From positions 1 to 64,000 of IMG/VR virus record IMGVR_UViG_3300017971_000265: 64,000 nt of DNA; one strand, given 5' to 3'. Made by a program: the position numbers and the translations under genes. Source of the stretch: a virus. This document shows positions 1 through 64,000 of the stretch, piece by piece; within the stretch, counting starts at the first letter, position 1; the number at the start of each line of letters is the position of its first letter. Below the pieces are notes generated by a model. That model worked only from the letters and a program-made list of their open reading frames with translations, searched no databases and was not told where the DNA came from.

Positions 1-126
1 CGGCAACTGGCGGGATAAGCTCTGCCGGAAGCTCATGCTCTGGAGACGATCCAGATGGCTGGCGTTGGAAGCGTTGTTATCCTGAGTCTGACGAGAATGC
101 AGGTATCAAATCCTGCCATGTCCTCC

Positions 127-224
127 GAGAAAGTCCGAGGTAGGTGGCTGCCGATGACGATTGGCACAGTGGCTGAGGGATGTACACTAGGACGCTATGT
201 GGGTACATCGTGTAGGACTTTCTC
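127..224 (+). ncRNA. Candidate structured RNA, three-stem fold
   Basis: No convincing gene covers this stretch. GAGAAAGTCC at 127-136 pairs perfectly with GGACTTTCTC at 215-224 (10 bp). Inside it, GATGTAC at 179-185 pairs with GTACATC at 203-209, and TGCC at 149-152 pairs with GGCA at 163-166, giving a possible three-way junction. I recognise no family. The strand is arbitrary because the stems are palindromic. It could be a phage small RNA or a degenerate tRNA-like element. Confidence 0.3.
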
Positions 225-245
225 ATTTTGACGACTCGGAAATGC

Positions 246-341
246 GAGAGATAGTGTTGCCGGTCGCGGGCGTACCGGCCACGGGCGTAGCCGAAAGGCT
301 CAATACTTCTTCGCATGCAGGTTCGAATCCTGCATCTTCTC
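246..341 (+). other. tRNA-like element with canonical T-arm, probably degenerate
   Basis: A T-arm of perfect form is visible: GCAGG at 317-321, loop TTCGAAT, CCTGC at 329-333. Bases 246-252 can pair imperfectly with the 3' flank ATCTTCT as an acceptor-like stem. GCCGGT/ACCGGC and AGCC-GAAA-GGCT form two further hairpins. The anticodon position has a GNRA tetraloop instead of a seven-base loop, and no CCA is encoded. I see no readable anticodon, so this may be a tRNA relic or a tRNA mimic. Confidence 0.25.
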
Positions 342-389
342 TTAGGGCGAAGCGGCTGGTAGGATGTAATAAAAAGGAAGAGGTTCGTA

Positions 390-671
390 ATGCCAGAAAC
401 AGTATGGAGCAGGGACAAGCGGTATTGGGATAGAACTTTGACCAGGTGCAGTCACTGTGGCGAATTCGATAACTGCTTCGGGGTCAGACAAGGCCAATAT
501 ATTTGCCCATTATGCTTAGAGAAAAGAGAGTGGGCTCCTGTCAGAACCTATGAAGAAGATATAGAGTTAAGGAAGAAAAGAATCCATATGGGGGATGCCG
601 AAGACCACCTTCAGGAATATGTTTGTCAGCCCGTAAGAAGAAAACTATTTATTGCCCCGTCGCACAAATGA
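390..671 (+). CDS. Small zinc-ribbon protein
   Basis: A 93-residue protein with two CxxC pairs, CSHC near residue 20 and CPLC near residue 39. This is the spacing of a treble-clef or zinc-ribbon finger. The start ATG follows an AAGGAAGAGG ribosome site by a short spacer. Nothing else is recognisable and the function is unknown. The stop is TGA at 669-671, and the same frame stays open beyond it for 91 codons of Asp-Thr-rich sequence (next entry), so the two may once have been one gene. It is the first rightward gene of the accessory region. Confidence 0.6.
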   Translation: MPETVWSRDKRYWDRTLTRCSHCGEFDNCFGVRQGQYICPLCLEKREWAPVRTYEEDIELRKKRIHMGDAEDHLQEYVCQPVRRKLFIAPSHK

Positions 672-947
672 GGCAACGATGTCGACACCGACACTGACAC
701 TGACGCCGATACAGATACCGTCACGGACGCAGACACGGATACAGATACTGACTCGGATGGCGACTCGGATGGGGATGCCGATACCAGAACCGATGGCGAG
801 ACAGATACGGAGACAGAGACGGATACAGGGACTGAAGCTGATACTGATTCATATCTTGGCGAGGAGGTAGGTGAGGGGGAGATGCTTTCTCATATATCGT
901 TCCGGGGTTCTTTCATCTTTGCGCAGAAACATTGTGAGTCCTTATAG
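672..947 (+). other. In-frame Asp-Thr/Asp-Ser repeat after the TGA of the preceding gene
   Basis: Directly after TGA 669-671 the same frame reads 91 sense codons to TAG 945-947. The first two thirds are almost pure Asp-Thr, Asp-Ser, Asp-Gly and Glu-Thr dipeptides, built on a degenerate GAYACN DNA repeat. The end is ordinary sequence. There is no ATG at the beginning, so it would be made only by stop readthrough or is a decayed 3' end. The other frames give Thr/Arg/Pro-rich products that I treat as shadows. It overlaps the end of the leftward gene at 890. Confidence 0.3.
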
Positions 948-1306
948 TAGAATTCGAAACCGATGCTTTCTATGATTTTTTGTAGTCGCCTAAGAGCATT
1001 GAGTAGATCGGGGTTGTCGGGTTGGCCATCTCGGTAATGGGCGAGCAATAGGTCGGAGCGCTCAAAGAGTAGATAATCTTCTCCTCCGAATTCGTTATGA
1101 ATTACCTTTTCCTGGATTAATTTGTGTGCGGCCAGCTCGAATTGTGTCGAGAGTGGGAGCGATCCGAAGCCATAAGGTTCGGCTTGTTTTTCCCGGATCA
1201 CATGACCGTAAAGGGCCATGAATGGAAAGAGGTGTTTAGCTACCAAAAGAGGAATTTCTGTGATAAATATCTCTTTTTGTTTTTGTTTCTTGTCTTCTTT
1301 TTTCAT
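890..1306 (-). CDS. Hypothetical protein, leftward operon gene 2
   Basis: A 138-residue protein starting with a Lys-rich stretch, followed by mixed helical sequence that ends in Cys-containing residues. I chose the ATG at 1306 because AGAAGGAGA lies just upstream on the minus strand. An upstream in-frame ATG at 1354 lies within the spacer and lacks such a site. It sits 20 bases after the stop of the gene at 1326-1556 and shares its promoter. No family is recognised. Leftward orientation against a rightward genome suggests an early or accessory gene. Confidence 0.7.
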   Translation of the reverse strand: MKKEDKKQKQKEIFITEIPLLVAKHLFPFMALYGHVIREKQAEPYGFGSLPLSTQFELAAHKLIQEKVIHNEFGGEDYLLFERSDLLLAHYRDGQPDNPDLLNALRRLQKIIESIGFEFYYKDSQCFCAKMKEPRNDI

Positions 1307-1325
1307 TGGTTTCTCCTTCTGTGGG

Positions 1326-1556
1326 TTATTTGGATTCAGGGCATGATCCTTCAACTACGTGAAGGTTCCAGTTCGAGGGGTCACGGCCATGTTTGAGCAA
1401 AGAGGTTTTGCACTTTCTGATCGTGGCTTCAGCTTCATCTTTAGATCTGGCACCGCACAGGGGCCATCCGAGAAGAGCGCTGTTTCCTGTTCCTACTATA
1501 CAGAGAGGGAGATTGCCCGCTCTGACATGAAAGTGGGCCTGTTTTTCTTTTTTCAT
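1326..1556 (-). CDS. Hypothetical protein, leftward operon gene 1
   Basis: A 76-residue protein with a strong GGAGGAAGG ribosome site before the ATG on the minus strand. The middle reads as a compact alpha/beta fold with two Cys residues, and the end is Cys and Ser rich. It shares a Lys-rich N-terminus (MKKE) with the following gene, which may simply reflect similar translation starts. It is first in a two-gene operon behind the sigma70-type promoter at 1598-1626. Function unknown. Confidence 0.72.
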   Translation of the reverse strand: MKKEKQAHFHVRAGNLPLCIVGTGNSALLGWPLCGARSKDEAEATIRKCKTSLLKHGRDPSNWNLHVVEGSCPESK

Positions 1557-1597
1557 TTGCTTTTCCTTCCTCCAGCATCTCGCTGGGCCTTATGAAT

Positions 1598-1626
1598 ATA
1601 GTAGATAAACAATAAGTGATTGTCAA
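1598..1626 (-). promoter_or_regulatory. Sigma70-type promoter for the leftward operon
   Basis: On the minus strand a perfect -35 TTGACA (1626-1621) is followed by a 17-base spacer and -10 TACTAT (1603-1598). The first gene starts at 1556, leaving a short leader. This is the best host-like promoter in the accessory region. Confidence 0.7.
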
Positions 1627-1783
1627 GAAAAAAAAGAACTTGCGTTCATCCCGAAAAAGGTATATGGTGGGGTAGTTTTTCGAGAAAGGGAGCGGTGGTA
1701 AAAAATGGGGTTTTATATTTGCGTCTGACGTCTCGATGGTGTATTAATAAGTTCCTGCCAAGAGGCAGAGGGAGGAGAATGCG

Positions 1784-2479
1784 GTGAAGATAAATCCAGA
1801 GTTCGTAGATGCGGGGATCTTTTTGTGTACCAAAAAATGCGAGGCTTGGCAGAAGGATAGTCCGATTGTAGATGGGAAGCCGGAGATTGTTATACGGTGC
1901 AAGGAGGATCAGTACAGAGAGGTTGTGCCCCGTCCGGTTTGTTTGCCATGGATCAGGTCGTTGCAAGAGGCAAACAAGACTTGCTCTGCATCGTTGCAAC
2001 GGGCCGTTACGAAAACGAAAGAGATGGAGACGGCTTACGAGGATCAGTTGCAGAAGAAGCGTGCGGTGATAAAGCGGCACGAAAAGGAAGGGTTGAAGGT
2101 GCGTGCCGAAATGATGAGGCTTCGTGGCACGACTCAGAAACAGAAGGATGAAATTGACATTCTCACCAACGAAGTCATGACGAGTTCGCTGAATATCCAA
2201 CATGCCTGGGCGGATCTGAAAGAGTTGCAGGATTTTCGTAAGCAATGGGGGAGGGTTGAGAAGAAGGTGGCAAGGCTGGAAAAGAAAGAGATACGACTGC
2301 AAGAAGTCGAGACTGAACTGAAGCAGTTGAAAATCGAGAATGCTCAATTGAAGCAAGAGGACAGGGCGAAACAGGCGCGACTCGCCGGACTTACTGAAAG
2401 GCTGAAGGAGTTGGCGAAGGAAAAAAAAGAGAGCCCGGACACGGCGGAAAAAAATGAAGCAGTAGGTTGTGCTCTTTGA
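1784..2479 (+). CDS. Coiled-coil protein
   Basis: A 231-residue protein. The first 60 residues contain three Cys and look globular. From about residue 65 to 220 the sequence is Lys/Glu-rich with heptad spacing, so a long coiled coil is likely. The start is GTG, six bases after a GGAGGAG ribosome site. A GACGTC lies about 55 bases upstream in the leader. A role as a scaffold, DNA-condensing or host-interaction protein cannot be told apart from sequence. No family recognised. Confidence 0.75.
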   Translation: MKINPEFVDAGIFLCTKKCEAWQKDSPIVDGKPEIVIRCKEDQYREVVPRPVCLPWIRSLQEANKTCSASLQRAVTKTKEMETAYEDQLQKKRAVIKRHEKEGLKVRAEMMRLRGTTQKQKDEIDILTNEVMTSSLNIQHAWADLKELQDFRKQWGRVEKKVARLEKKEIRLQEVETELKQLKIENAQLKQEDRAKQARLAGLTERLKELAKEKKESPDTAEKNEAVGCAL

Positions 2480-2480
2480 A

Positions 2481-2563
2481 TTTAGCCGAGACTAGGGGAC
2501 ATCGATGTTGCTTGGGGACGTCGAGCCTGGAAGTCCCGCATTGAGGAAAGGTTTGGTGAGAGA
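2481..2563 (+). repeat. Intergenic repeat module, copy A (5'-truncated)
   Basis: This copy begins inside the first hairpin (TTAGCCGAGACTAG) and keeps the central GACATCGATGTT...GACGTCGAG stem-loop and the GAGGAAAGGTTTGG arm. It lacks the terminal GTGGAGGGTT hairpin. The next gene starts directly at its end. Confidence 0.8.
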
Positions 2564-2564
2564 T

Positions 2565-2918
2565 ATGGCAGAGGTGAAGCGATTGTGGACTCGGACCAGC
2601 GACGATCCCGAGGCATATAGGATGCGGAAGGGGAACAGATGGGGGCTGGTGCGTAGGCACGGCAAATCATGGGAGTTGTATCTGATTCTAAGTGCTGCGT
2701 CGATGCGACGAGTAGAGGAGTATTCGTCTGAGGCTCCCCCCTTTGAGTGGGCATCGGAAAGGGTCAAGTTGTGGGATGAAAGGATCAGTAGTGGCACATG
2801 GGAGGAACGGGACATTGGGACTCGTAAGCCGGGAGAGGAAGGGAATAGCGGAGGCAGGTTGATTCCGATGCAGACCTTTGATGAGAGGGGTCGAAAGAGA
2901 GCAAGGGATGCGACTTAA
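2565..2918 (+). CDS. Hypothetical protein downstream of repeat copy A
   Basis: A 117-residue, Arg/Glu/Trp-rich protein. The frame is open back to ATG 2505 inside the repeat, but those 20 codons are repeat-encoded and recur before other genes. I therefore place the start at ATG 2565, which follows GGTGAGAG. The second half is basic (ERGRKRARD at the end). It overlaps the next start by 11 bases. Function unknown. Confidence 0.5.
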   Translation: MAEVKRLWTRTSDDPEAYRMRKGNRWGLVRRHGKSWELYLILSAASMRRVEEYSSEAPPFEWASERVKLWDERISSGTWEERDIGTRKPGEEGNSGGRLIPMQTFDERGRKRARDAT

Positions 2919-3252
2919 GGGAGAGTGGGCCTTTTTTAAAAAACTGGCATATAGCAGAGAGCAGCAGTTGGCTTTTTTTGATCGCTTGCAGGAGATGAAG
3001 GTTCCAAGGAAGAGACGGATCGCATATGCAGCAGCCATTTCTCTTGTTACCGTAATAGAGGAAGCGGCTGGTTCTTTAGACGTCTTCTTCGATGGGGGGT
3101 TGTGTATTTTTTATGGTGGTCAGTGTGAGAAGTGCATTGGGAGATCTCGTATGGGGGGGTGTTCGTTTTGTGGGCATAGCAAGGATAGTGTGAGGAATGT
3201 TTGCGAGGTATATAGGAAAGCTTTCAACACGGTAAGAAGAGGTAAGGAATGA
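2908..3252 (+). CDS. Putative zinc-binding protein ending in the repeat-encoded TVRRGKE tail
   Basis: A 114-residue protein with an N-terminal helical part and a C-terminal C-x2-C, C-x2-C-x-H cluster (CEKC, CSFCGH), suggesting a zinc finger. Start chosen at ATG 2908 behind AGCAAGGG, overlapping the upstream stop. The last seven codons, TVRRGKE, and the stop come from repeat copy B and are identical to the ends of the genes at 5568 and 7043. The C-terminus was therefore probably supplied by insertion or recombination at the module. Confidence 0.62.
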   Translation: MRLKGEWAFFKKLAYSREQQLAFFDRLQEMKVPRKRRIAYAAAISLVTVIEEAAGSLDVFFDGGLCIFYGGQCEKCIGRSRMGGCSFCGHSKDSVRNVCEVYRKAFNTVRRGKE

Positions 3253-3445
3253 GACTAGTCTTAGCCGAGACTAGCGGGAGACATCGATGTTGCTTGGGGA
3301 CGTCGAGCCCGGAAGTCCCGCATTGGGAAAAGACTTGGCGAGATGGAGATTTCCAAGGGTCTTTTCCACATGCGTGGAAGGTTGCGATCATCCGGCGGGT
3401 GGGTGCACCCTGGAACGTCTTCTCCACACATGCGTGGAGGGTTGG
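3229..3445 (+). repeat. Intergenic repeat module, copy B (full length)
   Basis: Full module in order: TVRRGKE codons and TGA; hairpin CTAGTCT-TAGCCG-AGACTAG; outer stem GCGGGA/TCCCGC enclosing CGATGTT/GACGTCG; long stem GGAAAAGAC-TTGG / CCAAGGGTCTTTTCC; then two SD-containing hairpins of the form CTCCAC...GTGGAGGG. The gene at 3455 follows. Confidence 0.85.
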
Positions 3446-3454
3446 AGGTTAAAA

Positions 3455-3727
3455 ATGCCGAAGGGTAAGAGCAAGGATAGGGTTATGGCTGCGGCAACGA
3501 GGACAGTAAATGTGGTGGAGTGCCAGTCATGTAAGCGGATGCACCCAGTTGATAGTGAGGATTTTGTCGTCATATATGGAAACATTAGTGTGGGCCTAGA
3601 GGTGCGTGAGGTTGTTGGAGGCAATATAGACGATAATGGGAAGGTATCGGGATCAGCGATTTATTGCCGGAGACGGGAGTGTTTGGAACGTGTCTTCTCT
3701 CGAATTCTGGCTCCGGCCAAGGGTTGA
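3455..3727 (+). CDS. Small Cys-containing protein
   Basis: A 90-residue protein with a CQSC pair near residue 22 and a second Cys pair near the end (YCRRREC), suggesting a single zinc site. The frame is open back into the repeat to ATG 3287. The GGAGG at the end of the module hairpin followed by ATG 3455 is the natural start. The repeat-derived leader would add 56 residues of low plausibility. Function unknown. Confidence 0.62.
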   Translation: MPKGKSKDRVMAAATRTVNVVECQSCKRMHPVDSEDFVVIYGNISVGLEVREVVGGNIDDNGKVSGSAIYCRRRECLERVFSRILAPAKG

Positions 3728-3750
3728 CAGATGGCCTGGGATTGTTTTAG

Positions 3751-3933
3751 ATGAATTTAGAGAACTGCTCCCGGTCTCATGTGAGCGGTAGACCACTGCC
3801 TAAGAATGCCCCCCCACATTTGAAGGCACTATCGCTCCTTGGGGCCGGTCGAGCGGTTCTCTTTTTTTTAGTGTGGAGGGTTGTTTGGTTATCGGTTGGT
3901 ACGTTTTATTCACGGTCGTGTGGATGGATCTAG
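3751..3933 (+). CDS. Doubtful small membrane ORF
   Basis: A 60-codon ORF in an otherwise empty 235-base gap. Its second half has one hydrophobic segment (about residues 28-50). No ribosome site is seen. The stretch also contains TTAGTGTGGAGGGTTG near 3868, a relic of the module hairpin, so the gap is more likely repeat debris than a gene. Confidence 0.2.
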   Translation: MNLENCSRSHVSGRPLPKNAPPHLKALSLLGAGRAVLFFLVWRVVWLSVGTFYSRSCGWI

Positions 3934-3961
3934 CTATGACTAATTGAGACTGGAGGAAGAG

Positions 3962-4462
3962 ATGAAATACGTGGAAGCGCCGAATTCGATAGAGGGCATG
4001 GCAAGGCCCGCTATTTTTTTGGCCGGTGGAATTTCTAATTGCGAGGATTGGCAGAGGGAAGTTTCGAGTAGAGTCTGTGCAGAGGTGACCAGGGGGACAT
4101 TGCTCAATCCGAGGCGGGCAGATTTTCCCATAGATGATCCTGGTGCGGCGGAGGGACAGATCAACTGGGAACAACAGGCTCTATGGGCATCAGACGTCGT
4201 TTCGTTCTGGTTTGCTAAGGGTACATCGGTGCAACCTATTGTGATGTTTGAGCTTGGTTGTCACTTGGGGCGTTATTGTATTGGGGGAGGACCGAAAAGA
4301 ATTCTTGTCGGGATAGACCCTGAGTATGCGAGGAAGCAGGATGTGATCTTGCAGATCCAGGCGCATGCGCGTTCTCTAAATGGCCCCTGGATAATTGTTC
4401 CGCATTTTTCATTGAAAGAGCATATTGAAAAAATTATCAGCACAATGGAGACTATACGATAA
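3962..4462 (+). CDS. Nucleoside 2-deoxyribosyltransferase-like protein
   Basis: A 166-residue protein with the family pattern IFLAGGISN near residue 18, DWQ shortly after, LNPRRADF near residue 46, and the FELG segment near residue 96 that holds the usual catalytic Glu. In the family (Nuc_deoxyri_tr2 type) these proteins cleave or exchange the N-glycosidic bond of nucleosides. In phages they sit in nucleotide salvage or base-modification sets. Start ATG 3962 follows GGAGGAAGAG. Two DNA methyltransferases nearby fit a DNA-modification context, but that link is inferred. Confidence 0.72.
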   Translation: MKYVEAPNSIEGMARPAIFLAGGISNCEDWQREVSSRVCAEVTRGTLLNPRRADFPIDDPGAAEGQINWEQQALWASDVVSFWFAKGTSVQPIVMFELGCHLGRYCIGGGPKRILVGIDPEYARKQDVILQIQAHARSLNGPWIIVPHFSLKEHIEKIISTMETIR

Positions 4463-4466
4463 GGTT

Positions 4467-4558
4467 GAGAATGAAACTAGTCTTAGCCGAGACTAGCGGG
4501 AGATATCGATGTTGCCTGAGAACATCGAGCCCGGAAGTCCCGCATTGGGAAAAGACTT
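4467..4558 (+). repeat. Intergenic repeat module, copy C (3'-truncated)
   Basis: It keeps the CTAGTCT/AGACTAG hairpin and the GCGGGA/TCCCGC stem-loop. The inner stem is CGATGTT-gcctgag-AACATCG, perfectly paired. Compared with other copies, both strands of this stem have changed together. The long stem and terminal hairpins are missing, and the methyltransferase ORF begins at its end. Confidence 0.8.
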
Positions 4559-4559
4559 T

Positions 4560-5555
4560 ATGAAGTCGCGAAAATCAGAATTCAGTCGGATCTGTCAATC
4601 AGCCGAGCAGGTTATCCACACCAGGACGGAAAGAGCCATTCTCATCGCCGGGGACTCGATAGAGATGATCAAGCTTATTCCTGATCATACAGTATCGTTG
4701 ATCCTGACGGACCCCCCATATCACGCAACTCAGAAGAAAAACATTTATGGTGATACCCAGTTCAAGAAGGATTTGGACTATCTCGAATGGATGGGGGAAT
4801 TCGGGGTCGAATGGCGGCGTATTCTGAAAACAAATGGATCGCTCTTCTGTTTCTGCGATTCTTCTCTGGCCGCCCGGCTGGAGGTGCTTTTGTCCGAATG
4901 GTTCAATATCTTGTCTCGGGTGGTCTGGACAAAGCCGAATGAACCAGGTTACGACGGCTGGAAGGGGAAGATGAAGAAAGAGGCCCTTCGCCAGTGGTAT
5001 CCTCACAGCGAGCGAATGATCTTCGCCGAACCCGCAGAGGAAGGAAACCTTCATCGTTCACCATTTGGTCACTATCTCAAAGAGATGAGAACGAAAGCGG
5101 GTATGTCTACTTACGATCTCACTGAACAAATCGGAGCGTACGGCAAGGTCAATCATGGCGGTGCTGTTTCGAACTGGGAGGCTGGCCGAAACACTCCCAG
5201 CGAGGAACAGTACGCACGAATATGCCAGGCAATTCTGTCGACAAGAAGAGTATCGAGAATGATTCCCTACGAAGATATTATCCGAAAGTTTCGGGTAGAC
5301 AAGAACCGGGAGTTCACGGATATCTGGACGTTTCCTTCCGTGCGCCCTTACAAAGGCAAGCATCCCGCAGAGAAACCGCTCGATCTTCTCACGCACGCCA
5401 TTGAAGCAACCACGTACGAAGACGATATTGTGTTGGATTGCTTTGCAGGCTCCGGCAGTACTTCTGTCGCAGCCACGGCACTCGGTCGAAGAAGTGTGGC
5501 GATGGAGATTGACGAAAAATGGATTCCAGTCATTGCCAAGGCGGTGCGAACTTGA
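4560..5555 (+). CDS. Beta-class DNA methyltransferase with inserted XRE-type HTH
   Basis: A 331-residue SAM-dependent amino-methyltransferase (N6-adenine or N4-cytosine). The catalytic motif IV is TDPPY at residues 50-54, and the SAM-binding motif I, FAGSGST, is at about 295-301, giving the beta order. Between them, at roughly 165-225, lies a helix-turn-helix of XRE type (RTKAGMSTYDLTEQIG, then AVSNWEAGRNTPS), which probably helps target recognition. The frame is open back to ATG 4509 in repeat copy C. I prefer ATG 4560, although its ribosome site is weak. There is no GACGTC inside the gene and codons are more GC-rich, both signs of acquisition. Confidence 0.9.
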   Translation: MKSRKSEFSRICQSAEQVIHTRTERAILIAGDSIEMIKLIPDHTVSLILTDPPYHATQKKNIYGDTQFKKDLDYLEWMGEFGVEWRRILKTNGSLFCFCDSSLAARLEVLLSEWFNILSRVVWTKPNEPGYDGWKGKMKKEALRQWYPHSERMIFAEPAEEGNLHRSPFGHYLKEMRTKAGMSTYDLTEQIGAYGKVNHGGAVSNWEAGRNTPSEEQYARICQAILSTRRVSRMIPYEDIIRKFRVDKNREFTDIWTFPSVRPYKGKHPAEKPLDLLTHAIEATTYEDDIVLDCFAGSGSTSVAATALGRRSVAMEIDEKWIPVIAKAVRT

Positions 5556-5567
5556 AAAGGTCTAGCC

Positions 5568-6050
5568 ATGGTTAACACGAGACTAGAAATTGCGCCCATA
5601 CCAGTCAAACACGCGGTAAGATTTGTTACCAAAACTCACCGCCGATTGCCGCATGCCCATCACCGCATGTGGGCGATTGGGTTGTGGGTGTCAGATCAAC
5701 TTTCCGGGGTGGCGCTAGTTGGCGCACCCAAGGCTCGTGAGCTAGCGGCAACCACTGGAGAGGGTGAGCAGTGGCCACGGCCCTACAACCGGCTGGAAGT
5801 GGTAAGGGTTGCGGTGCAAGAGCACGTGCCGAATGGATGCTCTAAATTGTATGGAGCATGTGCAAGGGCTGCGCGTGGAATGGGTGTAACTGATTTGCTA
5901 AAACATCTTCATGAAGCTCTCGATGAGGTTCTGGTAGGGAATTGTAAGAAATTTATCTCCCTTCATATTGAAAAGGCCCTGGAACCTATTTTAGAACTTG
6001 AAGAAACTGAAGTTTCTGGAGAGGCTACGGTAAGAAGAGGTAAGGAATGA
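5568..6050 (+). CDS. XF1762-family-like protein with replaced C-terminus
   Basis: A 160-residue protein. Residues about 10-105 match the phage XF1762-type pattern as I know it: a His-containing strand, a central GVALVGAPKAREL, an EVVRVAV segment and CSKLYGACARAARGMG. From about residue 108 the sequence no longer follows the family and becomes a helical, Glu-rich tail ending in repeat-encoded TVRRGKE. The 3' part therefore looks swapped during repeat-mediated recombination. Start ATG 5568 lies 12 bases after the methyltransferase stop. Function of the family is unknown. Confidence 0.6.
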   Translation: MVNTRLEIAPIPVKHAVRFVTKTHRRLPHAHHRMWAIGLWVSDQLSGVALVGAPKARELAATTGEGEQWPRPYNRLEVVRVAVQEHVPNGCSKLYGACARAARGMGVTDLLKHLHEALDEVLVGNCKKFISLHIEKALEPILELEETEVSGEATVRRGKE

Positions 6051-6240
6051 GACTAGTCTTAGCCGAGACTAGCGGGAGACATCGATGTTGCTTGGGGACG
6101 TCGAGCCCGGAAGTCCCGCATTGGAGAAGTGCTTGGTGAGATGGAGATTTCCAAGTGTTTTCTCCATATGCGTGGAGGGTTGGGTTCTGCTAACGCGCTA
6201 GGAACTTTTCCAGGAGTCTTCTCCACATATGCGTGGAGGG
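6027..6240 (+). repeat. Intergenic repeat module, copy D (full length)
   Basis: Contains the TVRRGKE codons and TGA, all main stems, and two SD hairpins (CTCCATATGCGTGGAG and CTCCACATATGCGTGGAG). It begins the 316-base gap between genes at 6050 and 6366. After the module the gap is AT-rich and contains TATACT and TTGACA promoter-like words. Confidence 0.85.
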
Positions 6241-6301
6241 TCTGTTTACCTGGTATACGATGAGGCGTTTTTTTTAGTGGATAGGTGTTATACTTTTTAT
6301 C

Positions 6302-6330
6302 TTGACATTACGCTATAGCATATGATAGGC
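6302..6330 (+). promoter_or_regulatory. Possible promoter upstream of the SSB-tip protein
   Basis: A perfect TTGACA at 6302-6307. The -10 at 16 to 17 bases is poor (GATAGG or ATAGGC). A separate TATACT at about 6290 lacks a good -35. The region is AT-rich and directly precedes a gene, so some promoter activity is plausible. Confidence 0.3.
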
Positions 6331-6365
6331 CGTGATGACGACACAACAGGACGGAGACAAAACAG

Positions 6366-6770
6366 ATGAAGGCCAAGATTTTTGAGGGGACGCATACAAG
6401 GGTCGAAGATCAGATTAATAAGTGGTTGGGCGAGAATAATTTGACAGAGATAAGTCTGTCAATTGCTGCGAGTGGGGGTATGTCTATGGTGGCACTTGCT
6501 TTGTATCGAGAGGCGAGTTCGGGGGATCGCACGGAGAAGGGCAAGGCTGGCCTGGGAGCGCCGAGATGCACCTGCGGTGCCCCAATGATTAAGAGACATC
6601 GACATTCGGATGGAGAGCCATTCTGGGGCTGCTCACAGTATCCTGCGTGTCGAAACCTCTTACCATATGATAGGGCAGAAGCGCCAGGGGAGCAGGGTGA
6701 AGTTTTAGACCAAAGAAGGGTAGAGGATGGAATTGCCGATCTGGATCGGGGCGATGATATCCCATTTTAA
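6366..6770 (+). CDS. Topoisomerase-type zinc-finger protein with SSB-like C-terminal tip
   Basis: A 134-residue protein. Residues about 68-100 form a C4 topoisomerase-type zinc ribbon: CTCG, then FWGCSQYPAC. The last residues, DRGDDIPF, match the acidic-hydrophobic tip of bacterial SSB proteins (DDDIPF), which docks repair and replication proteins. The N-terminal 45 residues are helical and unrecognised. I infer a single-strand-DNA-associated or decoy protein that recruits host SSB-binding partners. It is not a full SSB, since no OB fold is evident. An AATG start follows ACGGAGACA. Confidence 0.72.
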   Translation: MKAKIFEGTHTRVEDQINKWLGENNLTEISLSIAASGGMSMVALALYREASSGDRTEKGKAGLGAPRCTCGAPMIKRHRHSDGEPFWGCSQYPACRNLLPYDRAEAPGEQGEVLDQRRVEDGIADLDRGDDIPF

Positions 6771-6771
6771 A

Positions 6772-7040
6772 AAAGGAATGAGACTAGTCTTAGCCGAGAC
6801 TAGCGGGAGACATCGGCGTTGCTTGGGGACGTCGAGCCCGGAAGTCCCGCATTGGGAAAAGACTTGGCAGAGATGGAGATTTCCAAGTGTCTTCTCCACA
6901 TATGCGTGGAGGGTTGGTAGGGGATCGGGTATCGGCCATTTCTCAGGGTCGTCTTTTCTACGGGTGCGTGGAGGGTTGGAAGGGCACGTTGGCGTGGATG
7001 GTGCACACAAAGTCTTCTCTACGGGTGCGTGGAGGGTTGG
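6772..7040 (+). repeat. Intergenic repeat module, copy E (with three SD hairpins)
   Basis: Starts at AAAAGGAATGAGACTAG, has the CGGCGTT variant of the inner stem (still pairing with GACGTCG through G-T pairs), the long stem, and three tandem GTGGAGGGTT hairpins spaced by about 60 and 50 bases of unique sequence. The HTH gene starts 3 bases after it. Confidence 0.85.
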
Positions 7041-7042
7041 GC

Positions 7043-7231
7043 ATGACGTCTGAGAAGGTAGTTTTGACAATTGAGGAAGTGGCTAAACAGCTCCATACGA
7101 GTCGTACCACCATATTCAAACTCATCAAGGAGGGGTTGCCGACGATCAGGGTGGGTAAGCGTCGGTTAGTTCCGATTAAAAGCTTTGGGGAGTGGTTGGA
7201 GAAAAACACGGTAAGAAGAGGTAAGGAATGA
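7043..7231 (+). CDS. Excisionase/MerR-type HTH DNA-binding protein
   Basis: A 62-residue protein with the HTH_17 pattern: LTIEEVAKQLHTSRTTIFKLI, then VGKRRLVPIKSFGEWL. Such proteins act as excisionases, directionality factors or small repressors. The true start is ATG 7043 behind the GGAGGG of the module hairpin. The longer frame from 6887 translates the repeat. The C-terminus TVRRGKE and stop come from repeat copy F, so both flanks of this gene are repeat-defined, like a cassette. Confidence 0.75.
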   Translation: MTSEKVVLTIEEVAKQLHTSRTTIFKLIKEGLPTIRVGKRRLVPIKSFGEWLEKNTVRRGKE

Positions 7232-7411
7232 GACTAGTCTTAGCCGAGACTAGCGGGAGACATCGGCGTTGCTTGGGGACGTCGAGCCCGGAAGTCCCGC
7301 ATCGAGGAAAGACTTGGCGAGATGGAAATTTCCAGGGGTCTTCTCTATATGCGTGGAGGGTTGTTGAGTGAAATGCTTACCTACGTCTTCTCCACGGGTG
7401 CGTGGAGGGTT
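7208..7411 (+). repeat. Intergenic repeat module, copy F (full length)
   Basis: Full module with TVRRGKE codons, TGA, CGGCGTT variant of the inner stem, GAGGAAAGACTTGG long-stem arm, and two SD hairpins (CTCTATATGCGTGGAG, CTCCACGGGTGCGTGGAG). Confidence 0.85.
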
Positions 7412-7427
7412 ATGTTAGGAGGATAAG

Positions 7428-7643
7428 ATGGTTGCGGTAAGAATCAGTGTAGAGTCTCAAACGCTAGATTTATGTGATCAATTTATGGAAAAATATCCTG
7501 GCGAGTTTGAGCCGTATGAACATGAGTTCATCTCGGGAATTAAAGCGTCTCCAGTTCCGGGGCGATGGTATTTTGTTTTCAATTCTATCCTAGATAAAAT
7601 GGAAGCGTTATGGAGTGCCGAGAGAGGGATGTTGATATACTAA
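7428..7643 (+). CDS. Hypothetical small protein
   Basis: A 71-residue acidic protein starting at ATG 7428 behind TAGGAGGATAAG. No motif is recognised. It is the first gene after repeat copy F, and its start signal is separate from the hairpin SD, so it has two possible ribosome sites in its leader. Its 3' end overlaps a small CxxC ORF. Confidence 0.6.
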   Translation: MVAVRISVESQTLDLCDQFMEKYPGEFEPYEHEFISGIKASPVPGRWYFVFNSILDKMEALWSAERGMLIY

Positions 7644-7777
7644 GGATTAGCTTCTCACCGTCTTCCCAAGCTTGGGCAAAAAGCGGGCTTTTCGGCAAAG
7701 AAACATACGTGCCGTGTCGAATGTGTGGCGGCACGGGCAGATTGCATCTAGCAAGTAAGGATATGAACCATGGCTAA
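7610..7777 (+). CDS. Possible 55-residue CxxC protein
   Basis: ATG 7610 to TAA 7775. The product ends with CRMCGGTGRL, a single CxxCxGxG unit as in DnaJ-type zinc centres. A GGAAG lies 4 bases before the start. It overlaps both neighbours (34 and 8 bases), typical of compact phage operons. Too short to assign a function. Confidence 0.35.
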   Translation: MECRERDVDILRISFSPSSQAWAKSGLFGKETYVPCRMCGGTGRLHLASKDMNHG

Positions 7778-7997
7778 AATCCACTATTCCGGGGCGGTTA
7801 GAACGCCGAGGACGAAAATCCTACCAGGTTGGGCCGCGTGCTGTTCTGGCCCGAAGGCCGACAAGATACGTGCCGATGGGAATAACACCGCAGATCCCGA
7901 TAAGGTTACGTGTGCGGCGTGCCTCTGCGTGATGGCCAAGGATAAGAGCATTTTCAACACAAAGTACGAAGACCCCTGTGCTTTGGGGCATGAGTAA
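7770..7997 (+). CDS. Small Cys-rich protein
   Basis: A 75-residue protein with four to five Cys (ACC near residue 24, TCAACLC near residue 49), so metal binding is likely. Codon use is C-ending and differs from the preceding genes. The stop overlaps the start of the next gene (TAATG). Ribosome site AAGGATATG is imperfect. Function unknown. Confidence 0.55.
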   Translation: MAKIHYSGAVRTPRTKILPGWAACCSGPKADKIRADGNNTADPDKVTCAACLCVMAKDKSIFNTKYEDPCALGHE

Positions 7998-8248
7998 TGC
8001 CAGCCCTGTTCGAGTATGAGATGGCACTGGCGGCAGTGGACCCCTGGAAGCTGCGGGAAGATGGTTCTAATAACTGGAGCGTCCACTACTTCGACAGGCT
8101 TGGACGATGGACTGCCAGCGCAACAGGGATGAGCAAACACGAGGCAATGAAGAAGGCAAGAAACGCAAGGCGACGGGCCAGGAAGGAGGTCTCTGCCCTG
8201 TTAACCCGCCGGGAACCGTTTGACAGCCGTGAGACGGTTTGCAGGTAG
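7997..8248 (+). CDS. Hypothetical basic protein
   Basis: An 83-residue protein translationally coupled to the previous gene. The second half carries an Arg/Lys-rich helix (KKARNARRRARKE), a possible nucleic-acid contact. A GC-rich codon pattern is shared with 7770-7997, so the pair was probably acquired together. A 24-codon ORF from 8254 before the next gene is too short to support. Confidence 0.55.
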   Translation: MPALFEYEMALAAVDPWKLREDGSNNWSVHYFDRLGRWTASATGMSKHEAMKKARNARRRARKEVSALLTRREPFDSRETVCR

Positions 8249-8303
8249 AGATCAATGACGCCATACTACAAAACGGTGAGTTGTGGCAGGAAGAGAAAGA
8301 CGA

Positions 8304-8861
8304 ATGAAAGCACTTACCCTTCATCCTGAGTGGATCTTTCCTATCTTAGAATTGGACAAAGACGTCGAGAATCGGTCCTGGGCTCCTCCAAGAGCTATGG
8401 TGAATCAGGATTTTGCGATCCATGCTGGGGCAAACATAGGGGGAACTACCTCTGCTTCAAACATAGTAGATGCTCTCTACGATGTTATGCACATGGCACG
8501 GGCGGCGAGATGGCAAGTGAGCGGAAAGCCCTGGGGGGTGATGAGGTTTCAGAAGGGCGGGGAGGAACGTAGATGGAGCGGACGGAATATTGTGAAGAGT
8601 TGCGTCGTTGCAGTTGCCAAGATCGTGGCAGTATTCGATCCTGGTGGAAGTGTTGAGGTTCATGAATACAGACGGGCAAAGGGATCGTCATCTTTTCCAC
8701 GGGTACAGGGATCATCGTGGGGGGTCAATGGTCAATATCAGTGGGTATTAGGTGAGGTGCGTCCCCTCGTGCCTATTCCTTGTCGGGGCCATCAAAGGTT
8801 TTGGGAGATTGCGCCGGATATAGAGGAGGAGGTTCTTGCCCAGATTTCCCCACGAGACTGA
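8304..8861 (+). CDS. ASCH-domain (PUA-like) protein
   Basis: A 185-residue protein that opens with the ASCH signature: MKALTLHP at residues 1-8, WIFPILELDKDVENRSW ending near residue 27, then a Gly-rich loop. ASCH proteins bind RNA or modified nucleobases; some are amidohydrolases acting on modified cytidine. Start ATG 8304 follows AGGAAGAGA. It overlaps the next gene, a DNA methyltransferase, by 26 bases. This suggests a paired role in reading or handling modified bases, which is inference. Confidence 0.7.
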   Translation: MKALTLHPEWIFPILELDKDVENRSWAPPRAMVNQDFAIHAGANIGGTTSASNIVDALYDVMHMARAARWQVSGKPWGVMRFQKGGEERRWSGRNIVKSCVVAVAKIVAVFDPGGSVEVHEYRRAKGSSSFPRVQGSSWGVNGQYQWVLGEVRPLVPIPCRGHQRFWEIAPDIEEEVLAQISPRD

Positions 8862-10386
8862 GTGGAGAGTGATTAGGGGGGATTGTGTCGACGTCATGGC
8901 CGAGATGGATCATAGTGTTGACGCGATAGTGACAGATCCCCCCTATGGTCTCGGTTTTATGAATAAGGAATTTGATCAGTTGGGAAAGGGTAAGGAGCAG
9001 GAGAGGTGGCATTTGCGATGGGCCAAGGAGGCGTTTAGGGTACTTAGGCCAGGGGGACATCTGCTTGCGTTTGGAGGGACGAGAACGAGCCATAGATTAG
9101 CATGTGCCCTAGAAGATGCAGGATTTGAGCTGAGGGATACGGTTATGTGGCTTTATGCTGCAGGATTTCCAAAAAGCTTAGATGTGAGTAAGGCGATAGA
9201 CAAGGCGGCGGGGGCGGAGAGAGTAAGGGTTGGTCAAGGTAAGGGGCGAACGGAACAGGCAGCACAACCCAATGGTTCATCGTTTTCTGACGATAATTAC
9301 CAATGGCCCGGAGAATTTGATGTTACTGCCCCATCAACCAAGGAAGCCAAAAAGTGGGATGGATGGGGCACAGGTTTGAAGCCGAGTTATGAGCCGATTA
9401 TTCTGGCGCGAAAGCCGCTGGTTGGTACAGTGGTCAGGAATGTTTTGGAGCATGGATGTGGGGCGATCAATATTGACGGGTGCAGGATTGCGACAAGGGA
9501 TAATTTGAACGGCGGGGCTTATGCGAAAGATGCTACGGATCGAAGTGATTATAAAGATTGGAGGTTCAAACGTGGTGAGAAGGGTAATGCTGGTGAGTAC
9601 ACACAACCACCTGGTCGCTGGCCAGCAAATGTCGTCTTGAGTCATCATCCTATGTGTGAGCGGGCAGGAACGAAAAAAGTGAAGGGGAGTGGAACATCAA
9701 AAACTTTCCATGATTCGTATGAGGGGGAATCGGCTACAAAATTTCTTAGAGGGTATTCATGCCCAGGAAACCAACATGCCGATGAGAACGGTTTAGAAGA
9801 AGTAGAAGATTGGGATTGTCATCCTGAGTGCCCCATTCGGTTGCTAAATGAACAGGCCGGTCCCAGGAAGACGGGTGATTTTTGCATAAAAAAAACAAGC
9901 GGCAGCGATAGAAGGGGAAATCAGGGGGCTGCTTATGGTGCGGAGAGTCGTGCATCGGGTGCTGTTATGATATGCCATAGGGATCAGACAAACGATGCGT
10001 CTCGTTTTTTCAAAACTTTCGGTGAGAATTGTTTCTATTATTGTGGCAAGGCTTCAAAGTCGGAGCGTAATGCAGGGTTGTGTGAAGCGAATCGGCACCC
10101 TACCGTGAAGCCAATTGAGTTGATGCGTTATTTGTGTCGTCTCATTACTCCTATGGGCGGCACTGTTCTTGATCCGTTTTGTGGTTCTGGTTCAACGGGA
10201 GTTGCGGCGAGATTGGAAGGTTTTGATTTTGTCGGGATCGAGAGAGAGGATGAGTCAGCCGAGGTTGCTGAGAAGCGTATCGAGGCAGTGATGTTATATG
10301 TGCGGGACCGGGATGGGAGGCCAGCTCATTCTAAAAAGCCGCAGAAAATCAAGATCCCGAGGGGGCAGTTGGATCTCGACTTTTAG
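8836..10386 (+). CDS. Beta-class DNA methyltransferase
   Basis: A 516-residue SAM-dependent methyltransferase. TDPPYGLGF (catalytic) is at residues 33-41 and the SAM motif FCGSGSTG at about 448, so beta order. A large central region (about 130-400) with many His, Cys and Trp is the target-recognition or an inserted domain. The start is TTG 8836 behind GGAGGAGG, inside the ASCH gene. GACGTC occurs only at its extreme 5' end and not in the remaining 1.5 kb. Target specificity cannot be read from sequence. Confidence 0.9.
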   Translation: MPRFPHETEWRVIRGDCVDVMAEMDHSVDAIVTDPPYGLGFMNKEFDQLGKGKEQERWHLRWAKEAFRVLRPGGHLLAFGGTRTSHRLACALEDAGFELRDTVMWLYAAGFPKSLDVSKAIDKAAGAERVRVGQGKGRTEQAAQPNGSSFSDDNYQWPGEFDVTAPSTKEAKKWDGWGTGLKPSYEPIILARKPLVGTVVRNVLEHGCGAINIDGCRIATRDNLNGGAYAKDATDRSDYKDWRFKRGEKGNAGEYTQPPGRWPANVVLSHHPMCERAGTKKVKGSGTSKTFHDSYEGESATKFLRGYSCPGNQHADENGLEEVEDWDCHPECPIRLLNEQAGPRKTGDFCIKKTSGSDRRGNQGAAYGAESRASGAVMICHRDQTNDASRFFKTFGENCFYYCGKASKSERNAGLCEANRHPTVKPIELMRYLCRLITPMGGTVLDPFCGSGSTGVAARLEGFDFVGIEREDESAEVAEKRIEAVMLYVRDRDGRPAHSKKPQKIKIPRGQLDLDF

Positions 10387-10443
10387 GTGTGAAACCTTGA
10401 TTATCTTCTAGTTCCTCTATACGTTCAGTAATAGAGGAGAGTT

Positions 10444-11193
10444 ATGACACTATCTGAAGTCAATAGTATTTTGGAGACGGCTCTGTTCCGCCTATCCGAG
10501 GCTACGAAGCATGTGGAGGGCGACAAGTGGGAGTTGGATGGCAAACAGGGCATATGGCGTACTGTGAGGGGACGTCGCATGTTCTTTCCCGACGATGGGA
10601 GCGATCCCGTTGGAATGCCCAGCGCTATGAAACTTGCCCCAGCCAAGAAGCTCATGAAAACGGCCAAGGGGGGAGGAGAAGGTGCCGGGGGTGATCTTGG
10701 TACTGAGACTGCCCAGAAGGCCGTGTCAGGGGCTAGGGAAGAACTGGATGATGCAGTAGGTGGGTCTGGAGAATCGGCCATAGAAGAGCTAGAGAATGGC
10801 TCAGAGGAAGAGCAGGAGGCTCTGGATAAATTTGATAGGGGTGGCAGTTTGGGCGGGAAAGATAGGAAGACGCTGGCGAGGGGAGGGGTACAGGCTGCGC
10901 TAGGGCTTGGTTTAGGCGCGGCGATCATGGGAGCACTTCCTACCCTCTTAGCGTTTGCTACGATGTACCTGGTTGCTACATATGCAGTTGACAAAGTGGC
11001 GAAAAAACTGGGGGAAATTTTTGAGTCTAAGACGTCGAGACGAAAACGGCTCGCGACAGCTATTGAGGGGGGGATCAAAGAAACCTTGGCTGATATCTCT
11101 CGGGGTAGGGTTGATAAAAAAGCTCTAGCTAAGGCTCAGGCATTTGCTGCTCGCAAGGCCAAGGGGGGTAAGCGTGGAGTATCGTTACCTTGA
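10444..11193 (+). CDS. Tagged putative cargo protein with a membrane segment (class 2 tag)
   Basis: A 249-residue protein starting MTLSEVNSILETALFRLSE, the V-N-x-L/I-L tag shared with at least seven other genes here, reaching an L-x-E site at residue 19. About residues 50-150 are Gly/Glu-rich and look disordered. A hydrophobic stretch at about 160-185 (LGLGAAIMGALPTLLAFATM) could span a membrane. The C-terminus is basic. I infer packaging in the head with N-terminal trimming. The ribosome site AGAGGAGAG is strong. Confidence 0.7.
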   Translation: MTLSEVNSILETALFRLSEATKHVEGDKWELDGKQGIWRTVRGRRMFFPDDGSDPVGMPSAMKLAPAKKLMKTAKGGGEGAGGDLGTETAQKAVSGAREELDDAVGGSGESAIEELENGSEEEQEALDKFDRGGSLGGKDRKTLARGGVQAALGLGLGAAIMGALPTLLAFATMYLVATYAVDKVAKKLGEIFESKTSRRKRLATAIEGGIKETLADISRGRVDKKALAKAQAFAARKAKGGKRGVSLP

Positions 11194-11240
11194 TATATAA
11201 AAACAATGAACGCATTTTTCGTATTTTGGAAAAAATACTG

Positions 11241-11354
11241 ATGCATATTCTTTTTTGGATCTTGGTTTTGTTTGTTTCATGCCCTTTCTGGCTATCTCGA
11301 TCCTGTATGGAAGGCGCAGTTGAGAAAGAAACGGCAAGAAAGGGCGAGGAATGA
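11241..11354 (+). CDS. Possible 37-residue membrane or lipoprotein-like peptide
   Basis: ATG 11241 to TGA 11352. The first 20 residues are hydrophobic (HILFWILVLFVSC), followed by a polar tail ending in RKGEE. The stop is the TGA of repeat copy G, as for other genes that end in the module. The ribosome site is weak. It partly fills the 248-base gap between larger genes. Confidence 0.35.
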   Translation: MHILFWILVLFVSCPFWLSRSCMEGAVEKETARKGEE

Positions 11355-11440
11355 GACTAGTCTTAGTCGAGACTGGGGAGAAAAGGTTTGGTGAGAGATG
11401 GGAATTCCCAAGGGTCTTTCTCGTATGCGTGGAGATCTAG
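11345..11440 (+). repeat. Intergenic repeat module, copy G (central stem-loop deleted)
   Basis: Has the GACTAGTCTTAGTCGAGACT hairpin, then goes directly to GGGGAGAAAAGGTTTGG, the long stem, and GCGTGGAGATCTAG before ATG 11441. The whole GCGGGA...TCCCGC stem-loop present in other copies is absent, as a clean modular deletion. Confidence 0.8.
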
Positions 11441-12142
11441 ATGCGCCTGAGACGTCGTACATACCTGGCCGAGGCCACTTATGAGCGTGATAAGAGAATT
11501 CGTGATGTTGCTGAAAAATTCTATCGGCAATTGCTGTCATATCTAAAGAAATACCCCGATGAGTTAGTGCCGAGGCGAGATGGTGGCTTTTCTGTTCATG
11601 CCGCTGAGTTTTGGGACCATCCCTTGAGGAAGCATTTTGGTGTGGTTTTTATGCCTAAGCGGGGATCGGTGCAGGGGGGGATGGGTAGAGCTGGTAATAC
11701 AGACGTCTTGGTGCTTTATAATCTTATCGCACCGGGAAATCGAAAACATCTCTATACTCGAACCACAAGTCTCCACGATGTTGTCATTCATGAAATGGTT
11801 CACTTCCTAGATCCTGGCTCTAAGTATAAGGAGGGGACGGCAAAGAAGTATGATGCGGGACAACTCGATGCCAAGGCTTACTTTAATGATGCTGGGGAGT
11901 GGAATGCCTTTTGGCAAGAGGGTGCGGCGAAGTTGGAGCGCCTAATAAAGACTGATTTGGTCAAAAATCCTAAAGCAGTGACTCACTTTTTTGGTGATGG
12001 TTCTCTTCGAGCCCTACAGGATAGGGTCAATCGATTCTGGGACGTTATGTTTCTCCAAAGTATGAACAAGAAGACGAGGCGCAAATTTGATAAAAGGTTG
12101 GCTCAACTCTGGCTGAACCTGAAGAAGAAGGGGTTGCTATGA
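11441..12142 (+). CDS. Tagged HEXXH metallopeptidase-like protein (class 1 tag)
   Basis: A 233-residue protein. Residues 1-11, MRLRRRTYLAE, are the class 1 tag, ending in L-A-E before Ala, a good prohead protease site. HEMVH at 117-121 inside VVIHEMVHFLD is a zinc-peptidase signature with the usual hydrophobic context; the third ligand could be downstream. I infer a head-packaged zinc peptidase that may act on capsid, ejection or host proteins. The SD is the GGAG of repeat copy G, 8 bases before ATG. The 3' end overlaps the next gene by 4 bases. Confidence 0.75.
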   Translation: MRLRRRTYLAEATYERDKRIRDVAEKFYRQLLSYLKKYPDELVPRRDGGFSVHAAEFWDHPLRKHFGVVFMPKRGSVQGGMGRAGNTDVLVLYNLIAPGNRKHLYTRTTSLHDVVIHEMVHFLDPGSKYKEGTAKKYDAGQLDAKAYFNDAGEWNAFWQEGAAKLERLIKTDLVKNPKAVTHFFGDGSLRALQDRVNRFWDVMFLQSMNKKTRRKFDKRLAQLWLNLKKKGLL

Positions 12143-12360
12143 CTCTGAGACGTCGCAGATATGTGGTTGAGACCGCGTTGATGGGGCTTACGAAATGGCA
12201 AACTGATCTAATAGCGGAGATCGGAATGTGGAGGGCACGGCTAAAGTTGTCGGACAGACAGGTTCAGGAATTGAGAAATATTGTGAACAAAACTAAGCCG
12301 AAGGCACGGGCAGAGAAAATGTTTAATGCTAAGATACGAGAGTTTTCTCAGGTTAGATGA
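12139..12360 (+). CDS. Tagged small protein (class 1 tag)
   Basis: A 73-residue basic protein beginning MTLRRRRYVVE, the class 1 tag with V-V-E before Thr. The rest is helical and Lys/Arg-rich, suggesting nucleic-acid binding after trimming. ATGA overlap with the upstream metallopeptidase gene indicates coupling. GACGTC lies in the tag codons, read in a different frame from the polyprotein sites. Confidence 0.65.
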   Translation: MTLRRRRYVVETALMGLTKWQTDLIAEIGMWRARLKLSDRQVQELRNIVNKTKPKARAEKMFNAKIREFSQVR

Positions 12361-12731
12361 TGGCTCGTAATCGAAAATTAGAATTGGAAAATATCGGCTC
12401 TGGACGCTGGCAGACGTCAGATGGTCGTTTTGCGATATTGAGAAGGCGCGTTCCAATTGATCCCTTAGGTGTGGGGGAGAAGTGGAAGGTTAAGAGTGAA
12501 TATTCGATCCATGACTTTAGGGATTATGATGGACCGAGGAATTTTATCGAGTTGGCCCCTGAGATAGGAAGGGTCGATTCATTTAGGGAGGCATTCCCTT
12601 GGTTGGGGCAATTTACCGGAGAGGGATCTTTTGAGCTTGGTAATCCCGAGAGGACAGAGGCTAAGCCAGTTGGCGGTTCCAGAAAGATACAAGAGACAAG
12701 AGACTTTCTCTGTATGATCTTCGAGGCATAG
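12357..12731 (+). CDS. Hypothetical protein
   Basis: A 124-residue protein starting at overlapping ATGATG behind CTCAGGTTAG. It has a mixed alpha/beta composition, is rich in Trp, Phe and Arg, and has no tag. It is coupled to the tagged gene before it. No family recognised. Confidence 0.6.
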   Translation: MMARNRKLELENIGSGRWQTSDGRFAILRRRVPIDPLGVGEKWKVKSEYSIHDFRDYDGPRNFIELAPEIGRVDSFREAFPWLGQFTGEGSFELGNPERTEAKPVGGSRKIQETRDFLCMIFEA

Positions 12732-12747
12732 TGTGTTGTTTGTTCCC

Positions 12748-12894
12748 ATGGTTGATATTTTAGGCATTTTGGGTTTAATCTTTATGTCATGGGTATGGAT
12801 ATGGAGCAATAGACGGATTCGGCCAATTAGGAGTAGGGATTTATGGATAGGGGCAAGAGATGACGTCTTTTATAGACCTTTGGGGGCAATCTAA
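12748..12894 (+). CDS. Possible 48-residue single-span membrane protein
   Basis: ATG 12748 to TAA 12892. Residues 3-20 are hydrophobic (ILGILGLIFMSWVWIW), followed by an Arg-rich segment, the pattern of a small inner-membrane protein. It overlaps the start of the next gene by 35 bases. No clear ribosome site is seen. Lysis or membrane roles are possible but not shown. Confidence 0.4.
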   Translation: MVDILGILGLIFMSWVWIWSNRRIRPIRSRDLWIGARDDVFYRPLGAI

Positions 12895-13567
12895 AAGATT
12901 TCGATCTTTGTTTTTGTATAACGGAATCTTCCCTTCTGCTGGCAAGGTAGATGTAGGGTTGGCCGAGCTATTGTGGTGGCAGAGATATCCCCAGATAGAG
13001 TGGGATTTTTGTGGCCATGAGGGTTGTAAAAAGCTTGTACCAGAGGGTGAGTGCTGTCCCGATCACGCATACGTTTGTGGGCGTTTACCTAGTTGGAAGT
13101 GGGGAGAGGGGACGTTATATCACTATCTAGTTCTGAACTCCAACCACGAGAAGCGGGCCGGTGGCGTTCCTCAATATCGTGCCTATTATAAGTGGATGGG
13201 GAGGAAGCTTTTTGGAAAAATCAGTAATGGATATCGTATTTATTGGGCAGATAGGAATCCATTTAATCTACGAGAAGACAATTTGATTGTTCTATCTCGA
13301 ATTGGTGTTGTTGCCATCGAAGAGGGTATTTTGACAGTGCCGGGTGCTATTGAGATGGACGACGCCTTGTCGGGGTTTATTGGAGAAAAATTCAAACTTC
13401 GTAGACCTCCACATCAATGGGTCTACACGTATCAGACGATTGCTGACGTTGTTAAGCGTCCCGTGGGAAGGATTAGGGATGCTGTTGTAAATGGATGGTT
13501 GGACCCTTCCAGTCTCGTCTCAGTGGTGGATTTTTGTCAAAAGTGCCTAAGATCGGATAATGTATAG
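12860..13567 (+). CDS. HNH-like endonuclease-related protein
   Basis: A 235-residue protein. The N-terminal half has a Cys/His cluster (CGHEGC, CCPDH), and the middle has NPFNLREDNLIVLS, close to the N-x-x-D-N-R-x-E-N-L core of HNH_3-type nucleases. The classic leading HH pair is not obvious, so activity is uncertain. Its position just before the terminase genes fits HNH proteins known beside phage terminases, and a homing origin is also possible. The following 2 kb to 14.87 kb lacks GACGTC. Confidence 0.55.
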   Translation: MTSFIDLWGQSKRFRSLFLYNGIFPSAGKVDVGLAELLWWQRYPQIEWDFCGHEGCKKLVPEGECCPDHAYVCGRLPSWKWGEGTLYHYLVLNSNHEKRAGGVPQYRAYYKWMGRKLFGKISNGYRIYWADRNPFNLREDNLIVLSRIGVVAIEEGILTVPGAIEMDDALSGFIGEKFKLRRPPHQWVYTYQTIADVVKRPVGRIRDAVVNGWLDPSSLVSVVDFCQKCLRSDNV

Positions 13568-14405
13568 AGAGATGGATGATTCTGATATGGATGAAGGCGT
13601 TACAAAAATCGAGGATTTGCGACAGCGATCCGGTGTGCCAGGAGATGGGGTAGTTCCTCAGCGTCCGCCTCGTAAAAGGCTTGTTGGTCGCAATCCCAGT
13701 TTTCAATTGCGAAGCCTGAAGTGTTTCGAAGATGTAGATTTGATGGTCAAGAAGGGGGAACTGATTCGTAGCATTGTCAGTTTTATACAACAGGACAAGA
13801 CGGATAGTGAGGGGAATCTTATAGAGGGTGAGCTAAAAGATATGTCGTCTAGTGCTGTGTGGCATCTTGTCAACAATTATCGAAAATACCTAATGTCAGA
13901 TGATGCTGTAGTAGACAAAGCAACCCCCCAGGATCGGCCCGAAGAAGAAGATCCATTTTTTGAGCTTTACAAGATGCAGGAGCATTTTAAGCTGATGGAT
14001 CAGCGGATCGCGATGGAGACAGCTACGGAGAAGAATCTTACTAAATTATTTAGTACGACACATAAGGAGTTTTTGACAGCGGCACGCCTGGGGGATCTCA
14101 TTATGATGAAGAAAGAAAAATTGGGGCTCTTACGGAAGGAGAGAGGTGGTGTACGTCAGCGTGTTGGCAGTGGCGCTCCTGGCCGATTAGATTTGTCCGA
14201 GATAGTTTCAAATCCAGAATCGAGACAGAGGGTGTTGGGTTTTGTAGAGGCCCTTTTTGGTGATCCCGAGCTTTTGGAGGAAATAGGGGGGAAGAAGAAA
14301 GAGGCAGAAGAGAAGCCGAAAAAAGTTAGGTCGAAGAGAGAGAAACGGAAACGAAGAATTTCACCGCGTCCTTCGAGCGGAACATTTGGCAAGCGTAAGA
14401 GATGA
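13560..14405 (+). CDS. Candidate terminase small subunit
   Basis: A 281-residue protein directly upstream of and overlapping TerL by 4 bases. It has a helical centre (about 60-220) with charged coiled-coil-like segments and a very basic C-terminus (KKVRSKREKRKRR). The position and DNA-binding character fit a small terminase that recognises DNA and feeds TerL, but I see no diagnostic motif, so the call is by context. It overlaps the HNH-like gene by 8 bases. Confidence 0.5.
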   Translation: MYREMDDSDMDEGVTKIEDLRQRSGVPGDGVVPQRPPRKRLVGRNPSFQLRSLKCFEDVDLMVKKGELIRSIVSFIQQDKTDSEGNLIEGELKDMSSSAVWHLVNNYRKYLMSDDAVVDKATPQDRPEEEDPFFELYKMQEHFKLMDQRIAMETATEKNLTKLFSTTHKEFLTAARLGDLIMMKKEKLGLLRKERGGVRQRVGSGAPGRLDLSEIVSNPESRQRVLGFVEALFGDPELLEEIGGKKKEAEEKPKKVRSKREKRKRRISPRPSSGTFGKRKR

Positions 14406-17400
14406 TTACTTCTACACGGGGGGGTCGTCACCGGTCCAAGCTTACTCTTATGGAGAAGCGTCAAGATCTGGCTCGTCAGTGGGAAAGTATGTCGGAGATA
14501 GAGAAGGCTGGTGTTCGGCACATTATAGATGAGGTTGATTTTCTCGGCACAGAGAATGATGTGGGGTTTGAGACGCTTGCTGAAATGTTTAGCTGCTCAG
14601 AGGTTTATCACGGTATAGCGGGGGCACATTATGTGGACCGTATCGCATCGGTAGAGGAATTTGTGTTGGATAATTACTATTTGGGCCATGTGGGGAAGTA
14701 TCTATGGCCCAAGTGGTTGGCAGATTTGCAGGAAGTATTTGCTGGTCGATATACCGAGGTGATTGTTACGGGGGCAATTGGCTCAGGGAAATGCCTAGAT
14801 GGCAAGACTGAATTCTATGATCCGGTGAGGGGATGTAGGTTAGTTTTAAAAGAGGTTTGTGCGCGTGATGACGTCCATGTTGTAGCTTTTGATCAAGAAA
14901 CGAACACGACTGTGACCAAAAAGGCTAAGGTGAGATTATCTGGAGAAAAATATCTGGGCACACTTACTCTTGCTAGTGGGAAAGTGATCAGATTAAGTCC
15001 AGATCATCCAGTTCTTACTGAGAATGGATGGAGCCCTATTGGTGATATAACTATGGGGGAGCTAATAGCAACGGCGCGTTCAGTTCCAGCGCCGGATTTT
15101 TGTTATGATGTTTCAGATGAAGAGGTAGAGTTTGTTGCTTTTCTTCTTGCAGAAAAAAGAGGAGTACTTGCAGAAAAAAGAGGAGTACTTGCAGAAAAAA
15201 GAGAAGTAGGTGCAACTGAAAACATTGGCAAAACGATTTTTCATCCACGGGGGACGAGATGGGTTCAGCATAAGTATGGTTTGCATGAGACGTCTCATAG
15301 AAAGCGTATACCTCCTGAATTTTATGGTTTATCAGATGAGCAACTGGGACTTTTCCTTAATAGAATATGGGCTTGCGATGGAAGTATTAATATTGCAGCT
15401 ATAGCTACGTTTGAGATTTGTTTGGCGAGTGAGTTGTTTATTCGTGATATTCAGCAACTACTATTGAGATTTGGTATTCATTCTCAACTTCAAAAAGGAG
15501 AGGGAAGTGAAGATTGGCAGTTAACTATTTCTGGGGCCGAAAACATCGGCCCATTGTGTGCTGCATTGGGGCCTGTCTTGGGAAAGGAAAGTGCATGGAA
15601 AGAGGCCGCTGAGTGGGCAAGGGTTAATCAAGACAATTCCAATATTGAACTCACTAGAATCGGGATGGATTTTGAGTCGCCAGAGCGATGTTCTTGGTGG
15701 ACTGGCGTGTTTTGGGATCGGGTAGTTTCGTTTGATATAGATAATGAGATGAGCCCTGTCTATGACGTAGAAGTTCCTGGGCTTAAAAATTTTGCGCCGC
15801 ATAGTGTTATTGTTCACAATACTACTTTCTCTGATATTGGTATTGCGTACATGTTCTATGAATTGTGCATGTTGAGAGATCCACAGGCGACGTTTGGACT
15901 GATGCCAGGGTCGGAAATTGTTTTGGTCTGTTTCAACCGTGATAAAAAACTAGCTAGAGATGTTACGTTTGGGGGGTTGAAGCGCAAATTAGAGGTTAGT
16001 CCTTTTTTTAAAGAGTTAGGATGCAAGTTTGGTGGTTCTGAGTTGGTTTATCCAGATAAGAATATACGGATCATTGCTGTTTCGGTTCGTTCTGCCGACG
16101 CTTTGGGCAGGGATGTGTTTGGTGGAGTTATTGATGAGACAGAGTTTATGGAGGGGAGCATTTTGAAAGGGGGAGGTGGAGTAGCAGCGCCTGGGGAAAA
16201 ACCATTTGCTGAACTTTTGCATGAGTCGATTACGCGACGTATGAAGTCTCGTTATGAACGTGCAGGTGCTTTGCCTGGAAAGCTCTTTCTTTCATCGTCG
16301 GCGCGACATAAACAATCGTTTACGAATCGCCGCATCGCGAGTGCTGCGAATGATCCGGGAATTTTTTGTCGAGACTATGCCATCTATGACGTCGCTCCTG
16401 CTGAGCGATTTTCAAAGAAGCATTTCTGGGTCATGGTTGGGACCGAGCGTATCAAGCATAAAATATTTCATAGGCGGGAATTTAGAGCGCTAGGGGGTGA
16501 GGGTAGGAAACAACTGGAGGAAAAGGGTTGTCGATTTATCAAGGTGCCGGATAATTTTCGGCCTGATTTTGAGAGAAATATTGAGGATGCTATTCGGGAA
16601 ATTGCCGGAGTAGTGACGGTTGTATTATCTCCGTTCATCCAGATGAGAGATCGCATCTATGATGCCATTGATCCGACACTATTTCATCCCATGGGGTCTG
16701 AGGTGTGGCGTACCGATGAGGCGACTCAAATAGATTGGCGACGATTGGTAAAACTGTATGAGCGGCGTGTTGGGCCGGGTCGGTTAGTAGAAGAATTGAG
16801 GCCCATTCGGCACCCTGATGCTACGCGGCACGCGCATATTGATATCAGTTTGGGAGCAAGCGATCCGGCAGGAATATGTATTGCTCACGTGGTTGATACG
16901 ATAGACGTCGAGAGGAGGACAGAGGGGGGGAGGGAAGTTGTAGAGCAGGCTCCTTTGATTGAGGTGGATCTGATGTTGCGAATACTTCCTCCCCTTAACG
17001 GGGAGATCGATCTGGGATCTATTCGTGCCCTGGTCTATGATTTTGTAAAGCATGGTTATAATTTAACTTTTGTCTCGATGGATCTTAAGTTTTTGAGTGC
17101 TGATACCCTACAACAATTTGAGCATCAGGGAATTGATACTGAGGTTATCAGTGTGGACAAGACTATTCAGCCCTATACTTATTGCAAAACTGCCCTATAT
17201 GAGGGCCGGTTGAGTCTCTATGAATACCCCATTGTTTTACAGGAACTGGAGCAGTTACAGAGAGATGAAATAAAACAGAAAGTTGACCACGTGCCGGGTG
17301 GAAGTAAAGATGTATCTGATAGCCTGGCAGGCGTGGTTTTTAGTCTTTCCACCAAGCAGGCATATCGTGCTCCGATTATGAGAGGCATTAGTGAGTACGA

Positions 17401-17518
17401 GGATCATGATAAGAGTTCGGAGTGGATACGCAAGACGATGCATCGCACAGGGGAAGAAGCGCCTCAAAAAGTTGGTGACGTCCCAGAAGACGGCAAGCCC
17501 ATAATATTTACCGGGTAA
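14402..17518 (+). CDS. terL: Terminase large subunit with intein
   Basis: A 1038-residue precursor; about 695 residues after removing the 343-residue intein. TerL is the packaging ATPase and nuclease. The Walker A GAIGSGK ends at residue 130 and continues as TTFSDIG only after splicing. A Walker B candidate, GGVIDETEFME, lies near residue 577. Nuclease acidic residues fit AHIDISLG, VSMDLKF and KDVSDSLAG near residues 818, 897 and 966. Because the intein splits the P-loop, packaging depends on protein splicing. Followed at 11 bases by the polyprotein gene behind AAAGGAGAAAG. Confidence 0.93.
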   Translation: MITSTRGGRHRSKLTLMEKRQDLARQWESMSEIEKAGVRHIIDEVDFLGTENDVGFETLAEMFSCSEVYHGIAGAHYVDRIASVEEFVLDNYYLGHVGKYLWPKWLADLQEVFAGRYTEVIVTGAIGSGKCLDGKTEFYDPVRGCRLVLKEVCARDDVHVVAFDQETNTTVTKKAKVRLSGEKYLGTLTLASGKVIRLSPDHPVLTENGWSPIGDITMGELIATARSVPAPDFCYDVSDEEVEFVAFLLAEKRGVLAEKRGVLAEKREVGATENIGKTIFHPRGTRWVQHKYGLHETSHRKRIPPEFYGLSDEQLGLFLNRIWACDGSINIAAIATFEICLASELFIRDIQQLLLRFGIHSQLQKGEGSEDWQLTISGAENIGPLCAALGPVLGKESAWKEAAEWARVNQDNSNIELTRIGMDFESPERCSWWTGVFWDRVVSFDIDNEMSPVYDVEVPGLKNFAPHSVIVHNTTFSDIGIAYMFYELCMLRDPQATFGLMPGSEIVLVCFNRDKKLARDVTFGGLKRKLEVSPFFKELGCKFGGSELVYPDKNIRIIAVSVRSADALGRDVFGGVIDETEFMEGSILKGGGGVAAPGEKPFAELLHESITRRMKSRYERAGALPGKLFLSSSARHKQSFTNRRIASAANDPGIFCRDYAIYDVAPAERFSKKHFWVMVGTERIKHKIFHRREFRALGGEGRKQLEEKGCRFIKVPDNFRPDFERNIEDAIREIAGVVTVVLSPFIQMRDRIYDAIDPTLFHPMGSEVWRTDEATQIDWRRLVKLYERRVGPGRLVEELRPIRHPDATRHAHIDISLGASDPAGICIAHVVDTIDVERRTEGGREVVEQAPLIEVDLMLRILPPLNGEIDLGSIRALVYDFVKHGYNLTFVSMDLKFLSADTLQQFEHQGIDTEVISVDKTIQPYTYCKTALYEGRLSLYEYPIVLQELEQLQRDEIKQKVDHVPGGSKDVSDSLAGVVFSLSTKQAYRAPIMRGISEYEDHDKSSEWIRKTMHRTGEEAPQKVGDVPEDGKPIIFTG
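14792..15820 (+). mobile_element. Intein in TerL Walker A
   Basis: 343 residues from Cys (CLDGKTEF) to VIVHN, followed by Thr. Block A and B features are visible: a VAFDQET segment and SPDHPVL. The C-terminal HN is canonical. The central part retains LAGLIDADG-like pieces (VEFVAFLLAEK, and LGLFLNRIWACDGSI), so it derives from a homing-endonuclease intein. The first dodecapeptide runs into a triplicated 7-residue repeat, so the nuclease is probably dead. It holds two GACGTC sites, unlike the other inteins. Confidence 0.92.
15146..15208 (+). repeat. Triplicated 21-bp repeat inside the TerL intein
   Basis: Three in-frame tandem units of 21 bp encode LAEKRGV, LAEKRGV and LAEKREV. The first two units are identical. 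They sit at the end of the first LAGLIDADG-like helix. This looks like slippage in a nuclease domain no longer under selection. Confidence 0.9.
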
Positions 17519-17529
17519 AGGAGAAAGTC

Positions 17530-20500
17530 ATGACTCTAGTTGTAGCACAAAATATCAGGGATCAACTGCTTGGAAGGGGCGAGGGGAAGTATAGCCTCGA
17601 TACTATAGAGGACTATTTTCTTGAGGCGATGAATCTGATGTTGGGAGATCAGGATTTTGTGTCGGTTGGAGAGAATGTGTGGCAGGTAGAGGGTGAGACT
17701 CCGATTACCGTAGAGGTATTCAGAGTATTTCACGAGGCTACCGGACAAGATATCATCAATAGGGTAGTAATTGTGGCGGGCGACAATAGGAAAGAGGAGC
17801 GATGGGCACTTCCCCCGGCGCGTATTACCGAGAAGTTTTATTTGGATCATCTCAATGCGATCAAGGATTATGTTTCGCAATGTGTGATGGGCAGCATCAT
17901 AGGGGAAGACGTCGAGCTGGATGAAGCCACTTATAAACCAGGCAGCGTGGCTCACTTTCTTATGGTGCTGACGAGCAAGGTAATCCAGGCGGATCAGCGT
18001 CAAGAGAAGGCGGACATTAAGCGTGGAATATCGGTGAATATTTATCGCCTTGGACATTTTTTAAAAGCTATAAAGGATGTTCAAAAGGGTGTTTCTCGGG
18101 TGATGGGTAGCACTGAAAAGAAAGACTTATTGGTTTTGAAACAGCGAATCAGCCGAGCTTTTACTCCGCAGTTTTCTCCTTCCAAGTTTGTACAAAAAGC
18201 AATCGATAAATACCTGGAGACAGGTGCGCTTCCGAAGATCTCAGGCAAGCGGGGAACGAAACCTCCGTGGGAAGAAGTGGATGTAGAACATGATGACGTC
18301 GAGTTGGATGAAGGTTTGGCCAAGGCACCTTGGGAGAAGGGTGGTCCTTCATATGAGAAGCTTGGATATACAGTATTGGCAAAGGTAAAGGGGGTTTTTA
18401 AGACAGACAATGAGCAGGCGGCAAAACGGGTGGCTCGTGAGAAAGAACTCTCCTATGGATTATCAATCTATGGTTCGTGGTATATAGGCAGGCCGTATCA
18501 GCTAAAAAAGCTTGGTGTGCCTAGATGGCAGATAAGAGAAGACGTTTCATCTCTAAGGAAAAGAGACGGCGTGTCTTTATTTGTTGGGGAAGGGATAGAT
18601 CTAGATGAGGCTATTCAGTGGAAAAAGAAGAAGCAACCAGTGACAGGACTCGATAAGTTTGTTGCGGGCGATGTGCGTAACAAGATGGTACTTTCTCCAG
18701 CACTTGCTGGGGATGGCCGGATGAAGGGGTGGAGGCTCCAGTTTCCTAGTGGTGTCGTTATAAATCATCATATTGATGTTTCCGATTCTCATGGGGCGAA
18801 GCGGTGGGCGGAGAAAATAATTGCTACACGCAGAGAAGACGTCGAGTTGGGTGATACTGGATCAGTGGGGGATATTCAGTTGATGCGAGACGAGCTTCTG
18901 GGAGATATCGATGAGGCGTGTAAGACACCGGGCATGAAGAAGCGTTCTAAGGGGAAGGGTCGTGGCTTGGCCAAGGGCAAGGGCAGGGGGCCGTTGGGTA
19001 TTCCCATAGGAGACAAGGTTGAGTTGGAAGACGTCGAGATGAATGAGGCAAAAGAGTTGTCGCATAGAGAGGTGGAAAAAATAATTACATCCTATGCTTC
19101 GGAGTTGTTACCTCTTTTTGCAGACAAATGGAGTAGGTGGCCACAGGGCCAAGCGGCCAGGGAGATTTACAACGTTTTGATGAAAAAACATAAATTTTAT
19201 TCTAGCTCAAAGATGAGTAAGGAAGCTGGTGATATAAAGAATGTTGCTAGGACAATTTTGAAGCGGGGTGGTATCAAGGAAGACGTCGGGTTGGACGAGG
19301 CCCGGCGTAGGAAGAAGATGACCCCGCGAGTCGATCCCGACATCAAGAAGATTCGGCCAGGCACGGTGCCCAAGGAGATCACGCTGTTTGGTGGCAAGAA
19401 GCACGCGGTGGACCCCAAGGCGTGGAAGCACTTCGTGAAGGAGGCCAAGAAGAACAAGAAGTGGGCCGAAGATCACGAGTACGCGAAGAACCCGGACGAG
19501 TGGCCTGCCAGCGGCATAAGCAAGGACATGCTCAAGGAACGGCTCAGAAAATCGGTCGAGCAACTGGCCCTCGATTCGTATCGGTATGCCTATATGCGGT
19601 CGCACGGCGTGGCCAAGGCGTGGGGCTCGAATATGGCTCTCGATCCTGCCGCCAAGAGGAATTGGGAGAAGATCACAGGCAAGAAGATCGAGATCCCGAT
19701 GGACCCGGCTGAGAAGAAGGTGCTGGACGCGCTACGGAAGAAGCGCAGGAACGAGGGTGTAGACGTCTCTGGGTTGCGCGATGACCTTCTGGAGTGCGGG
19801 TGCGAGGACGAACTGGACGAGGCCAAGGGCTTTACCAAGGGGCAGCGCGTATCGACCCCGCTGGGACCGGGTGACGTGGCGTATCAGCGAATGGGTCCTC
19901 CGAACTACAGTGAGCCCGTGTCCGTGTCGGTGGTGATCGACAAGAAGCGCAACAAGCCGGGCTATACCGGGACGATGTTCAAGGCGAAGGACGTGAAGCC
20001 GCTCAAGGAGGATGTCGAGCTGGACGAGGGCATGACCAAGCACACCGTTTTCAAGTTCGGATCGCTGGATGATTTGTGGGATGCTCACGATGCTCTGCGA
20101 GAGGCTGGCATGAATGTCAGCCGGTGGACTGGTGGCTGGAACACCGGGATGCGTGGTCCAATCGCCGCGTGGGTTCACCAGAAGTCGAAGACTCTGGCAT
20201 TCGGTTCTCCGTCCGTAGCGAGCGAGGCCAAGAAGATCCTGTCCGCGAAGAAGATCAAGATCGCCAAGGAGTTCAAGGAAGACGTCGAGTTGGATGAGGG
20301 CGATTCCAATTATGCGCGTTCTGAACTTGGCTATTTGAAAAAAGGTGAGATATGGAGCATACAGATCAGGGATGACAGTGGTGGTGCAACAAAATGGATG
20401 GATATAAACAAAGAGGTAATTTCTGCGTTGAAAGGGAAGGGTCGGGGGACTTACGCTGCGAAGGAGATGGGCCGTTTGAAAAAAGGTGAGATATGGAGCA

Positions 20501-22515
20501 TGCAGATCAGGGATGACAGTGGTGGTGCAACGAAATGGATGAACGTTAGTCCTGGGAGAATCAAGGCGCTTATTTCGATATGGAGCAAGCAGGGTCAACG
20601 AGAAGACGTCGAGTTGGACGAGGCCAATAGAGGTTTGAAGTCACAGGCAAATTCTATTCTAGTGACGGCTCAGGAGATGGAGACAGATCCAGATTATTTG
20701 AGCAGAAAGCCTGTGTTGGTGAAGCCTTATGCGGAGAACATGAGGGGGCATGTCAAGGAGTTGTTGGCTCGAAGCAGAGATCCATTGGTAGAAGATATTG
20801 CCAATTCAATTAGCCAGATTCGACAGAAAATGGAAAAGATGGCTAGGTATAGTGGGGGGCGCATTCCTGCCGAAAGGTTTTCGGAGTTTTTTATAAAATT
20901 AAAAGCGCAGGCCAAGGGGATACTCTCTGCGCTGAGAAGCAAGTCGGTGGCGGAAGGCATATTAGATGAGGCCAAGAAGACCTACGTGGTGAACGTTAAG
21001 AAGTATTTCCGGGGCATCACGGATCGTGGCGCGGTGGTCAAGGCTAGGAGTGAGAAGGAGGCTATTGCCAAGGCTGCGAAGCAGCTTGGTAAGAAACCGA
21101 GTTATCTGGAGATTGAGAATGTGTACGAAGATGTCGAGATGAATGAGGGCGAAACTCTTTTTATTTCTCCGACTAAGGAGGGGAACAAAAAGTGGCAGAT
21201 CCTTCACAGCACTAGCGGGATGGTCGGGACAGGTGGCCAGATCATCAAGATAGGGGGCAAGAAGGAAATCAAGGCGCTGGCGGCCAAGCTCGCGAAGAAA
21301 TGGAAGGCCGAAGTCAAGGAACTGGCTGGCGAAGACATCGAGATGGAGGCTGGGGACGAAATTCACGCTCTCAGGGACGAGCTGCTTGGGGGCGTAGATG
21401 AGGCGTGCAAGACACCGGGTATGAAGAAGCGTTCTAAGGGGAAGGGTCGTGGCTTGGCCAAGGGCAAGGGCAGGGGTCCGTTGGGTATTCCTGTTGATGA
21501 GTTGGAAGACATCGAGCTGGATGAGGGCCGCAAGGTCAAGCAGTTTGAGTTGGGTGACATTGTACGTCATACCAAGAAGTTCTTGCGAAACACGGGTCAA
21601 TACACTGGAGTACCCAGGAGTGGAAAGGTTGTTGGTTTTATTGATCTTGCTGGAAAGAAACTACCAAGGGTGAAATGGGATGATGGTAATGAGGCTCCCA
21701 TTCAGCCGGAAAATATCGAAATACATCCGAGGCACAGGAGGCGTATCGAAGACGTCGAGTTGGATGAGGCTAAGACCATTGCTCAGTTTGATCCAGTGAA
21801 GGTGGGGACAAAGGTCAAGTTGGTTCGTGGCCTGTTTGATATGGAGAAAGATCTTTTGCGTAAGAAAAATGTGCATTTCACTTTCGTTCGGTGGGCGAAG
21901 CCTCACGGGCATGCTGTGGTGAAGGATAGTAGTGGAGCGAATTGGCATGTGCATCCCGAGTCTCTTATTCTTGCCGAAGATGTCGAGTTGGATGAGGCTA
22001 CGCCAGCTGGTGGTGCGGTAGCACTGAAAGCAATAGCGGCACTAATGAAGGATTTCCAATACGCTCCCAAGGAATCGAACAAGTATTATGCGGCGTTTGT
22101 ATATCGGGGACGAGGGGGTAATCAATCTAGGATACTCGCGAAAGCTGAGAGTGCCTTGGCTGATGCTGGTTTTGACGAAGCGTCTTTTGGCACGTCGGGG
22201 GCTGGGCTTATGGCCGAGACGAGGAGGGGCAAGGTCTGGGTCAATATATATCTACCAGGACTAAGGACAGAAGACGTCGAACTGGATGAGGCTGGTGTAA
22301 CTGGTTATTCAATTATGCAGCTTTATAATATTTTGGCCCGGACGGTTAAGAAGGGAACTGTAAAAGAGATCGAGATGATTCATAACGAGTTAAAGGCCAA
22401 GGGGGCTGATATGCACCTGGTTGACCTAATTATCAGATCGGGAGGAAAGCTTCCTGGTCGTGTCAAAAAAATAGCATCTTTGAGCGAGATGAGAAATGAG
22501 CTGCTGGGCAGCTAG
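17530..22515 (+). CDS. Giant head polyprotein with about 17 predicted prohead-protease sites
   Basis: A 1661-residue protein. The motif (E)DVELDE, or close variants ending in Glu before Ala or Gly, recurs with Glu at residues 132, 261, 360, 462, 506, 590, 764, 833, 923, 1031, 1147, 1206, 1273, 1291, 1332, 1413, 1489 and 1587. L-x-E is the cleavage pattern of T4-type prohead proteases. The pieces are about 20-175 residues and mostly basic. Several look like small SH3/KOW-like folds (near 765-825 and 1333-1400). A basic K/G/R segment starting ACKTPGMKKRSKG occurs at 463 and 1292; a second duplication, LKKGEIWS, occurs near 936 and 983. Location between TerL and portal fits an internal head role. 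Site 437 (VELGD) is degenerate. Confidence 0.8.
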   Translation: MTLVVAQNIRDQLLGRGEGKYSLDTIEDYFLEAMNLMLGDQDFVSVGENVWQVEGETPITVEVFRVFHEATGQDIINRVVIVAGDNRKEERWALPPARITEKFYLDHLNAIKDYVSQCVMGSIIGEDVELDEATYKPGSVAHFLMVLTSKVIQADQRQEKADIKRGISVNIYRLGHFLKAIKDVQKGVSRVMGSTEKKDLLVLKQRISRAFTPQFSPSKFVQKAIDKYLETGALPKISGKRGTKPPWEEVDVEHDDVELDEGLAKAPWEKGGPSYEKLGYTVLAKVKGVFKTDNEQAAKRVAREKELSYGLSIYGSWYIGRPYQLKKLGVPRWQIREDVSSLRKRDGVSLFVGEGIDLDEAIQWKKKKQPVTGLDKFVAGDVRNKMVLSPALAGDGRMKGWRLQFPSGVVINHHIDVSDSHGAKRWAEKIIATRREDVELGDTGSVGDIQLMRDELLGDIDEACKTPGMKKRSKGKGRGLAKGKGRGPLGIPIGDKVELEDVEMNEAKELSHREVEKIITSYASELLPLFADKWSRWPQGQAAREIYNVLMKKHKFYSSSKMSKEAGDIKNVARTILKRGGIKEDVGLDEARRRKKMTPRVDPDIKKIRPGTVPKEITLFGGKKHAVDPKAWKHFVKEAKKNKKWAEDHEYAKNPDEWPASGISKDMLKERLRKSVEQLALDSYRYAYMRSHGVAKAWGSNMALDPAAKRNWEKITGKKIEIPMDPAEKKVLDALRKKRRNEGVDVSGLRDDLLECGCEDELDEAKGFTKGQRVSTPLGPGDVAYQRMGPPNYSEPVSVSVVIDKKRNKPGYTGTMFKAKDVKPLKEDVELDEGMTKHTVFKFGSLDDLWDAHDALREAGMNVSRWTGGWNTGMRGPIAAWVHQKSKTLAFGSPSVASEAKKILSAKKIKIAKEFKEDVELDEGDSNYARSELGYLKKGEIWSIQIRDDSGGATKWMDINKEVISALKGKGRGTYAAKEMGRLKKGEIWSMQIRDDSGGATKWMNVSPGRIKALISIWSKQGQREDVELDEANRGLKSQANSILVTAQEMETDPDYLSRKPVLVKPYAENMRGHVKELLARSRDPLVEDIANSISQIRQKMEKMARYSGGRIPAERFSEFFIKLKAQAKGILSALRSKSVAEGILDEAKKTYVVNVKKYFRGITDRGAVVKARSEKEAIAKAAKQLGKKPSYLEIENVYEDVEMNEGETLFISPTKEGNKKWQILHSTSGMVGTGGQIIKIGGKKEIKALAAKLAKKWKAEVKELAGEDIEMEAGDEIHALRDELLGGVDEACKTPGMKKRSKGKGRGLAKGKGRGPLGIPVDELEDIELDEGRKVKQFELGDIVRHTKKFLRNTGQYTGVPRSGKVVGFIDLAGKKLPRVKWDDGNEAPIQPENIEIHPRHRRRIEDVELDEAKTIAQFDPVKVGTKVKLVRGLFDMEKDLLRKKNVHFTFVRWAKPHGHAVVKDSSGANWHVHPESLILAEDVELDEATPAGGAVALKAIAALMKDFQYAPKESNKYYAAFVYRGRGGNQSRILAKAESALADAGFDEASFGTSGAGLMAETRRGKVWVNIYLPGLRTEDVELDEAGVTGYSIMQLYNILARTVKKGTVKEIEMIHNELKAKGADMHLVDLIIRSGGKLPGRVKKIASLSEMRNELLGS

Positions 22516-22525
22516 AGGAGGATAG

Positions 22526-23824
22526 ATGTCGCGACTAGAGTCGATTCGGGCCTTACGGGATGCTGTTGTAGAAAACAAAAGGGTTGGAAATCAGTCTCGT
22601 CTTGAATCGGGAGAGAAGCCTCGGTCTAGGATCAGGTTGCCAATTTTGCCAACTAAGAAGAAAGAATTGAGGCAGAAAAAAATTGAGTGGAGTGGCATTG
22701 ATTTCCGTCAATGGCTTACTGACGTCAACGAAGCGGTAGATTCTATTACTGGGATGGACATGGATATTTTGCCAGAGATGCCTTGGCAGAGCTGGTTCAA
22801 AGAAGGGATGGAGCCAGAGGATGCGGCAAGGCTTGCGCTGGAAGCTGCAGAGTTAGGGGATGATATCTCTGAAGAGGAGGAGGAGTTGAATGAGCGTGGC
22901 TTTTTTAGGCCGTCGTATCAAAAATGGATCAGCAAGCTCGATAAGCGATTAAGAAAAAAGGGAGGGGCTACTCTTTCAGCTCTCAAAAGGGCGGGTCGAG
23001 TCTCTAATTCAACTCTCCATTCTATATTTATGAGCCAGGCCACGGCAGAAATGGCTGCTCGGATGCTGCTTCAGGCCGTAGGAACTCCGATGGAAGATGA
23101 AGCAGTGTCTCTTCGGAGGCGCAATTTTGTATCGGAGAACCAGATGGAGGATTCTTTTGATCAATTGCGTGACCTAATGGATGAGTTTGGGATTGGTACT
23201 AGCCGTCCCCCTGTGACGACACGGGATATTGGCGAACCAGAGGAAGGGCTCGATGAGGAAAATACATCTTCTTCTCAGGAAACCCATGAGCTTCCTCAGA
23301 AGGCCCAGAGTCCTTCTCAGTTGTCCCAAGACGTATCAAGTGCCATTGCTGCCGTAAGGGCTGTGGAGGAGAAGGAGCGGGCACACAAGGATGCTCAGAG
23401 TGAGATAGAAGAGGCTTCTGTTCAAGGTGGAGACTATGGAAGGTGGGGGCCAGCTACGACAGCGGCTGGATCGGCTGGCAGATCCTTAGCGTCGGCCATT
23501 GCTAAGGCGAGTGGTGAGAGCTATCATTTTCATCAGGAAGGGATGGCTCAAAGTGCGGATGTGGGATCGGATCTTTGGTTTGAGATCGAGCCAAAAAATC
23601 CTAAGAGCCCTATTTACTATTTGGGTATCAAGATAAAAGGGGACAAGGAAGATCCGCGATGGGATGTTATGCTTAAGAAGGGTGCTGGGCTGGGATCAGC
23701 TACTTCGGTTGGGTCGAAACGCGGCATAGAGACGTCTAAGTTAAAGGGGGCGATTAACGAACTCAAGGCTGGGTTGAAACAAAAAACGAAAAAGAAGGAT
23801 GGTGATAAAGATGCGGCCAGTTAA
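22526..23824 (+). CDS. Putative head protein with an internal class 1 tag
   Basis: A 432-residue protein behind AGAGGAGGATAG. The N-terminal region is basic, the middle is acidic with an EEEEELNE run near residue 120, and the C-terminus is Lys-rich. At about residue 194 it contains VSLRRRNFVSE, the class 1 tag in the middle of the chain. The Val codon is GTG (23105), so this could be an internal start or a fused tagged protein. The N-terminal L-R-D-A-V-V-E is also tag-like. Position before the portal suggests a head or cargo role. Confidence 0.6.
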   Translation: MSRLESIRALRDAVVENKRVGNQSRLESGEKPRSRIRLPILPTKKKELRQKKIEWSGIDFRQWLTDVNEAVDSITGMDMDILPEMPWQSWFKEGMEPEDAARLALEAAELGDDISEEEEELNERGFFRPSYQKWISKLDKRLRKKGGATLSALKRAGRVSNSTLHSIFMSQATAEMAARMLLQAVGTPMEDEAVSLRRRNFVSENQMEDSFDQLRDLMDEFGIGTSRPPVTTRDIGEPEEGLDEENTSSSQETHELPQKAQSPSQLSQDVSSAIAAVRAVEEKERAHKDAQSEIEEASVQGGDYGRWGPATTAAGSAGRSLASAIAKASGESYHFHQEGMAQSADVGSDLWFEIEPKNPKSPIYYLGIKIKGDKEDPRWDVMLKKGAGLGSATSVGSKRGIETSKLKGAINELKAGLKQKTKKKDGDKDAAS

Positions 23825-24107
23825 AGTGAGACTTCCGATGCATCACAAAGATCCTGAGACGGGTCAAATAAAAAGCACCTATGCGACCTATCGGGGCTAT
23901 GAGGCACAAGTCACGGAGGGAGAACGGCAGCGATTCCATACGGCACGGCTGTTCTATTTGAAAAACACCAAGGATGAGGATTGTGTATTCAGAGTCAGGG
24001 GCAACGGCATCTATGAGATGCAAAAGGTTGGTCTCAATCGCGTCTTAGCCAGTGGGACAATGATGGATTCGACACCTCCAGAAATTATTCCGCAGATGGG
24101 GCAGTAG
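23811..24107 (+). CDS. Hypothetical protein upstream of portal
   Basis: A 98-residue protein of mixed strands and helices overlapping the upstream gene by 14 bases. ATG 23811 was chosen with AAGGATGGTG before it; ATG 23799 is the alternative and would add four residues. No motif is recognised. Conserved placement directly before the portal hints at a portal-associated or packaging role. Confidence 0.6.
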   Translation: MRPVKVRLPMHHKDPETGQIKSTYATYRGYEAQVTEGERQRFHTARLFYLKNTKDEDCVFRVRGNGIYEMQKVGLNRVLASGTMMDSTPPEIIPQMGQ

Positions 24108-24110
24108 CGA

Positions 24111-26858
24111 ATGTCTAAGATCTCGCAGGCATCGGCCCAATTTATTCGGAATATTTTTGGGCGAGAGAGAGCAAAGAGCGATCTGGCAATTTCGTCTAGG
24201 GAGTTGATTAGAACGGCCCAGGGTGGGATGTATGGATCTGGAATAGATGTGGGAGGTATCGGAGGTATTGGAGAAGCCCTAGCTCTCGATAGACGTCTCC
24301 TCTATCGTTACGGTGACTATGAGGAGATGGATGAATACCCCGATATTAATGCGGCCCTGGATATTTATGCTGACGATACTACACAGGTTGATGGGGCTAA
24401 GAGACAAAGCGTGTGGGTCGAAAGTGATGATGGCAAAATCAAGGATGAACTAAATGATCTTTTTCATGAACGTTTAAAGATTGAGGAAAATATCTGGTCT
24501 ATTGCGAGAACTCTCTCAAAGTACGGGAATGATTTCGAAGAAATTGTAGTGGGGGATGGCGGGGTTGTTGATCTTAACTATTTACCTATCGCCAGTGTGA
24601 GGCGCGTAGAGGATAAGCGGGGAAACCTCTTAGGATTTGCACAGACCTTTTCTGGCAACGTGGATATATCGCCGGAACAGTTTGAGAAATTACGAATTCC
24701 CGGAGGGGGCGCTGTAGGGCCTCAAAAGGACGTCGCTGCATTTGAAGATTGGCGTGTTGTGCATATGAGATTGCTCTCGAAGCATCGTGAATCAAAGTAT
24801 GGATGGAGTGTGGTAGATGCGGCGAGATGGATCTGGAAAAGATTGATGCTGCTCGAAGATGCCGTGATGGTTTACAAGTTATGTTTGCGTGGTGACTCTC
24901 AGGTATGGACAACAAATGGTAAGAAGGCCATTAGGGATCTTGAGGAGGGGGAAGAGGTTTTTTCCTACACAAGGGATGATGTCCTGAAAAAGACTAGGGT
25001 TGTTTATAAAAAACATAATGGGAAAGATCGACTTTTTAGGATTAAAAGCGCCCATCGTGAGCTGTTTGCTAATGCGACACACCCCGTATTGGTTGAGACA
25101 ATCATTGGCAAGGGAAGTGGCAAATCGTGTGGGCGCAGGATGGATTATGTCGAGGTAAAGGATCTTAGGCCGGGTGAGCATCGTCTTGTGACTCCTTTTA
25201 GGGATGATAGTCTTTGTGAAGATATACCATTGGTCGTGCCGGAGGCGCTTGACGACAATAAGAAGTTAAATCTACCCAAAGTAGTAAATGCTGATTTTGC
25301 AAAATGGTTTGGCTTTATGATCGGTGTTGGTTTTGCTTCGGCGCGATCTTTTATCGAGGGAGATAGAGCATGTCTGGTCTACGAGGTAGGTTTTGTATCC
25401 GGGGACAAGAGGGACATTAATGAGAAGTATCGAGAACTATTTGCTTCCTTCTTTGGTGAGCCCAAATTTGTGAAAGCTGAGAGGTCCAGGCATGATTGTG
25501 TCGGTAAGTTTTTAATATCTTCGAGGGCTCTTTATGAGTTTATGATATTGAATGGATTTATGGCGCATAACAGACGGATTCCAGAATGGGTCTTTAGGTC
25601 TTCAACGGTTGTACGGGAAGCGTTCCTTGAGGGATTAGCTGATGGCTATTGCGAAGGGGGTGGGGTCAGTGTTGAACGCGGTCGTGTAAGCATATCTCTT
25701 GAGTCGTGTAATTTTGAATTGGTCAGAGATGTACGTGAACTAGTGATGCAGCTTGGTTTTAGGGTTGGCAAGATTACGTCTAGGGAAAGACCGGATAGTT
25801 ATCTTCCCGAGACGACTATTTATTGTGTGAGTTGGAGTTATGATAGGCAACCTATGACTGAGGAGCTGGAAAGTGTTGAAGAGGTCGAGGTTGATGATAT
25901 TTGGGACATTGGTGTTGAGGCTGATGAGCATAATTTCGTAGCGAATGGAATAGTTGTTCATAACACTAGGAGTCCATCTAGGTATGCTTTTTATATTGAT
26001 GTGGGAAAATCGAATCGACAAGAGGCAGAGCGGTATGTGCAAGAGGTGATGCAGCGATTGAAGAAGAAGAAGTTTGTGAATCCCAAGACGGGAAAATTGG
26101 ATCTTAAAAATAACCCCATGGGGATGGATGAAGACTTCTTTTTGGCAATGCGTGAGGGTAGGGAGCAGACCAGGGTAGAGTCATTAATGGGGCCGTCGTA
26201 TCAGCAAGTTGACGATGTGGAATATTTTTTAAACAAACTCTATGCTGCGATAAGAATCCCCAAGGCGTATCTGGGATATGATCAAAATCTCCCAAGCAAG
26301 GCAACCCTAAGTATGGAAGACGTCCGTTTCGGGCGGACTATTTTGCGCATTCAGCGAGAGGTGCGCAACGGGTTGAGAAAGATTGCTAATGTTGATTTAG
26401 CGGCGAGGCGAATAGATCCTGCTGCGACTAAGTTTGATATAATGATGGCTGTACCGAGTGCCATATTCGAGCTTGGCCAGATGGAGATTAGGCGAGCACG
26501 GGCCGATCTCGCCTCTATGATGGAACGGCACGTATCTCTCTACTGGATCTTGAGCAACATCTATGGTTTGGCAGAGGATGAAATAGCCGAAATAACCAAG
26601 CAGAAAAAAACTGAACAAAAGATGATGGGCGGTGCTGGAGGCGGTATGGGTGGGGGAGGTTTTGAGTCGGTTGATCCCAGGCAGGGCAGGGTAATTAGTG
26701 AGCGTGAATTGATGGATGGAAAAAAAGAAGACGAGAAACGTGTCGAAGAGATTGTTCACAAGGTGGTAAATGATCCATCGAGTCCGTTGGGTAGGCAACT
26801 GCGAGAAACGGGACATCTCGTTCGTGAAATTGTCCATTCTCTTCATAGTTCTGCATAA
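24111..26858 (+). CDS. T4 gp20-like portal protein with intein
   Basis: A 915-residue precursor; about 554 residues after splicing. Portal proteins form the dodecameric DNA channel at the capsid vertex. T4-type landmarks: EYPDINAALDIYADD near residue 77, TRSPSRYAFYIDVGK after the intein, then DDVEYFLNKLYAAIRIPKAY near residue 703. The C-terminus has a Gly/Met-rich low-complexity stretch and an acidic helical end. The intein interrupts VYKL/TRSPSR. It follows the preceding gene by 3 bases. Confidence 0.93.
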   Translation: MSKISQASAQFIRNIFGRERAKSDLAISSRELIRTAQGGMYGSGIDVGGIGGIGEALALDRRLLYRYGDYEEMDEYPDINAALDIYADDTTQVDGAKRQSVWVESDDGKIKDELNDLFHERLKIEENIWSIARTLSKYGNDFEEIVVGDGGVVDLNYLPIASVRRVEDKRGNLLGFAQTFSGNVDISPEQFEKLRIPGGGAVGPQKDVAAFEDWRVVHMRLLSKHRESKYGWSVVDAARWIWKRLMLLEDAVMVYKLCLRGDSQVWTTNGKKAIRDLEEGEEVFSYTRDDVLKKTRVVYKKHNGKDRLFRIKSAHRELFANATHPVLVETIIGKGSGKSCGRRMDYVEVKDLRPGEHRLVTPFRDDSLCEDIPLVVPEALDDNKKLNLPKVVNADFAKWFGFMIGVGFASARSFIEGDRACLVYEVGFVSGDKRDINEKYRELFASFFGEPKFVKAERSRHDCVGKFLISSRALYEFMILNGFMAHNRRIPEWVFRSSTVVREAFLEGLADGYCEGGGVSVERGRVSISLESCNFELVRDVRELVMQLGFRVGKITSRERPDSYLPETTIYCVSWSYDRQPMTEELESVEEVEVDDIWDIGVEADEHNFVANGIVVHNTRSPSRYAFYIDVGKSNRQEAERYVQEVMQRLKKKKFVNPKTGKLDLKNNPMGMDEDFFLAMREGREQTRVESLMGPSYQQVDDVEYFLNKLYAAIRIPKAYLGYDQNLPSKATLSMEDVRFGRTILRIQREVRNGLRKIANVDLAARRIDPAATKFDIMMAVPSAIFELGQMEIRRARADLASMMERHVSLYWILSNIYGLAEDEIAEITKQKKTEQKMMGGAGGGMGGGGFESVDPRQGRVISERELMDGKKEDEKRVEEIVHKVVNDPSSPLGRQLRETGHLVREIVHSLHSSA
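24882..25964 (+). mobile_element. Intein in portal protein
   Basis: 361 residues from Cys (CLRGDSQVWTTNGKKAI) to VVHN, followed by Thr. Block B is seen as ANATHPVLVE. Two LAGLIDADG-like helices are clear (WFGFMIGVGFASA and AFLEGLADGYCEGG), the second with acidic residue and Gly, so the homing endonuclease may be active. No GACGTC occurs in the intein, consistent with recent entry. Confidence 0.93.
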
Positions 26859-26938
26859 TCTTGTGCATTCATCGTACATACGCCAGAAGTATTCTGAACA
26901 TATATCTTTAAAAAAACGTTTTATAACGTTGTGGTTTA

Positions 26939-26967
26939 TTGACATGCACGCGATTTCATTAAGTAAT
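26939..26967 (+). promoter_or_regulatory. Sigma70-type promoter after the portal gene
   Basis: TTGACA at 26939-26944, 17-base spacer, AGTAAT at 26962-26967 (four of six -10 matches), in an AT-rich 144-base gap. The next gene starts at 27003 behind TTAGGAGGAG. It could drive the core, protease and capsid genes. Confidence 0.5.
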
Positions 26968-27002
26968 GGAATGTGTGGTTTCATCTTTCGTTAGGAGGAG
27001 TA

Positions 27003-27905
27003 ATGAGCCACGGGAAAAATGATATGATTGTAGAGGCAAAGGTTCTTCATGATTTGCAGAAAGGTTCCTATGAGGAACTTTTGCAATCGTTGGATCGGGC
27101 CGTTATCGAAAATCAAGATCTGTTTGGGGACGACGCTGTTTTGTTTGCTTCTCACCTAGATAGGGTCATTGTAATCAATGAGGGGGGGCAGTTTTTTTCT
27201 GCGAATTATACCAACCGAGACGGGGTGATTAGGTTTGGAAAGGTCGATGAGTTGGACGTAAATGCGGTGACGGAAGAATCAATCGTTGCCAGTGCTGTAG
27301 ATAATTTTTTCGAGGGGGAATCGTTGGCTGAAGGTTTGAAGGGGCTTATGGATTTGCGTCAAGGCATTGATGAGTCGCCCATAGCTAAGACAAGGGAGTC
27401 TTTGTCTCGCCTATTTGGTGGGGGTCGATTGTGGCGCAGATATGTTGATGAGCACAGCGAACGAGTCAGCAATTTTGCTTGGGATGCAGATTATGGTTCT
27501 TTAAAGATTGATGTGCGGCCAATTTTTAGTGACAGGGGTAGTGATGTTATCGAAGATGAACAAGAGGTAATGTCGGCACTGATCAATTTGGAGCGACGTC
27601 TTGTTGAGAGTCTGAATAAAACAACTGAGATTTACAAGGCTTACCAGGAAGAGACGAAAGATTTGCGAAGTGACGAGGCTGATCAGGTTCTGAGTCGTTT
27701 CGAATCTTTCGCTTCTGATTACATCGATCATTTGACTGAAGTTTCTAACTTTGCATCGAATGCGGTGCGACGTGGGAGAGATGGTAATGTATCTTGTGCC
27801 GCCATTACTCATGATGAGATAGCGGCTAGGTTTAAAGAGTTGGAATTGGGTGGCAGATTTGTCAGGAAAGTTTCATCTCAATTTTTGCAGCAACAATCTG
27901 CGTAG
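27003..27905 (+). CDS. Putative prohead-associated protein
   Basis: A 300-residue acidic protein. Start ATG 27003 was chosen because of TAGGAGGAG immediately upstream; the frame is open further back without a ribosome site. I-V-E before Ala at residues 10-12 is a possible protease site near the N-terminus. The C-terminal half is helical with coiled-coil character. It lies between portal and core genes, where T4-like phages place prohead core or inner proteins. No family recognised. Confidence 0.62.
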   Translation: MSHGKNDMIVEAKVLHDLQKGSYEELLQSLDRAVIENQDLFGDDAVLFASHLDRVIVINEGGQFFSANYTNRDGVIRFGKVDELDVNAVTEESIVASAVDNFFEGESLAEGLKGLMDLRQGIDESPIAKTRESLSRLFGGGRLWRRYVDEHSERVSNFAWDADYGSLKIDVRPIFSDRGSDVIEDEQEVMSALINLERRLVESLNKTTEIYKAYQEETKDLRSDEADQVLSRFESFASDYIDHLTEVSNFASNAVRRGRDGNVSCAAITHDEIAARFKELELGGRFVRKVSSQFLQQQSA

Positions 27906-27917
27906 GAGGTAAAGAAA

Positions 27918-29165
27918 ATGGCAGTTCGACCTCTCGAAGAAGATTTCCAACGTTTAGGATTATCACAAGATGAAATCCGTGCGTCACTTCACAATATGGG
28001 GCGACCCTTGGGTGAAATGGCAGAGGCGGATCTCAGCGATGGTTCTGAAGAAGAGGAAGATGAGGACTTCGAGGAATCCTATCTGAGTGATCTGATAGGT
28101 CATGACGACGATGAGGCAGAGGACTTTGACGAGATGTCAGAGGAAGATTATTTTGAGTTTGTTGACAATCTTTCCGATGAAGAGTTGGATAGGTTGCTTG
28201 AAAACTCGGAGATGTTCGAGGCGAAGTTTATCAAGCTTACTCCTTTGGGTACGCGCAAGACGGCTCGCAGGAAGAGGAAGAAATGGCTCAAAACGGCTGC
28301 GGGTCAAGCCTATGCAAGAAAGCAGATGCAGAAGCGAAAGCGTCCCGCTTTTAAAAAGCAAGCCAAGAAGCAGCGTATTAGGCGCAAAAGAGCGGGTGGA
28401 GCACGTAAGGGCTATATGATGCGTGCCGGAGTCGAAAATCCTTCAGAAGGGAAAGAAGCTATACATGAAGATCTCATGGAAAGCTTGACCGATCTCGCTG
28501 AGTCGATTGAGCGTGAACCTGTTTCTCGTTTCGACGAATATGTCACAGCATTTAATGCCCTTGCTGATCTGGGAGAGCTGGGTGCTGCAAAGATCATGGA
28601 CGAAGACGAAGATGCGGCAATGGACGTCTTGAATCTGTCGCTCCAGGCAGAAGAAGTGTTGAAGCTCATGGAGGACATGGGTGGAGCGCTCGACGAAGAC
28701 GAAGACGAGGTGCTGGAAGAGGCTCTGGCCCAGCTGATGGAGCTTGCCGGAGAACTCGTCGAGGAGTATGGCTTGCTTCTCGAAGATGAAGACGAGGAAG
28801 AGTATGAGGACGAGGAGCTGGAAGAAGATGAGGAAGAGATCAATCCCTTCCTAGAGGCTGCTGCTTCGCTTCGTGAAGCTAGACGTCCCCCCAAGGGCAA
28901 GAAGCGCTTTCTTCTCAATCCTAAGTCCAGAAAGGCCGTAAAGGGTCGGTCGAAGTGGAGCAAGGCCGGTGGCAATGCTAAGAGGCAGTTGGCTGGACGC
29001 AAAGATGTGAGGAATAAGCAGGCTTTGCTTGGCTATCTCAAGATGGTGAAGGCGGGCAAGGTTGCTCCTGGCCAACCCATTATGATGAGTAAAACCGGGA
29101 AGCCCCTCAGCAAGGGTGCGAGAGCTGCCAAGAAATTGGCTGCGGCCCGAAGGAAAGCTGGCTGA
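27918..29165 (+). CDS. Prohead core-like protein with alternating acidic and basic blocks
   Basis: A 415-residue protein. Acidic stretches (about 35-95 and 230-310, with long Asp/Glu runs) alternate with strongly basic blocks (about 115-170 and 325-415, ending in AKKLAAARRKAG). Several L-x-E-like sites border the blocks. Such charge patterning and position between portal and protease resemble T4 gp67/gp68 core proteins that are cut during maturation. It overlaps the protease start by 1 base. Long Ser-rich ORFs on the minus strand here are its antisense. Confidence 0.65.
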   Translation: MAVRPLEEDFQRLGLSQDEIRASLHNMGRPLGEMAEADLSDGSEEEEDEDFEESYLSDLIGHDDDEAEDFDEMSEEDYFEFVDNLSDEELDRLLENSEMFEAKFIKLTPLGTRKTARRKRKKWLKTAAGQAYARKQMQKRKRPAFKKQAKKQRIRRKRAGGARKGYMMRAGVENPSEGKEAIHEDLMESLTDLAESIEREPVSRFDEYVTAFNALADLGELGAAKIMDEDEDAAMDVLNLSLQAEEVLKLMEDMGGALDEDEDEVLEEALAQLMELAGELVEEYGLLLEDEDEEEYEDEELEEDEEEINPFLEAAASLREARRPPKGKKRFLLNPKSRKAVKGRSKWSKAGGNAKRQLAGRKDVRNKQALLGYLKMVKAGKVAPGQPIMMSKTGKPLSKGARAAKKLAAARRKAG

Positions 29166-31927
29166 TGAAAGGTAAGATGCTCCAGATTCTTCGGGAAGGT
29201 GAAGAAATTCAGGAGATAGGTATTCCTGAAGGAAAGACATTGGACGATCTTCTTGAAGACGTCTGTGTCTTGGAATTCAAGCCGGAAGATTTGTGTGAGA
29301 GCGAAGATGGTAAGCGCCCATATCTGAAGGGTAGATTCGGGTTCGTAGATAAGGCAACCGCGAACAAGAGGGTCTATCCTCGCAACATCATGTTGCGTGA
29401 GGTGAATCGTATTCTCGAAGATATGCATGCTAAGGGTGTCTATGGTGAGTTGGATCATCCATGTCTTACGGATAGTGATTTCCGAGTTCTTACCTCAGAT
29501 GGTTGGAAGGAGTTTAGGGACATTAGGGTTGGTGACAAAATATGGTCCCGCAAGGATGGCCATGCTGTTTTGTCTACTGTTCGTGGGATTGTGGATGAGC
29601 CCTATGATGGAGATGCATACAAGGTCAAGGGTAGGAGCATTGATGCTATCTTTACACCAGCGCACAAGATGGTGTTGAACAAGAGACCTGATCGATGTGG
29701 CAACGATGTACAAGATGAGTATGTGACAATTTCCGATATTGCAGAGAATCCTGGGAAATATAGTCATTATGCTATTCCGAATAGAGCACAATGGTTTGAG
29801 GAAAAGATTGATACTGTTGTTATTCCCGGCGTATCTATTCCTAGAGTAAAATCGGCCAGAAACGATGTTTCTGTTGATTTGAAACTAGATGCGAAGGTAT
29901 ATGCTGCCTTTTTGGGAATATACCTGTCTGAAGGATTTTGTAGTCCTGAAGACACAGATAACTACATTGTCAATATCTATCAGAAGAATGAGTGGTCCAA
30001 GAGGTATATTTACGACGAGGTTCTGAGCAAGTTTCCAAAAGAGCTGGAGTGGCATGAGACTGATAAAGGGTATGCTCTTTCAGATGCTCGTTTGTATTTT
30101 TATCTCAAAAAACTCGGTGACGTATACTCAAGACATGTGCCAGAGGAAGCAAAAAATCTTGGAATCGATTGTCTCAACGAGCTTATTTTTTGGTTTGCTA
30201 ATGGAAGACTTGTTTTTAGCAATTCGAAAGATGAGAATTGCAATGTAACCAATGGGCAAACTGGGAAGCAAGTTTTAGCTGAAGAGATCAGGGAAGATTT
30301 TACCAAACCTTTGACTAGACAGGATGTTTTTTCAGTATCGAAACGATTGATAGACGACTTGCATGAATGTTTGGTTCGTTCTGGTCGGTCTGGAAGTATT
30401 TCTTGCATCTATCCAGATAATGACTATCAGTTTGCTGGAAGAACAATTCTGGCGGCTAATAAAGTTCCATTATATCAGTTACACATTGAACATAGTTGTC
30501 ACACATGGATGGACCCTCGCTTTATCTCTATTGAGAAGATAAAGCATGCCGGTAACATTTATTGTCTAACTGTCGATAATGGTAATTTCTATATGGAAAA
30601 AAATGGCTATTCGTTCTGGACTGGAAATAGCGATGGAAAAACGAAGTTTTCCCGAGTTAGCCATTTTGTTACCGATGGCGAGATCACAGAAGATGGAGAA
30701 ATTCGAGGTAAGATTGAATTTATTCCCGGTACAATCAACGGGGATCAGGCTCTTGCTATTGCGCGTGCAGGTGGCAGGTTGGGGGTGAGTAGCCGTGGAT
30801 TCGGTTCTACCGCTCCCGATTCAAAAGGCAATGACGTCGTACAGGAAGACTACAAATTGGTAACTTGGGATATTGTTGCCGATCCAGCTAACGCAGGAGC
30901 ACACCCTGATTTTGTGGTGGAGCATAAGGAGGCACAGAAGATGGATCTGGATAGACTCAAAAAAGAACATCCCGAATTGGTAGAGGCGATTCAGAAGGAG
31001 ACCACGGAAGCGGTTGAGTCTGAGGCGCGGACCCATGCCAGGGAAGCATTGCGCGAAGAATTCGAAGGACGGCTTCAGGAAGAAGCAGATTCTATCCGAG
31101 AGGAAGCTGTTGAAGAAGCTCGTGGCAAATTACTCGAAGATCCCGAGGTGGCTGGTTCTGCAACCGCCATTGAAAGGGTCAAAGAGATCGTTGCTCCATT
31201 TATCCTTTCGGAGGATGAGAGCAACGAGGTGGCGAGGCTCAAGAAGAAAATTGTCGCGTTGGAGCAAAAGATCGCTGACCAAGATGAAGCCTTGACTGTT
31301 GCGAGAGAGGAGAGTGATGAGCTTTCCGGTATCGCTAAGGAGCTTGGGTATCATCTCTATTTGGAACGCGAACTAAGTGACAATGCGCATTTTGAGCAAG
31401 TCATGGAAATGCTTGGTGACGTCAGTGAGTACGATACTCTGGACCAACTCAAGGATCGTGTTGAGGAGATTTCCGAGGCGCTTTCCGAGCAGGACAAGGT
31501 GACAGAGGATTACGAGGTTCGAATTTCTCAGATGGAGAAGGAGCTGAATAAAATCACGGAAGAGCGTGATAAGGCTCTTAGTATCGGAAAGCAGTTTGGC
31601 CTGCGTGCCTATGTCGAGCGGAAGATTGCAGATAACCCAAGGGCTTCGCAGCTGAGGGAGTTTATTGGGAATCAGGCATTCGAAAGCAGAGAAGATGTGG
31701 ACAAGCTGGTCGAGTCATTTACGGCTGCTAACCCTCCCTCAGAGGAATACGAAAAGATCCGTAATGGGATCGAGAAGAGAGGGCAAACGTTGCCGGAGGA
31801 CATTGGCTCACGTAGTCCCAAGTCGTTGACGGAAGGAATGGGAGACGTCGCGGGCGTACCCATAAACGAGCTAAGGGAGCGTGCGGAGAGAATGAATCCT
31901 CCCCGCGCTTCTGTGGCGCAACAGTAG
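29165..31927 (+). CDS. Prohead protease fused to scaffold, with intein
   Basis: A 920-residue precursor; about 531 residues after splicing. The protease part matches the T4 gp21-type serine protease: YGELDHP at residues 93-99 supplies the probable catalytic His, and GVSSRGFGS near 540-548 the catalytic Ser. From about residue 590 to the end it is a Glu-rich coiled coil like a scaffold core, so the gp21 and gp22 functions seem joined. The intein sits directly after the catalytic HP. It would process the capsid protein, polyprotein and tagged proteins at L-x-E sites. Confidence 0.9.
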   Translation: MKGKMLQILREGEEIQEIGIPEGKTLDDLLEDVCVLEFKPEDLCESEDGKRPYLKGRFGFVDKATANKRVYPRNIMLREVNRILEDMHAKGVYGELDHPCLTDSDFRVLTSDGWKEFRDIRVGDKIWSRKDGHAVLSTVRGIVDEPYDGDAYKVKGRSIDAIFTPAHKMVLNKRPDRCGNDVQDEYVTISDIAENPGKYSHYAIPNRAQWFEEKIDTVVIPGVSIPRVKSARNDVSVDLKLDAKVYAAFLGIYLSEGFCSPEDTDNYIVNIYQKNEWSKRYIYDEVLSKFPKELEWHETDKGYALSDARLYFYLKKLGDVYSRHVPEEAKNLGIDCLNELIFWFANGRLVFSNSKDENCNVTNGQTGKQVLAEEIREDFTKPLTRQDVFSVSKRLIDDLHECLVRSGRSGSISCIYPDNDYQFAGRTILAANKVPLYQLHIEHSCHTWMDPRFISIEKIKHAGNIYCLTVDNGNFYMEKNGYSFWTGNSDGKTKFSRVSHFVTDGEITEDGEIRGKIEFIPGTINGDQALAIARAGGRLGVSSRGFGSTAPDSKGNDVVQEDYKLVTWDIVADPANAGAHPDFVVEHKEAQKMDLDRLKKEHPELVEAIQKETTEAVESEARTHAREALREEFEGRLQEEADSIREEAVEEARGKLLEDPEVAGSATAIERVKEIVAPFILSEDESNEVARLKKKIVALEQKIADQDEALTVAREESDELSGIAKELGYHLYLERELSDNAHFEQVMEMLGDVSEYDTLDQLKDRVEEISEALSEQDKVTEDYEVRISQMEKELNKITEERDKALSIGKQFGLRAYVERKIADNPRASQLREFIGNQAFESREDVDKLVESFTAANPPSEEYEKIRNGIEKRGQTLPEDIGSRSPKSLTEGMGDVAGVPINELRERAERMNPPRASVAQQ
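29462..30628 (+). mobile_element. Intein in prohead protease
   Basis: 389 residues from Cys (CLTDSDFRVLTSDGWKEF) to SFWTGN, followed by Ser. Block B is seen as TPAHKMVL. LAGLIDADG-like motifs are AAFLGIYLSEGFCS and the weaker ELIFWFANGRLVFS. The penultimate residue is Gly instead of the usual His, so C-terminal cleavage may be slow or conditional. No GACGTC occurs inside. Confidence 0.9.
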
Positions 31928-31955
31928 TAACTAATTTTCGGATTGGAGGATAGAC

Positions 31956-33440
31956 ATGGAAGCGAGAGATTATCTCAACGATGAGGCGCTTGCACAATCG
32001 GCCGGAACCGTTCTGGACGAGGATCTGAATGTGGCGCTTCAGGCAAAGTGGGGCGGATTGATGGAACAGGGCTGGGACTCGTGGACGAAGCGCTGCATGG
32101 CGCGGATGTTCGAGAACGAGATGGTCCACCTCAATCAGCTCAAACGAAGGTTTCTCACAGAGGCCACGCTGGCGCAAAACATCCCGGATCTGGTCAAATT
32201 CATCTTTCCCATCGTGCGGAGAGTATGGGCCAACCTGATCGCTAACGGGCTGTTTTCGATTCAGCCGATGAACTCGCCAATTGGAGGCATCTTCTATTGG
32301 GAGTACAAGTACGGGACGTCAAAGGGAACTATCACTGCTGGCGACAACATGATAGAGAACTTTGATCGTTACTACTCCTCGGAATATGTCGATGGCGAAT
32401 CGATTGGAACTGGCACCGATACCTATTCTGGTACGCTGGCTTGGAAGCCTGTGAAGCCTTATGGCATGGGCCAGGTGGGAATCGAGTTCGTTGGTACTAC
32501 CGATGTCGGGGCTACTCTGCGCATCTATGATGCTGACGGAAGTGGTGATTTGTCAGGAGATGTCAGTGGTGCAAACACTATTACGTTTGCCACGGGTGCT
32601 TACAGCATCAAATTCACCGCATCTGTAAATAATGTGGTTGCCAACTACTTCTACAACATGGAGGCTGAGGCGGACAACGTACCGCAGGTCAACGTGGACA
32701 TCACCCTCGAAGCTATCAAGGCTTGGAGTCGGAAGCTGAAGATATTGTGGTCCAGCGAGGCTGCAGACGACATGAGGGCCGTGCTCAATATGGATATTGA
32801 GCCCGAGTTGACATCCGGTGTGGCAAGTGAGATCGCGCTGGGTATCGACCGCGAGCTGATCATGGCGGCTTACGGTTCGGGAACAACCAACACAGACACG
32901 TTCGATGCAGCGGTGCCACCGGGACGAAACCAGGTGGATCACTTCCGCAACATCATGACGACCATCGAGAAGGTGTCGGGTGGGATCAACACGGCTACGC
33001 ACAGAGGCCCTGGCAACTTCCTGGTTATAGGGCCGAGCGTACAGCCGATTTTTGGTGCGCTGGCCACGCACGGTGACCTGGTACGTGTCTATACGGACGT
33101 GCCGACAGGACCGGTAGGCCAGGGTGTGACGGGACGTCCCGCATTCCCATTGCCGCAGGCTCCGAGTGGATACGGTGTTTATCCGATGGGCTTCCTCCAG
33201 AACAAGTGGACGGTCATTGTGGACCCGTATTTCCCGAGTGGGAAGATTCTGGTCGGTCTGAAGGGGACGATGTTCACCGACTCCGGTTTGGTGTATGCCC
33301 CCTACGTGCCACTGGAAATGACGGCTGCGTTCCTCGATCCGGCAGACTTTTCGCTGCGGAAGGGTATGAGAACCAGGTATGCCAAGAAGCTGGTTAATTC
33401 CAATTTCTACGGCATTATCACGGTAACCAACCTTCCCTAA
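31956..33440 (+). CDS. T4 gp23-like major capsid protein
   Basis: A 494-residue HK97-fold capsid protein of T4 type. FLTE before Ala at about residues 66-69 is the expected prohead protease site. It is followed by IPDLVKFIFPIVRRVWANL and FSIQPMNSPIGGIFYW, which parallel mature T4 gp23. Codons favour C at third positions, typical of a very highly expressed gene. Start ATG 31956 follows TTGGAGGATAGAC. A terminator-like hairpin follows the stop. Confidence 0.95.
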   Translation: MEARDYLNDEALAQSAGTVLDEDLNVALQAKWGGLMEQGWDSWTKRCMARMFENEMVHLNQLKRRFLTEATLAQNIPDLVKFIFPIVRRVWANLIANGLFSIQPMNSPIGGIFYWEYKYGTSKGTITAGDNMIENFDRYYSSEYVDGESIGTGTDTYSGTLAWKPVKPYGMGQVGIEFVGTTDVGATLRIYDADGSGDLSGDVSGANTITFATGAYSIKFTASVNNVVANYFYNMEAEADNVPQVNVDITLEAIKAWSRKLKILWSSEAADDMRAVLNMDIEPELTSGVASEIALGIDRELIMAAYGSGTTNTDTFDAAVPPGRNQVDHFRNIMTTIEKVSGGINTATHRGPGNFLVIGPSVQPIFGALATHGDLVRVYTDVPTGPVGQGVTGRPAFPLPQAPSGYGVYPMGFLQNKWTVIVDPYFPSGKILVGLKGTMFTDSGLVYAPYVPLEMTAAFLDPADFSLRKGMRTRYAKKLVNSNFYGIITVTNLP

Positions 33441-33456
33441 AGGGCTGTGAAGTGAA

Positions 33457-33517
33457 GGGGCAGGGAGATGTTTAGCAACTTCTGAGAGGATGCGCGACGA
33501 CGCCTCCTGCCCCTTTT
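33457..33517 (+). terminator. Terminator-like hairpin after the capsid gene
   Basis: GGGGCAGG at 33457-33464 pairs with CCTGCCCC at 33506-33513, followed by TTTT. The loop is long (about 41 bases), so efficiency may be partial. Confidence 0.55.
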
Positions 33518-33549
33518 GCTTCCCAAGCAGGAATTGAGGAGAAATAGGT

Positions 33550-34119
33550 ATGAAAATCACAGTCATCAATAAGAGAGTAGCATCGGAGTTTGGTGCGGAC
33601 CACGTAATGTGTGTCGATGGCACCACTGTCAACCCCGGTGAGCAGCATGAGATGCTGGGTCGTTCCAGGACAGAACTCATTTTCCAGATGAATGTCCAAG
33701 ACGACGACGTATCGGTGTTGGGCGAACTGGAGGGCGATGATCGTTCTCCTCTCATTAACCAGATGAAGACTCCGGCAGATCCAGCTGCCGACACGTTTAC
33801 ACTGGCCGGTGAGGGATTCGATATTCTGGACGAGGTTGGAGCGGCATTCGACACAGACCTCCAGATGTATCTGGGTGTGTTTGACGACGCTGATTGTCAA
33901 ACTCCTTCGGAGGATGGCACGTTGGACACGGCGGCAACTGGGACGATTGATGCAGGTGCAGGTACAAATCTGCTCAAGGTTACCCCAGATGCGGGTGTTG
34001 TATCGGTAACTCTGACGGCAACGGGAGCTGGAGAATTCTGGCTCAAAGCGTGGCCGGTCGAAACCGACTACATTGTCGATGCCAGCGATTCGCACAAAAC
34101 GACATTCACCGCTTCATAG
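33550..34119 (+). CDS. Putative capsid decoration protein
   Basis: A 189-residue, Asp/Thr/Gly-rich beta protein flanked by two terminator-like hairpins right after the capsid gene, so it is probably strongly and separately expressed. The C-terminal 80 residues have the alternating pattern of an Ig-like or jelly-roll domain. Codons are C-ending like the capsid gene. This fits a head decoration or outer capsid protein, by context only. Start ATG 33550 follows TTGAGGAGAAATAGG. Confidence 0.6.
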   Translation: MKITVINKRVASEFGADHVMCVDGTTVNPGEQHEMLGRSRTELIFQMNVQDDDVSVLGELEGDDRSPLINQMKTPADPAADTFTLAGEGFDILDEVGAAFDTDLQMYLGVFDDADCQTPSEDGTLDTAATGTIDAGAGTNLLKVTPDAGVVSVTLTATGAGEFWLKAWPVETDYIVDASDSHKTTFTAS

Positions 34120-34136
34120 TCGGTGAGCTGTTCGGT

Positions 34137-34204
34137 ATGGTGAAGAGCACCCACGTTAGGATTCCTACCCCGGACATTCTACGGGGTGCTCGGCACCATC
34201 TTTT
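34137..34204 (+). terminator. Terminator-like hairpin after the putative decoration gene
   Basis: ATGGTG-aa-GAGCACCC pairs with GGGTGCTC-gg-CACCAT, 14 bp with one 2x2 internal loop, followed by CTTTTG. Confidence 0.65.
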
Positions 34205-34234
34205 GAACCTTCCTTCCCACGAGGAGAGTCTAAG

Positions 34235-34531
34235 ATGAGTCTAGGTGCATATATTAGGGAGTCATTGAGAGAAAAAGTTCTTGCTGAGTCCAAGAGTGTT
34301 GAGGAGTGGTGGGATCGTTTACCGGGTAAAAGACGTCTCAAAGTTGTGGCGATTCTTGGGTTGAGCAAGGGGAGGGCGAAGGTTATTTATAGTAAACTCA
34401 ACCCTGATGAGCAGAGTGAAATCTCTGCATATTTCAAGAAATATAAGGGCAAGGTTGAGGGAACAGAGGGGACAGATGATACTTTGAACGAGTCGATGCA
34501 GAGGAATGAAGCTAGTCTTAGCCGAGACTAG
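34235..34531 (+). CDS. Small protein with N-terminal L-x-E site
   Basis: A 98-residue protein. The N-terminus MSLGAYIRESLREKVLAE reaches L-A-E before Ser at residue 18, comparable to the tagged family although not close in sequence. The rest is Lys-rich and helical. Start ATG 34235 follows CGAGGAGAG. Its last codons are read from repeat copy H, in a different way from the TVRRGKE genes, because this copy starts with GAGGAATGAAG. Confidence 0.6.
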   Translation: MSLGAYIRESLREKVLAESKSVEEWWDRLPGKRRLKVVAILGLSKGRAKVIYSKLNPDEQSEISAYFKKYKGKVEGTEGTDDTLNESMQRNEASLSRD

Positions 34532-34643
34532 CGGGAGACATCGATGTTGCCTGAGAACATCGAGTCCAAAAGTCCCGCGTCGAGAAAAGGTTTGGTGAGA
34601 GATGGGAATTCCCAAGGGTCTTTCCCACATGCGAGGAGGGTTA
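34502..34643 (+). repeat. Intergenic repeat module, copy H
   Basis: Isolated copy in the late region. It has the CTAGTCT/AGACTAG hairpin, GCGGGA/TCCCGC with the perfectly paired CGATGTT/AACATCG inner stem, the GGAATTCC-containing long stem, and one terminal hairpin whose 3' arm GAGGAGGG is the ribosome site of the next gene. Confidence 0.85.
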
Positions 34644-34644
34644 G

Positions 34645-35217
34645 ATGGAGTTTTATAAGAAGAATCCAAAGATTGAGGGGACCATTACTGTCCAGAAGGT
34701 ATTGCTGGATGACGACATGGTTGTGACGGGAGAAGAGTTTAGGATCTTTGCTAATCCAAAAACCTTTCCCTCTATTCCTGTTAGGTTGGTTGCTGTCGAT
34801 TTTGACTCGCTGACTGAGACACAGAAAGAGAGGGCTATTCAGTTTGCTAAGGAGCGAGGGCAACCCGCGCCCAGACATCTCGGTGTGATCAAGTCGGAGA
34901 ATTTTGAGCTGACAAGAGATGGTGCTTTCAAAATTCATAGTCAACCGAAAAAGCCTTCCAAGCAAGCACCGGCACCTGTTCTTCCCCCCAAGAAGGCTGA
35001 ACCAAAACTTACCCAGCTTTATAACCTGGATGAGTTTATTGATATTTTTCCAGGTATTACAGATCGGAATGCGAGGCAAGTGAGACGCAAATTTCTGACA
35101 GTGAAGAGTTTGGCAGAGGCCAGCAATGCTGATTTGAGAGCGGTAGGGGTTAGGTCAAATTTTTTTAAGCGCCTGCGAGATCGGGCCAATTTGGAGATGG
35201 AGCAAGGAGACGAGTAG
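34645..35217 (+). CDS. Helix-hairpin-helix-containing protein
   Basis: A 190-residue protein. The C-terminal 60 residues (FPGITDRNARQVRRKF, then SLAEASNADLRAVGV) resemble tandem helix-hairpin-helix units that contact the DNA backbone. The N-terminal 70 residues form an unrecognised beta-rich part, and a Lys/Pro-rich linker joins the two (about 105-125). Translation starts at ATG 34645, 6 bases after GAGGAGGG of repeat copy H. A DNA-binding head protein is plausible. Confidence 0.62.
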   Translation: MEFYKKNPKIEGTITVQKVLLDDDMVVTGEEFRIFANPKTFPSIPVRLVAVDFDSLTETQKERAIQFAKERGQPAPRHLGVIKSENFELTRDGAFKIHSQPKKPSKQAPAPVLPPKKAEPKLTQLYNLDEFIDIFPGITDRNARQVRRKFLTVKSLAEASNADLRAVGVRSNFFKRLRDRANLEMEQGDE

Positions 35218-35226
35218 GAGGATAAT

Positions 35227-35802
35227 ATGCCCAAACTAGGAGATCTCGGACGGAACGTTGACATACTGAGGCAGATGCGTGATCGGCTAGTTGCTGAGGA
35301 GGGGAGAGCTAAGGAGCAGGAGGTTGAACAGGATCGATGGGATAGTTTTTCCGAGGTAGCGTCCGAGATTATTGAGGCGTGTGACAATAGACGTCTGGAA
35401 GAGCTTGTTACGGCGGTTCGTAAGCTCAAGAATCGGTTGCGCCGACCAGCGGTTAGGAAAGAATTGGCAAAGCTGGAAGCCGATGGAGGAAACGATAAGA
35501 TTCCTGCCAAGAAAGATAAGCCAATTACTGGGCAGTGCAAATGCGCGGAATGCGGCAAGGTTATTGATGGGTCAAAAGAGCCCTGTGTTGAAGATGCCTT
35601 ATGTACTGATTGTGCCTTGAAAAACAGAGTTGTTTCTAAGAAGGAACAGGACAAAAAGAAGAAGAAAAAGGGCGTGCCACCTACTCCAGGCATGGGATCT
35701 GAAGGAGGAGGAGCGTCAGGGGGCGAGGATGAGGGAGAGAGAGACGACGATGAGGAAAAAGAAAAGAAAGAGTCTCTGAGGAGAAGAAGCTATTCATTAT
35801 GA
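35227..35802 (+). CDS. Zinc-ribbon protein with charged tail
   Basis: A 191-residue protein. CKCAECG near residue 101 and CTDC near residue 121 form a zinc ribbon. The N-terminal half is a Glu/Arg-rich helix, and the C-terminal 45 residues are low-complexity (Lys run, Gly, Asp/Glu) ending LRRRSYSL. Strong ribosome site GTAGGAGGATAA. Function unknown. Confidence 0.6.
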   Translation: MPKLGDLGRNVDILRQMRDRLVAEEGRAKEQEVEQDRWDSFSEVASEIIEACDNRRLEELVTAVRKLKNRLRRPAVRKELAKLEADGGNDKIPAKKDKPITGQCKCAECGKVIDGSKEPCVEDALCTDCALKNRVVSKKEQDKKKKKKGVPPTPGMGSEGGGASGGEDEGERDDDEEKEKKESLRRRSYSL

Positions 35803-35855
35803 GTCTGGCCCAGGCAAATGAAGTCTCAACCGAGACAGTTGCGGCAAGCAGATGA
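35799..35855 (+). CDS. Possible 18-residue coupling peptide
   Basis: ATG 35799 overlaps the upstream stop (ATGA), and its own TGA overlaps the next start (ATGA at 35852). GAGGAGAAGAAG lies upstream. It may only serve to pass ribosomes to the neck gene, which lacks a good SD of its own. Confidence 0.3.
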   Translation: MSLAQANEVSTETVAASR

Positions 35856-36616
35856 GGCTGCAAGAGTTCAAGCGATGGATTCGCCGCAAACTAGGCGATG
35901 ATGGGCAATGTACCGTCAAGGTTGAATTGACGGAGCAACAGATTGAACAAGCCTTAGAGGATGCTAAGGATTGGTTCAATGTCTTTGTGGGGATCTATAG
36001 AGAATCATCTCTTAATATTGCCGAAGGAACGGTGGAGTATGATCTGTCTGCTGTTATCCCTGCTATCGATACAGTGTCCAAGGTGTGGTTTCCTCGTCGT
36101 GGCACTGAGATCGATTTTAGTGTTCTCTATCCCGGTTTTTTAGACGTCGAAGGAATTCCTTACGGAGTAGGGACACTGTGGGGCGAGGGATATCCCCAAA
36201 CATCGATTACGCAGACTCTTCAAACTCTCGAATCCATGTCTAAGCTTTTGAGTTCGGATCTAGATTGGGAGTTCTACAAGGATACCATGGTCGATCCCGC
36301 GACAAAGACGTTGCGAATAATGCCATCTCCAAAACAGGGAGGTGTTGTGTATTATTTCTATCGAGTCGATCCATCGGCTATTAAGTTGGAGAATTACGAT
36401 CCGAAACATCTCTGGTTTATTAGGGAGTGGGCCTTAGCTGAGGCGAAGTATACGTTGGGGCGAATCCGAGGGAAATATTCAGGCGGTTTGCCAGCGGCAG
36501 GTGGAGATCGTAGTCTTGACGGCGAGGCGCTAATCACTGAGTCGAGAGAAGATAAGGAACGAATAGAGGAAAAAATCCTGGATATGCAAGGTCCAGTTAT
36601 GCCTATGATTTATTAG
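35852..36616 (+). CDS. Head-completion/neck protein (gp13-like by context)
   Basis: A 254-residue protein. The helical N-terminus (LTEQQIEQALEDAKDWFN) is followed by strands, PRRGTEIDF, a Tyr-rich centre, and a C-terminal helical region with WALAEAKYTLGRIRGKYSGG. This architecture is common in neck or head-tail connector proteins of large T4-like phages. It probably binds below the portal. Assignment rests on pattern memory and gene order, so it is moderate. Confidence 0.6.
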   Translation: MRLQEFKRWIRRKLGDDGQCTVKVELTEQQIEQALEDAKDWFNVFVGIYRESSLNIAEGTVEYDLSAVIPAIDTVSKVWFPRRGTEIDFSVLYPGFLDVEGIPYGVGTLWGEGYPQTSITQTLQTLESMSKLLSSDLDWEFYKDTMVDPATKTLRIMPSPKQGGVVYYFYRVDPSAIKLENYDPKHLWFIREWALAEAKYTLGRIRGKYSGGLPAAGGDRSLDGEALITESREDKERIEEKILDMQGPVMPMIY

Positions 36617-36645
36617 GAGAGTCGAATCACACTGGTGAGGAAGCG

Positions 36646-37776
36646 ATGAGAGCGATACAGGAATGGCAACTTTGGATGCACCCATATCCTACTCTGATTA
36701 AAAACAAGAGTAGACGTCTGGACCCATCAAAATTCCCCTTTGGGAGGATTTTTCGGGATGGGAAGGAGCTGGTGAGGCTATCTGACTTGTTTGAGGCTCG
36801 GAAGCAGACTCCTCCCCAGTTGAAACGATGTGTTCGGGCCATTGTAGACAAAGAGATGGAGGGCGAGGATCGGACCCCAGAGGCGATGCGTGCGGCCATT
36901 TCGAAGGGTTTTGCTATTTGTACCTCACAGCTCCAGAAGAGTGGCTATTTGAAGGTAGGTAGTCAGAAGCCCACCAAGGCCGGGAAACAGGCGGGGCGCT
37001 CCAAGGCTGCTCAGAAGGCTCACATGGACAAGGTGGCCGATTATGAGCGGATGCTTGGTGTGGCTCGTGGAGAAGGCTCAGAGGATACTGGGGGCTCTCT
37101 GAGCGAGGCTGAGGGGGGGTTTAGGTTGAATGTGGCCCGTGTCCCGCTCGGCAAGGCCAGATCTTATGCAGAAGGAGTGTTGCGGCAGGCAGGCGAAGAT
37201 ATTGAGAGAGAATTGCCTGATTTTGATAAGAATTATGTTCGTTTGCAGAAGATGACCAGACAGGCATTAGACGTCCCAAGGATCGAGATGCCCGTTATTG
37301 AGCCCAAGGACATGAAGCGATTTGATAAAAAGCTCAAAAAGGGCCACCTCGATATTTTTGCTCCCTATGCGGAGGGTCATTTAGAAGCTCCGAAGCATTT
37401 GACCAAACAGACAGGCTCAGAATGGATCAAGCTAGGTGTGAGGGATGGCAAGAAAAAGGACGATGTAGTGGTTGGTCGCTGGACCTCGGTCCCCGCTAAA
37501 AAGCTGATTCCGACTCAATCGCAGATCTGGCTAGAGAAACTGGTGAGAAACATCGCAAAGTTTGGCAGGCCGAGGGCGGGTTCTCCAGTTCTCAATACGA
37601 CAATTATCGTTTCTAGGGAGGGTTATATCTTGGATGGCCATCACCGATATGGGCAGGTGATGTTGGCGAATCCAGACTTGAAATTGAAAGCGCTCTATAT
37701 TCCATTGCCCATTGAATTGTTACTCAAGATTGGACGCACCTATGGCAACGCCATTGGTAATGTTCAGAAGGGGTAA
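36646..37776 (+). CDS. ParB/sulfiredoxin-like domain protein
   Basis: A 376-residue protein. The last 90 residues carry NTTIIVSREGYILDGHHRYGQ, the D-G-H-H-R-x-x motif of the ParB/Srx fold, which binds nucleotides (in ParB, CTP) or has nuclease-like activity. The N-terminal 100 residues are basic with a helical repeat, and a basic Gly/Lys linker follows. SLSE before Ala at about residue 150 is a candidate protease site. As a head-region protein it could be packaged and act on DNA. A link to GACGTC is possible but unproven. Confidence 0.62.
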   Translation: MRAIQEWQLWMHPYPTLIKNKSRRLDPSKFPFGRIFRDGKELVRLSDLFEARKQTPPQLKRCVRAIVDKEMEGEDRTPEAMRAAISKGFAICTSQLQKSGYLKVGSQKPTKAGKQAGRSKAAQKAHMDKVADYERMLGVARGEGSEDTGGSLSEAEGGFRLNVARVPLGKARSYAEGVLRQAGEDIERELPDFDKNYVRLQKMTRQALDVPRIEMPVIEPKDMKRFDKKLKKGHLDIFAPYAEGHLEAPKHLTKQTGSEWIKLGVRDGKKKDDVVVGRWTSVPAKKLIPTQSQIWLEKLVRNIAKFGRPRAGSPVLNTTIIVSREGYILDGHHRYGQVMLANPDLKLKALYIPLPIELLLKIGRTYGNAIGNVQKG

Positions 37777-37780
37777 GGAA

Positions 37781-38455
37781 ATGTCTCTTTTCTATATGAA
37801 CCAATTACTTTCTGAGGCAGTTGATACGGTTTCTAGGGACGTCTTAACAGAGGTGGCTATTGGCCAGACAACGGAAACGGCAAATCTACGAATCCACCGT
37901 TACTCTAGTGCGATCCGTGTTACCGATCTCACAAATGCGGGAAAACGAGGAAAAAAGGTGGATGAATTCGCTCTTTACGATATTGACTCTTTGCGAGATC
38001 CCAGGATGAAAGATTTGGTAGAGATGTTTGCTGCCATGCTTAGCCGTGGGCGGATCAAAACTTATAAACAAGCTTTGACGGCGGCTAGGGGATTAGTTGA
38101 TGAGTCGGAACGAATTGCGAAAGCTTCTGATCAGTTTCTTTCCGTGCCCAAGATAGAGACGGGTCAATACAAGGGCGTTCGAGTAGCACCGGCCGGTTTT
38201 AAACCTATTGATTTTAAAAATCCGAATATTGCGCTGTATGCGGACAATGAGAGGTTCCGAATCACAGATATGAGGGATAAGTACAATGAACCTACCCTAA
38301 TAGCTCCGCTTCGTGGCAAGGTTGCATCGGTTAAAAAATTCTATGAGTGGGCTCGCAACAACATGGGAAAGTTGAACCGCATGACTTTTAGAGACGTCAT
38401 GAAGGAGATGAAACGTGCCGGAATCGATTATCACTACTATTGCGCGGTAGACTGA
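37781..38455 (+). CDS. Tagged putative cargo protein (class 2 tag)
   Basis: A 224-residue protein starting MSLFYMNQLLSEAVDTV, the class 2 tag, with L-S-E before Ala at residue 12 and a second site, DVLTE before Val, at residue 24. GACGTC encodes the Asp-Val of that second site, as in the polyprotein. ATG 37781 was chosen by GGTAAGGAA upstream and the conserved tag; 23 earlier codons overlap the previous gene. The body is alpha/beta and unrecognised. Confidence 0.7.
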   Translation: MSLFYMNQLLSEAVDTVSRDVLTEVAIGQTTETANLRIHRYSSAIRVTDLTNAGKRGKKVDEFALYDIDSLRDPRMKDLVEMFAAMLSRGRIKTYKQALTAARGLVDESERIAKASDQFLSVPKIETGQYKGVRVAPAGFKPIDFKNPNIALYADNERFRITDMRDKYNEPTLIAPLRGKVASVKKFYEWARNNMGKLNRMTFRDVMKEMKRAGIDYHYYCAVD

Positions 38456-38462
38456 GGGAAAA

Positions 38463-39413
38463 ATGCTTGGAAAATCCATAGAATTTTTGGAAGATATCAT
38501 CTCGATATTGGGGGAACAACCCGTGGGAGATGAAAACGATGTGGATGCATTTGGCATGGATGCACATACTAGGAGAAGGTTACGGGTTGATCGTTTATTG
38601 CAACCTAGAGGGAAGAAAAAGCCGCGTAAGCCGATGCGTACCAAAATGCCGCATTCGTTGGCCAGAATTCCCCGGCTGGGGAATGAGGAGATTGTGAATT
38701 CATCACTGAGGAGACGAGGTTATCTAGCAGAGAGCGTCCGGGTTCTTAAGAAAGCTCCTCCCAAGACCGCTGTGGCAGATGTGTACGGGTTAAGATTCTC
38801 GTCGTGGGACGGGAAGCTGGCATTGGTGACGACATCTGCATTAAGTGCTTTCAGCTCAGGCGAGCATATCAGTCAATGGTTTAATCCAGAGACATTAGCG
38901 CAGCGATATGTTGTACGGTTTGCTGTAGACAGCCGAGGGAAACCTATACCGGTGACGAATAGTAGTTGGATTGGGGCGCAGCCTTACCTTGCTGATGCGC
39001 ATCTTCCTTACGAGAAGAACACATTTAAGCTTGGTAGCCGTGGATATGGCATGAGGGCCGAAGTTGAAGGATCTTTTTCAAAACCTCAAGAGTTTTGGGT
39101 AAAGAAATCGTTCAAGAATCTGGATGGTGCACAGACCAACGTAGTGGAACACTATTTCCGCAAGCGCGGTTTTATTGACGTCTCTGATTTCAAACTCACG
39201 GTGCGGGATTGGCGCATTATGCTTGGCATGGGTTTTGACGAGATTCAGGAGAAACTGCATTACGAGAAGGCGAAGGAGGCTGATTATTTGGTTACGAGGA
39301 TACTCGGACATTCTACTATCGATGATAGTTTGATGAACAGAGTTTGGAAGGGCATCAAGGGCGTATACGCCTTGACACGGCAGGGTAAGATAAAATTCGC
39401 TGTAGAAAGGTGA
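38463..39413 (+). CDS. Putative cargo protein; class 1 tag internal or at an alternative start
   Basis: A 316-residue ORF. Residues about 81-90, SLRRRGYLAE, are a perfect class 1 tag. GTG 38694, with GAGGAG 3 bases upstream, would give a 239-residue protein beginning (M)NSSLRRRGYLAE, just like its neighbours. The longer form from ATG 38463 would add a basic leader with an N-terminal L-E-D segment. Either there are two products or the short form is the true gene. The remainder is alpha/beta and unrecognised. Confidence 0.62.
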   Translation: MLGKSIEFLEDIISILGEQPVGDENDVDAFGMDAHTRRRLRVDRLLQPRGKKKPRKPMRTKMPHSLARIPRLGNEEIVNSSLRRRGYLAESVRVLKKAPPKTAVADVYGLRFSSWDGKLALVTTSALSAFSSGEHISQWFNPETLAQRYVVRFAVDSRGKPIPVTNSSWIGAQPYLADAHLPYEKNTFKLGSRGYGMRAEVEGSFSKPQEFWVKKSFKNLDGAQTNVVEHYFRKRGFIDVSDFKLTVRDWRIMLGMGFDEIQEKLHYEKAKEADYLVTRILGHSTIDDSLMNRVWKGIKGVYALTRQGKIKFAVER

Positions 39414-39421
39414 ATCAAAAG

Positions 39422-39760
39422 ATGGCGCACAAAAAGCTGAGACATAGGCAATATCTGGGAGAGGGCACGACACCGTGGATATGGGCTTTTTCAAAACGTC
39501 CAGATGTTGAGTTTGCAATACAGATAGTTTCGGCTGATTCATTTCAGGTGCAAATAGGTATGGGGGGTGAGTGGTGGAACGGACGTCTAAGGCTTGGACG
39601 GAACATTCTCTATCATCGCAAGGGGAAAGTTGATCCTGCCTACCGACCCGTAACAGCAGAGGTAAGTCATAGGAAAGACGGTATATATTTCTCAATTTCC
39701 GGTGGCTTCTATGGGGATCAGACTGCGAAGTTTACGATGAGGCTAGTTGCGAATACGTGA
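39422..39760 (+). CDS. Tagged small protein (class 1 tag)
   Basis: A 112-residue protein beginning MAHKKLRHRQYLGE, a class 1 variant with L-G-E before Gly. ATG 39422 lies 8 bases after AAGGTGA; GTG 39410 is an alternative. The body alternates aromatic and charged residues in a beta pattern. It is a member of a chain of coupled cargo-like genes to 45.0 kb. Confidence 0.62.
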   Translation: MAHKKLRHRQYLGEGTTPWIWAFSKRPDVEFAIQIVSADSFQVQIGMGGEWWNGRLRLGRNILYHRKGKVDPAYRPVTAEVSHRKDGIYFSISGGFYGDQTAKFTMRLVANT

Positions 39761-40173
39761 TGGTTTCTTCTCTTACCAGTACTGTTGATCTTCTCCAAGA
39801 TGCACGCAAGTTCATGACGCCTGGACGCGAGGGGCGTGGCAAGCATGATCCGGTTGGATATGTACTTGGTAAATTTTTTAACTCTACGCCAGAGTTCGAT
39901 AAGTCGTTAGTTGAGAGACAGCGACGGAAGAATGGTTGGACGCTGCGAGGAGCATGGCCAAGTACTGGTCGGAAAATATTCGATTGGGAATTTGATGTTT
40001 GGGGCGAGCGCGGGGGTGAAGTAGTTGTGAAATTTGCGATGTGGAGTAATGAAGGATTGATTGATGGTCTGAGTTTTAGAACCAACGTAGGGACTGTGGA
40101 TAGGCTTATTCCTAAGTTTTTGAGAAAATACTTCTATCCCATGAAGGCTATGGCAAAGGAGAGAGCGGCATGA
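39760..40173 (+). CDS. Hypothetical protein in the cargo cluster
   Basis: A 137-residue protein coupled by ATGA overlap to the previous gene. Like that gene, it has a beta-rich centre (WEFDVWGERGGEVVVKFAMW resembles the pattern of the preceding protein's second half), which suggests an old duplication without the tag. The N-terminus has no L-x-E. Function unknown. Confidence 0.55.
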   Translation: MVSSLTSTVDLLQDARKFMTPGREGRGKHDPVGYVLGKFFNSTPEFDKSLVERQRRKNGWTLRGAWPSTGRKIFDWEFDVWGERGGEVVVKFAMWSNEGLIDGLSFRTNVGTVDRLIPKFLRKYFYPMKAMAKERAA

Positions 40174-40565
40174 ATCTTAGATGTCGCGGATATTTAGTGG
40201 AAAAGACGCTAAATGTTAAGCAGGCAATTCCCGATCAAGATTTAAGCGATAGGGAATTGGTACAAAGGATAAAAAGCTATAGGGTCGATAAGACTCGGGG
40301 GTGGGGTTTGTTTGTCAAGGCAAGAAATCTTCGACCGGGAATAGATGCGAAAGAATTTTATAAGATTTTTGATTCTGTAAATCCTGATCCTCATCACACG
40401 ATAGTTTCGGTTAAGTTTGAGCCGACACATATATCGAAAGATACTCCAGGATTATCCATAATGGTTACCTCAAGAACGCCGCATTTGGTACGTCATATAA
40501 TGAGCTATGGTGGAACTGGTGGCACGCCTGTACGTGAGTTTGATCGGCAATGGAGAGCAATATGA
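40170..40565 (+). CDS. Tagged small protein (class 1 tag)
   Basis: A 131-residue protein starting MNLRCRGYLVE, with L-V-E before Lys at residue 11. The body has predicted strands and helices and no recognised motif. It overlaps both neighbours by 4 bases, so the cluster is translated as a coupled series. Its first 30 bases closely resemble those of the next gene. Confidence 0.65.
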   Translation: MNLRCRGYLVEKTLNVKQAIPDQDLSDRELVQRIKSYRVDKTRGWGLFVKARNLRPGIDAKEFYKIFDSVNPDPHHTIVSVKFEPTHISKDTPGLSIMVTSRTPHLVRHIMSYGGTGGTPVREFDRQWRAI

Positions 40566-40795
40566 ATCTTAGACGTCGTGGATATTTACAGGAGTCGGTT
40601 GGGATTGTGAAAAAATCTCAGATTGATAGGAACAAATCTTATACTGTTTGGGAGAAGCATCCCTATATGGATACGTGGATGATCGATAGATCTTACTATG
40701 GGATTTATTTCTATGGAGAAGGCGAGGCTTATTTGAAATCAAAGAAACATATTGTGGTTCCCAGGGGAGTGGACCCAAATAGGGAGGACAAGTGA
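40562..40795 (+). CDS. Tagged small protein (class 1 tag)
   Basis: A 77-residue protein starting MNLRRRGYLQE, L-Q-E before Ser. GACGTC lies in the Arg-Arg codons. The rest is Tyr/Lys-rich. ATG 40562 was chosen over an earlier in-frame ATG because the tag then sits at the N-terminus. Confidence 0.65.
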   Translation: MNLRRRGYLQESVGIVKKSQIDRNKSYTVWEKHPYMDTWMIDRSYYGIYFYGEGEAYLKSKKHIVVPRGVDPNREDK

Positions 40796-40796
40796 T

Positions 40797-41285
40797 ATGA
40801 GTCTTCGAGATGTAAATGAATTGCTTCGTGGCAGTGTTGCGCAGATCAGGGACATAGAAGAGGCAGCGCCAGCGCCCGGTGTGGTAGACTTGGAGAATCC
40901 GGTCTATCATATACGTCAGAAGGTGGCTAAGATCAGTGTCCCGGTCTCACCAACAACTAGTATTGCTGCTGGACAGACAGGGGCGAAGTTGTTGAAACAG
41001 AGACTGACAGGTTGGACAAAGGCTGATCATAAAAAGGCTGTGGTTAAGTTGGAAAAAATGGCAAAGAGGGCCAAGGCTGACTATGCGCGTGCGCTCGATA
41101 GGGCGGCGCAGGAAACGTGGGGGCGAAAATGGAAGCCGACTGATTACAAGATCTCTTGCGTTGGTTCGGATGAATTTTCCGAGTCGATCAAGAAAAAACT
41201 CCGAGTGTTGTGTCGTAAGATGACAATTATTGGAGATGCGCTTGCGTCTCATAGGTATTTGGCAAAATATCTAAGGACAAAATGA
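40797..41285 (+). CDS. Tagged protein (class 2 tag)
   Basis: A 162-residue protein starting MSLRDVNELLRGSVAQIRDIEEA; the tag is class 2, with a possible I-E-E site near residue 22. The body is Lys-rich and helical (about 70-120). ATG 40797 follows AGGGAGGACAAG. It overlaps the next start by 4 bases. Confidence 0.65.
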   Translation: MSLRDVNELLRGSVAQIRDIEEAAPAPGVVDLENPVYHIRQKVAKISVPVSPTTSIAAGQTGAKLLKQRLTGWTKADHKKAVVKLEKMAKRAKADYARALDRAAQETWGRKWKPTDYKISCVGSDEFSESIKKKLRVLCRKMTIIGDALASHRYLAKYLRTK

Positions 41286-41767
41286 AGTTTACTCTTACAG
41301 AGAATCTGATCTTGCTTGAATTCCTCCTGGGGGAACTCTCAGGATCGGAGTATCTGGTTGAGAAAAAGATCTCTAAACTGACTCCTTACCAGAAGGCGCA
41401 AAGGGCAAGACGTCAAACAGTGGCGGCACATACTCCTCGTCCGGCGAAACAGAGTGTGTTTTACAAACATGCTGTGCGGGCAATATTTCAGAAGCTTAGA
41501 AAAGGCGGGGATGGTTTCAAGGGGTCAGCTAGGGGAGGGCAGCTTATTGCTCAACATATGTTGAAAAAGCATGGATATGCAGCGGGGAGTCCTTCTGGCA
41601 ACTTCAGTCTAACCAGCAAGGGTAGGAAGAGGAATTTGAAACATGTACGTGAGCCTGCTGGGGTACGGGCGAGAAAAGAGCGTGCCTACAACTACATTAT
41701 GGGTATTCAGAAACGTGCCGCTCAGAGGCAGCAGCAGGTGAAGGCCAAGGCGGCTGGAGCTGGATAG
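41282..41767 (+). CDS. Basic protein with a divergent leader
   Basis: A 161-residue protein. The leader is hydrophobic and acidic (residues 1-28) and ends EYLVE before Lys, matching the end of the class 1 tag. The mature part would be strongly basic (Lys/Arg/Gln-rich, ending KAKAAGAG), consistent with DNA binding in the head. It overlaps the upstream gene by 4 bases. Confidence 0.62.
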   Translation: MKFTLTENLILLEFLLGELSGSEYLVEKKISKLTPYQKAQRARRQTVAAHTPRPAKQSVFYKHAVRAIFQKLRKGGDGFKGSARGGQLIAQHMLKKHGYAAGSPSGNFSLTSKGRKRNLKHVREPAGVRARKERAYNYIMGIQKRAAQRQQQVKAKAAGAG

Positions 41768-41775
41768 GAGACGTC

Positions 41776-42048
41776 ATGAATAGTTTGAGAAATCGCGGGT
41801 ATTTGGAAGAGGGGCAGTATCAAGTGTCTATTGGTCCTGACGATGACCTGGAAGATAAGACTGGTGAGCTGATGAAAATGATCAGAGCAGCTATTCACGG
41901 TGGTATCAGGAGGGTATTGGCTCAGAATGGTATGTCTCCTTCTGTGATCGGGAAGGTGGATAGATACCTTGATGCCAAAGAAGGTAAATTCATGGATGAT
42001 TTGACTGATATTATGTTGAAAATGCGAGTTCCACATAGGCTTGGGTAA
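41776..42048 (+). CDS. Tagged small protein (class 1 tag)
   Basis: A 90-residue protein starting MNSLRNRGYLEE, L-E-E before Gly. The leader is ATAGGAGACGTC before ATG, so a GACGTC lies within the ribosome-site region. The body is acidic at first and then helical. Function unknown. Confidence 0.65.
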   Translation: MNSLRNRGYLEEGQYQVSIGPDDDLEDKTGELMKMIRAAIHGGIRRVLAQNGMSPSVIGKVDRYLDAKEGKFMDDLTDIMLKMRVPHRLG

Positions 42049-42095
42049 ATAATGGGTACACTGATAACTGATTGCAACCAAATAGGAGACGTCAA

Positions 42096-42371
42096 ATGTC
42101 GCTAAGAAATAGGTCTTATAGATATATCGATGAAGCCAAGATGCGGAAGTATGTTGGTGTTAGGGCCAAGGGTGTTGCATCTCTGCTTTTTTCTACTGCA
42201 AACGATGCCAAGGATGCTGCAGCTAAAATCAATCGTTTCAAAAGGAGTTATGATGCATCTTATAGGAAGTCTGGTGACGTATGGAGAGTAGAGGTTGAGG
42301 GCATATCTATTGCCGAGCTTGTTTCATTGATTGACAAGCTGGATCTCAAACCGTTGACGCAATATCACTAG
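42096..42371 (+). CDS. Tagged small protein (class 1 variant)
   Basis: A 91-residue protein starting MSLRNRSYRYIDE, with I-D-E before Ala. The leader repeats the AATAGGAGACGTC arrangement of the previous gene. The body is a short alpha/beta unit. ATG 42096 was chosen over 42072 because of the ribosome site and tag. Confidence 0.65.
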   Translation: MSLRNRSYRYIDEAKMRKYVGVRAKGVASLLFSTANDAKDAAAKINRFKRSYDASYRKSGDVWRVEVEGISIAELVSLIDKLDLKPLTQYH

Positions 42372-42380
42372 GAAAGCAAC

Positions 42381-42860
42381 GTGGGCACACTAATAAATGA
42401 TTGCGACCAATGTTTTTTCGACAGCGTGGCACAAGAGGTGATCAAGCTGGCAGGAACTACTGCGATCATCTATCAGTTTGAAGAAGTCGAGAGTTCACGA
42501 GATGCGCTTTGGGATGAGGAGATTGAGACTGTTTACAAAAAGAATAGTGAGGGGAATCCAGGAATTGAATGTCCCGTCTTTTTTAAGGCTCCAGACAAGT
42601 CTGGTCTTACCGGAGAAGAGGGGTATAGGCTTGATAGGACGTCAGAGCTTCATGTGGCATGGCGAGACTTAGAAAGCAGAGGGCTGAGACGTTTGCGTCC
42701 TGGTGATATTGTGAAAGTTTGGGATATGTATTTTGATGTTATAGAGTCACACGCTACCGAGGGGTACATTAACGATACTCCGACAAAATCGACCATTGTT
42801 TTTGATGTGACGAGACGAACAAAGGGGCCACCTGAGAGTTTGTGGGAGCCTGGCGAATGA
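42381..42860 (+). CDS. Putative head-tail joining protein
   Basis: A 159-residue acidic protein with a GTG start behind AGGAAAGC. It has no tag. Beta-rich character, a RLRPGDIVKVWDMYFDVIES segment and a VFDVTRRTKG segment resemble small neck/head-closure proteins of large phages, but I cannot name a family. The stop overlaps the next ATG. Confidence 0.5.
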   Translation: MGTLINDCDQCFFDSVAQEVIKLAGTTAIIYQFEEVESSRDALWDEEIETVYKKNSEGNPGIECPVFFKAPDKSGLTGEEGYRLDRTSELHVAWRDLESRGLRRLRPGDIVKVWDMYFDVIESHATEGYINDTPTKSTIVFDVTRRTKGPPESLWEPGE

Positions 42861-43306
42861 GTGAGGTAAGGCAAATCTTAGAGGATGTGTTTACGGAGAG
42901 GAAGAAGGCTACTATCCGTGGACGTGCCAAAGGATTGAGAAGGCCGAAGAGAGCTGAGAAACAGCATTATTTGGGGCGTGCCACAGGAATGAGAGGGCGT
43001 GATCTAAGCGGAGAGCCCGAGGCTCCGAAAGTGCCTGGAGCTAAGGAAGAGCCGTGGAAGAAAGAGAGAATTACTGAGTTTGAGAGTCCTGACGACTGGA
43101 TGTTGTCGATGATTTTGGTTGCAATAATGCATGCGAATCCTGGCATTAAACCGGAAGATGCGATTAAAATAGGGAAAGAATGGGTAAAAAAATTATATCT
43201 GCCAAGGACTGACTATCTTTGGAGAATGCAAATGGTCAGACTGAACAGAACAGGTATCAGAGCTGAGGCATCAAAGATTCGGCGTGAATTGTTCAAGGTG
43301 ATCTAG
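42857..43306 (+). CDS. Basic protein with tag-like N-terminus
   Basis: A 149-residue protein starting MSEVRQILEDVFTE, related to the class 2 tag (V-x-x-I-L-E-D) with F-T-E before Arg. Residues 15-60 are Arg/Lys/Gly-rich. A helical C-terminal part follows. ATG overlaps the upstream stop. ATG 42857 is preferred over 42842. Confidence 0.6.
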   Translation: MSEVRQILEDVFTERKKATIRGRAKGLRRPKRAEKQHYLGRATGMRGRDLSGEPEAPKVPGAKEEPWKKERITEFESPDDWMLSMILVAIMHANPGIKPEDAIKIGKEWVKKLYLPRTDYLWRMQMVRLNRTGIRAEASKIRRELFKVI

Positions 43307-43315
43307 GAGGTTGAG

Positions 43316-43597
43316 ATGGACATAATAGAAGCAAATGCTTTGCTAGATAAAGCAGTGGAAAGGCTCGCAGAGAAGATTTGGTCAGGAGAGGTTAAGACCA
43401 AGTGGCATCCTCCCGAGGGTTTTTTCGAGCAGAGTGCGAGCAAGATTGCTAGTGGTCTAAAATCAGCCTCGAAAGATCTGAAGCAAGCCATGGCCCGGTT
43501 GAATTTCTATATAAACAGAGCTGGGGAAAATCTCTCAGATGCAGATGTTAGACGTCTGGAGATGGCCAAGAAAAAACTCCAAAAGGCTTATGTATAG
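43316..43597 (+). CDS. Tagged small protein (class 2 tag)
   Basis: A 93-residue protein starting MDIIEANALLDKAVERLAE, L-A-E before Lys at residue 19. The rest is helical and Lys-rich. The ribosome site is TAGGAGGTTGAG. It shares tag and length with its neighbours. Confidence 0.65.
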   Translation: MDIIEANALLDKAVERLAEKIWSGEVKTKWHPPEGFFEQSASKIASGLKSASKDLKQAMARLNFYINRAGENLSDADVRRLEMAKKKLQKAYV

Positions 43598-43605
43598 GAG
43601 GAGTC

Positions 43606-44217
43606 ATGAATCTACACAAAGTAAACGAATTGTTGGCTGAGACGATTTATGAGATCGGGGCTGGTGGTTTGAGGCCGATCAAAACGAGTGGTATTTTGAT
43701 TCAACCAAATGTGACTTACCACATGGGTGCATCTAGTTCTCCCCATAAAATCTTTGTGACCAAGGTTGATGATAGGATGATTTATTATCGATCTTATCCG
43801 TTTTATCGAGGACGAGAGGCCCGAATTGATCGAGGGATAGGAACGGATCTGATTCTTCAAGGCGTCAATACCTTCATGAAAAGTGGGTATGGTAAGTACC
43901 CTTGGGGAAAAGCGACGATCAGAAAATACAAATCGTTACTTGCTGGCAAAAAGGTTAAGCCTGAAGATCTCAAGGATTACCAGAGAATAAAAGTCACGGT
44001 GGGGCCGGGCAAGGGGTATGAGGGCAAAGATTTGTGGCGTGAGGCTGAGTCGCATGGCTATGGTGTTGGGGGTAGGCGAGTCGAGGGAATGACGGATGGA
44101 TTTCCGTGGATGAAAAATGATAATTCTAGTGTGTACGAGATTGAGATGGATAAGAAGAGTTTGCCGGGTCTAAAGAAAGATAAGCGTTTCAAAATTCTGA
44201 GCATAAAAGAAATGTAG
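43606..44217 (+). CDS. Tagged putative cargo protein (class 2 tag)
   Basis: A 203-residue protein starting MNLHKVNELLAE, L-A-E before Thr at residue 12. The body is basic, Tyr/Gly/Lys-rich, with a beta N-terminal half; IEMDKKSLPGLKK near the end resembles an ADP-ribosyltransferase-like or fold-neutral stretch that I cannot assign. The ribosome site is TATAGGAGGAGTC. Confidence 0.65.
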   Translation: MNLHKVNELLAETIYEIGAGGLRPIKTSGILIQPNVTYHMGASSSPHKIFVTKVDDRMIYYRSYPFYRGREARIDRGIGTDLILQGVNTFMKSGYGKYPWGKATIRKYKSLLAGKKVKPEDLKDYQRIKVTVGPGKGYEGKDLWREAESHGYGVGGRRVEGMTDGFPWMKNDNSSVYEIEMDKKSLPGLKKDKRFKILSIKEM

Positions 44218-44229
44218 GGAGGTGACGTC

Positions 44230-44583
44230 GTGAAGCTTCGGAAAATAAATGAGTTATTGGGTGATACGGTTGAGAGCTTGACCGAATCGTTTCCTGCTTC
44301 ATCTCCTGGTGAGGTAGCAATTCGCAAACTCATAAGGGCTGTTCAGACAAAGACTCGTCTCCGATTTATGTATCGATCTGGTAAGATTGTTACGCTGAGC
44401 GGTGCAGTTGTGGCAACACTTGCTGCAACAGAGGACGGAAGATTCAATATAGAGGTTATCGAGTACGATACAAATTATCGATATGGATACAAGCCTAGAG
44501 GCAAAAAAACCTACAAGGAATTGTCGAAAGAAGCTGCGGTGAAAGTGCTTGCTAAGGCGTTAGAGGCGCATCCAGGAGTATAG
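44230..44583 (+). CDS. Tagged small protein (class 2 tag)
   Basis: A 117-residue protein from GTG 44230: MKLRKINELLGDTVESLTE, L-T-E before Ser at residue 19. GACGTC directly precedes the start codon (GGTGACGTCGTG). The body is a small mixed alpha/beta unit with aromatic residues. Function unknown. Confidence 0.65.
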   Translation: MKLRKINELLGDTVESLTESFPASSPGEVAIRKLIRAVQTKTRLRFMYRSGKIVTLSGAVVATLAATEDGRFNIEVIEYDTNYRYGYKPRGKKTYKELSKEAAVKVLAKALEAHPGV

Positions 44584-44594
44584 GAGTTGTCGTC

Positions 44595-45011
44595 ATGAGT
44601 GTTGAGTGGGTCAATGGAATGCTGAATGAGGCGATTGCAGAACTGGCTGAGGCGAGAAACAGGACTCTTAAGAAGGATTTGAAATTCAAGAGTGGCGATA
44701 TTATTCCTAGAGGCACCCCGGTTGAGGTGGAGTTTTTGGGAGAAAGAGATCCCAGGGGATATAGTGTCGCGCTTTTGAAGGCGAATTGGAGAGGGTCAAA
44801 TGGGCGAGATTATCAGAGGGAGCCTGTTCGAATATCGATTGCCAAGCTACACAAATATGTGAGTGGTTTTGGTAAGCCACCAGGAATGGCCAAGCTGGAA
44901 CGCATGGCCTCGGATGGAGTAGCAACGACTCCGACAGGAAAGCGCGTGGAGCCTGATGGATATGGACCAGATGGATCTCCTAGTTGGCTCATGGCGTTGG
45001 GATTTGTCTAA
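44595..45011 (+). CDS. Tagged protein (class 2 tag)
   Basis: A 138-residue protein starting MSVEWVNGMLNEAIAELAE, L-A-E before Ala at residue 19, among the best class 2 examples. The mature part looks like a small SH3-like beta barrel (KFKSGDIIPRGTPVEVEFLG), similar in style to polyprotein pieces. Weak ribosome site AGGAGTTG. Confidence 0.66.
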   Translation: MSVEWVNGMLNEAIAELAEARNRTLKKDLKFKSGDIIPRGTPVEVEFLGERDPRGYSVALLKANWRGSNGRDYQREPVRISIAKLHKYVSGFGKPPGMAKLERMASDGVATTPTGKRVEPDGYGPDGSPSWLMALGFV

Positions 45012-45021
45012 GAGGAGGGAG

Positions 45022-45426
45022 ATGTTAGATCCAGCAAGAATAGTAGAGGCGCAGACAAAGGGAGTCGTCTTTGTTTGCCGGATGTGTACCAGGTTTCATG
45101 AGGGGGCAGATCTTGGACTAAAAGATGAGGAGGGGGACGTGATCTGTACTGCCCATAAGACATGTGGAAGTCCCCTGTCTGGTAAGAGCTTTCAGGAATA
45201 TGAGGGTCCGTTAAAAAATTACCTGGTAAATTATTGCTATATTTGTGGCAAATATAGGCCGGAACATGCCTTAGAACCCAAAGTTTCAGGGGCCAAACGG
45301 ATTGGTTGCTGTACCGACTGCTTGAACAATGTGGTAAAGAAGGTCACGCCCCGTCCCGAGGGTCGCAGAGTTGTGTTTACAACGGCAAAAAGGGCAGGGC
45401 CTGATCAGTTTGAGGTATTGCAATGA
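45022..45426 (+). CDS. Zinc-binding protein with N-terminal I-V-E site
   Basis: A 134-residue protein. ATG 45022 was chosen for AGAGGAGGGAG upstream. MLDPARIVE before Ala may be trimmed. CRMC near residue 23, CYIC near residue 75 and CCTDC near residue 100 suggest two zinc sites. It overlaps the next gene by 4 bases. Unrecognised. Confidence 0.6.
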   Translation: MLDPARIVEAQTKGVVFVCRMCTRFHEGADLGLKDEEGDVICTAHKTCGSPLSGKSFQEYEGPLKNYLVNYCYICGKYRPEHALEPKVSGAKRIGCCTDCLNNVVKKVTPRPEGRRVVFTTAKRAGPDQFEVLQ

Positions 45427-45833
45427 CCACTTATGTTACGAAACAGCTTCGTATCAAGGTTGCGGAACAGCAGAATGGCGAGAATCTTATCTTTCAGCGC
45501 GGAGATCGCGAGACTAAGTTTGAAGCCGTAGCTGCTCTTGACGAGGCAGGATTACAGCGATTCGTAATACCGCTTCCAGCTTCGGATAAGGATCTCATGG
45601 CGGGGCTAGAGATCACCACGGGACGTCTTCTCTATATCGAGACCGATACCGAGCTTTTGATCAAGTTGGCAAATGTGGCGGATACTGGTTTTGTAGTCAA
45701 GCCCATGATTGACGAGAGCGCATCAGAGAAACCGGGCATGTTGTATTTGGAAGGGGAATTTTCTCATGTGTATGTTACTCCAACTGGGACAACGGGAGAT
45801 GCCACTGTAATTTTCGGTGTAGTGGGAGCGTAG
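45423..45833 (+). CDS. Hypothetical beta-rich structural protein
   Basis: A 136-residue acidic protein with alternating hydrophobic strands throughout (LLYIETDTELLIKLANV) and a Thr/Gly-rich end. It is coupled to the preceding gene (ATGA). The composition fits a small virion structural protein, possibly a head-fibre or neck component; no family recognised. Confidence 0.55.
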   Translation: MTTYVTKQLRIKVAEQQNGENLIFQRGDRETKFEAVAALDEAGLQRFVIPLPASDKDLMAGLEITTGRLLYIETDTELLIKLANVADTGFVVKPMIDESASEKPGMLYLEGEFSHVYVTPTGTTGDATVIFGVVGA

Positions 45834-45859
45834 GGATAAGACATATTGGGATTAAACAA

Positions 45860-46684
45860 ATGTTTAATATAAAACTCAAAGGCCCGTGGAAAGAGCTTGT
45901 GTCGATTCTCAATAGCTATGATAAGCGATTGATATATGTGCGCAGGCGGGCTTGCAAAGACCTTGCAGAGGCGTTTCTGGAGCGGCTGAAAGAGAATGCT
46001 CCAGAGGGGGAAGAGTTTAATGCCTATATCAAATCATTAGAAGTGGTCGAGTTGACCCATACGAGAGGAATTCCGGCGTTTGCGATTATTTCTAGGCGTA
46101 GCAAGGTTAAGCTGGGAACGCTTATGGGGAACGAAGCAACTGCAAAAACGGTGGCATATATTTATCCGAGTCAGGGGGAAGTGACGTCTCCCGTTACCGA
46201 ATTGATCTCCTCGGTAAATCCGTGGCCCCTCGATTTGGTTCCGCATGGTCTTTCTGGAGATGATTTTATGTTGGTGCATAGGATTGTTACAGAGGGGGAG
46301 ATGAAATGGGCTCGTCAACAAGTCTTGGAACTTATCTCAGAGAATCGTGGAGAATTTCGCAGGTACGGCATTCATTGGGGCAAGGCTGTAGAGCAAGATA
46401 GGCATTCCGATGAGTTAGAGTCCTTACCGGATTTTATGTCTCTAGCGATAAGAGCTGAGTTTGGAATCAACGCGGATCACCAGCCTCATTGGCGACCAGC
46501 AATGAAATGGGTCATTGCCAATGCGGTGAAGATTTTAGAAAAAGATAAGCTGATCAAGGGGGCTCTTCATGATTGGTTGTTCAAAGAGCATACCTTGGTA
46601 AAAAAGAGTGGCTTGCCTTCTGTATCAGCCAAGGACTTCTTGAAAGAGGCGGGTGCTTTTCAGAAAAAAGTGTTGAGTATGTAA
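45860..46684 (+). CDS. Putative neck/tail-completion protein
   Basis: A 274-residue protein with an N-terminal helix of basic residues (YDKRLIYVRRRACKDLAEAFLERLKE), the pattern of minor head-tail joining proteins that line the neck. A central beta part and a helical C-terminus follow. It lies directly before the putative tail terminator gene. The stop overlaps the next ATG. Assignment is by context. Confidence 0.5.
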   Translation: MFNIKLKGPWKELVSILNSYDKRLIYVRRRACKDLAEAFLERLKENAPEGEEFNAYIKSLEVVELTHTRGIPAFAIISRRSKVKLGTLMGNEATAKTVAYIYPSQGEVTSPVTELISSVNPWPLDLVPHGLSGDDFMLVHRIVTEGEMKWARQQVLELISENRGEFRRYGIHWGKAVEQDRHSDELESLPDFMSLAIRAEFGINADHQPHWRPAMKWVIANAVKILEKDKLIKGALHDWLFKEHTLVKKSGLPSVSAKDFLKEAGAFQKKVLSM

Positions 46685-47427
46685 TGTCGATGATCAGGAA
46701 CGAGCAGGTAGGAGACGTCTTTTTACGAGAGTTTGATCTCGGCATGGTCCTGACTCTTGGTGCTGTAGAAATTGGTCAGCGGTATTATTTGCCTACAGAG
46801 AAGGTTCCGGGAGTAAAGCCTCCGAAGTTTTCTGAGTTCTATGGTAATACCAGTGAGGTTGGGCAAACGATGCCTGGTATTCCCATTATTTATGCGAATC
46901 CTTCTACTGCTGTTCAGAGATATCTCTTGCCGTGCATCAGAATTCGGCGGGAAGATCCCAGTCCTGCCTTAGAGCGCTGGTTGAGTATCCACTATAAATA
47001 TCGTAGACCTGCTCCGGGGGAGCCGGAAATTGATGTTCAGTATCGTAAGAGGACATTGACTGGATATAAAAAATATGAACAGCAAGAGGGCGGCTATACC
47101 TATGATATTCCCTATACTATTACGGTAGAGGCAGCGGGCAAGGGTGCGCGTACAAAAGCGCATGTCATGCTGCTTCACTGTATGCGTATTTTTGGACCGC
47201 ATGGAACAGTTCGAGTTGTCGACTCGTTGGGGAACGAACGTAAATATTGGGTATTTGGAGAAGGGCCGAGTGATCTTTCGGTTGCCACAGATATTAGGGA
47301 TCGCACGATTATTTATGCTCTTTCTCTGCGTGTTCAGGCCGAACTGGACTTGCGCTTGCCCGTTACGAACCGTGCCATGACGTCAGAGCCCACAATAAAT
47401 ATGCATGACATGGAAGACTTGGGCTAG
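46684..47427 (+). CDS. Putative tail terminator (gp15/gp3-like by context)
   Basis: A 247-residue protein starting at ATG 46684, overlapping the previous stop. It has strand-rich segments, a conserved-looking YTYDIPYTITVEA stretch, and an aromatic core. In T4-like phages a tail completion protein caps the tube and sheath and is encoded just before the sheath gene. Position is the main evidence. Confidence 0.5.
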   Translation: MSMIRNEQVGDVFLREFDLGMVLTLGAVEIGQRYYLPTEKVPGVKPPKFSEFYGNTSEVGQTMPGIPIIYANPSTAVQRYLLPCIRIRREDPSPALERWLSIHYKYRRPAPGEPEIDVQYRKRTLTGYKKYEQQEGGYTYDIPYTITVEAAGKGARTKAHVMLLHCMRIFGPHGTVRVVDSLGNERKYWVFGEGPSDLSVATDIRDRTIIYALSLRVQAELDLRLPVTNRAMTSEPTINMHDMEDLG

Positions 47428-47438
47428 AGAGGTGAGAC

Positions 47439-47918
47439 ATGAAAAAGTATCGAAATGTGTCAAAAGGACCATTGCCGATAGATTTGGGATCGAAAGTTAT
47501 CTCAGTTCCTGGCAAGGGTTTTTTTACTGTTGATGAGAGTGATGCTAATTCGCCTGGTCTGTTGCGAAGACTGAGACGGAAGCAGGTAACTTTCATCGAA
47601 GATGTCGGGGTACGGGTTGAGGCTCTGCAAGTTCCAACTGTGCCCAAAGATGAGATTGTGACGAAGCCGAGTGAAAAACCAAAATCTCTTGAAAAAACGG
47701 ATATTAAGCCATTTATGACGTCAATAGATGAAAAATCTGATGATGAAAAAGATGGCGATACATTGACAAGTACGTCTAAAATGGTGGAATCAAAAGACGA
47801 TGGTGCCGTTTCTGACGACAAAGAGGAAGCGAAAAACGAACGGAACAAATCTGCCAAGCCTGCAAAAAAGAGTAGGCGAGCCAGAAAGAAGACCAAAGGC
47901 ATCTCGGGATCTGAATAA
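47439..47918 (+). CDS. Hypothetical protein with disordered charged tail
   Basis: A 159-residue protein. The first 65 residues look like a small beta domain (LGSKVISVPGKGFFTVDES). The remainder is Lys/Asp/Glu-rich and disordered, ending with Arg/Lys. Ribosome site GAGAGGTGAG. It precedes the sheath gene; a head-tail joining or scaffold role is possible. Confidence 0.55.
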   Translation: MKKYRNVSKGPLPIDLGSKVISVPGKGFFTVDESDANSPGLLRRLRRKQVTFIEDVGVRVEALQVPTVPKDEIVTKPSEKPKSLEKTDIKPFMTSIDEKSDDEKDGDTLTSTSKMVESKDDGAVSDDKEEAKNERNKSAKPAKKSRRARKKTKGISGSE

Positions 47919-47953
47919 TATGGCCCGGAGCTTGAGAAGAGGAGGACAGTAAA

Positions 47954-50098
47954 ATGGGTGAATACCTGAGTCCTGGACTGTTTCTGATAGAGAGGTCTGC
48001 GAGCGCAGGGGCAATCGCTGGTGTTTCTACGTCTACCTATGCTACGGCAGGGTGGCTTAGGAAGGGGCCGGAGAATGAACCGCAGCTCGTGACCACTTTT
48101 GATAGGTTCGTAGAGATATTCGGAACGTATTGGAGGAATAGTAATATTCCGTTCATGATGGCTGCGTTTTTTCAAAATGAGGGAACGCGAGCATATGTGA
48201 CACGTGTAGTTCCGAGTGATGCAATAGCGGCGACGAATGCATCAGATCTGGATGATGCTGCTACTCCGGCATCTTTTTTTGGTCGTCCCCTAGCTTCCAC
48301 TGTTGATCTGAGTACCGATAGTTATATCGCTGTAAAGATCAGCGGTGCTGCGGCTACAGAAATCGATTGTGCAGGTGCGGTTCCAGCGAGCACTACCCCC
48401 ACAGAAATTGCATCGGCTATTGACGCGATAGCGGGCATTAGTTGTTCAGTAGGCACTGGCAATCGAATTGAAATTGTCACAGATGATACTGGTGCTACCG
48501 CGAGTCTTGAGTTCGAAGATGCAACAGCCAATGATGCAACGGCTGTGATTCTCGGCTTGGACGTCTCAAACGATCAGACTTACCTGTACGAAGGTGAGGA
48601 TGCATCGGACTGGACGCTTACCTCGCCTTGGAAAGGCACTTTTTACAATCAGGTTCGCATGTGTCTCTCGGGCAACAATGATTATGAGGGGGACAATGGA
48701 GGTTGGACCAGGTTTGATGTTTCGATTCAGAGCGAATCGGCAGTTGGCGAGGCCGATTGGCAGGTAGAGGAGACATATGACGAGGTGGTTCTTGATGACG
48801 ATACGGATGAGCATTTCATTGAAGATGTCGTCAATGGTGAGACCAACTTCTCTCAAATCACGAAGGGATCTGATTACAACATTCCAAGATCGTTGAGAGC
48901 TACGAAGCGATTAGCTGAGTTCTTGGGTGAAGGTGATGCGGCGGAGACTTCCTTTTCCGGCACTATTCGCAATCCAGAGGTGAGGTTTGGAACGGTTTCG
49001 GTTCAGGCTGGTACTGTGACAGGTACGGACGATAGCGACGGAGCTATCACGGGCACAGGGATTGTCAGCGGCACCATCAACTATACGACAGGAGCTTGGA
49101 CGCTTGAATTTTCGGCTGCGCCAGCCGATGGGACTCCGATCATGATGACATATTGGTCCGAGCCCGATGAGACCGAAGTCTGTGGTCAACTCTCGGGAGG
49201 AACAGACGGAACTGGGCCGTTGACACGTGGGGACGTCACAGATCCCACTTTGCAAGCGAGCAAGACTGGTCTTTACTCCTTTGATGATCTCGATGAGATC
49301 TTGAACATTTCAATGCCAGATTTTGCAGGGAATGTGACAGTAAGCAATGATCTCATTGCGTATGCTGAGACGAACAAGAACCGTTTCGCCATTTTGACCA
49401 CCGAGGCGGGACTGGAGCCGACCGATGCGGTCAAGTTTGTGAGGAATACGGCTGCTTACAACACGAGTTATGGCGCTCTCTACTATCCCTGGGTTAAGAT
49501 TTACGATCCGATAGCTGACGATGGTCGCAACCTCGATGTACCTCCCGATGGATTTATCGCGGGAGTGTTTGCACGGACAGATACCAACAGGAATGTTGGC
49601 AAGGCTCCTGCGGGCATTACCGATGGTAGACTCAATGGAGCGACTGGGCTAGAGCGTATTCTATCCAAGGGCGAGCGGGATATTTTGTATCCGGCACGTA
49701 TCAATCCGTTAGTGTCTACCGTTCAGACTGGTCGAGCCGTGTGGGGAGCGAAAACTCTTAGTAAGGATGCGGAATGGATCAATGTTAACATTCGACGTCT
49801 CTTCATGTTCTGTGAGCAGAGCGTGTATAACAATTCGTTCTGGGCCGTCTTTGAGAACAATGGGCCGGGCCTTTGGGCTCGAATCAAGGCGCAGGGAGAT
49901 GGCTTTTTCCAAGGATTGCTCAGGGATGGGTATCTGAAGGGAGCTACGCAGGCCGAGGCTTGGTTTATCAAGGTGGATGAGGAGAACAACCCGCAGGCCA
50001 GTATTGATGCTGGGTTGCTTACGGTGGACTACTACATTGCTGGGAATAAACCAGCGGAATTTATCCGGTTGAGATTTCAGCAAAAGGTTGCTTCATAG
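47954..50098 (+). CDS. Contractile tail sheath protein
   Basis: A 714-residue protein opening GEYLSPGLFLIERSASAG, the classic sheath N-terminus, with a TRAYVTRVV-type strand near residue 80. The long C-terminal domain ends with VDYYIAGNKPAEFIRLRFQQK, the conserved sheath handshake region. An inserted beta domain (about 100-400) makes it longer than many sheath proteins. It surrounds the tube and contracts for injection. Codons are C-ending in the second half, as expected for high expression. Confidence 0.93.
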   Translation: MGEYLSPGLFLIERSASAGAIAGVSTSTYATAGWLRKGPENEPQLVTTFDRFVEIFGTYWRNSNIPFMMAAFFQNEGTRAYVTRVVPSDAIAATNASDLDDAATPASFFGRPLASTVDLSTDSYIAVKISGAAATEIDCAGAVPASTTPTEIASAIDAIAGISCSVGTGNRIEIVTDDTGATASLEFEDATANDATAVILGLDVSNDQTYLYEGEDASDWTLTSPWKGTFYNQVRMCLSGNNDYEGDNGGWTRFDVSIQSESAVGEADWQVEETYDEVVLDDDTDEHFIEDVVNGETNFSQITKGSDYNIPRSLRATKRLAEFLGEGDAAETSFSGTIRNPEVRFGTVSVQAGTVTGTDDSDGAITGTGIVSGTINYTTGAWTLEFSAAPADGTPIMMTYWSEPDETEVCGQLSGGTDGTGPLTRGDVTDPTLQASKTGLYSFDDLDEILNISMPDFAGNVTVSNDLIAYAETNKNRFAILTTEAGLEPTDAVKFVRNTAAYNTSYGALYYPWVKIYDPIADDGRNLDVPPDGFIAGVFARTDTNRNVGKAPAGITDGRLNGATGLERILSKGERDILYPARINPLVSTVQTGRAVWGAKTLSKDAEWINVNIRRLFMFCEQSVYNNSFWAVFENNGPGLWARIKAQGDGFFQGLLRDGYLKGATQAEAWFIKVDEENNPQASIDAGLLTVDYYIAGNKPAEFIRLRFQQKVAS

Positions 50099-50126
50099 TT
50101 TGTCGAGAACGTAAGGAGGATAGGTT

Positions 50127-50636
50127 ATGACGGTAAGGTCAGTAGCACAAGACGAGATTCAGAGTTTTCGCTTTCGAGTCTTTGAGATAGACGGTGGAGC
50201 AGGGGTGTTTGACAATGAAAATCCAGTTGCTGGATTTAATACGGTCACTACTCCAAACCTCACCTTTGAAACAGCGGAGCATCGAACGGGATCTCGCAAA
50301 TATGCGCGGAAGTTTCTTGGACCCCCCACGTGGGAAGCTGGAACGATGACGCGAGGCATCTTGAGAGGTGATACGACGTTTTACGACTGGGCGATTGACA
50401 AATATTTGGGTCGCAAGCCGTTTCGTACCGATCTGGAGATTCGAGTCTATGATCAGGAGGAGGACGGATCAGATGTGGCGAACGACGAGGCTGTTCGATC
50501 TGAGATTTGGAGACAGTGTATTCCATCGAGTGTCAAGCCGATGGGAGACCTCGATGCGTCGGCTACAGACGTCAACATGCAGGAAATTACGGTTGAGGTT
50601 GAAGAAGTAGAGTTGACAACCAAGCCTTCTGCCTAA
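50127..50636 (+). CDS. Tail tube protein (T4 gp19-type)
   Basis: A 169-residue protein after a strong AAGGAGGATAGG site. FRFRVFEIDGGAG near residue 11 and the AGFNTVTTPNLTFETAEHRTG stretch are typical of T4 gp19-type tubes, with an acidic C-terminus. It stacks in hexamers inside the sheath. The gene directly after encodes a related tube-like protein. Confidence 0.88.
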   Translation: MTVRSVAQDEIQSFRFRVFEIDGGAGVFDNENPVAGFNTVTTPNLTFETAEHRTGSRKYARKFLGPPTWEAGTMTRGILRGDTTFYDWAIDKYLGRKPFRTDLEIRVYDQEEDGSDVANDEAVRSEIWRQCIPSSVKPMGDLDASATDVNMQEITVEVEEVELTTKPSA

Positions 50637-51344
50637 ATGTCTCGCAGTATTTTTAGCGATGAACTTCGAGTTCACCAATTCCATCTTATAGATGTAGATC
50701 CATCTTTTTCTTTCCCTCCCTTTGTATTAGTTCCCAATGTAGGTTTTTCTTCAATCACCATACCTGAGATTTCTATCGAGACAGAGGAGATCCAGGAGGG
50801 AACTAGTGATTTTGTTCATCACGTGTTAAAAAAAGCTTCTACCAATACTATTACTCTTTCGAGAGGATCGACTCCTTTTAATAGTGATTTTTGGCGATGG
50901 ACCATGGCGTGTGTCAAGGGGACTAGCGCTTCAGGCAAAGAAAGCGTGGCCGGATTTTTAACTCAGGCGTCAACGCTTGGTTTGTTTGGCGATATCAAAA
51001 TTCCTGGCAAGCGCAGGAATATGATCTTGTTACATCTGACTGGGCTTTCTGCAGAGGGTCTTTTAGAGGCTATGGATTCAGCGAGGGGGCTGGATATGGC
51101 GAGGGGATTAGCGCTCCTCCCCTATGCTGGCTTGTCCGAAGCTTCAGGGTTGCAGTCGTCACTGACACAGGGGCTTTTAGATCTGGGGATTACTTCTATA
51201 CCAGGTAAAGCCTATATGCTGTTTGGATGCTTGCCGACCCGGTATAAACCAGGTAGTGATTTTGATGCAGATACAACAGCCGTAAGTATTGAGGAGTTAG
51301 ATTTGGCATATTCTCATTTTGAGCAATTTGGAGTGGGGGCATAG
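50637..51344 (+). CDS. Second tube-like protein (paralogue)
   Basis: A 235-residue protein starting one base after the tube stop. HQFHLIDVDPSF near residue 11 and VGFSSITIPEISIETEEIQEG repeat the tube pattern at the same positions. A 70-residue helical insert, rich in Leu/Ala/Gly, lies near 100-170. It may be a tube-initiator ring, a tip, or a baseplate-proximal tube variant. Confidence 0.75.
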   Translation: MSRSIFSDELRVHQFHLIDVDPSFSFPPFVLVPNVGFSSITIPEISIETEEIQEGTSDFVHHVLKKASTNTITLSRGSTPFNSDFWRWTMACVKGTSASGKESVAGFLTQASTLGLFGDIKIPGKRRNMILLHLTGLSAEGLLEAMDSARGLDMARGLALLPYAGLSEASGLQSSLTQGLLDLGITSIPGKAYMLFGCLPTRYKPGSDFDADTTAVSIEELDLAYSHFEQFGVGA

Positions 51345-51542
51345 ATGGGACTACGGAAAAGAGCATATCTCGCAGAAATCACCACATCGGGCGCTGTGCC
51401 CCCTCTTGTTAAGCCCTTTGCCGTCTACCGAAGAGCTTTTCCAACGACGCTGAGCGGCATTGTGGACAAGCTGACGCGATCTAAGAAACGGTTGGCCAAG
51501 AAATTCTCCAAAATGGGGCCTCCTCTTCCTCCCAAGGTTTGA
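51345..51542 (+). CDS. Tagged small protein (class 1 tag) in the tail region
   Basis: A 65-residue protein starting MGLRKRAYLAE, L-A-E before Ile at residue 11, immediately after the tube-like gene (stop TAG then ATG). The mature part is short, basic and Pro-rich. It shows that tagged genes are not confined to the head cluster. No clear terminator; a T-rich run follows the stop. Confidence 0.65.
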   Translation: MGLRKRAYLAEITTSGAVPPLVKPFAVYRRAFPTTLSGIVDKLTRSKKRLAKKFSKMGPPLPPKV

Positions 51543-51565
51543 TTGATTTTTTTTAAAACAATTCC

Positions 51566-51595
51566 TTGATCCACCTTGTTGACGTCTAGTATACT
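51566..51595 (+). promoter_or_regulatory. Promoter for the RHH gene, with GACGTC in the spacer
   Basis: TTGATC at 51566-51571, 18-base spacer, TATACT at 51590-51595. The spacer holds a GACGTC at 51581-51586. The next start, 51636, has AAAGGAGGATAC. An operator role for the palindrome is possible. Confidence 0.5.
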
Positions 51596-51635
51596 TCTGT
51601 CATCACCCAAGGATACAGACAAAGGAGGATACAAG

Positions 51636-51827
51636 ATGGGGCAGGATCAAGAGGTAAAATCTAATAGGAATAGCAAGGTGAGAGTGAATATGTGGTTGCC
51701 CCGGCACCAACATGATGAACTCAAACAGTTAGCTGAGTATGAGGGCAGGAGTGTGAGCGATATTATTCGACAGCTCATAGCGTCCTATCTCAGGGATAGT
51801 AGTTCTGTTGAAAAAGGAGGGCGATGA
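51636..51827 (+). CDS. Ribbon-helix-helix (CopG/Arc-type) regulator
   Basis: A 63-residue protein. KVRVNMWLPRHQHDELKQLA followed by GRSVSDIIRQLIASYL is a textbook RHH fold: one strand for DNA contact and two helices for the dimer. It has its own promoter and a strong ribosome site in the middle of tail genes, so it may control late expression or itself. It overlaps the next gene by 4 bases. Confidence 0.8.
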   Translation: MGQDQEVKSNRNSKVRVNMWLPRHQHDELKQLAEYEGRSVSDIIRQLIASYLRDSSSVEKGGR

Positions 51828-52633
51828 TGTCGGTTCTGGATACTAAGACAATTGATGATGCGAAGGTTCCCAGTATTGAGGCAAAACTGCCTCGTGGCTA
51901 TCTGTTACAGGATAGCGATGGGGTGCATGTACTAGGTACTGCTATTTTGCGAGAGATGAGCGGTTTGGAAGAGGACATTATAGCCGATGACAAGGTATCT
52001 TTTACTAAGCGAATGCATCGGCTCGTGGGGAGTTGTTTGACGTCTCTTTCCGATGATGAGGGGCATTCGATTGTTGATCGATCAGCATTAATCAAAGCTG
52101 CTCCTCAGATGCTCATGTCGGATCTGTTGGTTTGTGCTCTTCGTATCAGAGAGGTAACTGTTGGTGACGAGTTGAGACAAATAGTGAAATGTCCAAATTG
52201 TACAACCGATGATGGACAGCCTTTCTCATGGACGGTACGGCTAAGCCTGTCTGATTTTAAAGCTCTTCCAGCCGAGGGTGATCTGACTAAGGCGGTGAGG
52301 GAGTATACGACAAGCAGGGGGACACGTATCACGTGGGCCATGATGACTGGCGATATGGAGTTGACGCATGAGAAGAAGAAAACGTCGAAAAATAAAGCGA
52401 CGGCTGCGCTTCTGATTCGTGTCCAGACGGTAAACGATGAGCCCGCTACGATAGAGAATTTGCAAGCACTTTCATATAAGGAACGTGTCGAGATCAGGAA
52501 GCTATTTGACCAGGAGGGCGGGATAGAGACAGAGTTTGATGTTATATGTAGAGAATGTGAACATGAATTTAGGGTGCTTCTCGCAATTGGAGGTGTCAAT
52601 TTTTTCGCCCCTTCGGAGACGTCAGAAGACTAG
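51824..52633 (+). CDS. T4 gp26-like baseplate/tape-measure-associated protein
   Basis: A 269-residue protein with a CPNC pair near residue 124 and CREC near residue 244 flanking a central alpha/beta region, a layout known in T4 gp26-type baseplate hub proteins. Its location between tube and tape measure genes is also where tape-measure chaperones are encoded, so either role is possible. It is coupled to the RHH gene (ATGATG over TGA). The end is ETSED. Confidence 0.6.
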   Translation: MMSVLDTKTIDDAKVPSIEAKLPRGYLLQDSDGVHVLGTAILREMSGLEEDIIADDKVSFTKRMHRLVGSCLTSLSDDEGHSIVDRSALIKAAPQMLMSDLLVCALRIREVTVGDELRQIVKCPNCTTDDGQPFSWTVRLSLSDFKALPAEGDLTKAVREYTTSRGTRITWAMMTGDMELTHEKKKTSKNKATAALLIRVQTVNDEPATIENLQALSYKERVEIRKLFDQEGGIETEFDVICRECEHEFRVLLAIGGVNFFAPSETSED

Positions 52634-52650
52634 AGAAGGAAGTGTTTTAT

Positions 52651-52764
52651 ATGATGAGCGAATTACATCTTCCTTATGAAAGTGCGATGTCAATGCCGTC
52701 TTCGCGTAGACACAGAGCGATCCAGGAACATCTCGAATACATAGCGAGATTGAATAAATCATAG
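52651..52764 (+). CDS. Possible 37-residue chaperone-type peptide
   Basis: ATG 52651 to TAG 52762, with AGAAGGAAG upstream. The sequence LPYESAMSMPSSRRHRAIQEH resembles the short C-terminal products found beside tape-measure chaperones (MP..RR pattern), and the gene sits right in that slot. No slippery site was found linking it to the upstream gene. Confidence 0.45.
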   Translation: MMSELHLPYESAMSMPSSRRHRAIQEHLEYIARLNKS

Positions 52765-52777
52765 TAAGGAGAAGGCC

Positions 52778-52843
52778 ATGTTGAGAAAAAAGTGGATGTT
52801 GCCAGTGGTTAGGAATTGTTGTGCCGGTAGCTGTTTCAGATGA
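52778..52843 (+). CDS. Possible 21-residue leader peptide
   Basis: ATG 52778 behind AAGGAGAAGG to TGA 52841, whose bases overlap the next start (ATGA at 52840). The peptide is basic with three Cys. It most likely helps to start translation of the membrane protein. Confidence 0.4.
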   Translation: MLRKKWMLPVVRNCCAGSCFR

Positions 52844-53205
52844 AGCTTTTTCTCTTCTTGTCTATAGGTTTTTCGATTACCAATGCGGTGGTTTTTCTCC
52901 ACGTTTTTCATTGGTTGAGGAGGGCCGTTTCGGGCCTATCCGATCATGATTTTTACGAGATGGTACAGAAGAAGAGAGGGCGTAGTGTTGGGTTTCGTAC
53001 CTCATATCTGGGTCGCCTAGTGAGATGCCATGCCTGTGTAGGGTTTTGGATCGGTGTTTTCTTGTCACTTATCTCTGGTAGTTTTATAAATGAATATATG
53101 TCTTTGTCATTTCCGATAGACGTCGTTGCAGATGGGCTCTTAATGTCTGGATTCAATTTCGTTGTTTGGGTAATATTGAAAAGGCACGGAGCAACGGAGT
53201 TATAG
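52840..53205 (+). CDS. DUF1360-like membrane protein
   Basis: A 121-residue protein with membrane segments near residues 1-22, 62-82 and 90-115. RLVRCHACVGFWIGV matches the C-x-x-C-x-x-F-W-x-G pattern of DUF1360-type small phage/Bacillus membrane proteins. Its role is unknown. It sits directly before the tape measure with TAGATG junction. Confidence 0.65.
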   Translation: MKLFLFLSIGFSITNAVVFLHVFHWLRRAVSGLSDHDFYEMVQKKRGRSVGFRTSYLGRLVRCHACVGFWIGVFLSLISGSFINEYMSLSFPIDVVADGLLMSGFNFVVWVILKRHGATEL

Positions 53206-56200
53206 ATGGCACGTAATTTTGAAGGGCTCGGAATTGGTATTGAGGCCGAAGACGACGGGTCGGAAAAGAAATTACAGGGCCTATCTGATACGGTTAATAA
53301 CCTGTGGGGTGGTTTGAAGAAAGCTAGTGGGTTAGCTCCTACTCTGGGACGTAAGCTTGGACGGGGATTGGGACGGATGGGGCAGCAGGGAGCGAAGACG
53401 GTTGGGCTCGTCACTACGGCGATTGGGGGGATGATCGATAAGGCGATGAGTCCCGAGTTGGACACCGCATATTCATCGATGTTTACTGGTTTCAACAAGT
53501 CGTTTTCAGCGATGGTTGCGGGGATGAAGATTTCTGAGAAAGAGATGAAGGAGGCACGCAAGATCATTGGGGGTGCAGCATTTGGTATGGCCGAAGATAT
53601 GGAGGGGACTGCAAAGAGTTGGGCAGCCTTTCGGCAACAAAATGTCGATCTTATCAAGGTGTTGGGAGCAGATGGATTAAGTGGGGCAGTTAAGGATCTA
53701 ATCAAGGTGACGTCTGTATTTGATATGGAGGGGGAGCAGCTTGCTATCATAGCTGGCGGGTTAACAAAGGGGTTTGGTTTTACCGAGGAGGCAGTGGGTA
53801 GTCTGGCCGATAAGATAGTTGCGGTAGGTCGTGAATTCAATATTGGACGAGAGGCCCTTCAGGCATGGCCCGCCATCTTTGAATCCATAAACAATGAGAT
53901 GGCTGCGTTTGGAAAGCAGCTTAGTCCAGAAGAGGTAGAGAATCTAACCCTGTCTATTGTTCAACTAGGTGGTGGGTTACAGGAGTCTCTTGGTGTAGGA
54001 GCGCAACAGAGCTTAGAGATTGCGCGTACACTGTTTACTACCTTGATTGGAGAGCGAAAAAATATTCATCAGATGTTCGTTGGGATGGGTGGAGAATTTG
54101 GAGAAGTGGCCAAAAATCTGATGGAGACGGGAGGAGACGTCAATAAGGTTTTTGAAATGATAACCAAGGGCGATCCTCTTAAGTTTATGGATATGTTGAG
54201 GGAGATGGGAAGAGAGGCTAAGGCAAGGGGGGGAGAGACGGGAATTGCATTTGAGCGCATGGCTCATGTGATGGATAGTGCATTAGGTGCTGATGTAGCC
54301 TGGGCCGTGAAGGGGAATTGGGACAAGGTGAGTGAGACGATGGCCAATATGCCCGGTGTAATTGCTGGAGCTAAGGGCACCCTAAAGGAAGTGGCTGATG
54401 CTCACTGGAAATCGACTATTACGGCGGGGGAAGCTTGGGATCGGATGATGCAGACTATGAAGGCTCAGCTTTTTAGGTTGAGTAATAAAGAAATTCGGGC
54501 TTGGCAAAAGAACATGAAGCGGGGTTTTAAGACTACGTTTGGAGTAATTAGTGATTTTGCCAAAGACAAAGGTCCGCTTGGCGAATTAACGAGAAGACTG
54601 CTTGCTGTGCAGCGCGTAGGTCTTTCTGCACTTATTCCGGGCCTCAGTTCTTTGGCTCCACTATTAGGAGGTATCGCAACGAGTGCATTGCCCGTTCTGA
54701 CAGCTTTGGGGGCGATGGGAATGAGGTTTAGTGATCTGGGTAAGTTTGCAATTGCCGGTGGTGGATTATGGTTAGTTTTCAAGTTGCTGACTGATGGTCC
54801 AGACAAAGTTATTGAACAGTTCTCGAATATGAAAGAAAAAATTAAGGAAGTTTTTGAGAAGCGATTTATCGACAATAAAAAATTCAAAAAGAATTTTCCC
54901 GATACGCATGCATGGTTAAAAAGTACCTATGAAGATATTCAGACCAAAGGGTTGATACAGGTAATTAAGGATAAGTTCAAAGAGATAAAATGGGGCGAAT
55001 TATGGGGGACCGTGTGGGGAACGAGCGAACAAGTCCTTCGTAGTATAGGAAAGTTTTTGGCAGACGTCGATTGGGCCGGTATTGTCAAAACTGCTTTTAC
55101 ATATATTGGTAGAGGTATATCTGCACTTGGGGGTGCGATCTGGGGATCGATATTTGGCGAGGAAGCAGAACAAGGTGCGGTCGGATCAATACAGCGTTTG
55201 TTAGAAGATGCCTTTAGGGGAGCAATAGATATTGTTAAAAAGACAGTGAAGGGAGCCATAACTGGTCTGTGGGAATCTGTTTTTGATCCCGAATCTATCA
55301 GTGGAACGCTGAAGAATGTTGTTAAATTAGTAACGGGGACGTTTGCTACGCTTCTTGTTTTGTCCAAATCTTTTCGTGCCAAAATGATGGGTATTGCTGG
55401 GAGCGGTATTAGTAGAGTAATGACGCCACCGATGGGAGGGGCCGGAGCCTTTTTTGGGGGTGTCCCCCTGTCTGGTCTAGGCGTAGGAGCAGCGGGAAAG
55501 GGTATGTTGGGTGCGGGAAAGGCAGGGCTTGGTAAAGCATTGGGAGGGGCGAAGGCGGTTGGTAAAATGATGGCTCCTATCGGTGCTTTGATGGGAGCTA
55601 TGGAAGCTGCTAATCAAGTCTCTATTAGGGCGCAGACTATTTCTGAAATATCCACTTCAAAAATACTTTCTGATCAAGAAAAGATGGCGCTTAAGAGCGA
55701 GGAAGCATTTAAGGGGGTGACGTCTACTATTGATTCTATGTTTATGGGCCTCCCCTCTTTAATAGGGAGGATGTTGGGTATTTCAAGCGACGATCTGAGT
55801 GATTTTTATCAACACACTGTTGCTACTGTTGAGGCGCAAATTAGTACGATTGTTGGGTTTTTTGGGTTCTTGAAAGATGCTGCTTGGGATTCTTTCAAAT
55901 GGGTAGGATCAAAATTGACGCAGCTTTGGGTGTGGATTGGTGAAAAGGTCAATAGCGGTCTTGGGTATGTTGTAGGTAAGATCTATGATTTTGGTGAGAT
56001 GGTTCATAAGGGGATGAGCAAATTAGCGAGCTGGATAATGTATCCATTTGAATGGCTCGGATTCAAACTGAAAGGCTGGATTGCGGAAGTTATTGAGGGC
56101 ATGTTTGGAACAGAGCAAGCTCCTACATGGCTTGGTGATATTGTTAAAAAGTTTGGTGATGAGGAAACTTTTGCCAAAATTTCTGATACGGTTAAACAAC

Positions 56201-56820
56201 TACGCAAAGAACAGCGTCAATTCTTGGGAGGAGAAAAAACTTTTACGGATGCCTATGAAAAAAAAATGAAGGCGTCCGATGAAGAGACACATGATCTTTG
56301 GGAAGGTATGAGAGAAACGGCAACGTTTATTTCTGATACTGTCGAGGGTGGGCTTGGTAAGGCTGGAAAAGCAGCTGAAGATATTGCTGATAAATCGGCA
56401 GCTAATTTAGGGGGGGCATGGAGCAAGTTTACAGGAGATGTCGTCGAGTATAGTTCGGCTTCCTATGCCGAGGCTGATAAGGCGATAAGAGCTAGGGCTA
56501 AACATGCGAGGGGGCAAACTAGGATGACTGCGACTGAGGAGGTGGAAGAAACAGCGGCGAAACCGAAGGGGGGGGGGAGAAATATACCTAGTGCTGAGGA
56601 AAGAGCAAAGAGGAAGCAGGAGAAGAAGGATGCGGTAGCATTGGAGGAAGTGATTCGTAAACAAGAAGGTATAGCCGAAGATTTGGGAAGGTTTATTAAG
56701 ACTCCAATTGTGATAGAGAATTATCTAAAAGTGGATAAAAAAGTCTTGGCCAAAAGTGTTGATCAGGTTTCATTGTCAGGGGCTGCTAGAAGTGGCAGAG
56801 CGGTAGGAGGGGTGAAATGA
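53206..56820 (+). CDS. Tail tape measure protein
   Basis: A 1204-residue protein. It is the longest single tail protein here, and its length should set tail length. It shows an N-terminal Gly/Lys-rich stretch, a central helical region with hydrophobic spans near 480-520, a Gly/Met/Ala-rich segment near 740-800, and a charged helical C-terminus. The tail-gene position and composition are typical. No lysozyme or peptidase motif was seen. Confidence 0.88.
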   Translation: MARNFEGLGIGIEAEDDGSEKKLQGLSDTVNNLWGGLKKASGLAPTLGRKLGRGLGRMGQQGAKTVGLVTTAIGGMIDKAMSPELDTAYSSMFTGFNKSFSAMVAGMKISEKEMKEARKIIGGAAFGMAEDMEGTAKSWAAFRQQNVDLIKVLGADGLSGAVKDLIKVTSVFDMEGEQLAIIAGGLTKGFGFTEEAVGSLADKIVAVGREFNIGREALQAWPAIFESINNEMAAFGKQLSPEEVENLTLSIVQLGGGLQESLGVGAQQSLEIARTLFTTLIGERKNIHQMFVGMGGEFGEVAKNLMETGGDVNKVFEMITKGDPLKFMDMLREMGREAKARGGETGIAFERMAHVMDSALGADVAWAVKGNWDKVSETMANMPGVIAGAKGTLKEVADAHWKSTITAGEAWDRMMQTMKAQLFRLSNKEIRAWQKNMKRGFKTTFGVISDFAKDKGPLGELTRRLLAVQRVGLSALIPGLSSLAPLLGGIATSALPVLTALGAMGMRFSDLGKFAIAGGGLWLVFKLLTDGPDKVIEQFSNMKEKIKEVFEKRFIDNKKFKKNFPDTHAWLKSTYEDIQTKGLIQVIKDKFKEIKWGELWGTVWGTSEQVLRSIGKFLADVDWAGIVKTAFTYIGRGISALGGAIWGSIFGEEAEQGAVGSIQRLLEDAFRGAIDIVKKTVKGAITGLWESVFDPESISGTLKNVVKLVTGTFATLLVLSKSFRAKMMGIAGSGISRVMTPPMGGAGAFFGGVPLSGLGVGAAGKGMLGAGKAGLGKALGGAKAVGKMMAPIGALMGAMEAANQVSIRAQTISEISTSKILSDQEKMALKSEEAFKGVTSTIDSMFMGLPSLIGRMLGISSDDLSDFYQHTVATVEAQISTIVGFFGFLKDAAWDSFKWVGSKLTQLWVWIGEKVNSGLGYVVGKIYDFGEMVHKGMSKLASWIMYPFEWLGFKLKGWIAEVIEGMFGTEQAPTWLGDIVKKFGDEETFAKISDTVKQLRKEQRQFLGGEKTFTDAYEKKMKASDEETHDLWEGMRETATFISDTVEGGLGKAGKAAEDIADKSAANLGGAWSKFTGDVVEYSSASYAEADKAIRARAKHARGQTRMTATEEVEETAAKPKGGGRNIPSAEERAKRKQEKKDAVALEEVIRKQEGIAEDLGRFIKTPIVIENYLKVDKKVLAKSVDQVSLSGAARSGRAVGGVK

Positions 56821-57119
56821 CGGTTAGAATTAGAAGGGGGAGTTCGAGGTTGGTACATTCCACATTAGTCGTCATTGATGGCGTAGAGTTTTGGACCAGG
56901 CCGAATCTGCCAGAGTTGACTCCTTCCAGTATGGATAAACAGCATCTTGTTGCAGATCCTGAGCGAATCGATTCTATCGCTAATGCTCGTTACAAAAGGG
57001 ATGATTGGTGGTGGGTCTTGGCTCACCGCAATGATCTCAGATTGTTGCCCAGTGCGCTCATTCCGGGACAATCAATTATCGTTACCGATGTGACGCAGGT
57101 TCGCAGGGAGTTATTCTAG
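56817..57119 (+). CDS. Baseplate/tail protein with LysM-like end (gp53 or X-type)
   Basis: A 100-residue protein. The second half, RYKRDDWWWVLAHRND then LPSALIPGQSIIV, follows the pattern of small LysM-like tail proteins (T4 gp53 or P2 gpX types). It overlaps the tape measure stop and the hub start. It probably contacts the hub-tube interface or peptidoglycan. Confidence 0.68.
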   Translation: MTVRIRRGSSRLVHSTLVVIDGVEFWTRPNLPELTPSSMDKQHLVADPERIDSIANARYKRDDWWWVLAHRNDLRLLPSALIPGQSIIVTDVTQVRRELF

Positions 57120-58495
57120 TGGCCTTTCGTAGTGTTTTTGTCGATGCGAAAATTGCTAATCCAAAGACTGGAAGGGCCATTTCGCTTAACGTTATCAATG
57201 GGATAGATACAATTCCTTATCTTCAGAGTGTACAGATATCATTGGTACGTGGAATTGCCTCGGAAATGTCTGTTGTTTTTGCTCCACCTTATGAGAAGGC
57301 CCTTGAATTGATTTCTGTAGACAATGAATGGTTTCATGTCGGCAATACATTAGGAATACGGTGGGGGTATTCGGATATTAGTGGGGCAATGTCTGATTGG
57401 CACTATGGATTTATGTTGCGACCAGAGGTTTCTTTTGGCGAGGAGATCACTGTAACAATTCCAGCCACCACATTGGCGTTTCAAGCTGATCGTTTGGGAC
57501 GTCTTCGGGACTGGGCAGCTGATGGTCCGACGAATTTTAAAACAATTGCAGAAACAATTGCTAAGCGATACGGGATGGAGGTGGAGTTTAAAATAAGGAA
57601 TTCGGCAGTTGAAACACTTGCCGAGTATTATCGGGACTCATTTGTTCAGGGAGGACGGACTGATTTGCAATTCCTAACATTGGAGGCAGAGAAGGTAGGG
57701 TTGCGATTAGTGATTCAGAATCAAAAATTTATTTTTGCAGATCCAGCGGCAACATATCATGACGATATTAAGACCAGTGCGAATTTTCGCATGTATGGCA
57801 AAATTGATATTGCGAAAAACGAGTTTCCGCTTATGTCTTTTACTCCTACCAGTTTGGGAACTTTGTTTCTTCAGGATTTTCAAGGGGTAGGCACTGTGCC
57901 CAATGGTCCCAATGATGATCCCGAGGCAGATTCAGGTATAGTTGTTTCTGCCGATACCGATACAAAAAATGTTTCTCCCTCTTTTTCTGCGAAGAAGACA
58001 CAGGCTGCGCCTCCCTCAGAGGATGGTCAACCCCCACGGGATATGGGCGACGTCAAGGTTAAGTCAATAATTGCTAAGCGGGAAAATGAAGATGAAGCAG
58101 GTCGGCACTTTTATTTTCCGCGTGATGGGAAAGAGCCGAGTGACATCATAGAAGCCCAAGTGTCTGCGTATAGGGAGGCTCAGGAGGCGGGGCATGGCAT
58201 TTTGGTCGATTTCTCTGCTTTTGCACTACCTCACCTTTTGCCTGGAATGTTTGTGGGAATAGCAGGGGTGGGCGACTATTTTACCGGGAATTATATGTTG
58301 AATAAGGTGGATCTAAAAGTGGAAGCTGGAGGGGCCGATATGGATTGTGAAGCTTTTGCCAGGGGATTTCCAGGTGTCGACGAATCATTGGATGTGTTTA
58401 GTGGGAATTTCTATAGTTACGAAGAGGTCTCTGAGGGGACTTTGCTGGACTTTTTAGATCAGTCGATAACGGCCACTGAGGGGGAAATGGGATAA
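57119..58495 (+). CDS. Baseplate hub protein (gp27/gpD type)
   Basis: A 458-residue protein with a GTG start overlapping the preceding stop. The first 150 residues contain the first barrel (SVQISLVRGIASEMSVVF, DNEWFHVGNTLGIRWGY), the middle FVQGGRTDLQFLTLEAEKVGL is the conserved hub motif, and later parts form the second barrel (LLPGMFVGIAGVGDYFTGNY). It forms the trimeric hub on which the spike sits. Confidence 0.82.
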   Translation: MAFRSVFVDAKIANPKTGRAISLNVINGIDTIPYLQSVQISLVRGIASEMSVVFAPPYEKALELISVDNEWFHVGNTLGIRWGYSDISGAMSDWHYGFMLRPEVSFGEEITVTIPATTLAFQADRLGRLRDWAADGPTNFKTIAETIAKRYGMEVEFKIRNSAVETLAEYYRDSFVQGGRTDLQFLTLEAEKVGLRLVIQNQKFIFADPAATYHDDIKTSANFRMYGKIDIAKNEFPLMSFTPTSLGTLFLQDFQGVGTVPNGPNDDPEADSGIVVSADTDTKNVSPSFSAKKTQAAPPSEDGQPPRDMGDVKVKSIIAKRENEDEAGRHFYFPRDGKEPSDIIEAQVSAYREAQEAGHGILVDFSAFALPHLLPGMFVGIAGVGDYFTGNYMLNKVDLKVEAGGADMDCEAFARGFPGVDESLDVFSGNFYSYEEVSEGTLLDFLDQSITATEGEMG

Positions 58496-59424
58496 TGGGA
58501 GTCTTGTTTCGGAATTTTTTAGATAACCTTCTCCAGCATGGCTTGGAGTATTTTCAGCTCTACTATTCGGAGTATGACGGGGTATGTGTCAACAACGAAG
58601 ATCCCGAGGAGCAGGGGCGCATAAAAGTAAAGGTGCCACAGGTGGGAGGGAATAAGCCGTTGGGAGCGTGGGCGTGGCCGAGACCCCTGTGGGGTGGCAG
58701 AAATAAGGGGTCTTTTTTCCCCCCAGACGTCGGTGATCCCGTGGGAGTTACGTTTAGGGGTGGGAATCCGTCCTATCCTCGATATTCTGGTGGATCATGG
58801 CCCAATGTGGGGGGGAGCGATAATTTTTATCCCATTGGTGGATATGTTGATGGAAAGCCGGTTGTTCGAGGTTTTCGTACCAAGGCTGGACATGAACTGA
58901 CATTTAGCGATGAGGAGGGGAAGCCTGGATGCAAATTTATTTGGCACGATCCAGTTAGTGATAGGTACAGTTTTATCGCCTTTACCGAAGATGGCAGTAT
59001 CCAGATGGCTACACATGTTGGATCGTTCTTGGAGATGCGAGCCAAAGAAGATGGTGAGTTGAATATGTTGGTGGATAAGAATGGAAATTCCATTATTCAG
59101 GATCAGGATGGAATCAAAGTGGTAGATGCGAGTGGGAATGTGTTTGAGTTAAGGGAGGGTATGGTTCAGATCATTGGAACAAAGGATGTTGTGGTAAATT
59201 CGCAAAGCGTCAATCTGAAGACGGGAGGTGTGACAGTGGGGGATGTGGCAACGGATAGTGCGGTCAAGGGGACGTCGTGGCTCGCGTGGTGGACCGGCAC
59301 GGTTCTCACCTGGCTCTTGGCGCATACTCATCCAACAGGGGTAGGGCCGAGTGGGCCACCAGCTCCTCCTGTGTTGCAACCTCCATCTCCAACATTGTTG
59401 ACGGACAAATTGAAGATGCAATGA
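58495..59424 (+). CDS. Baseplate spike with OB-fold (gp5/gpV type, no lysozyme)
   Basis: A 309-residue protein. The N-terminal OB domain shows DPEEQGRIKVKVPQVG and the PPDVGDPVGVTF strand (about residues 30-95). The C-terminal 150 residues have the VVDASGNVFELREGMVQI pattern of a beta-helix. HTHPTG near the end could bind metal at the tip, as in gpV-type spikes. No lysozyme insert is seen, unlike T4 gp5. It overlaps the hub gene by one base. Confidence 0.85.
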   Translation: MGVLFRNFLDNLLQHGLEYFQLYYSEYDGVCVNNEDPEEQGRIKVKVPQVGGNKPLGAWAWPRPLWGGRNKGSFFPPDVGDPVGVTFRGGNPSYPRYSGGSWPNVGGSDNFYPIGGYVDGKPVVRGFRTKAGHELTFSDEEGKPGCKFIWHDPVSDRYSFIAFTEDGSIQMATHVGSFLEMRAKEDGELNMLVDKNGNSIIQDQDGIKVVDASGNVFELREGMVQIIGTKDVVVNSQSVNLKTGGVTVGDVATDSAVKGTSWLAWWTGTVLTWLLAHTHPTGVGPSGPPAPPVLQPPSPTLLTDKLKMQ

Positions 59425-59433
59425 GAATAAGAG

Positions 59434-59796
59434 ATGAGCAGATGTACATTTCCCCCATTTCCTCCCTCGATAGGTTTGCCGGGAATTCCTGCGGCACCAA
59501 GCCCTCCGGGGATACCAAGTGTTCCCACCATGCCATCTCGACCTACATTTGCGGTAGACGTTTCTGTTCCCCCATTTCCTCCCTCGATAGGTTTGCCGGG
59601 AATTCCTGCGGCACCAAGCCCTCCGGGGATACCAAGTGTTCCCACCATGCCATCTCGGCCTACATTTGCGGTAGATGTTTCTGTCCCCCCATTTCCTCCC
59701 TCGATAGGTTTGCCGGGAATTCCTGCGGCACCAAGCCTTCCGGGGATACCAAGTGTCCCCACCATGCCATCTCTGCCGGGTTGTCCCATCGATTAG
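59434..59796 (+). CDS. Pro/Gly-rich triplicated protein after the spike
   Basis: A 120-residue protein made of about three 39-residue units, each PPFPPSIGLPGIPAAP then PSVPTMPSRP with small variation. It lies where PAAR or spike-tip proteins usually are. Pro- and Gly-rich repeats would form an extended rod. The ribosome site is poor. Two other frames are also open across the repeat, including a collagen-like one on the minus strand, so the frame is chosen by operon direction. Confidence 0.55.
   Translation: MSRCTFPPFPPSIGLPGIPAAPSPPGIPSVPTMPSRPTFAVDVSVPPFPPSIGLPGIPAAPSPPGIPSVPTMPSRPTFAVDVSVPPFPPSIGLPGIPAAPSLPGIPSVPTMPSLPGCPID
59452..59796 (+). repeat. 117-bp tandem repeat, about three copies
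   Basis: Units begin at CCCCCATTTCC at about 59452, 59569 and 59686. Identity between units 1 and 2 is nearly complete, and unit 3 is slightly shorter with a few substitutions. The period of 117 bp is a multiple of three, so copy number can change without frameshift. Confidence 0.9.
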
Positions 59797-59802
59797 GGGG
59801 AT

Positions 59803-60300
59803 ATGATGCCACTTGATATGTCGTCATTGGCGAGGGGATTAGCTGCTATTTTTAAGAGCTGGCCCTCAAATGGGACAGAGGCAGCGTCTAAGATCGCGGA
59901 GGAATATGATAAATATTGCAGGAAAGGAAAGGCTCCACCGGGATCACCCGTCTTCACAGGGGCCGAGAAGCCTGCCTTAGCTTCTGTTTTAGCTGGAGCC
60001 ATAGGTGCGCCAGGGGGATCAGCTGCGGCGGCAGCGGCGGCTTTCTCGTCGGGCATACAGGCATATTGGTTGTCACCCCCGGTTCCTTTTGTGGGAGGGG
60101 CGGCAAGTGGGGTAAGTTCGGCCATGCCAGGAGCTGCGGCTATTATCGGACCTCTCACGGGAGCGTTGTCAAATCTGGCCAATAGTGAGGAAGCTATTGG
60201 TCAGCAGATCGCGTCTCAACTCGATGCAGCTACCAGGACTGTTTTGGTCATATTTGCAACACCAACATCGGGACCACCACCACCGGCAACTGTAATATAG
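59803..60300 (+). CDS. Ala/Gly-rich hypothetical tail protein
   Basis: A 165-residue protein with two helical regions and an Ala/Gly/Pro-rich middle (AAAAAAFSSG near residue 78). The end is a Pro-rich tail (TPTSGPPPPATVI). It sits between the spike region and the gp25 gene. Function unknown. The ribosome site is TAGGGGGATATG. Confidence 0.6.
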   Translation: MMPLDMSSLARGLAAIFKSWPSNGTEAASKIAEEYDKYCRKGKAPPGSPVFTGAEKPALASVLAGAIGAPGGSAAAAAAAFSSGIQAYWLSPPVPFVGGAASGVSSAMPGAAAIIGPLTGALSNLANSEEAIGQQIASQLDAATRTVLVIFATPTSGPPPPATVI

Positions 60301-60309
60301 GAGGGTGGG

Positions 60310-60687
60310 ATGACAATATCGGGAGTAATAGGAATTTCATGGCCCTGGAACACGTTTCCTGTCTGGGTAGAGAATGATGACGTCATCGGTTTGGCCATTA
60401 ACGATATCGTTTTTACTGCTTTGGGTGAGAGGAAGATGAACTCTAATTTTGGCAGCGAGGCGATGCGTCTAGTCTTTGAAAACAGGGGAGAACTGCTTGA
60501 AGCCCTTGCTCGCAGGGAACTTTCCCTAGCGATACGGCAACATTTGCCCAGTGTTAGTGTGCTAAACATTGACGTTATCGAGGCTGCGACGGATACTGAT
60601 CCAGATAGAATAGTGGTCGATTATGAATATCTAGGTGTGAGAGGGAGAGCAATTACTGACATTTCTGCCTCAGAGGTGAGTCGATGA
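60310..60687 (+). CDS. Baseplate wedge protein, gp25-like
   Basis: A 125-residue protein of the gp25/gpW lysozyme-like wedge family: GISWPWNTFPVWVEN, INDIVFTALGERKMNSNFGS and a helix with FENRGE. It holds the sheath-baseplate junction. SD TAGGAGGGTGGG. It overlaps the next gene by 4 bases, which is the usual gp25-gp6 order. Confidence 0.85.
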   Translation: MTISGVIGISWPWNTFPVWVENDDVIGLAINDIVFTALGERKMNSNFGSEAMRLVFENRGELLEALARRELSLAIRQHLPSVSVLNIDVIEAATDTDPDRIVVDYEYLGVRGRAITDISASEVSR

Positions 60688-63404
60688 TACTTGCAGTACC
60701 AGAATATAGTTCGGCACCAGCTGCTCCGGCTCAGTGGGATCGGTACTACAATACTTCTGACGACAAGTTATATATTCAGACCGTGGCAGTTGGTAGCCCC
60801 ACATATCCGGCCTGGGTAGAGATAGAAGAGGGTGCTGCGGTTCGAGAGAGCATGCGGCGTGAGATTACGCTAACCAGGTCGAAGTATTCGGCAAAGGATT
60901 ATCAAACATTTCTGGATGCTACGATTGCTTATATTGCGGAGAGATGGGGCGATAGTTTTAATGATTTCATGTCGAGCGATGCGGCTATGATGATTGCTGA
61001 ATATGTAGCAGCTGCGTTTGACCAGATGAGTTGGTACTTAGATCGAGAGATCGATGATCATTATATGGAGTTGGCACGAGTCGCAAGCAATGTGGCCCGG
61101 CTCGCGAGGTATTTGGGATATAAGCCTACTGCTTCTGTTGCTGCCTCGGCAGATTTGACGGTGACTCTGCCTGATGGTCCTTACTCGTTTGACGTCCCAC
61201 TTAGGGCGGGGCATCAATTTGAGGGTCCGAACGGATTGATTTTTGAGTTGGGGACGGATCAAGTAATTTCGGCAAGTGAGACTGAGAAGGAGGATCTTGG
61301 GGTTTATCAGGGACAGACCTATGTTGAAGTCTTTACTTCAGATGGTACGCCCAACCAAACCTTTGATTTATCTCTCGTTCCGGGGGATGAATATCTCGCG
61401 CAGCAGAAGACGTATCTGACGGTAGATTTGGATGAGTGGACAGAGGAAGATTATTTGCCCTATGGCCAGTTAGATGTTTACGAGATATCTTATTTGACGT
61501 CCCCGCCTAAGTTGAAATTTGGCGATGGAGTTATTGGGAAAATTCCACCTGACGGTGCCGAGATTAGGGTTAGCTATGTAGCTACTAAGGGGAAAAGTGC
61601 TACTCTGGCCACGTCGGGAACGATTACTACGAGCCTCACAACAGTTGTGGTCAATTTCCAAGAAATACCAATTGAGGTTACGAATCCTATCACGGCAAGT
61701 GGAGGTGCGGATTCGGAATCGTTAGAGAGTATCAAGGCAGAAGCACCTCGCTATTTCTTGGCGGCTGAAAGACTTGTTACGAAGGGGGATTATGAAGCGC
61801 TTGCGGGGCAGTTTAGCTCTATCTCGGGAGCGGTGGCAAAGGCGAATGCGATTATTGTGAGGGGAGTAGAGGATGATTTGGAGCTGCAAGCCTTAATGGA
61901 TGCAGTCGTAGCCAATAGGGTAGCTTTGGATAGCTATCTGGACACTATTGAGACGAACCAAGACGACATAAAGGCTAAGACGGGGGATACTGGCACTGCG
62001 GACACTATTCGATATGAAGTAGAGGCGGCAAAGGGTAAAAATACAGATATTCGCTCAAAAACAGATCAGATTGATACTCAGGTAGGGGTGGTTAAGGGGC
62101 ATATTTCGGATTGTCGAGACAATATCGATTTGGCTAGGACGCGGCTTGCTTTTTTGCCCTATCAGCACATGATCGGCCAAGGGGACGGGTTGGCTACTGT
62201 TTTTTCTTCTTTTCTTCCCATGGTGCCAATTAGGGAGGGTTCTGTAACTGTTCTAGTGGGGAGCCAAGATGAGGAGAAGTCAGGCACAGATGGGGATTGC
62301 GATACAACTCCGGGGAGGTTGCGGGCAACGGTAGTTCCGGTATTTTCTTCTGACGACGTGGGAAAGCTAATTAGAATCGGTGGAGAATATAGGCAGATTC
62401 AGAAGTATGTGGGAACTTCTGAGATCGAATATAGTGGCCCCAGGATCTATGGAACGGACCTATTGGTGGATGTTTATGAACCTGCCGTGGTTGGATATGA
62501 TGATGGGGCGGGTAATATTTCAGGAAACGGAATTAGCATGGGGACCGTTTCATATAGCTCGGGTTTTTTATCAATTGCGCTCACGGTAGTTCCGGCTGGA
62601 ATTTCTGGTAAGTACGGTGTGCCAATTATGTGTACTTTTCAATATAAGGGGGAAGCGATACGGGAGATTTTGGAAGATGCCGATACAGATGCGGGAGAAG
62701 CGGATACGGGCACGGACACTTTTTCTACCCAGGGCAATGCGATAGATGGGTACGCAGATGACTCCGATGATAGTCTTGATAAAATTGACGAAATCAGTGA
62801 CGACATAGATGCAGAGGCGAATAATTCTCAGACAATCATAGCTAGTGCCAGGAACGTTCCTGACCAGATTCAGAATGATATCGATGATCTGAGTGAATAC
62901 TTAGATGAGATGCTTTCGGATGTTTGCAAGGCCAATATCGTTCGTGTCTCATGTCTAGTCTTGGATTCTGAAGGATTTTATACGGCTCCTACAGAGGCTC
63001 TGAAGCAAGATTTGAAGACATATCTGGATGAACGCAAAATCGTAACGGTTCAGAATAGTGTTGTGGGTGGCGAATTTTACCTGGTAAAGGCGAAGCTTAA
63101 TATTGAGGTTAAGATCTTACCTCTTTTTGTTTTTCAAACAGTGAGTGCTCTAATAGAGGCGGCTATTGATGAGATGTTTAAGGGACGAGACTATAAGCAG
63201 CCGCTACTTAGAAGTGAATATTATAGTGTGATAGATGCTATTGATGGAGTGGATTATCACAATACCACTATTTCGGATACGGATTATGTCGACACAGACA
63301 ATACGGGAACAGCCCCGGTTGCTGATAGCGATGGAAATCTGTTTGTTGGAGACTACGAAGTGATTACCAAGTGGGACGTCACTATTACGCAGATCGAGGA
63401 GTAG
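60684..63404 (+). CDS. Baseplate wedge protein, gp6/gpJ-like
   Basis: A 906-residue protein. The N-terminal region (about 60-160: DYQTFLDATIAYIAERWGD and FDQMSWYLDREID) and the central fold following gp25 match gp6/gpJ wedges that form the baseplate ring. There are coiled-coil insertions near 405-500 and 680-750, and the fold continues to the end. Few GACGTC sites occur in its second half. Confidence 0.85.
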   Translation: MILAVPEYSSAPAAPAQWDRYYNTSDDKLYIQTVAVGSPTYPAWVEIEEGAAVRESMRREITLTRSKYSAKDYQTFLDATIAYIAERWGDSFNDFMSSDAAMMIAEYVAAAFDQMSWYLDREIDDHYMELARVASNVARLARYLGYKPTASVAASADLTVTLPDGPYSFDVPLRAGHQFEGPNGLIFELGTDQVISASETEKEDLGVYQGQTYVEVFTSDGTPNQTFDLSLVPGDEYLAQQKTYLTVDLDEWTEEDYLPYGQLDVYEISYLTSPPKLKFGDGVIGKIPPDGAEIRVSYVATKGKSATLATSGTITTSLTTVVVNFQEIPIEVTNPITASGGADSESLESIKAEAPRYFLAAERLVTKGDYEALAGQFSSISGAVAKANAIIVRGVEDDLELQALMDAVVANRVALDSYLDTIETNQDDIKAKTGDTGTADTIRYEVEAAKGKNTDIRSKTDQIDTQVGVVKGHISDCRDNIDLARTRLAFLPYQHMIGQGDGLATVFSSFLPMVPIREGSVTVLVGSQDEEKSGTDGDCDTTPGRLRATVVPVFSSDDVGKLIRIGGEYRQIQKYVGTSEIEYSGPRIYGTDLLVDVYEPAVVGYDDGAGNISGNGISMGTVSYSSGFLSIALTVVPAGISGKYGVPIMCTFQYKGEAIREILEDADTDAGEADTGTDTFSTQGNAIDGYADDSDDSLDKIDEISDDIDAEANNSQTIIASARNVPDQIQNDIDDLSEYLDEMLSDVCKANIVRVSCLVLDSEGFYTAPTEALKQDLKTYLDERKIVTVQNSVVGGEFYLVKAKLNIEVKILPLFVFQTVSALIEAAIDEMFKGRDYKQPLLRSEYYSVIDAIDGVDYHNTTISDTDYVDTDNTGTAPVADSDGNLFVGDYEVITKWDVTITQIEE

Positions 63405-63407
63405 ACG

Positions 63408-64000
63408 ATGGCAAAGGGAATAACTGCTAAACTAGGATGGATCTACCCCTCGGAGGGACAAGAGACATGGTATCAAATCTTTCAGACCCTTATTGGTCAA
63501 CAAGATGCTGATGTTTATTCTGCCCTGGAAGATCCTAATCTTTGGCTGAGGGGGGGCGGGATTATTTCGCTAGATGCTGGAGCTGACGAGTTGACTTGGA
63601 CAGAGGACATGGAAATATTGGCGATGCTTACGGGTGGCATAATTACTATTACAGCCGATACGTTGACTGGTTTTGAAGATGGCAAGATCGCGTATGTGGA
63701 GGTGGCACGTCCCGTGGTTGGCAGCAGAGAATTGACCCTCCAGGTCGCAGATACTATTGGCGATAACCGCAACAACCTCTTCATAGCGGTGAGGCGGGGG
63801 GACACCGTATATATGCGCAACCAGGTTAATCGAGCCTCGGTTGCGTTGGTGGACACGTTTGGAGCGCTCAAAACTGTGACGTCTTCGGCTGCGAGTGGAG
63901 GAGGAACAGTCACTGGATCAATTGCTGTGGGAGTTGCACAGGCCGGAATGTGGAGAGTCAAGGTTGTGGCCAACGGGAATACGGTGGATTCAACGGTCAA
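63408..64000 (+). CDS. Baseplate or tail-fibre protein, 3'-truncated by the window
   Basis: At least 197 codons run off the end. It starts MAKGITAKLGWIYP. A Gly/Thr-rich beta pattern dominates, with long alternating strands (GGIITITADTLTGFEDGK), typical of fibre or wedge proteins. It follows the gp6-like gene by 3 bases, so it may be a gp7/gp8-type wedge or a fibre connector. Confidence 0.7.
   Translation, partial: MAKGITAKLGWIYPSEGQETWYQIFQTLIGQQDADVYSALEDPNLWLRGGGIISLDAGADELTWTEDMEILAMLTGGIITITADTLTGFEDGKIAYVEVARPVVGSRELTLQVADTIGDNRNNLFIAVRRGDTVYMRNQVNRASVALVDTFGALKTVTSSAASGGGTVTGSIAVGVAQAGMWRVKVVANGNTVDSTV

Follow-up and report, generated by a model that had tools for sequence, protein, structure and literature searches.

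The open reading frame at 17530–22515 (+) probably encodes a polyprotein of internal-head cargo that is cut by an S77-type protease at 16–17 sites, with the resulting pieces retained in the head and most likely injected. The frame lies in the window, a stretch of 64,000 nucleotides that comprises positions 1 to 64,000 of IMG/VR record IMGVR_UViG_3300017971_000265; the whole record is 77.9 kb long and is a metagenome contig, as are its close relatives. Processing of polyproteins is typical of animal and plant RNA viruses, and tailed phages have been described as making their internal head proteins one per gene. This reading is drawn from the repeated sites and their conservation, their occurrence alongside the protease and proteins that such enzymes are known to cut, the positions of the module boundaries, and the existence of stand-alone homologues. 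Related marine phages appear, by sequence, to share the same arrangement, which is reminiscent of animal RNA viruses. Profile matches to Portal_T4, the Gp23 capsid protein and a Peptidase_S77 prohead protease identify the head type of the record as that of T4.

The polyprotein is encoded in one uninterrupted frame of 1661 residues (185 kDa, pI 9.3). The exact sequence DVELDE occurs eight times in this chain (about zero times in shuffled sequences), the broader consensus [ED]D[VI][EG][LM][DN]E occurs 12 times (0 in 2000 shuffles), and [LIM][DNEG]E[AG] occurs 16 times, compared with a shuffled mean of 1.0 and a maximum of 5. All 12 copies of the consensus have A or G at P1', while two of the 16 shorter matches have M at P3. 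A further V-D-E/A at residue 1291 (the slash marks the predicted cut) brings the total to 17, in agreement with an earlier note on this DNA that had counted about 17 sites. The (E)DVELDE form followed by A or G that was described in the same note holds for the 12 sites with the full consensus, the remainder being degenerate (GIDLDE, GDIDE, GVDE, EDELDE, GILDE). The sites split the chain into 17–18 pieces of about 41–174 residues, which matches the upper end of the spacing first estimated (20–175 residues) and corrects the lower end. The description of the pieces as basic applies to 13 of the 17 pieces set by the 16 L/I/M sites (pI of at least 8.3) and not to the first, which is acidic (pI 4.4). 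Synonymous codons differ from site to site, suggesting that most sites are conserved as protein sequence rather than being recent DNA repeats. Additional L/I-x-E sequences inside the modules are weakly depleted in the window (7 versus 12.7, P = 0.05) and in the related phage G001 (P = 0.07), with no depletion in another relative, G003. A strong EDVELDE-type motif is absent from every other open reading frame of the window on both strands, and a degenerate DNA pattern for EDVELDE gave seven forward matches in the whole 77.9-kb record versus none with a reversed-pattern control. The single chain does lie between the TerL and portal genes, as had been noted, with two open reading frames (22526–23824 and 23799–24107) intervening before the portal gene.

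The predicted cuts delimit 18 modules, all on the plus strand. Module 1 (17530–17925, residues 1–132) is acidic, carries the N-terminal sequence NIRDQLLG as a candidate capsid-targeting leader, ends in EDVELDE/A, and shares about 30% identity with its homologue, the N-terminal module of the G003 polyprotein. The basic module 2 (17926–18312, residues 133–261) ends in DDVELDE/G and is followed by module 3 (18313–18609, residues 262–360; GIDLDE/A) and module 4 (18610–18915, residues 361–462; DIDE/A), which holds the leader-like segment LMRDELLG. Module 5 (18916–19047, residues 463–506; EDVEMNE/A) is a 44-residue basic peptide that begins ACKTPGMKKRSKGKGRGLAKGKGRGPLGIP and is present also in G001 and L142. 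Next are module 6 (19048–19299, residues 507–590; EDVGLDE/A) and module 7 (19300–19821, residues 591–764; EDELDE/A), the latter with a GLRDDLLE motif ahead of its site. Modules 8 (19822–20028, residues 765–833) and 9 (20029–20298, residues 834–923) both end in EDVELDE/G, and module 10 (20299–20622, residues 924–1031; EDVELDE/A) contains an internal duplication in which LKKGEIWS[IM]QIRDDSGGATKWM occurs twice. Modules 11 (20623–20970, residues 1032–1147; GILDE/A), 12 (20971–21147, residues 1148–1206; EDVEMNE/G) and 13 (21148–21402, residues 1207–1291; ALRDELLGGVDE/A) precede module 14 (21403–21525, residues 1292–1332; EDIELDE/G), the second copy of the basic peptide. The site EDVELDE/A then closes modules 15 (21526–21768, residues 1333–1413), 16 (21769–21996, residues 1414–1489) and 17 (21997–22290, residues 1490–1587), the last of which shows partial homology to the C-terminal region of the G004 protein (33% over 63 residues). 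The C-terminal module 18 (22291–22512, residues 1588–1661) ends in EMRNELLGS.

The partial duplication of pieces that had been claimed earlier is found in the gene as a 116-nt copy containing the basic-peptide cassette (18889/21376, 91%) and a 72-nt tandem copy (20329/20470, 94%). The basic peptide CKTPGMKKRSKGKGRGLAKGKGRGPLGIP, which lies between cut sites at 18916–19047 and 21403–21525, recurs in three phages with different surroundings; its other carriers are L116 (G001) and L142 (7076–8338). Its composition is protamine-like, and a search for the peptide in phage records gave no match. Likewise, comparison of the polyprotein (P0001) with Pfam, PHROGs, NCBIfam and PADLOC gave no match above noise, either for the whole chain or for single modules, and AlphaFold run without deep alignments performed poorly on the modules (pLDDT 40 and 54). 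For some modules an SH3-like or a ribosome-modulation-factor-like fold had been considered; neither is claimed given these pLDDT values and a sole ribosome modulation factor (RMF) match in another phage. That match is a module of L059 (Pfam RMF, E = 0.055) similar to a 73-residue module found at L004:1769–1987 (−) and L049:1352–1567 (+), which resembles RMF by eye and matches phrog_19203 (E = 7.5e-8). Such a module would fit an injected protein that acts on the ribosome.

The predicted processing enzyme is the prohead protease encoded at 29165–31927 (+), which matches Peptidase_S77 (PF03420) at 3.9e-9, above the cut-off. This protein contains a 389-residue intein between GELDHP and SDGKT. With the intein removed, GEL[ND]HP and GVSSRG[LF]G align with T4 gp21 and the GVSSRGFG motif is intact; the protein also possesses a long charged C-terminal extension. 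A separate, highly charged open reading frame (27918–29165) occupies the gp67/68 position. In the major capsid protein (Gp23; 31956–33440, +), the sequence KRRFLTE/ATLAQ falls in the column of T4 gp23 E65/A66, consistent with the documented length of 65 residues for the T4 gp23 propeptide (PMC9026906). The L-x-E/A or S form of this capsid site is kept in the window, G001, G002 and G003, as well as in most further relatives. Since the capsid L-x-E is kept and the S77 motifs are intact, the protease of this phage is expected to recognize L-x-E followed by A, S or G, the pattern seen at the polyprotein sites. Inteins are found in three neighboring head genes of the window, namely TerL (14402–17518), portal (24111–26858) and protease (29165–31927), and the G001 protease is without one. 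A tandem 21-bp repeat in three copies (15146–15208) lies inside the TerL intein.

The distribution of the motif has also been probed beyond the window. A scan of viral contigs with the whole polyprotein failed, as expected for a chain whose modules are unconserved, and a DNA pattern for EDVELDE[AG] was used to scan IMG/VR instead, giving 105 matched stretches. Among the 26 loci that also have recognizable T4-like head genes, a count that exceeds the number of independent lineages because some contigs are near-duplicates, the motif-bearing frame lies inside the core cluster portal-[67/68]-protease-22-capsid in 23. In five loci (L026, L030, L046, L051 and L064) this frame is the gp22 gene itself. 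A 1062-residue frame with five sites lies between the portal and protease genes in L077 and L092, and frames with four to eight sites occur also in L061, L074, L093, L099, L010, L052, L059, L079, L088, L098 and L102. As gp22 is a known gp21 substrate (PMC9026906), the presence of EDVELDE in gp22 and in the core cluster ties the motif to the S77 protease beyond the window's own lineage. Together with the alignment of the capsid FLTE/A with T4 gp23, this agrees with the T4-type specificity that the earlier note had assumed for the protease.

It is conceivable that the motif is instead a tether that binds the core or the protease, and that the chain is injected whole as an uncut multidomain protein. 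The so-called polyvalent proteins provide a precedent, as they are large, multidomain and injected, and few are known to be processed (PMC5512222); acidic VELDE-like motifs could also bind basic partners. However, the motif includes the P3–P1 rule of the phage's own protease and occurs in gp22, a protease substrate, and the invariant A or G at P1' would be needless in a tether. The tether reading is accordingly quite improbable compared with that of a cleaved polyprotein.

Comparison with close relatives of the window phage, whose capsid proteins are 71–78% identical, offers insights into how such chains are built. The G001 chain has 1061 residues and at least 10 sites and is encoded between the capsid and sheath genes, outside the core cluster. 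The G003 chain (about 1090 residues) adjoins TerL as in the window, and shorter related chains are found in G004 (about 427 residues) and L142 (about 400 residues). The TerL-adjacent slot is without a polyprotein gene in G001 and G002, indicating that the position of the gene is not fixed. Nor is the module set conserved between relatives: the G001 and G003 polyproteins have four modules in common (30–69% identity), arranged differently and with breaks in homology that fall at or close to sites. Across 37 non-redundant proteins, with the sites excised before comparison and shifted sites as the control, 72 of 351 homology ends fall within five residues of a site, compared with 21 expected and a maximum of 49 in 1000 shifts (P < 0.001). 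Such alignments indicate that, from phage to phage, the cut sites are where modules have been added, dropped, duplicated or rearranged. The whole protein is without a family match, which would also be seen if the chain belonged to the tail or another structure and its repeats were incidental, or if it arose as an assembly artefact. Either is very improbable, as single-frame polyproteins built in this way are found on independent contigs of other metagenomes and the module boundaries track the sites. A search of GTDB genome contigs for a relative of the capsid protein found none and so gave no host link for the window phage.

Several modules have counterparts that exist as separate proteins. 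Three modules of the relatives align over almost the full length of PHROGs families (phrog_9437, positions 5–98 of 98; phrog_21515, 4–135 of 151; phrog_19203, 5–59 of 61), and the stand-alone phrog_9437-type proteins of phiM12 and RcSpartan are encoded by 100-residue genes that start within a few residues of the predicted LTE/A cut. Among the modules of the window itself, module 2 is the only one with a stand-alone homologue, which is a separate gene with its own 29-residue leader in the huge phage LR745208; the homology begins at the module start. Further stand-alone homologues sit in runs of small genes of unknown function in Paride, XaC1 and KVP40. Shared modules are also present in a cultured T4-like phage, the Methylophilales phage Melnitz (gp20 and gp21). 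The coincidence of module ends with sites and the existence of these homologues suggest that the chains consist of autonomous proteins joined by protease linkers.

These observations bear on the possibility that the chain is an assembly core or scaffold like T4 gp22, gp67 and gp68, in which the sites serve to break the protein down so that the fragments exit and the DNA gains room. Each of these T4 proteins is one gene product that gp21 cuts many times, as is predicted for the window chain, and most of the resulting fragments leave the head and are discarded (PMC9026906). The same site occurs in gp22 and in the gp67/68 gap of other T4-like contigs, and the acidic first module may be a core-binding part. 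In contrast, L/I-x-E occurs about every 17 residues in T4 gp22 (16 in 269 residues), whereas the sites here are about 100 residues apart and bound distinct, mostly basic modules. These modules are poorly conserved, reordered and in some cases matched by stand-alone proteins, which suits cargo. Additionally, the window has a separate charged frame at the gp67/68 position and a charged protease extension, and the G001 gene lies outside the core cluster. A gp22-type scaffold is characterized by dense L/I-x-E, a location between the protease and capsid genes and an acidic composition; the window chain has a pI of 9.3 and widely spaced sites and follows TerL, and the G001 chain follows the capsid gene. 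Based on the site spacing, the basic and diverse pieces and the stand-alone counterparts, a disposable gp22-like scaffold is unlikely relative to a polyprotein of retained cargo.

Candidate leaders are found on other genes of the window. The motif L[RK]xRx[YF][LIV]xE, which has the form of the capsid site (LKRRFLTE), occurs nine times in the open reading frames of the window versus 0.02 times in shuffled sequences, and seven of the nine copies lie at or near the N termini of small, otherwise unrelated proteins. These include a 233-residue protein (11441–12142, +; MRLRRRTYLAE/A) that is a candidate separate cargo, a small protein (40550–40795, +; MNLRRRGYLQE/S), and the products of genes starting at 12139, 39410, 40170, 41776 and 51345. 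Generic L-x-E in the first 32 residues is only modestly enriched (19 of 43 versus 28%, P = 0.02); it is the specific leader motif that stands out. A second leader type, MNLHKVNELLAE/T on a 203-residue protein (43606–44217, +) and MKLRKINELLGD, resembles the leader of T4 gp24, which we take to be cut as MAKINELLRE/S. Capsid-type leaders likewise occur on small genes of G001 and G004, and within the G001 polyprotein the leader RFRQREYLTE/A directly precedes the phrog_9437 module. This unit looks like a former separate cargo gene that was fused into the chain. In the window chain, the first consensus site comes only at residue 132, and the leader-like sequences are the N-terminal NIRDQLLG and four more R[DN]xLL segments. 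Segments of the RDxLLG type, present at both ends of the chain and within it, may be core-targeting helices.

Leader-like sequences were also observed in more distant phages. In LR745208.1, a 485-kb phage (L144–L154), the 29-residue leader MTTLRSKLIRLAHxxPxLRPxLLPLLKE/A is present on at least 11 different genes, and several of these leaders end in LLKE/A. It is likely the capsid-targeting leader of another lineage; a search for Peptidase_S77 in LR745208 found none, so the likeness to the leaders of the window is one of logic. The cyanophage-type cytidyltransferase-like proteins L110 (Syn30 CPRG_00119) and L119 (Melnitz gp18) start with MKKFSAFLNEA and MKKFSEIIEA, which look like capsid-targeting leaders with L/I-x-E, and these proteins may be head cargo.

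Taken together, the sequences suggest the following mechanism. First, the whole chain would enter the prohead core, probably by means of its helical leader-like segments (RDxLLG, N-terminal and internal). Next, the gp21-type serine protease would be activated and would cut the chain after L/I/M-x-E while maturing the capsid protein, releasing about 17 small, mostly basic proteins. Finally, these pieces would stay in the head with the DNA and most likely enter the host on infection, as T4 internal proteins do. We infer cleavage, packaging and retention, and a host-directed function of the pieces from the features described above; injection is probable by analogy with the T4 internal proteins. 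The earlier proposal that one gene supplies a set of internal head proteins is thereby supported by the sites in gp22 and the core gap, the alignment of the capsid cut, the breakpoints at sites, the stand-alone homologues and the leaders on other genes.

The closest functional parallel is with the T4 internal proteins, which have capsid-targeting leaders of 10–19 residues, undergo gp21 cleavage after L/I-x-E and enter the host by injection, and several of which inhibit type IV restriction enzymes (PMC9026906, PMC3012670, PMC12373910). Similar to IPI, IPII, IPIII and Alt, the predicted pieces form a diverse, basic and poorly conserved set of head cargo with S77-type L/I-x-E cutting (PMC3012670, PMC9026906, PMC12373910). 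In contrast to T4, in which each internal protein has its own gene and a short N-terminal leader, about 17 pieces are predicted in the one chain of the window, the inner ones being cut on both sides, and typical leaders are found on separate small genes of the window. With 16–17 sites in one chain, the gene is predicted to work like those of the T4 internal proteins and is not an internal-protein gene of the T4 kind. In phiKZ and SPN3US, a gp21-like prohead protease also cuts head proteins several times on the C-terminal side of Glu, and many proteins are ejected (PMC10052503, PMC9026906), but there the cuts remove long propeptides to leave one mature protein per gene. The polyvalent proteins of phages and conjugative elements, in which many unrelated domains are joined in one chain and delivered with the DNA, are the nearest concept (PMC5512222). 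They have recognizable enzymatic domains and, where processed, a peptidase domain of their own has been proposed (PMC5512222), whereas the sites here fit the head protease; P0001 has no significant Pfam, NCBIfam or PADLOC domain that would place it among them.

The components of this system (T4 internal proteins, capsid-targeting leaders and gp21) are known, while the arrangement appears to be new, with a wide distribution in T4-like phages. Searches of openly licensed papers found no earlier account of a phage that makes its internal head proteins as a polyprotein, in accord with the earlier note, whose author knew of no precedent of this size in phage heads. To our knowledge, the function of internal proteins is mostly unknown beyond a few T4 examples. 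If the chains are cut as predicted, EDVELDE/A or G and its variants reveal many unannotated proteins that are packaged in the head and probably injected, together with their exact mature ends, and their function becomes testable module by module. The signature would apply to marine and other T4-like phages from sequence alone. There is about an even chance that the arrangement reflects a general strategy of the T4 superfamily, wherein interchangeable small host-takeover or anti-defense proteins, which are otherwise products of individual genes, are joined into polyproteins by standard protease linkers, loaded into the head, cut there and co-injected, new effectors being acquired by insertion of a module between two EDVELDE sites.

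Other repeats are present in the window. A dispersed repeat family of up to 161 nt is found at 3229–3389, 4451–4611, 6027–6187, 6758–6918, 7208–7368 and 34486–34646, with parts at 2495 and 11322. The repeats hold a ACTAGTCTTAGCCGAGACTAG palindrome and TGCGTGGAGGGTTG, lie near gene starts, create doubtful starts of open reading frames such as MLLGDVEPGSPALGKG, and could be promoters or a mobile or RNA element. Finally, three 117-nt tandem repeats at 59450–59800 would read as a collagen-like (G-x-y) sequence on the minus strand, with an open frame on the plus strand.
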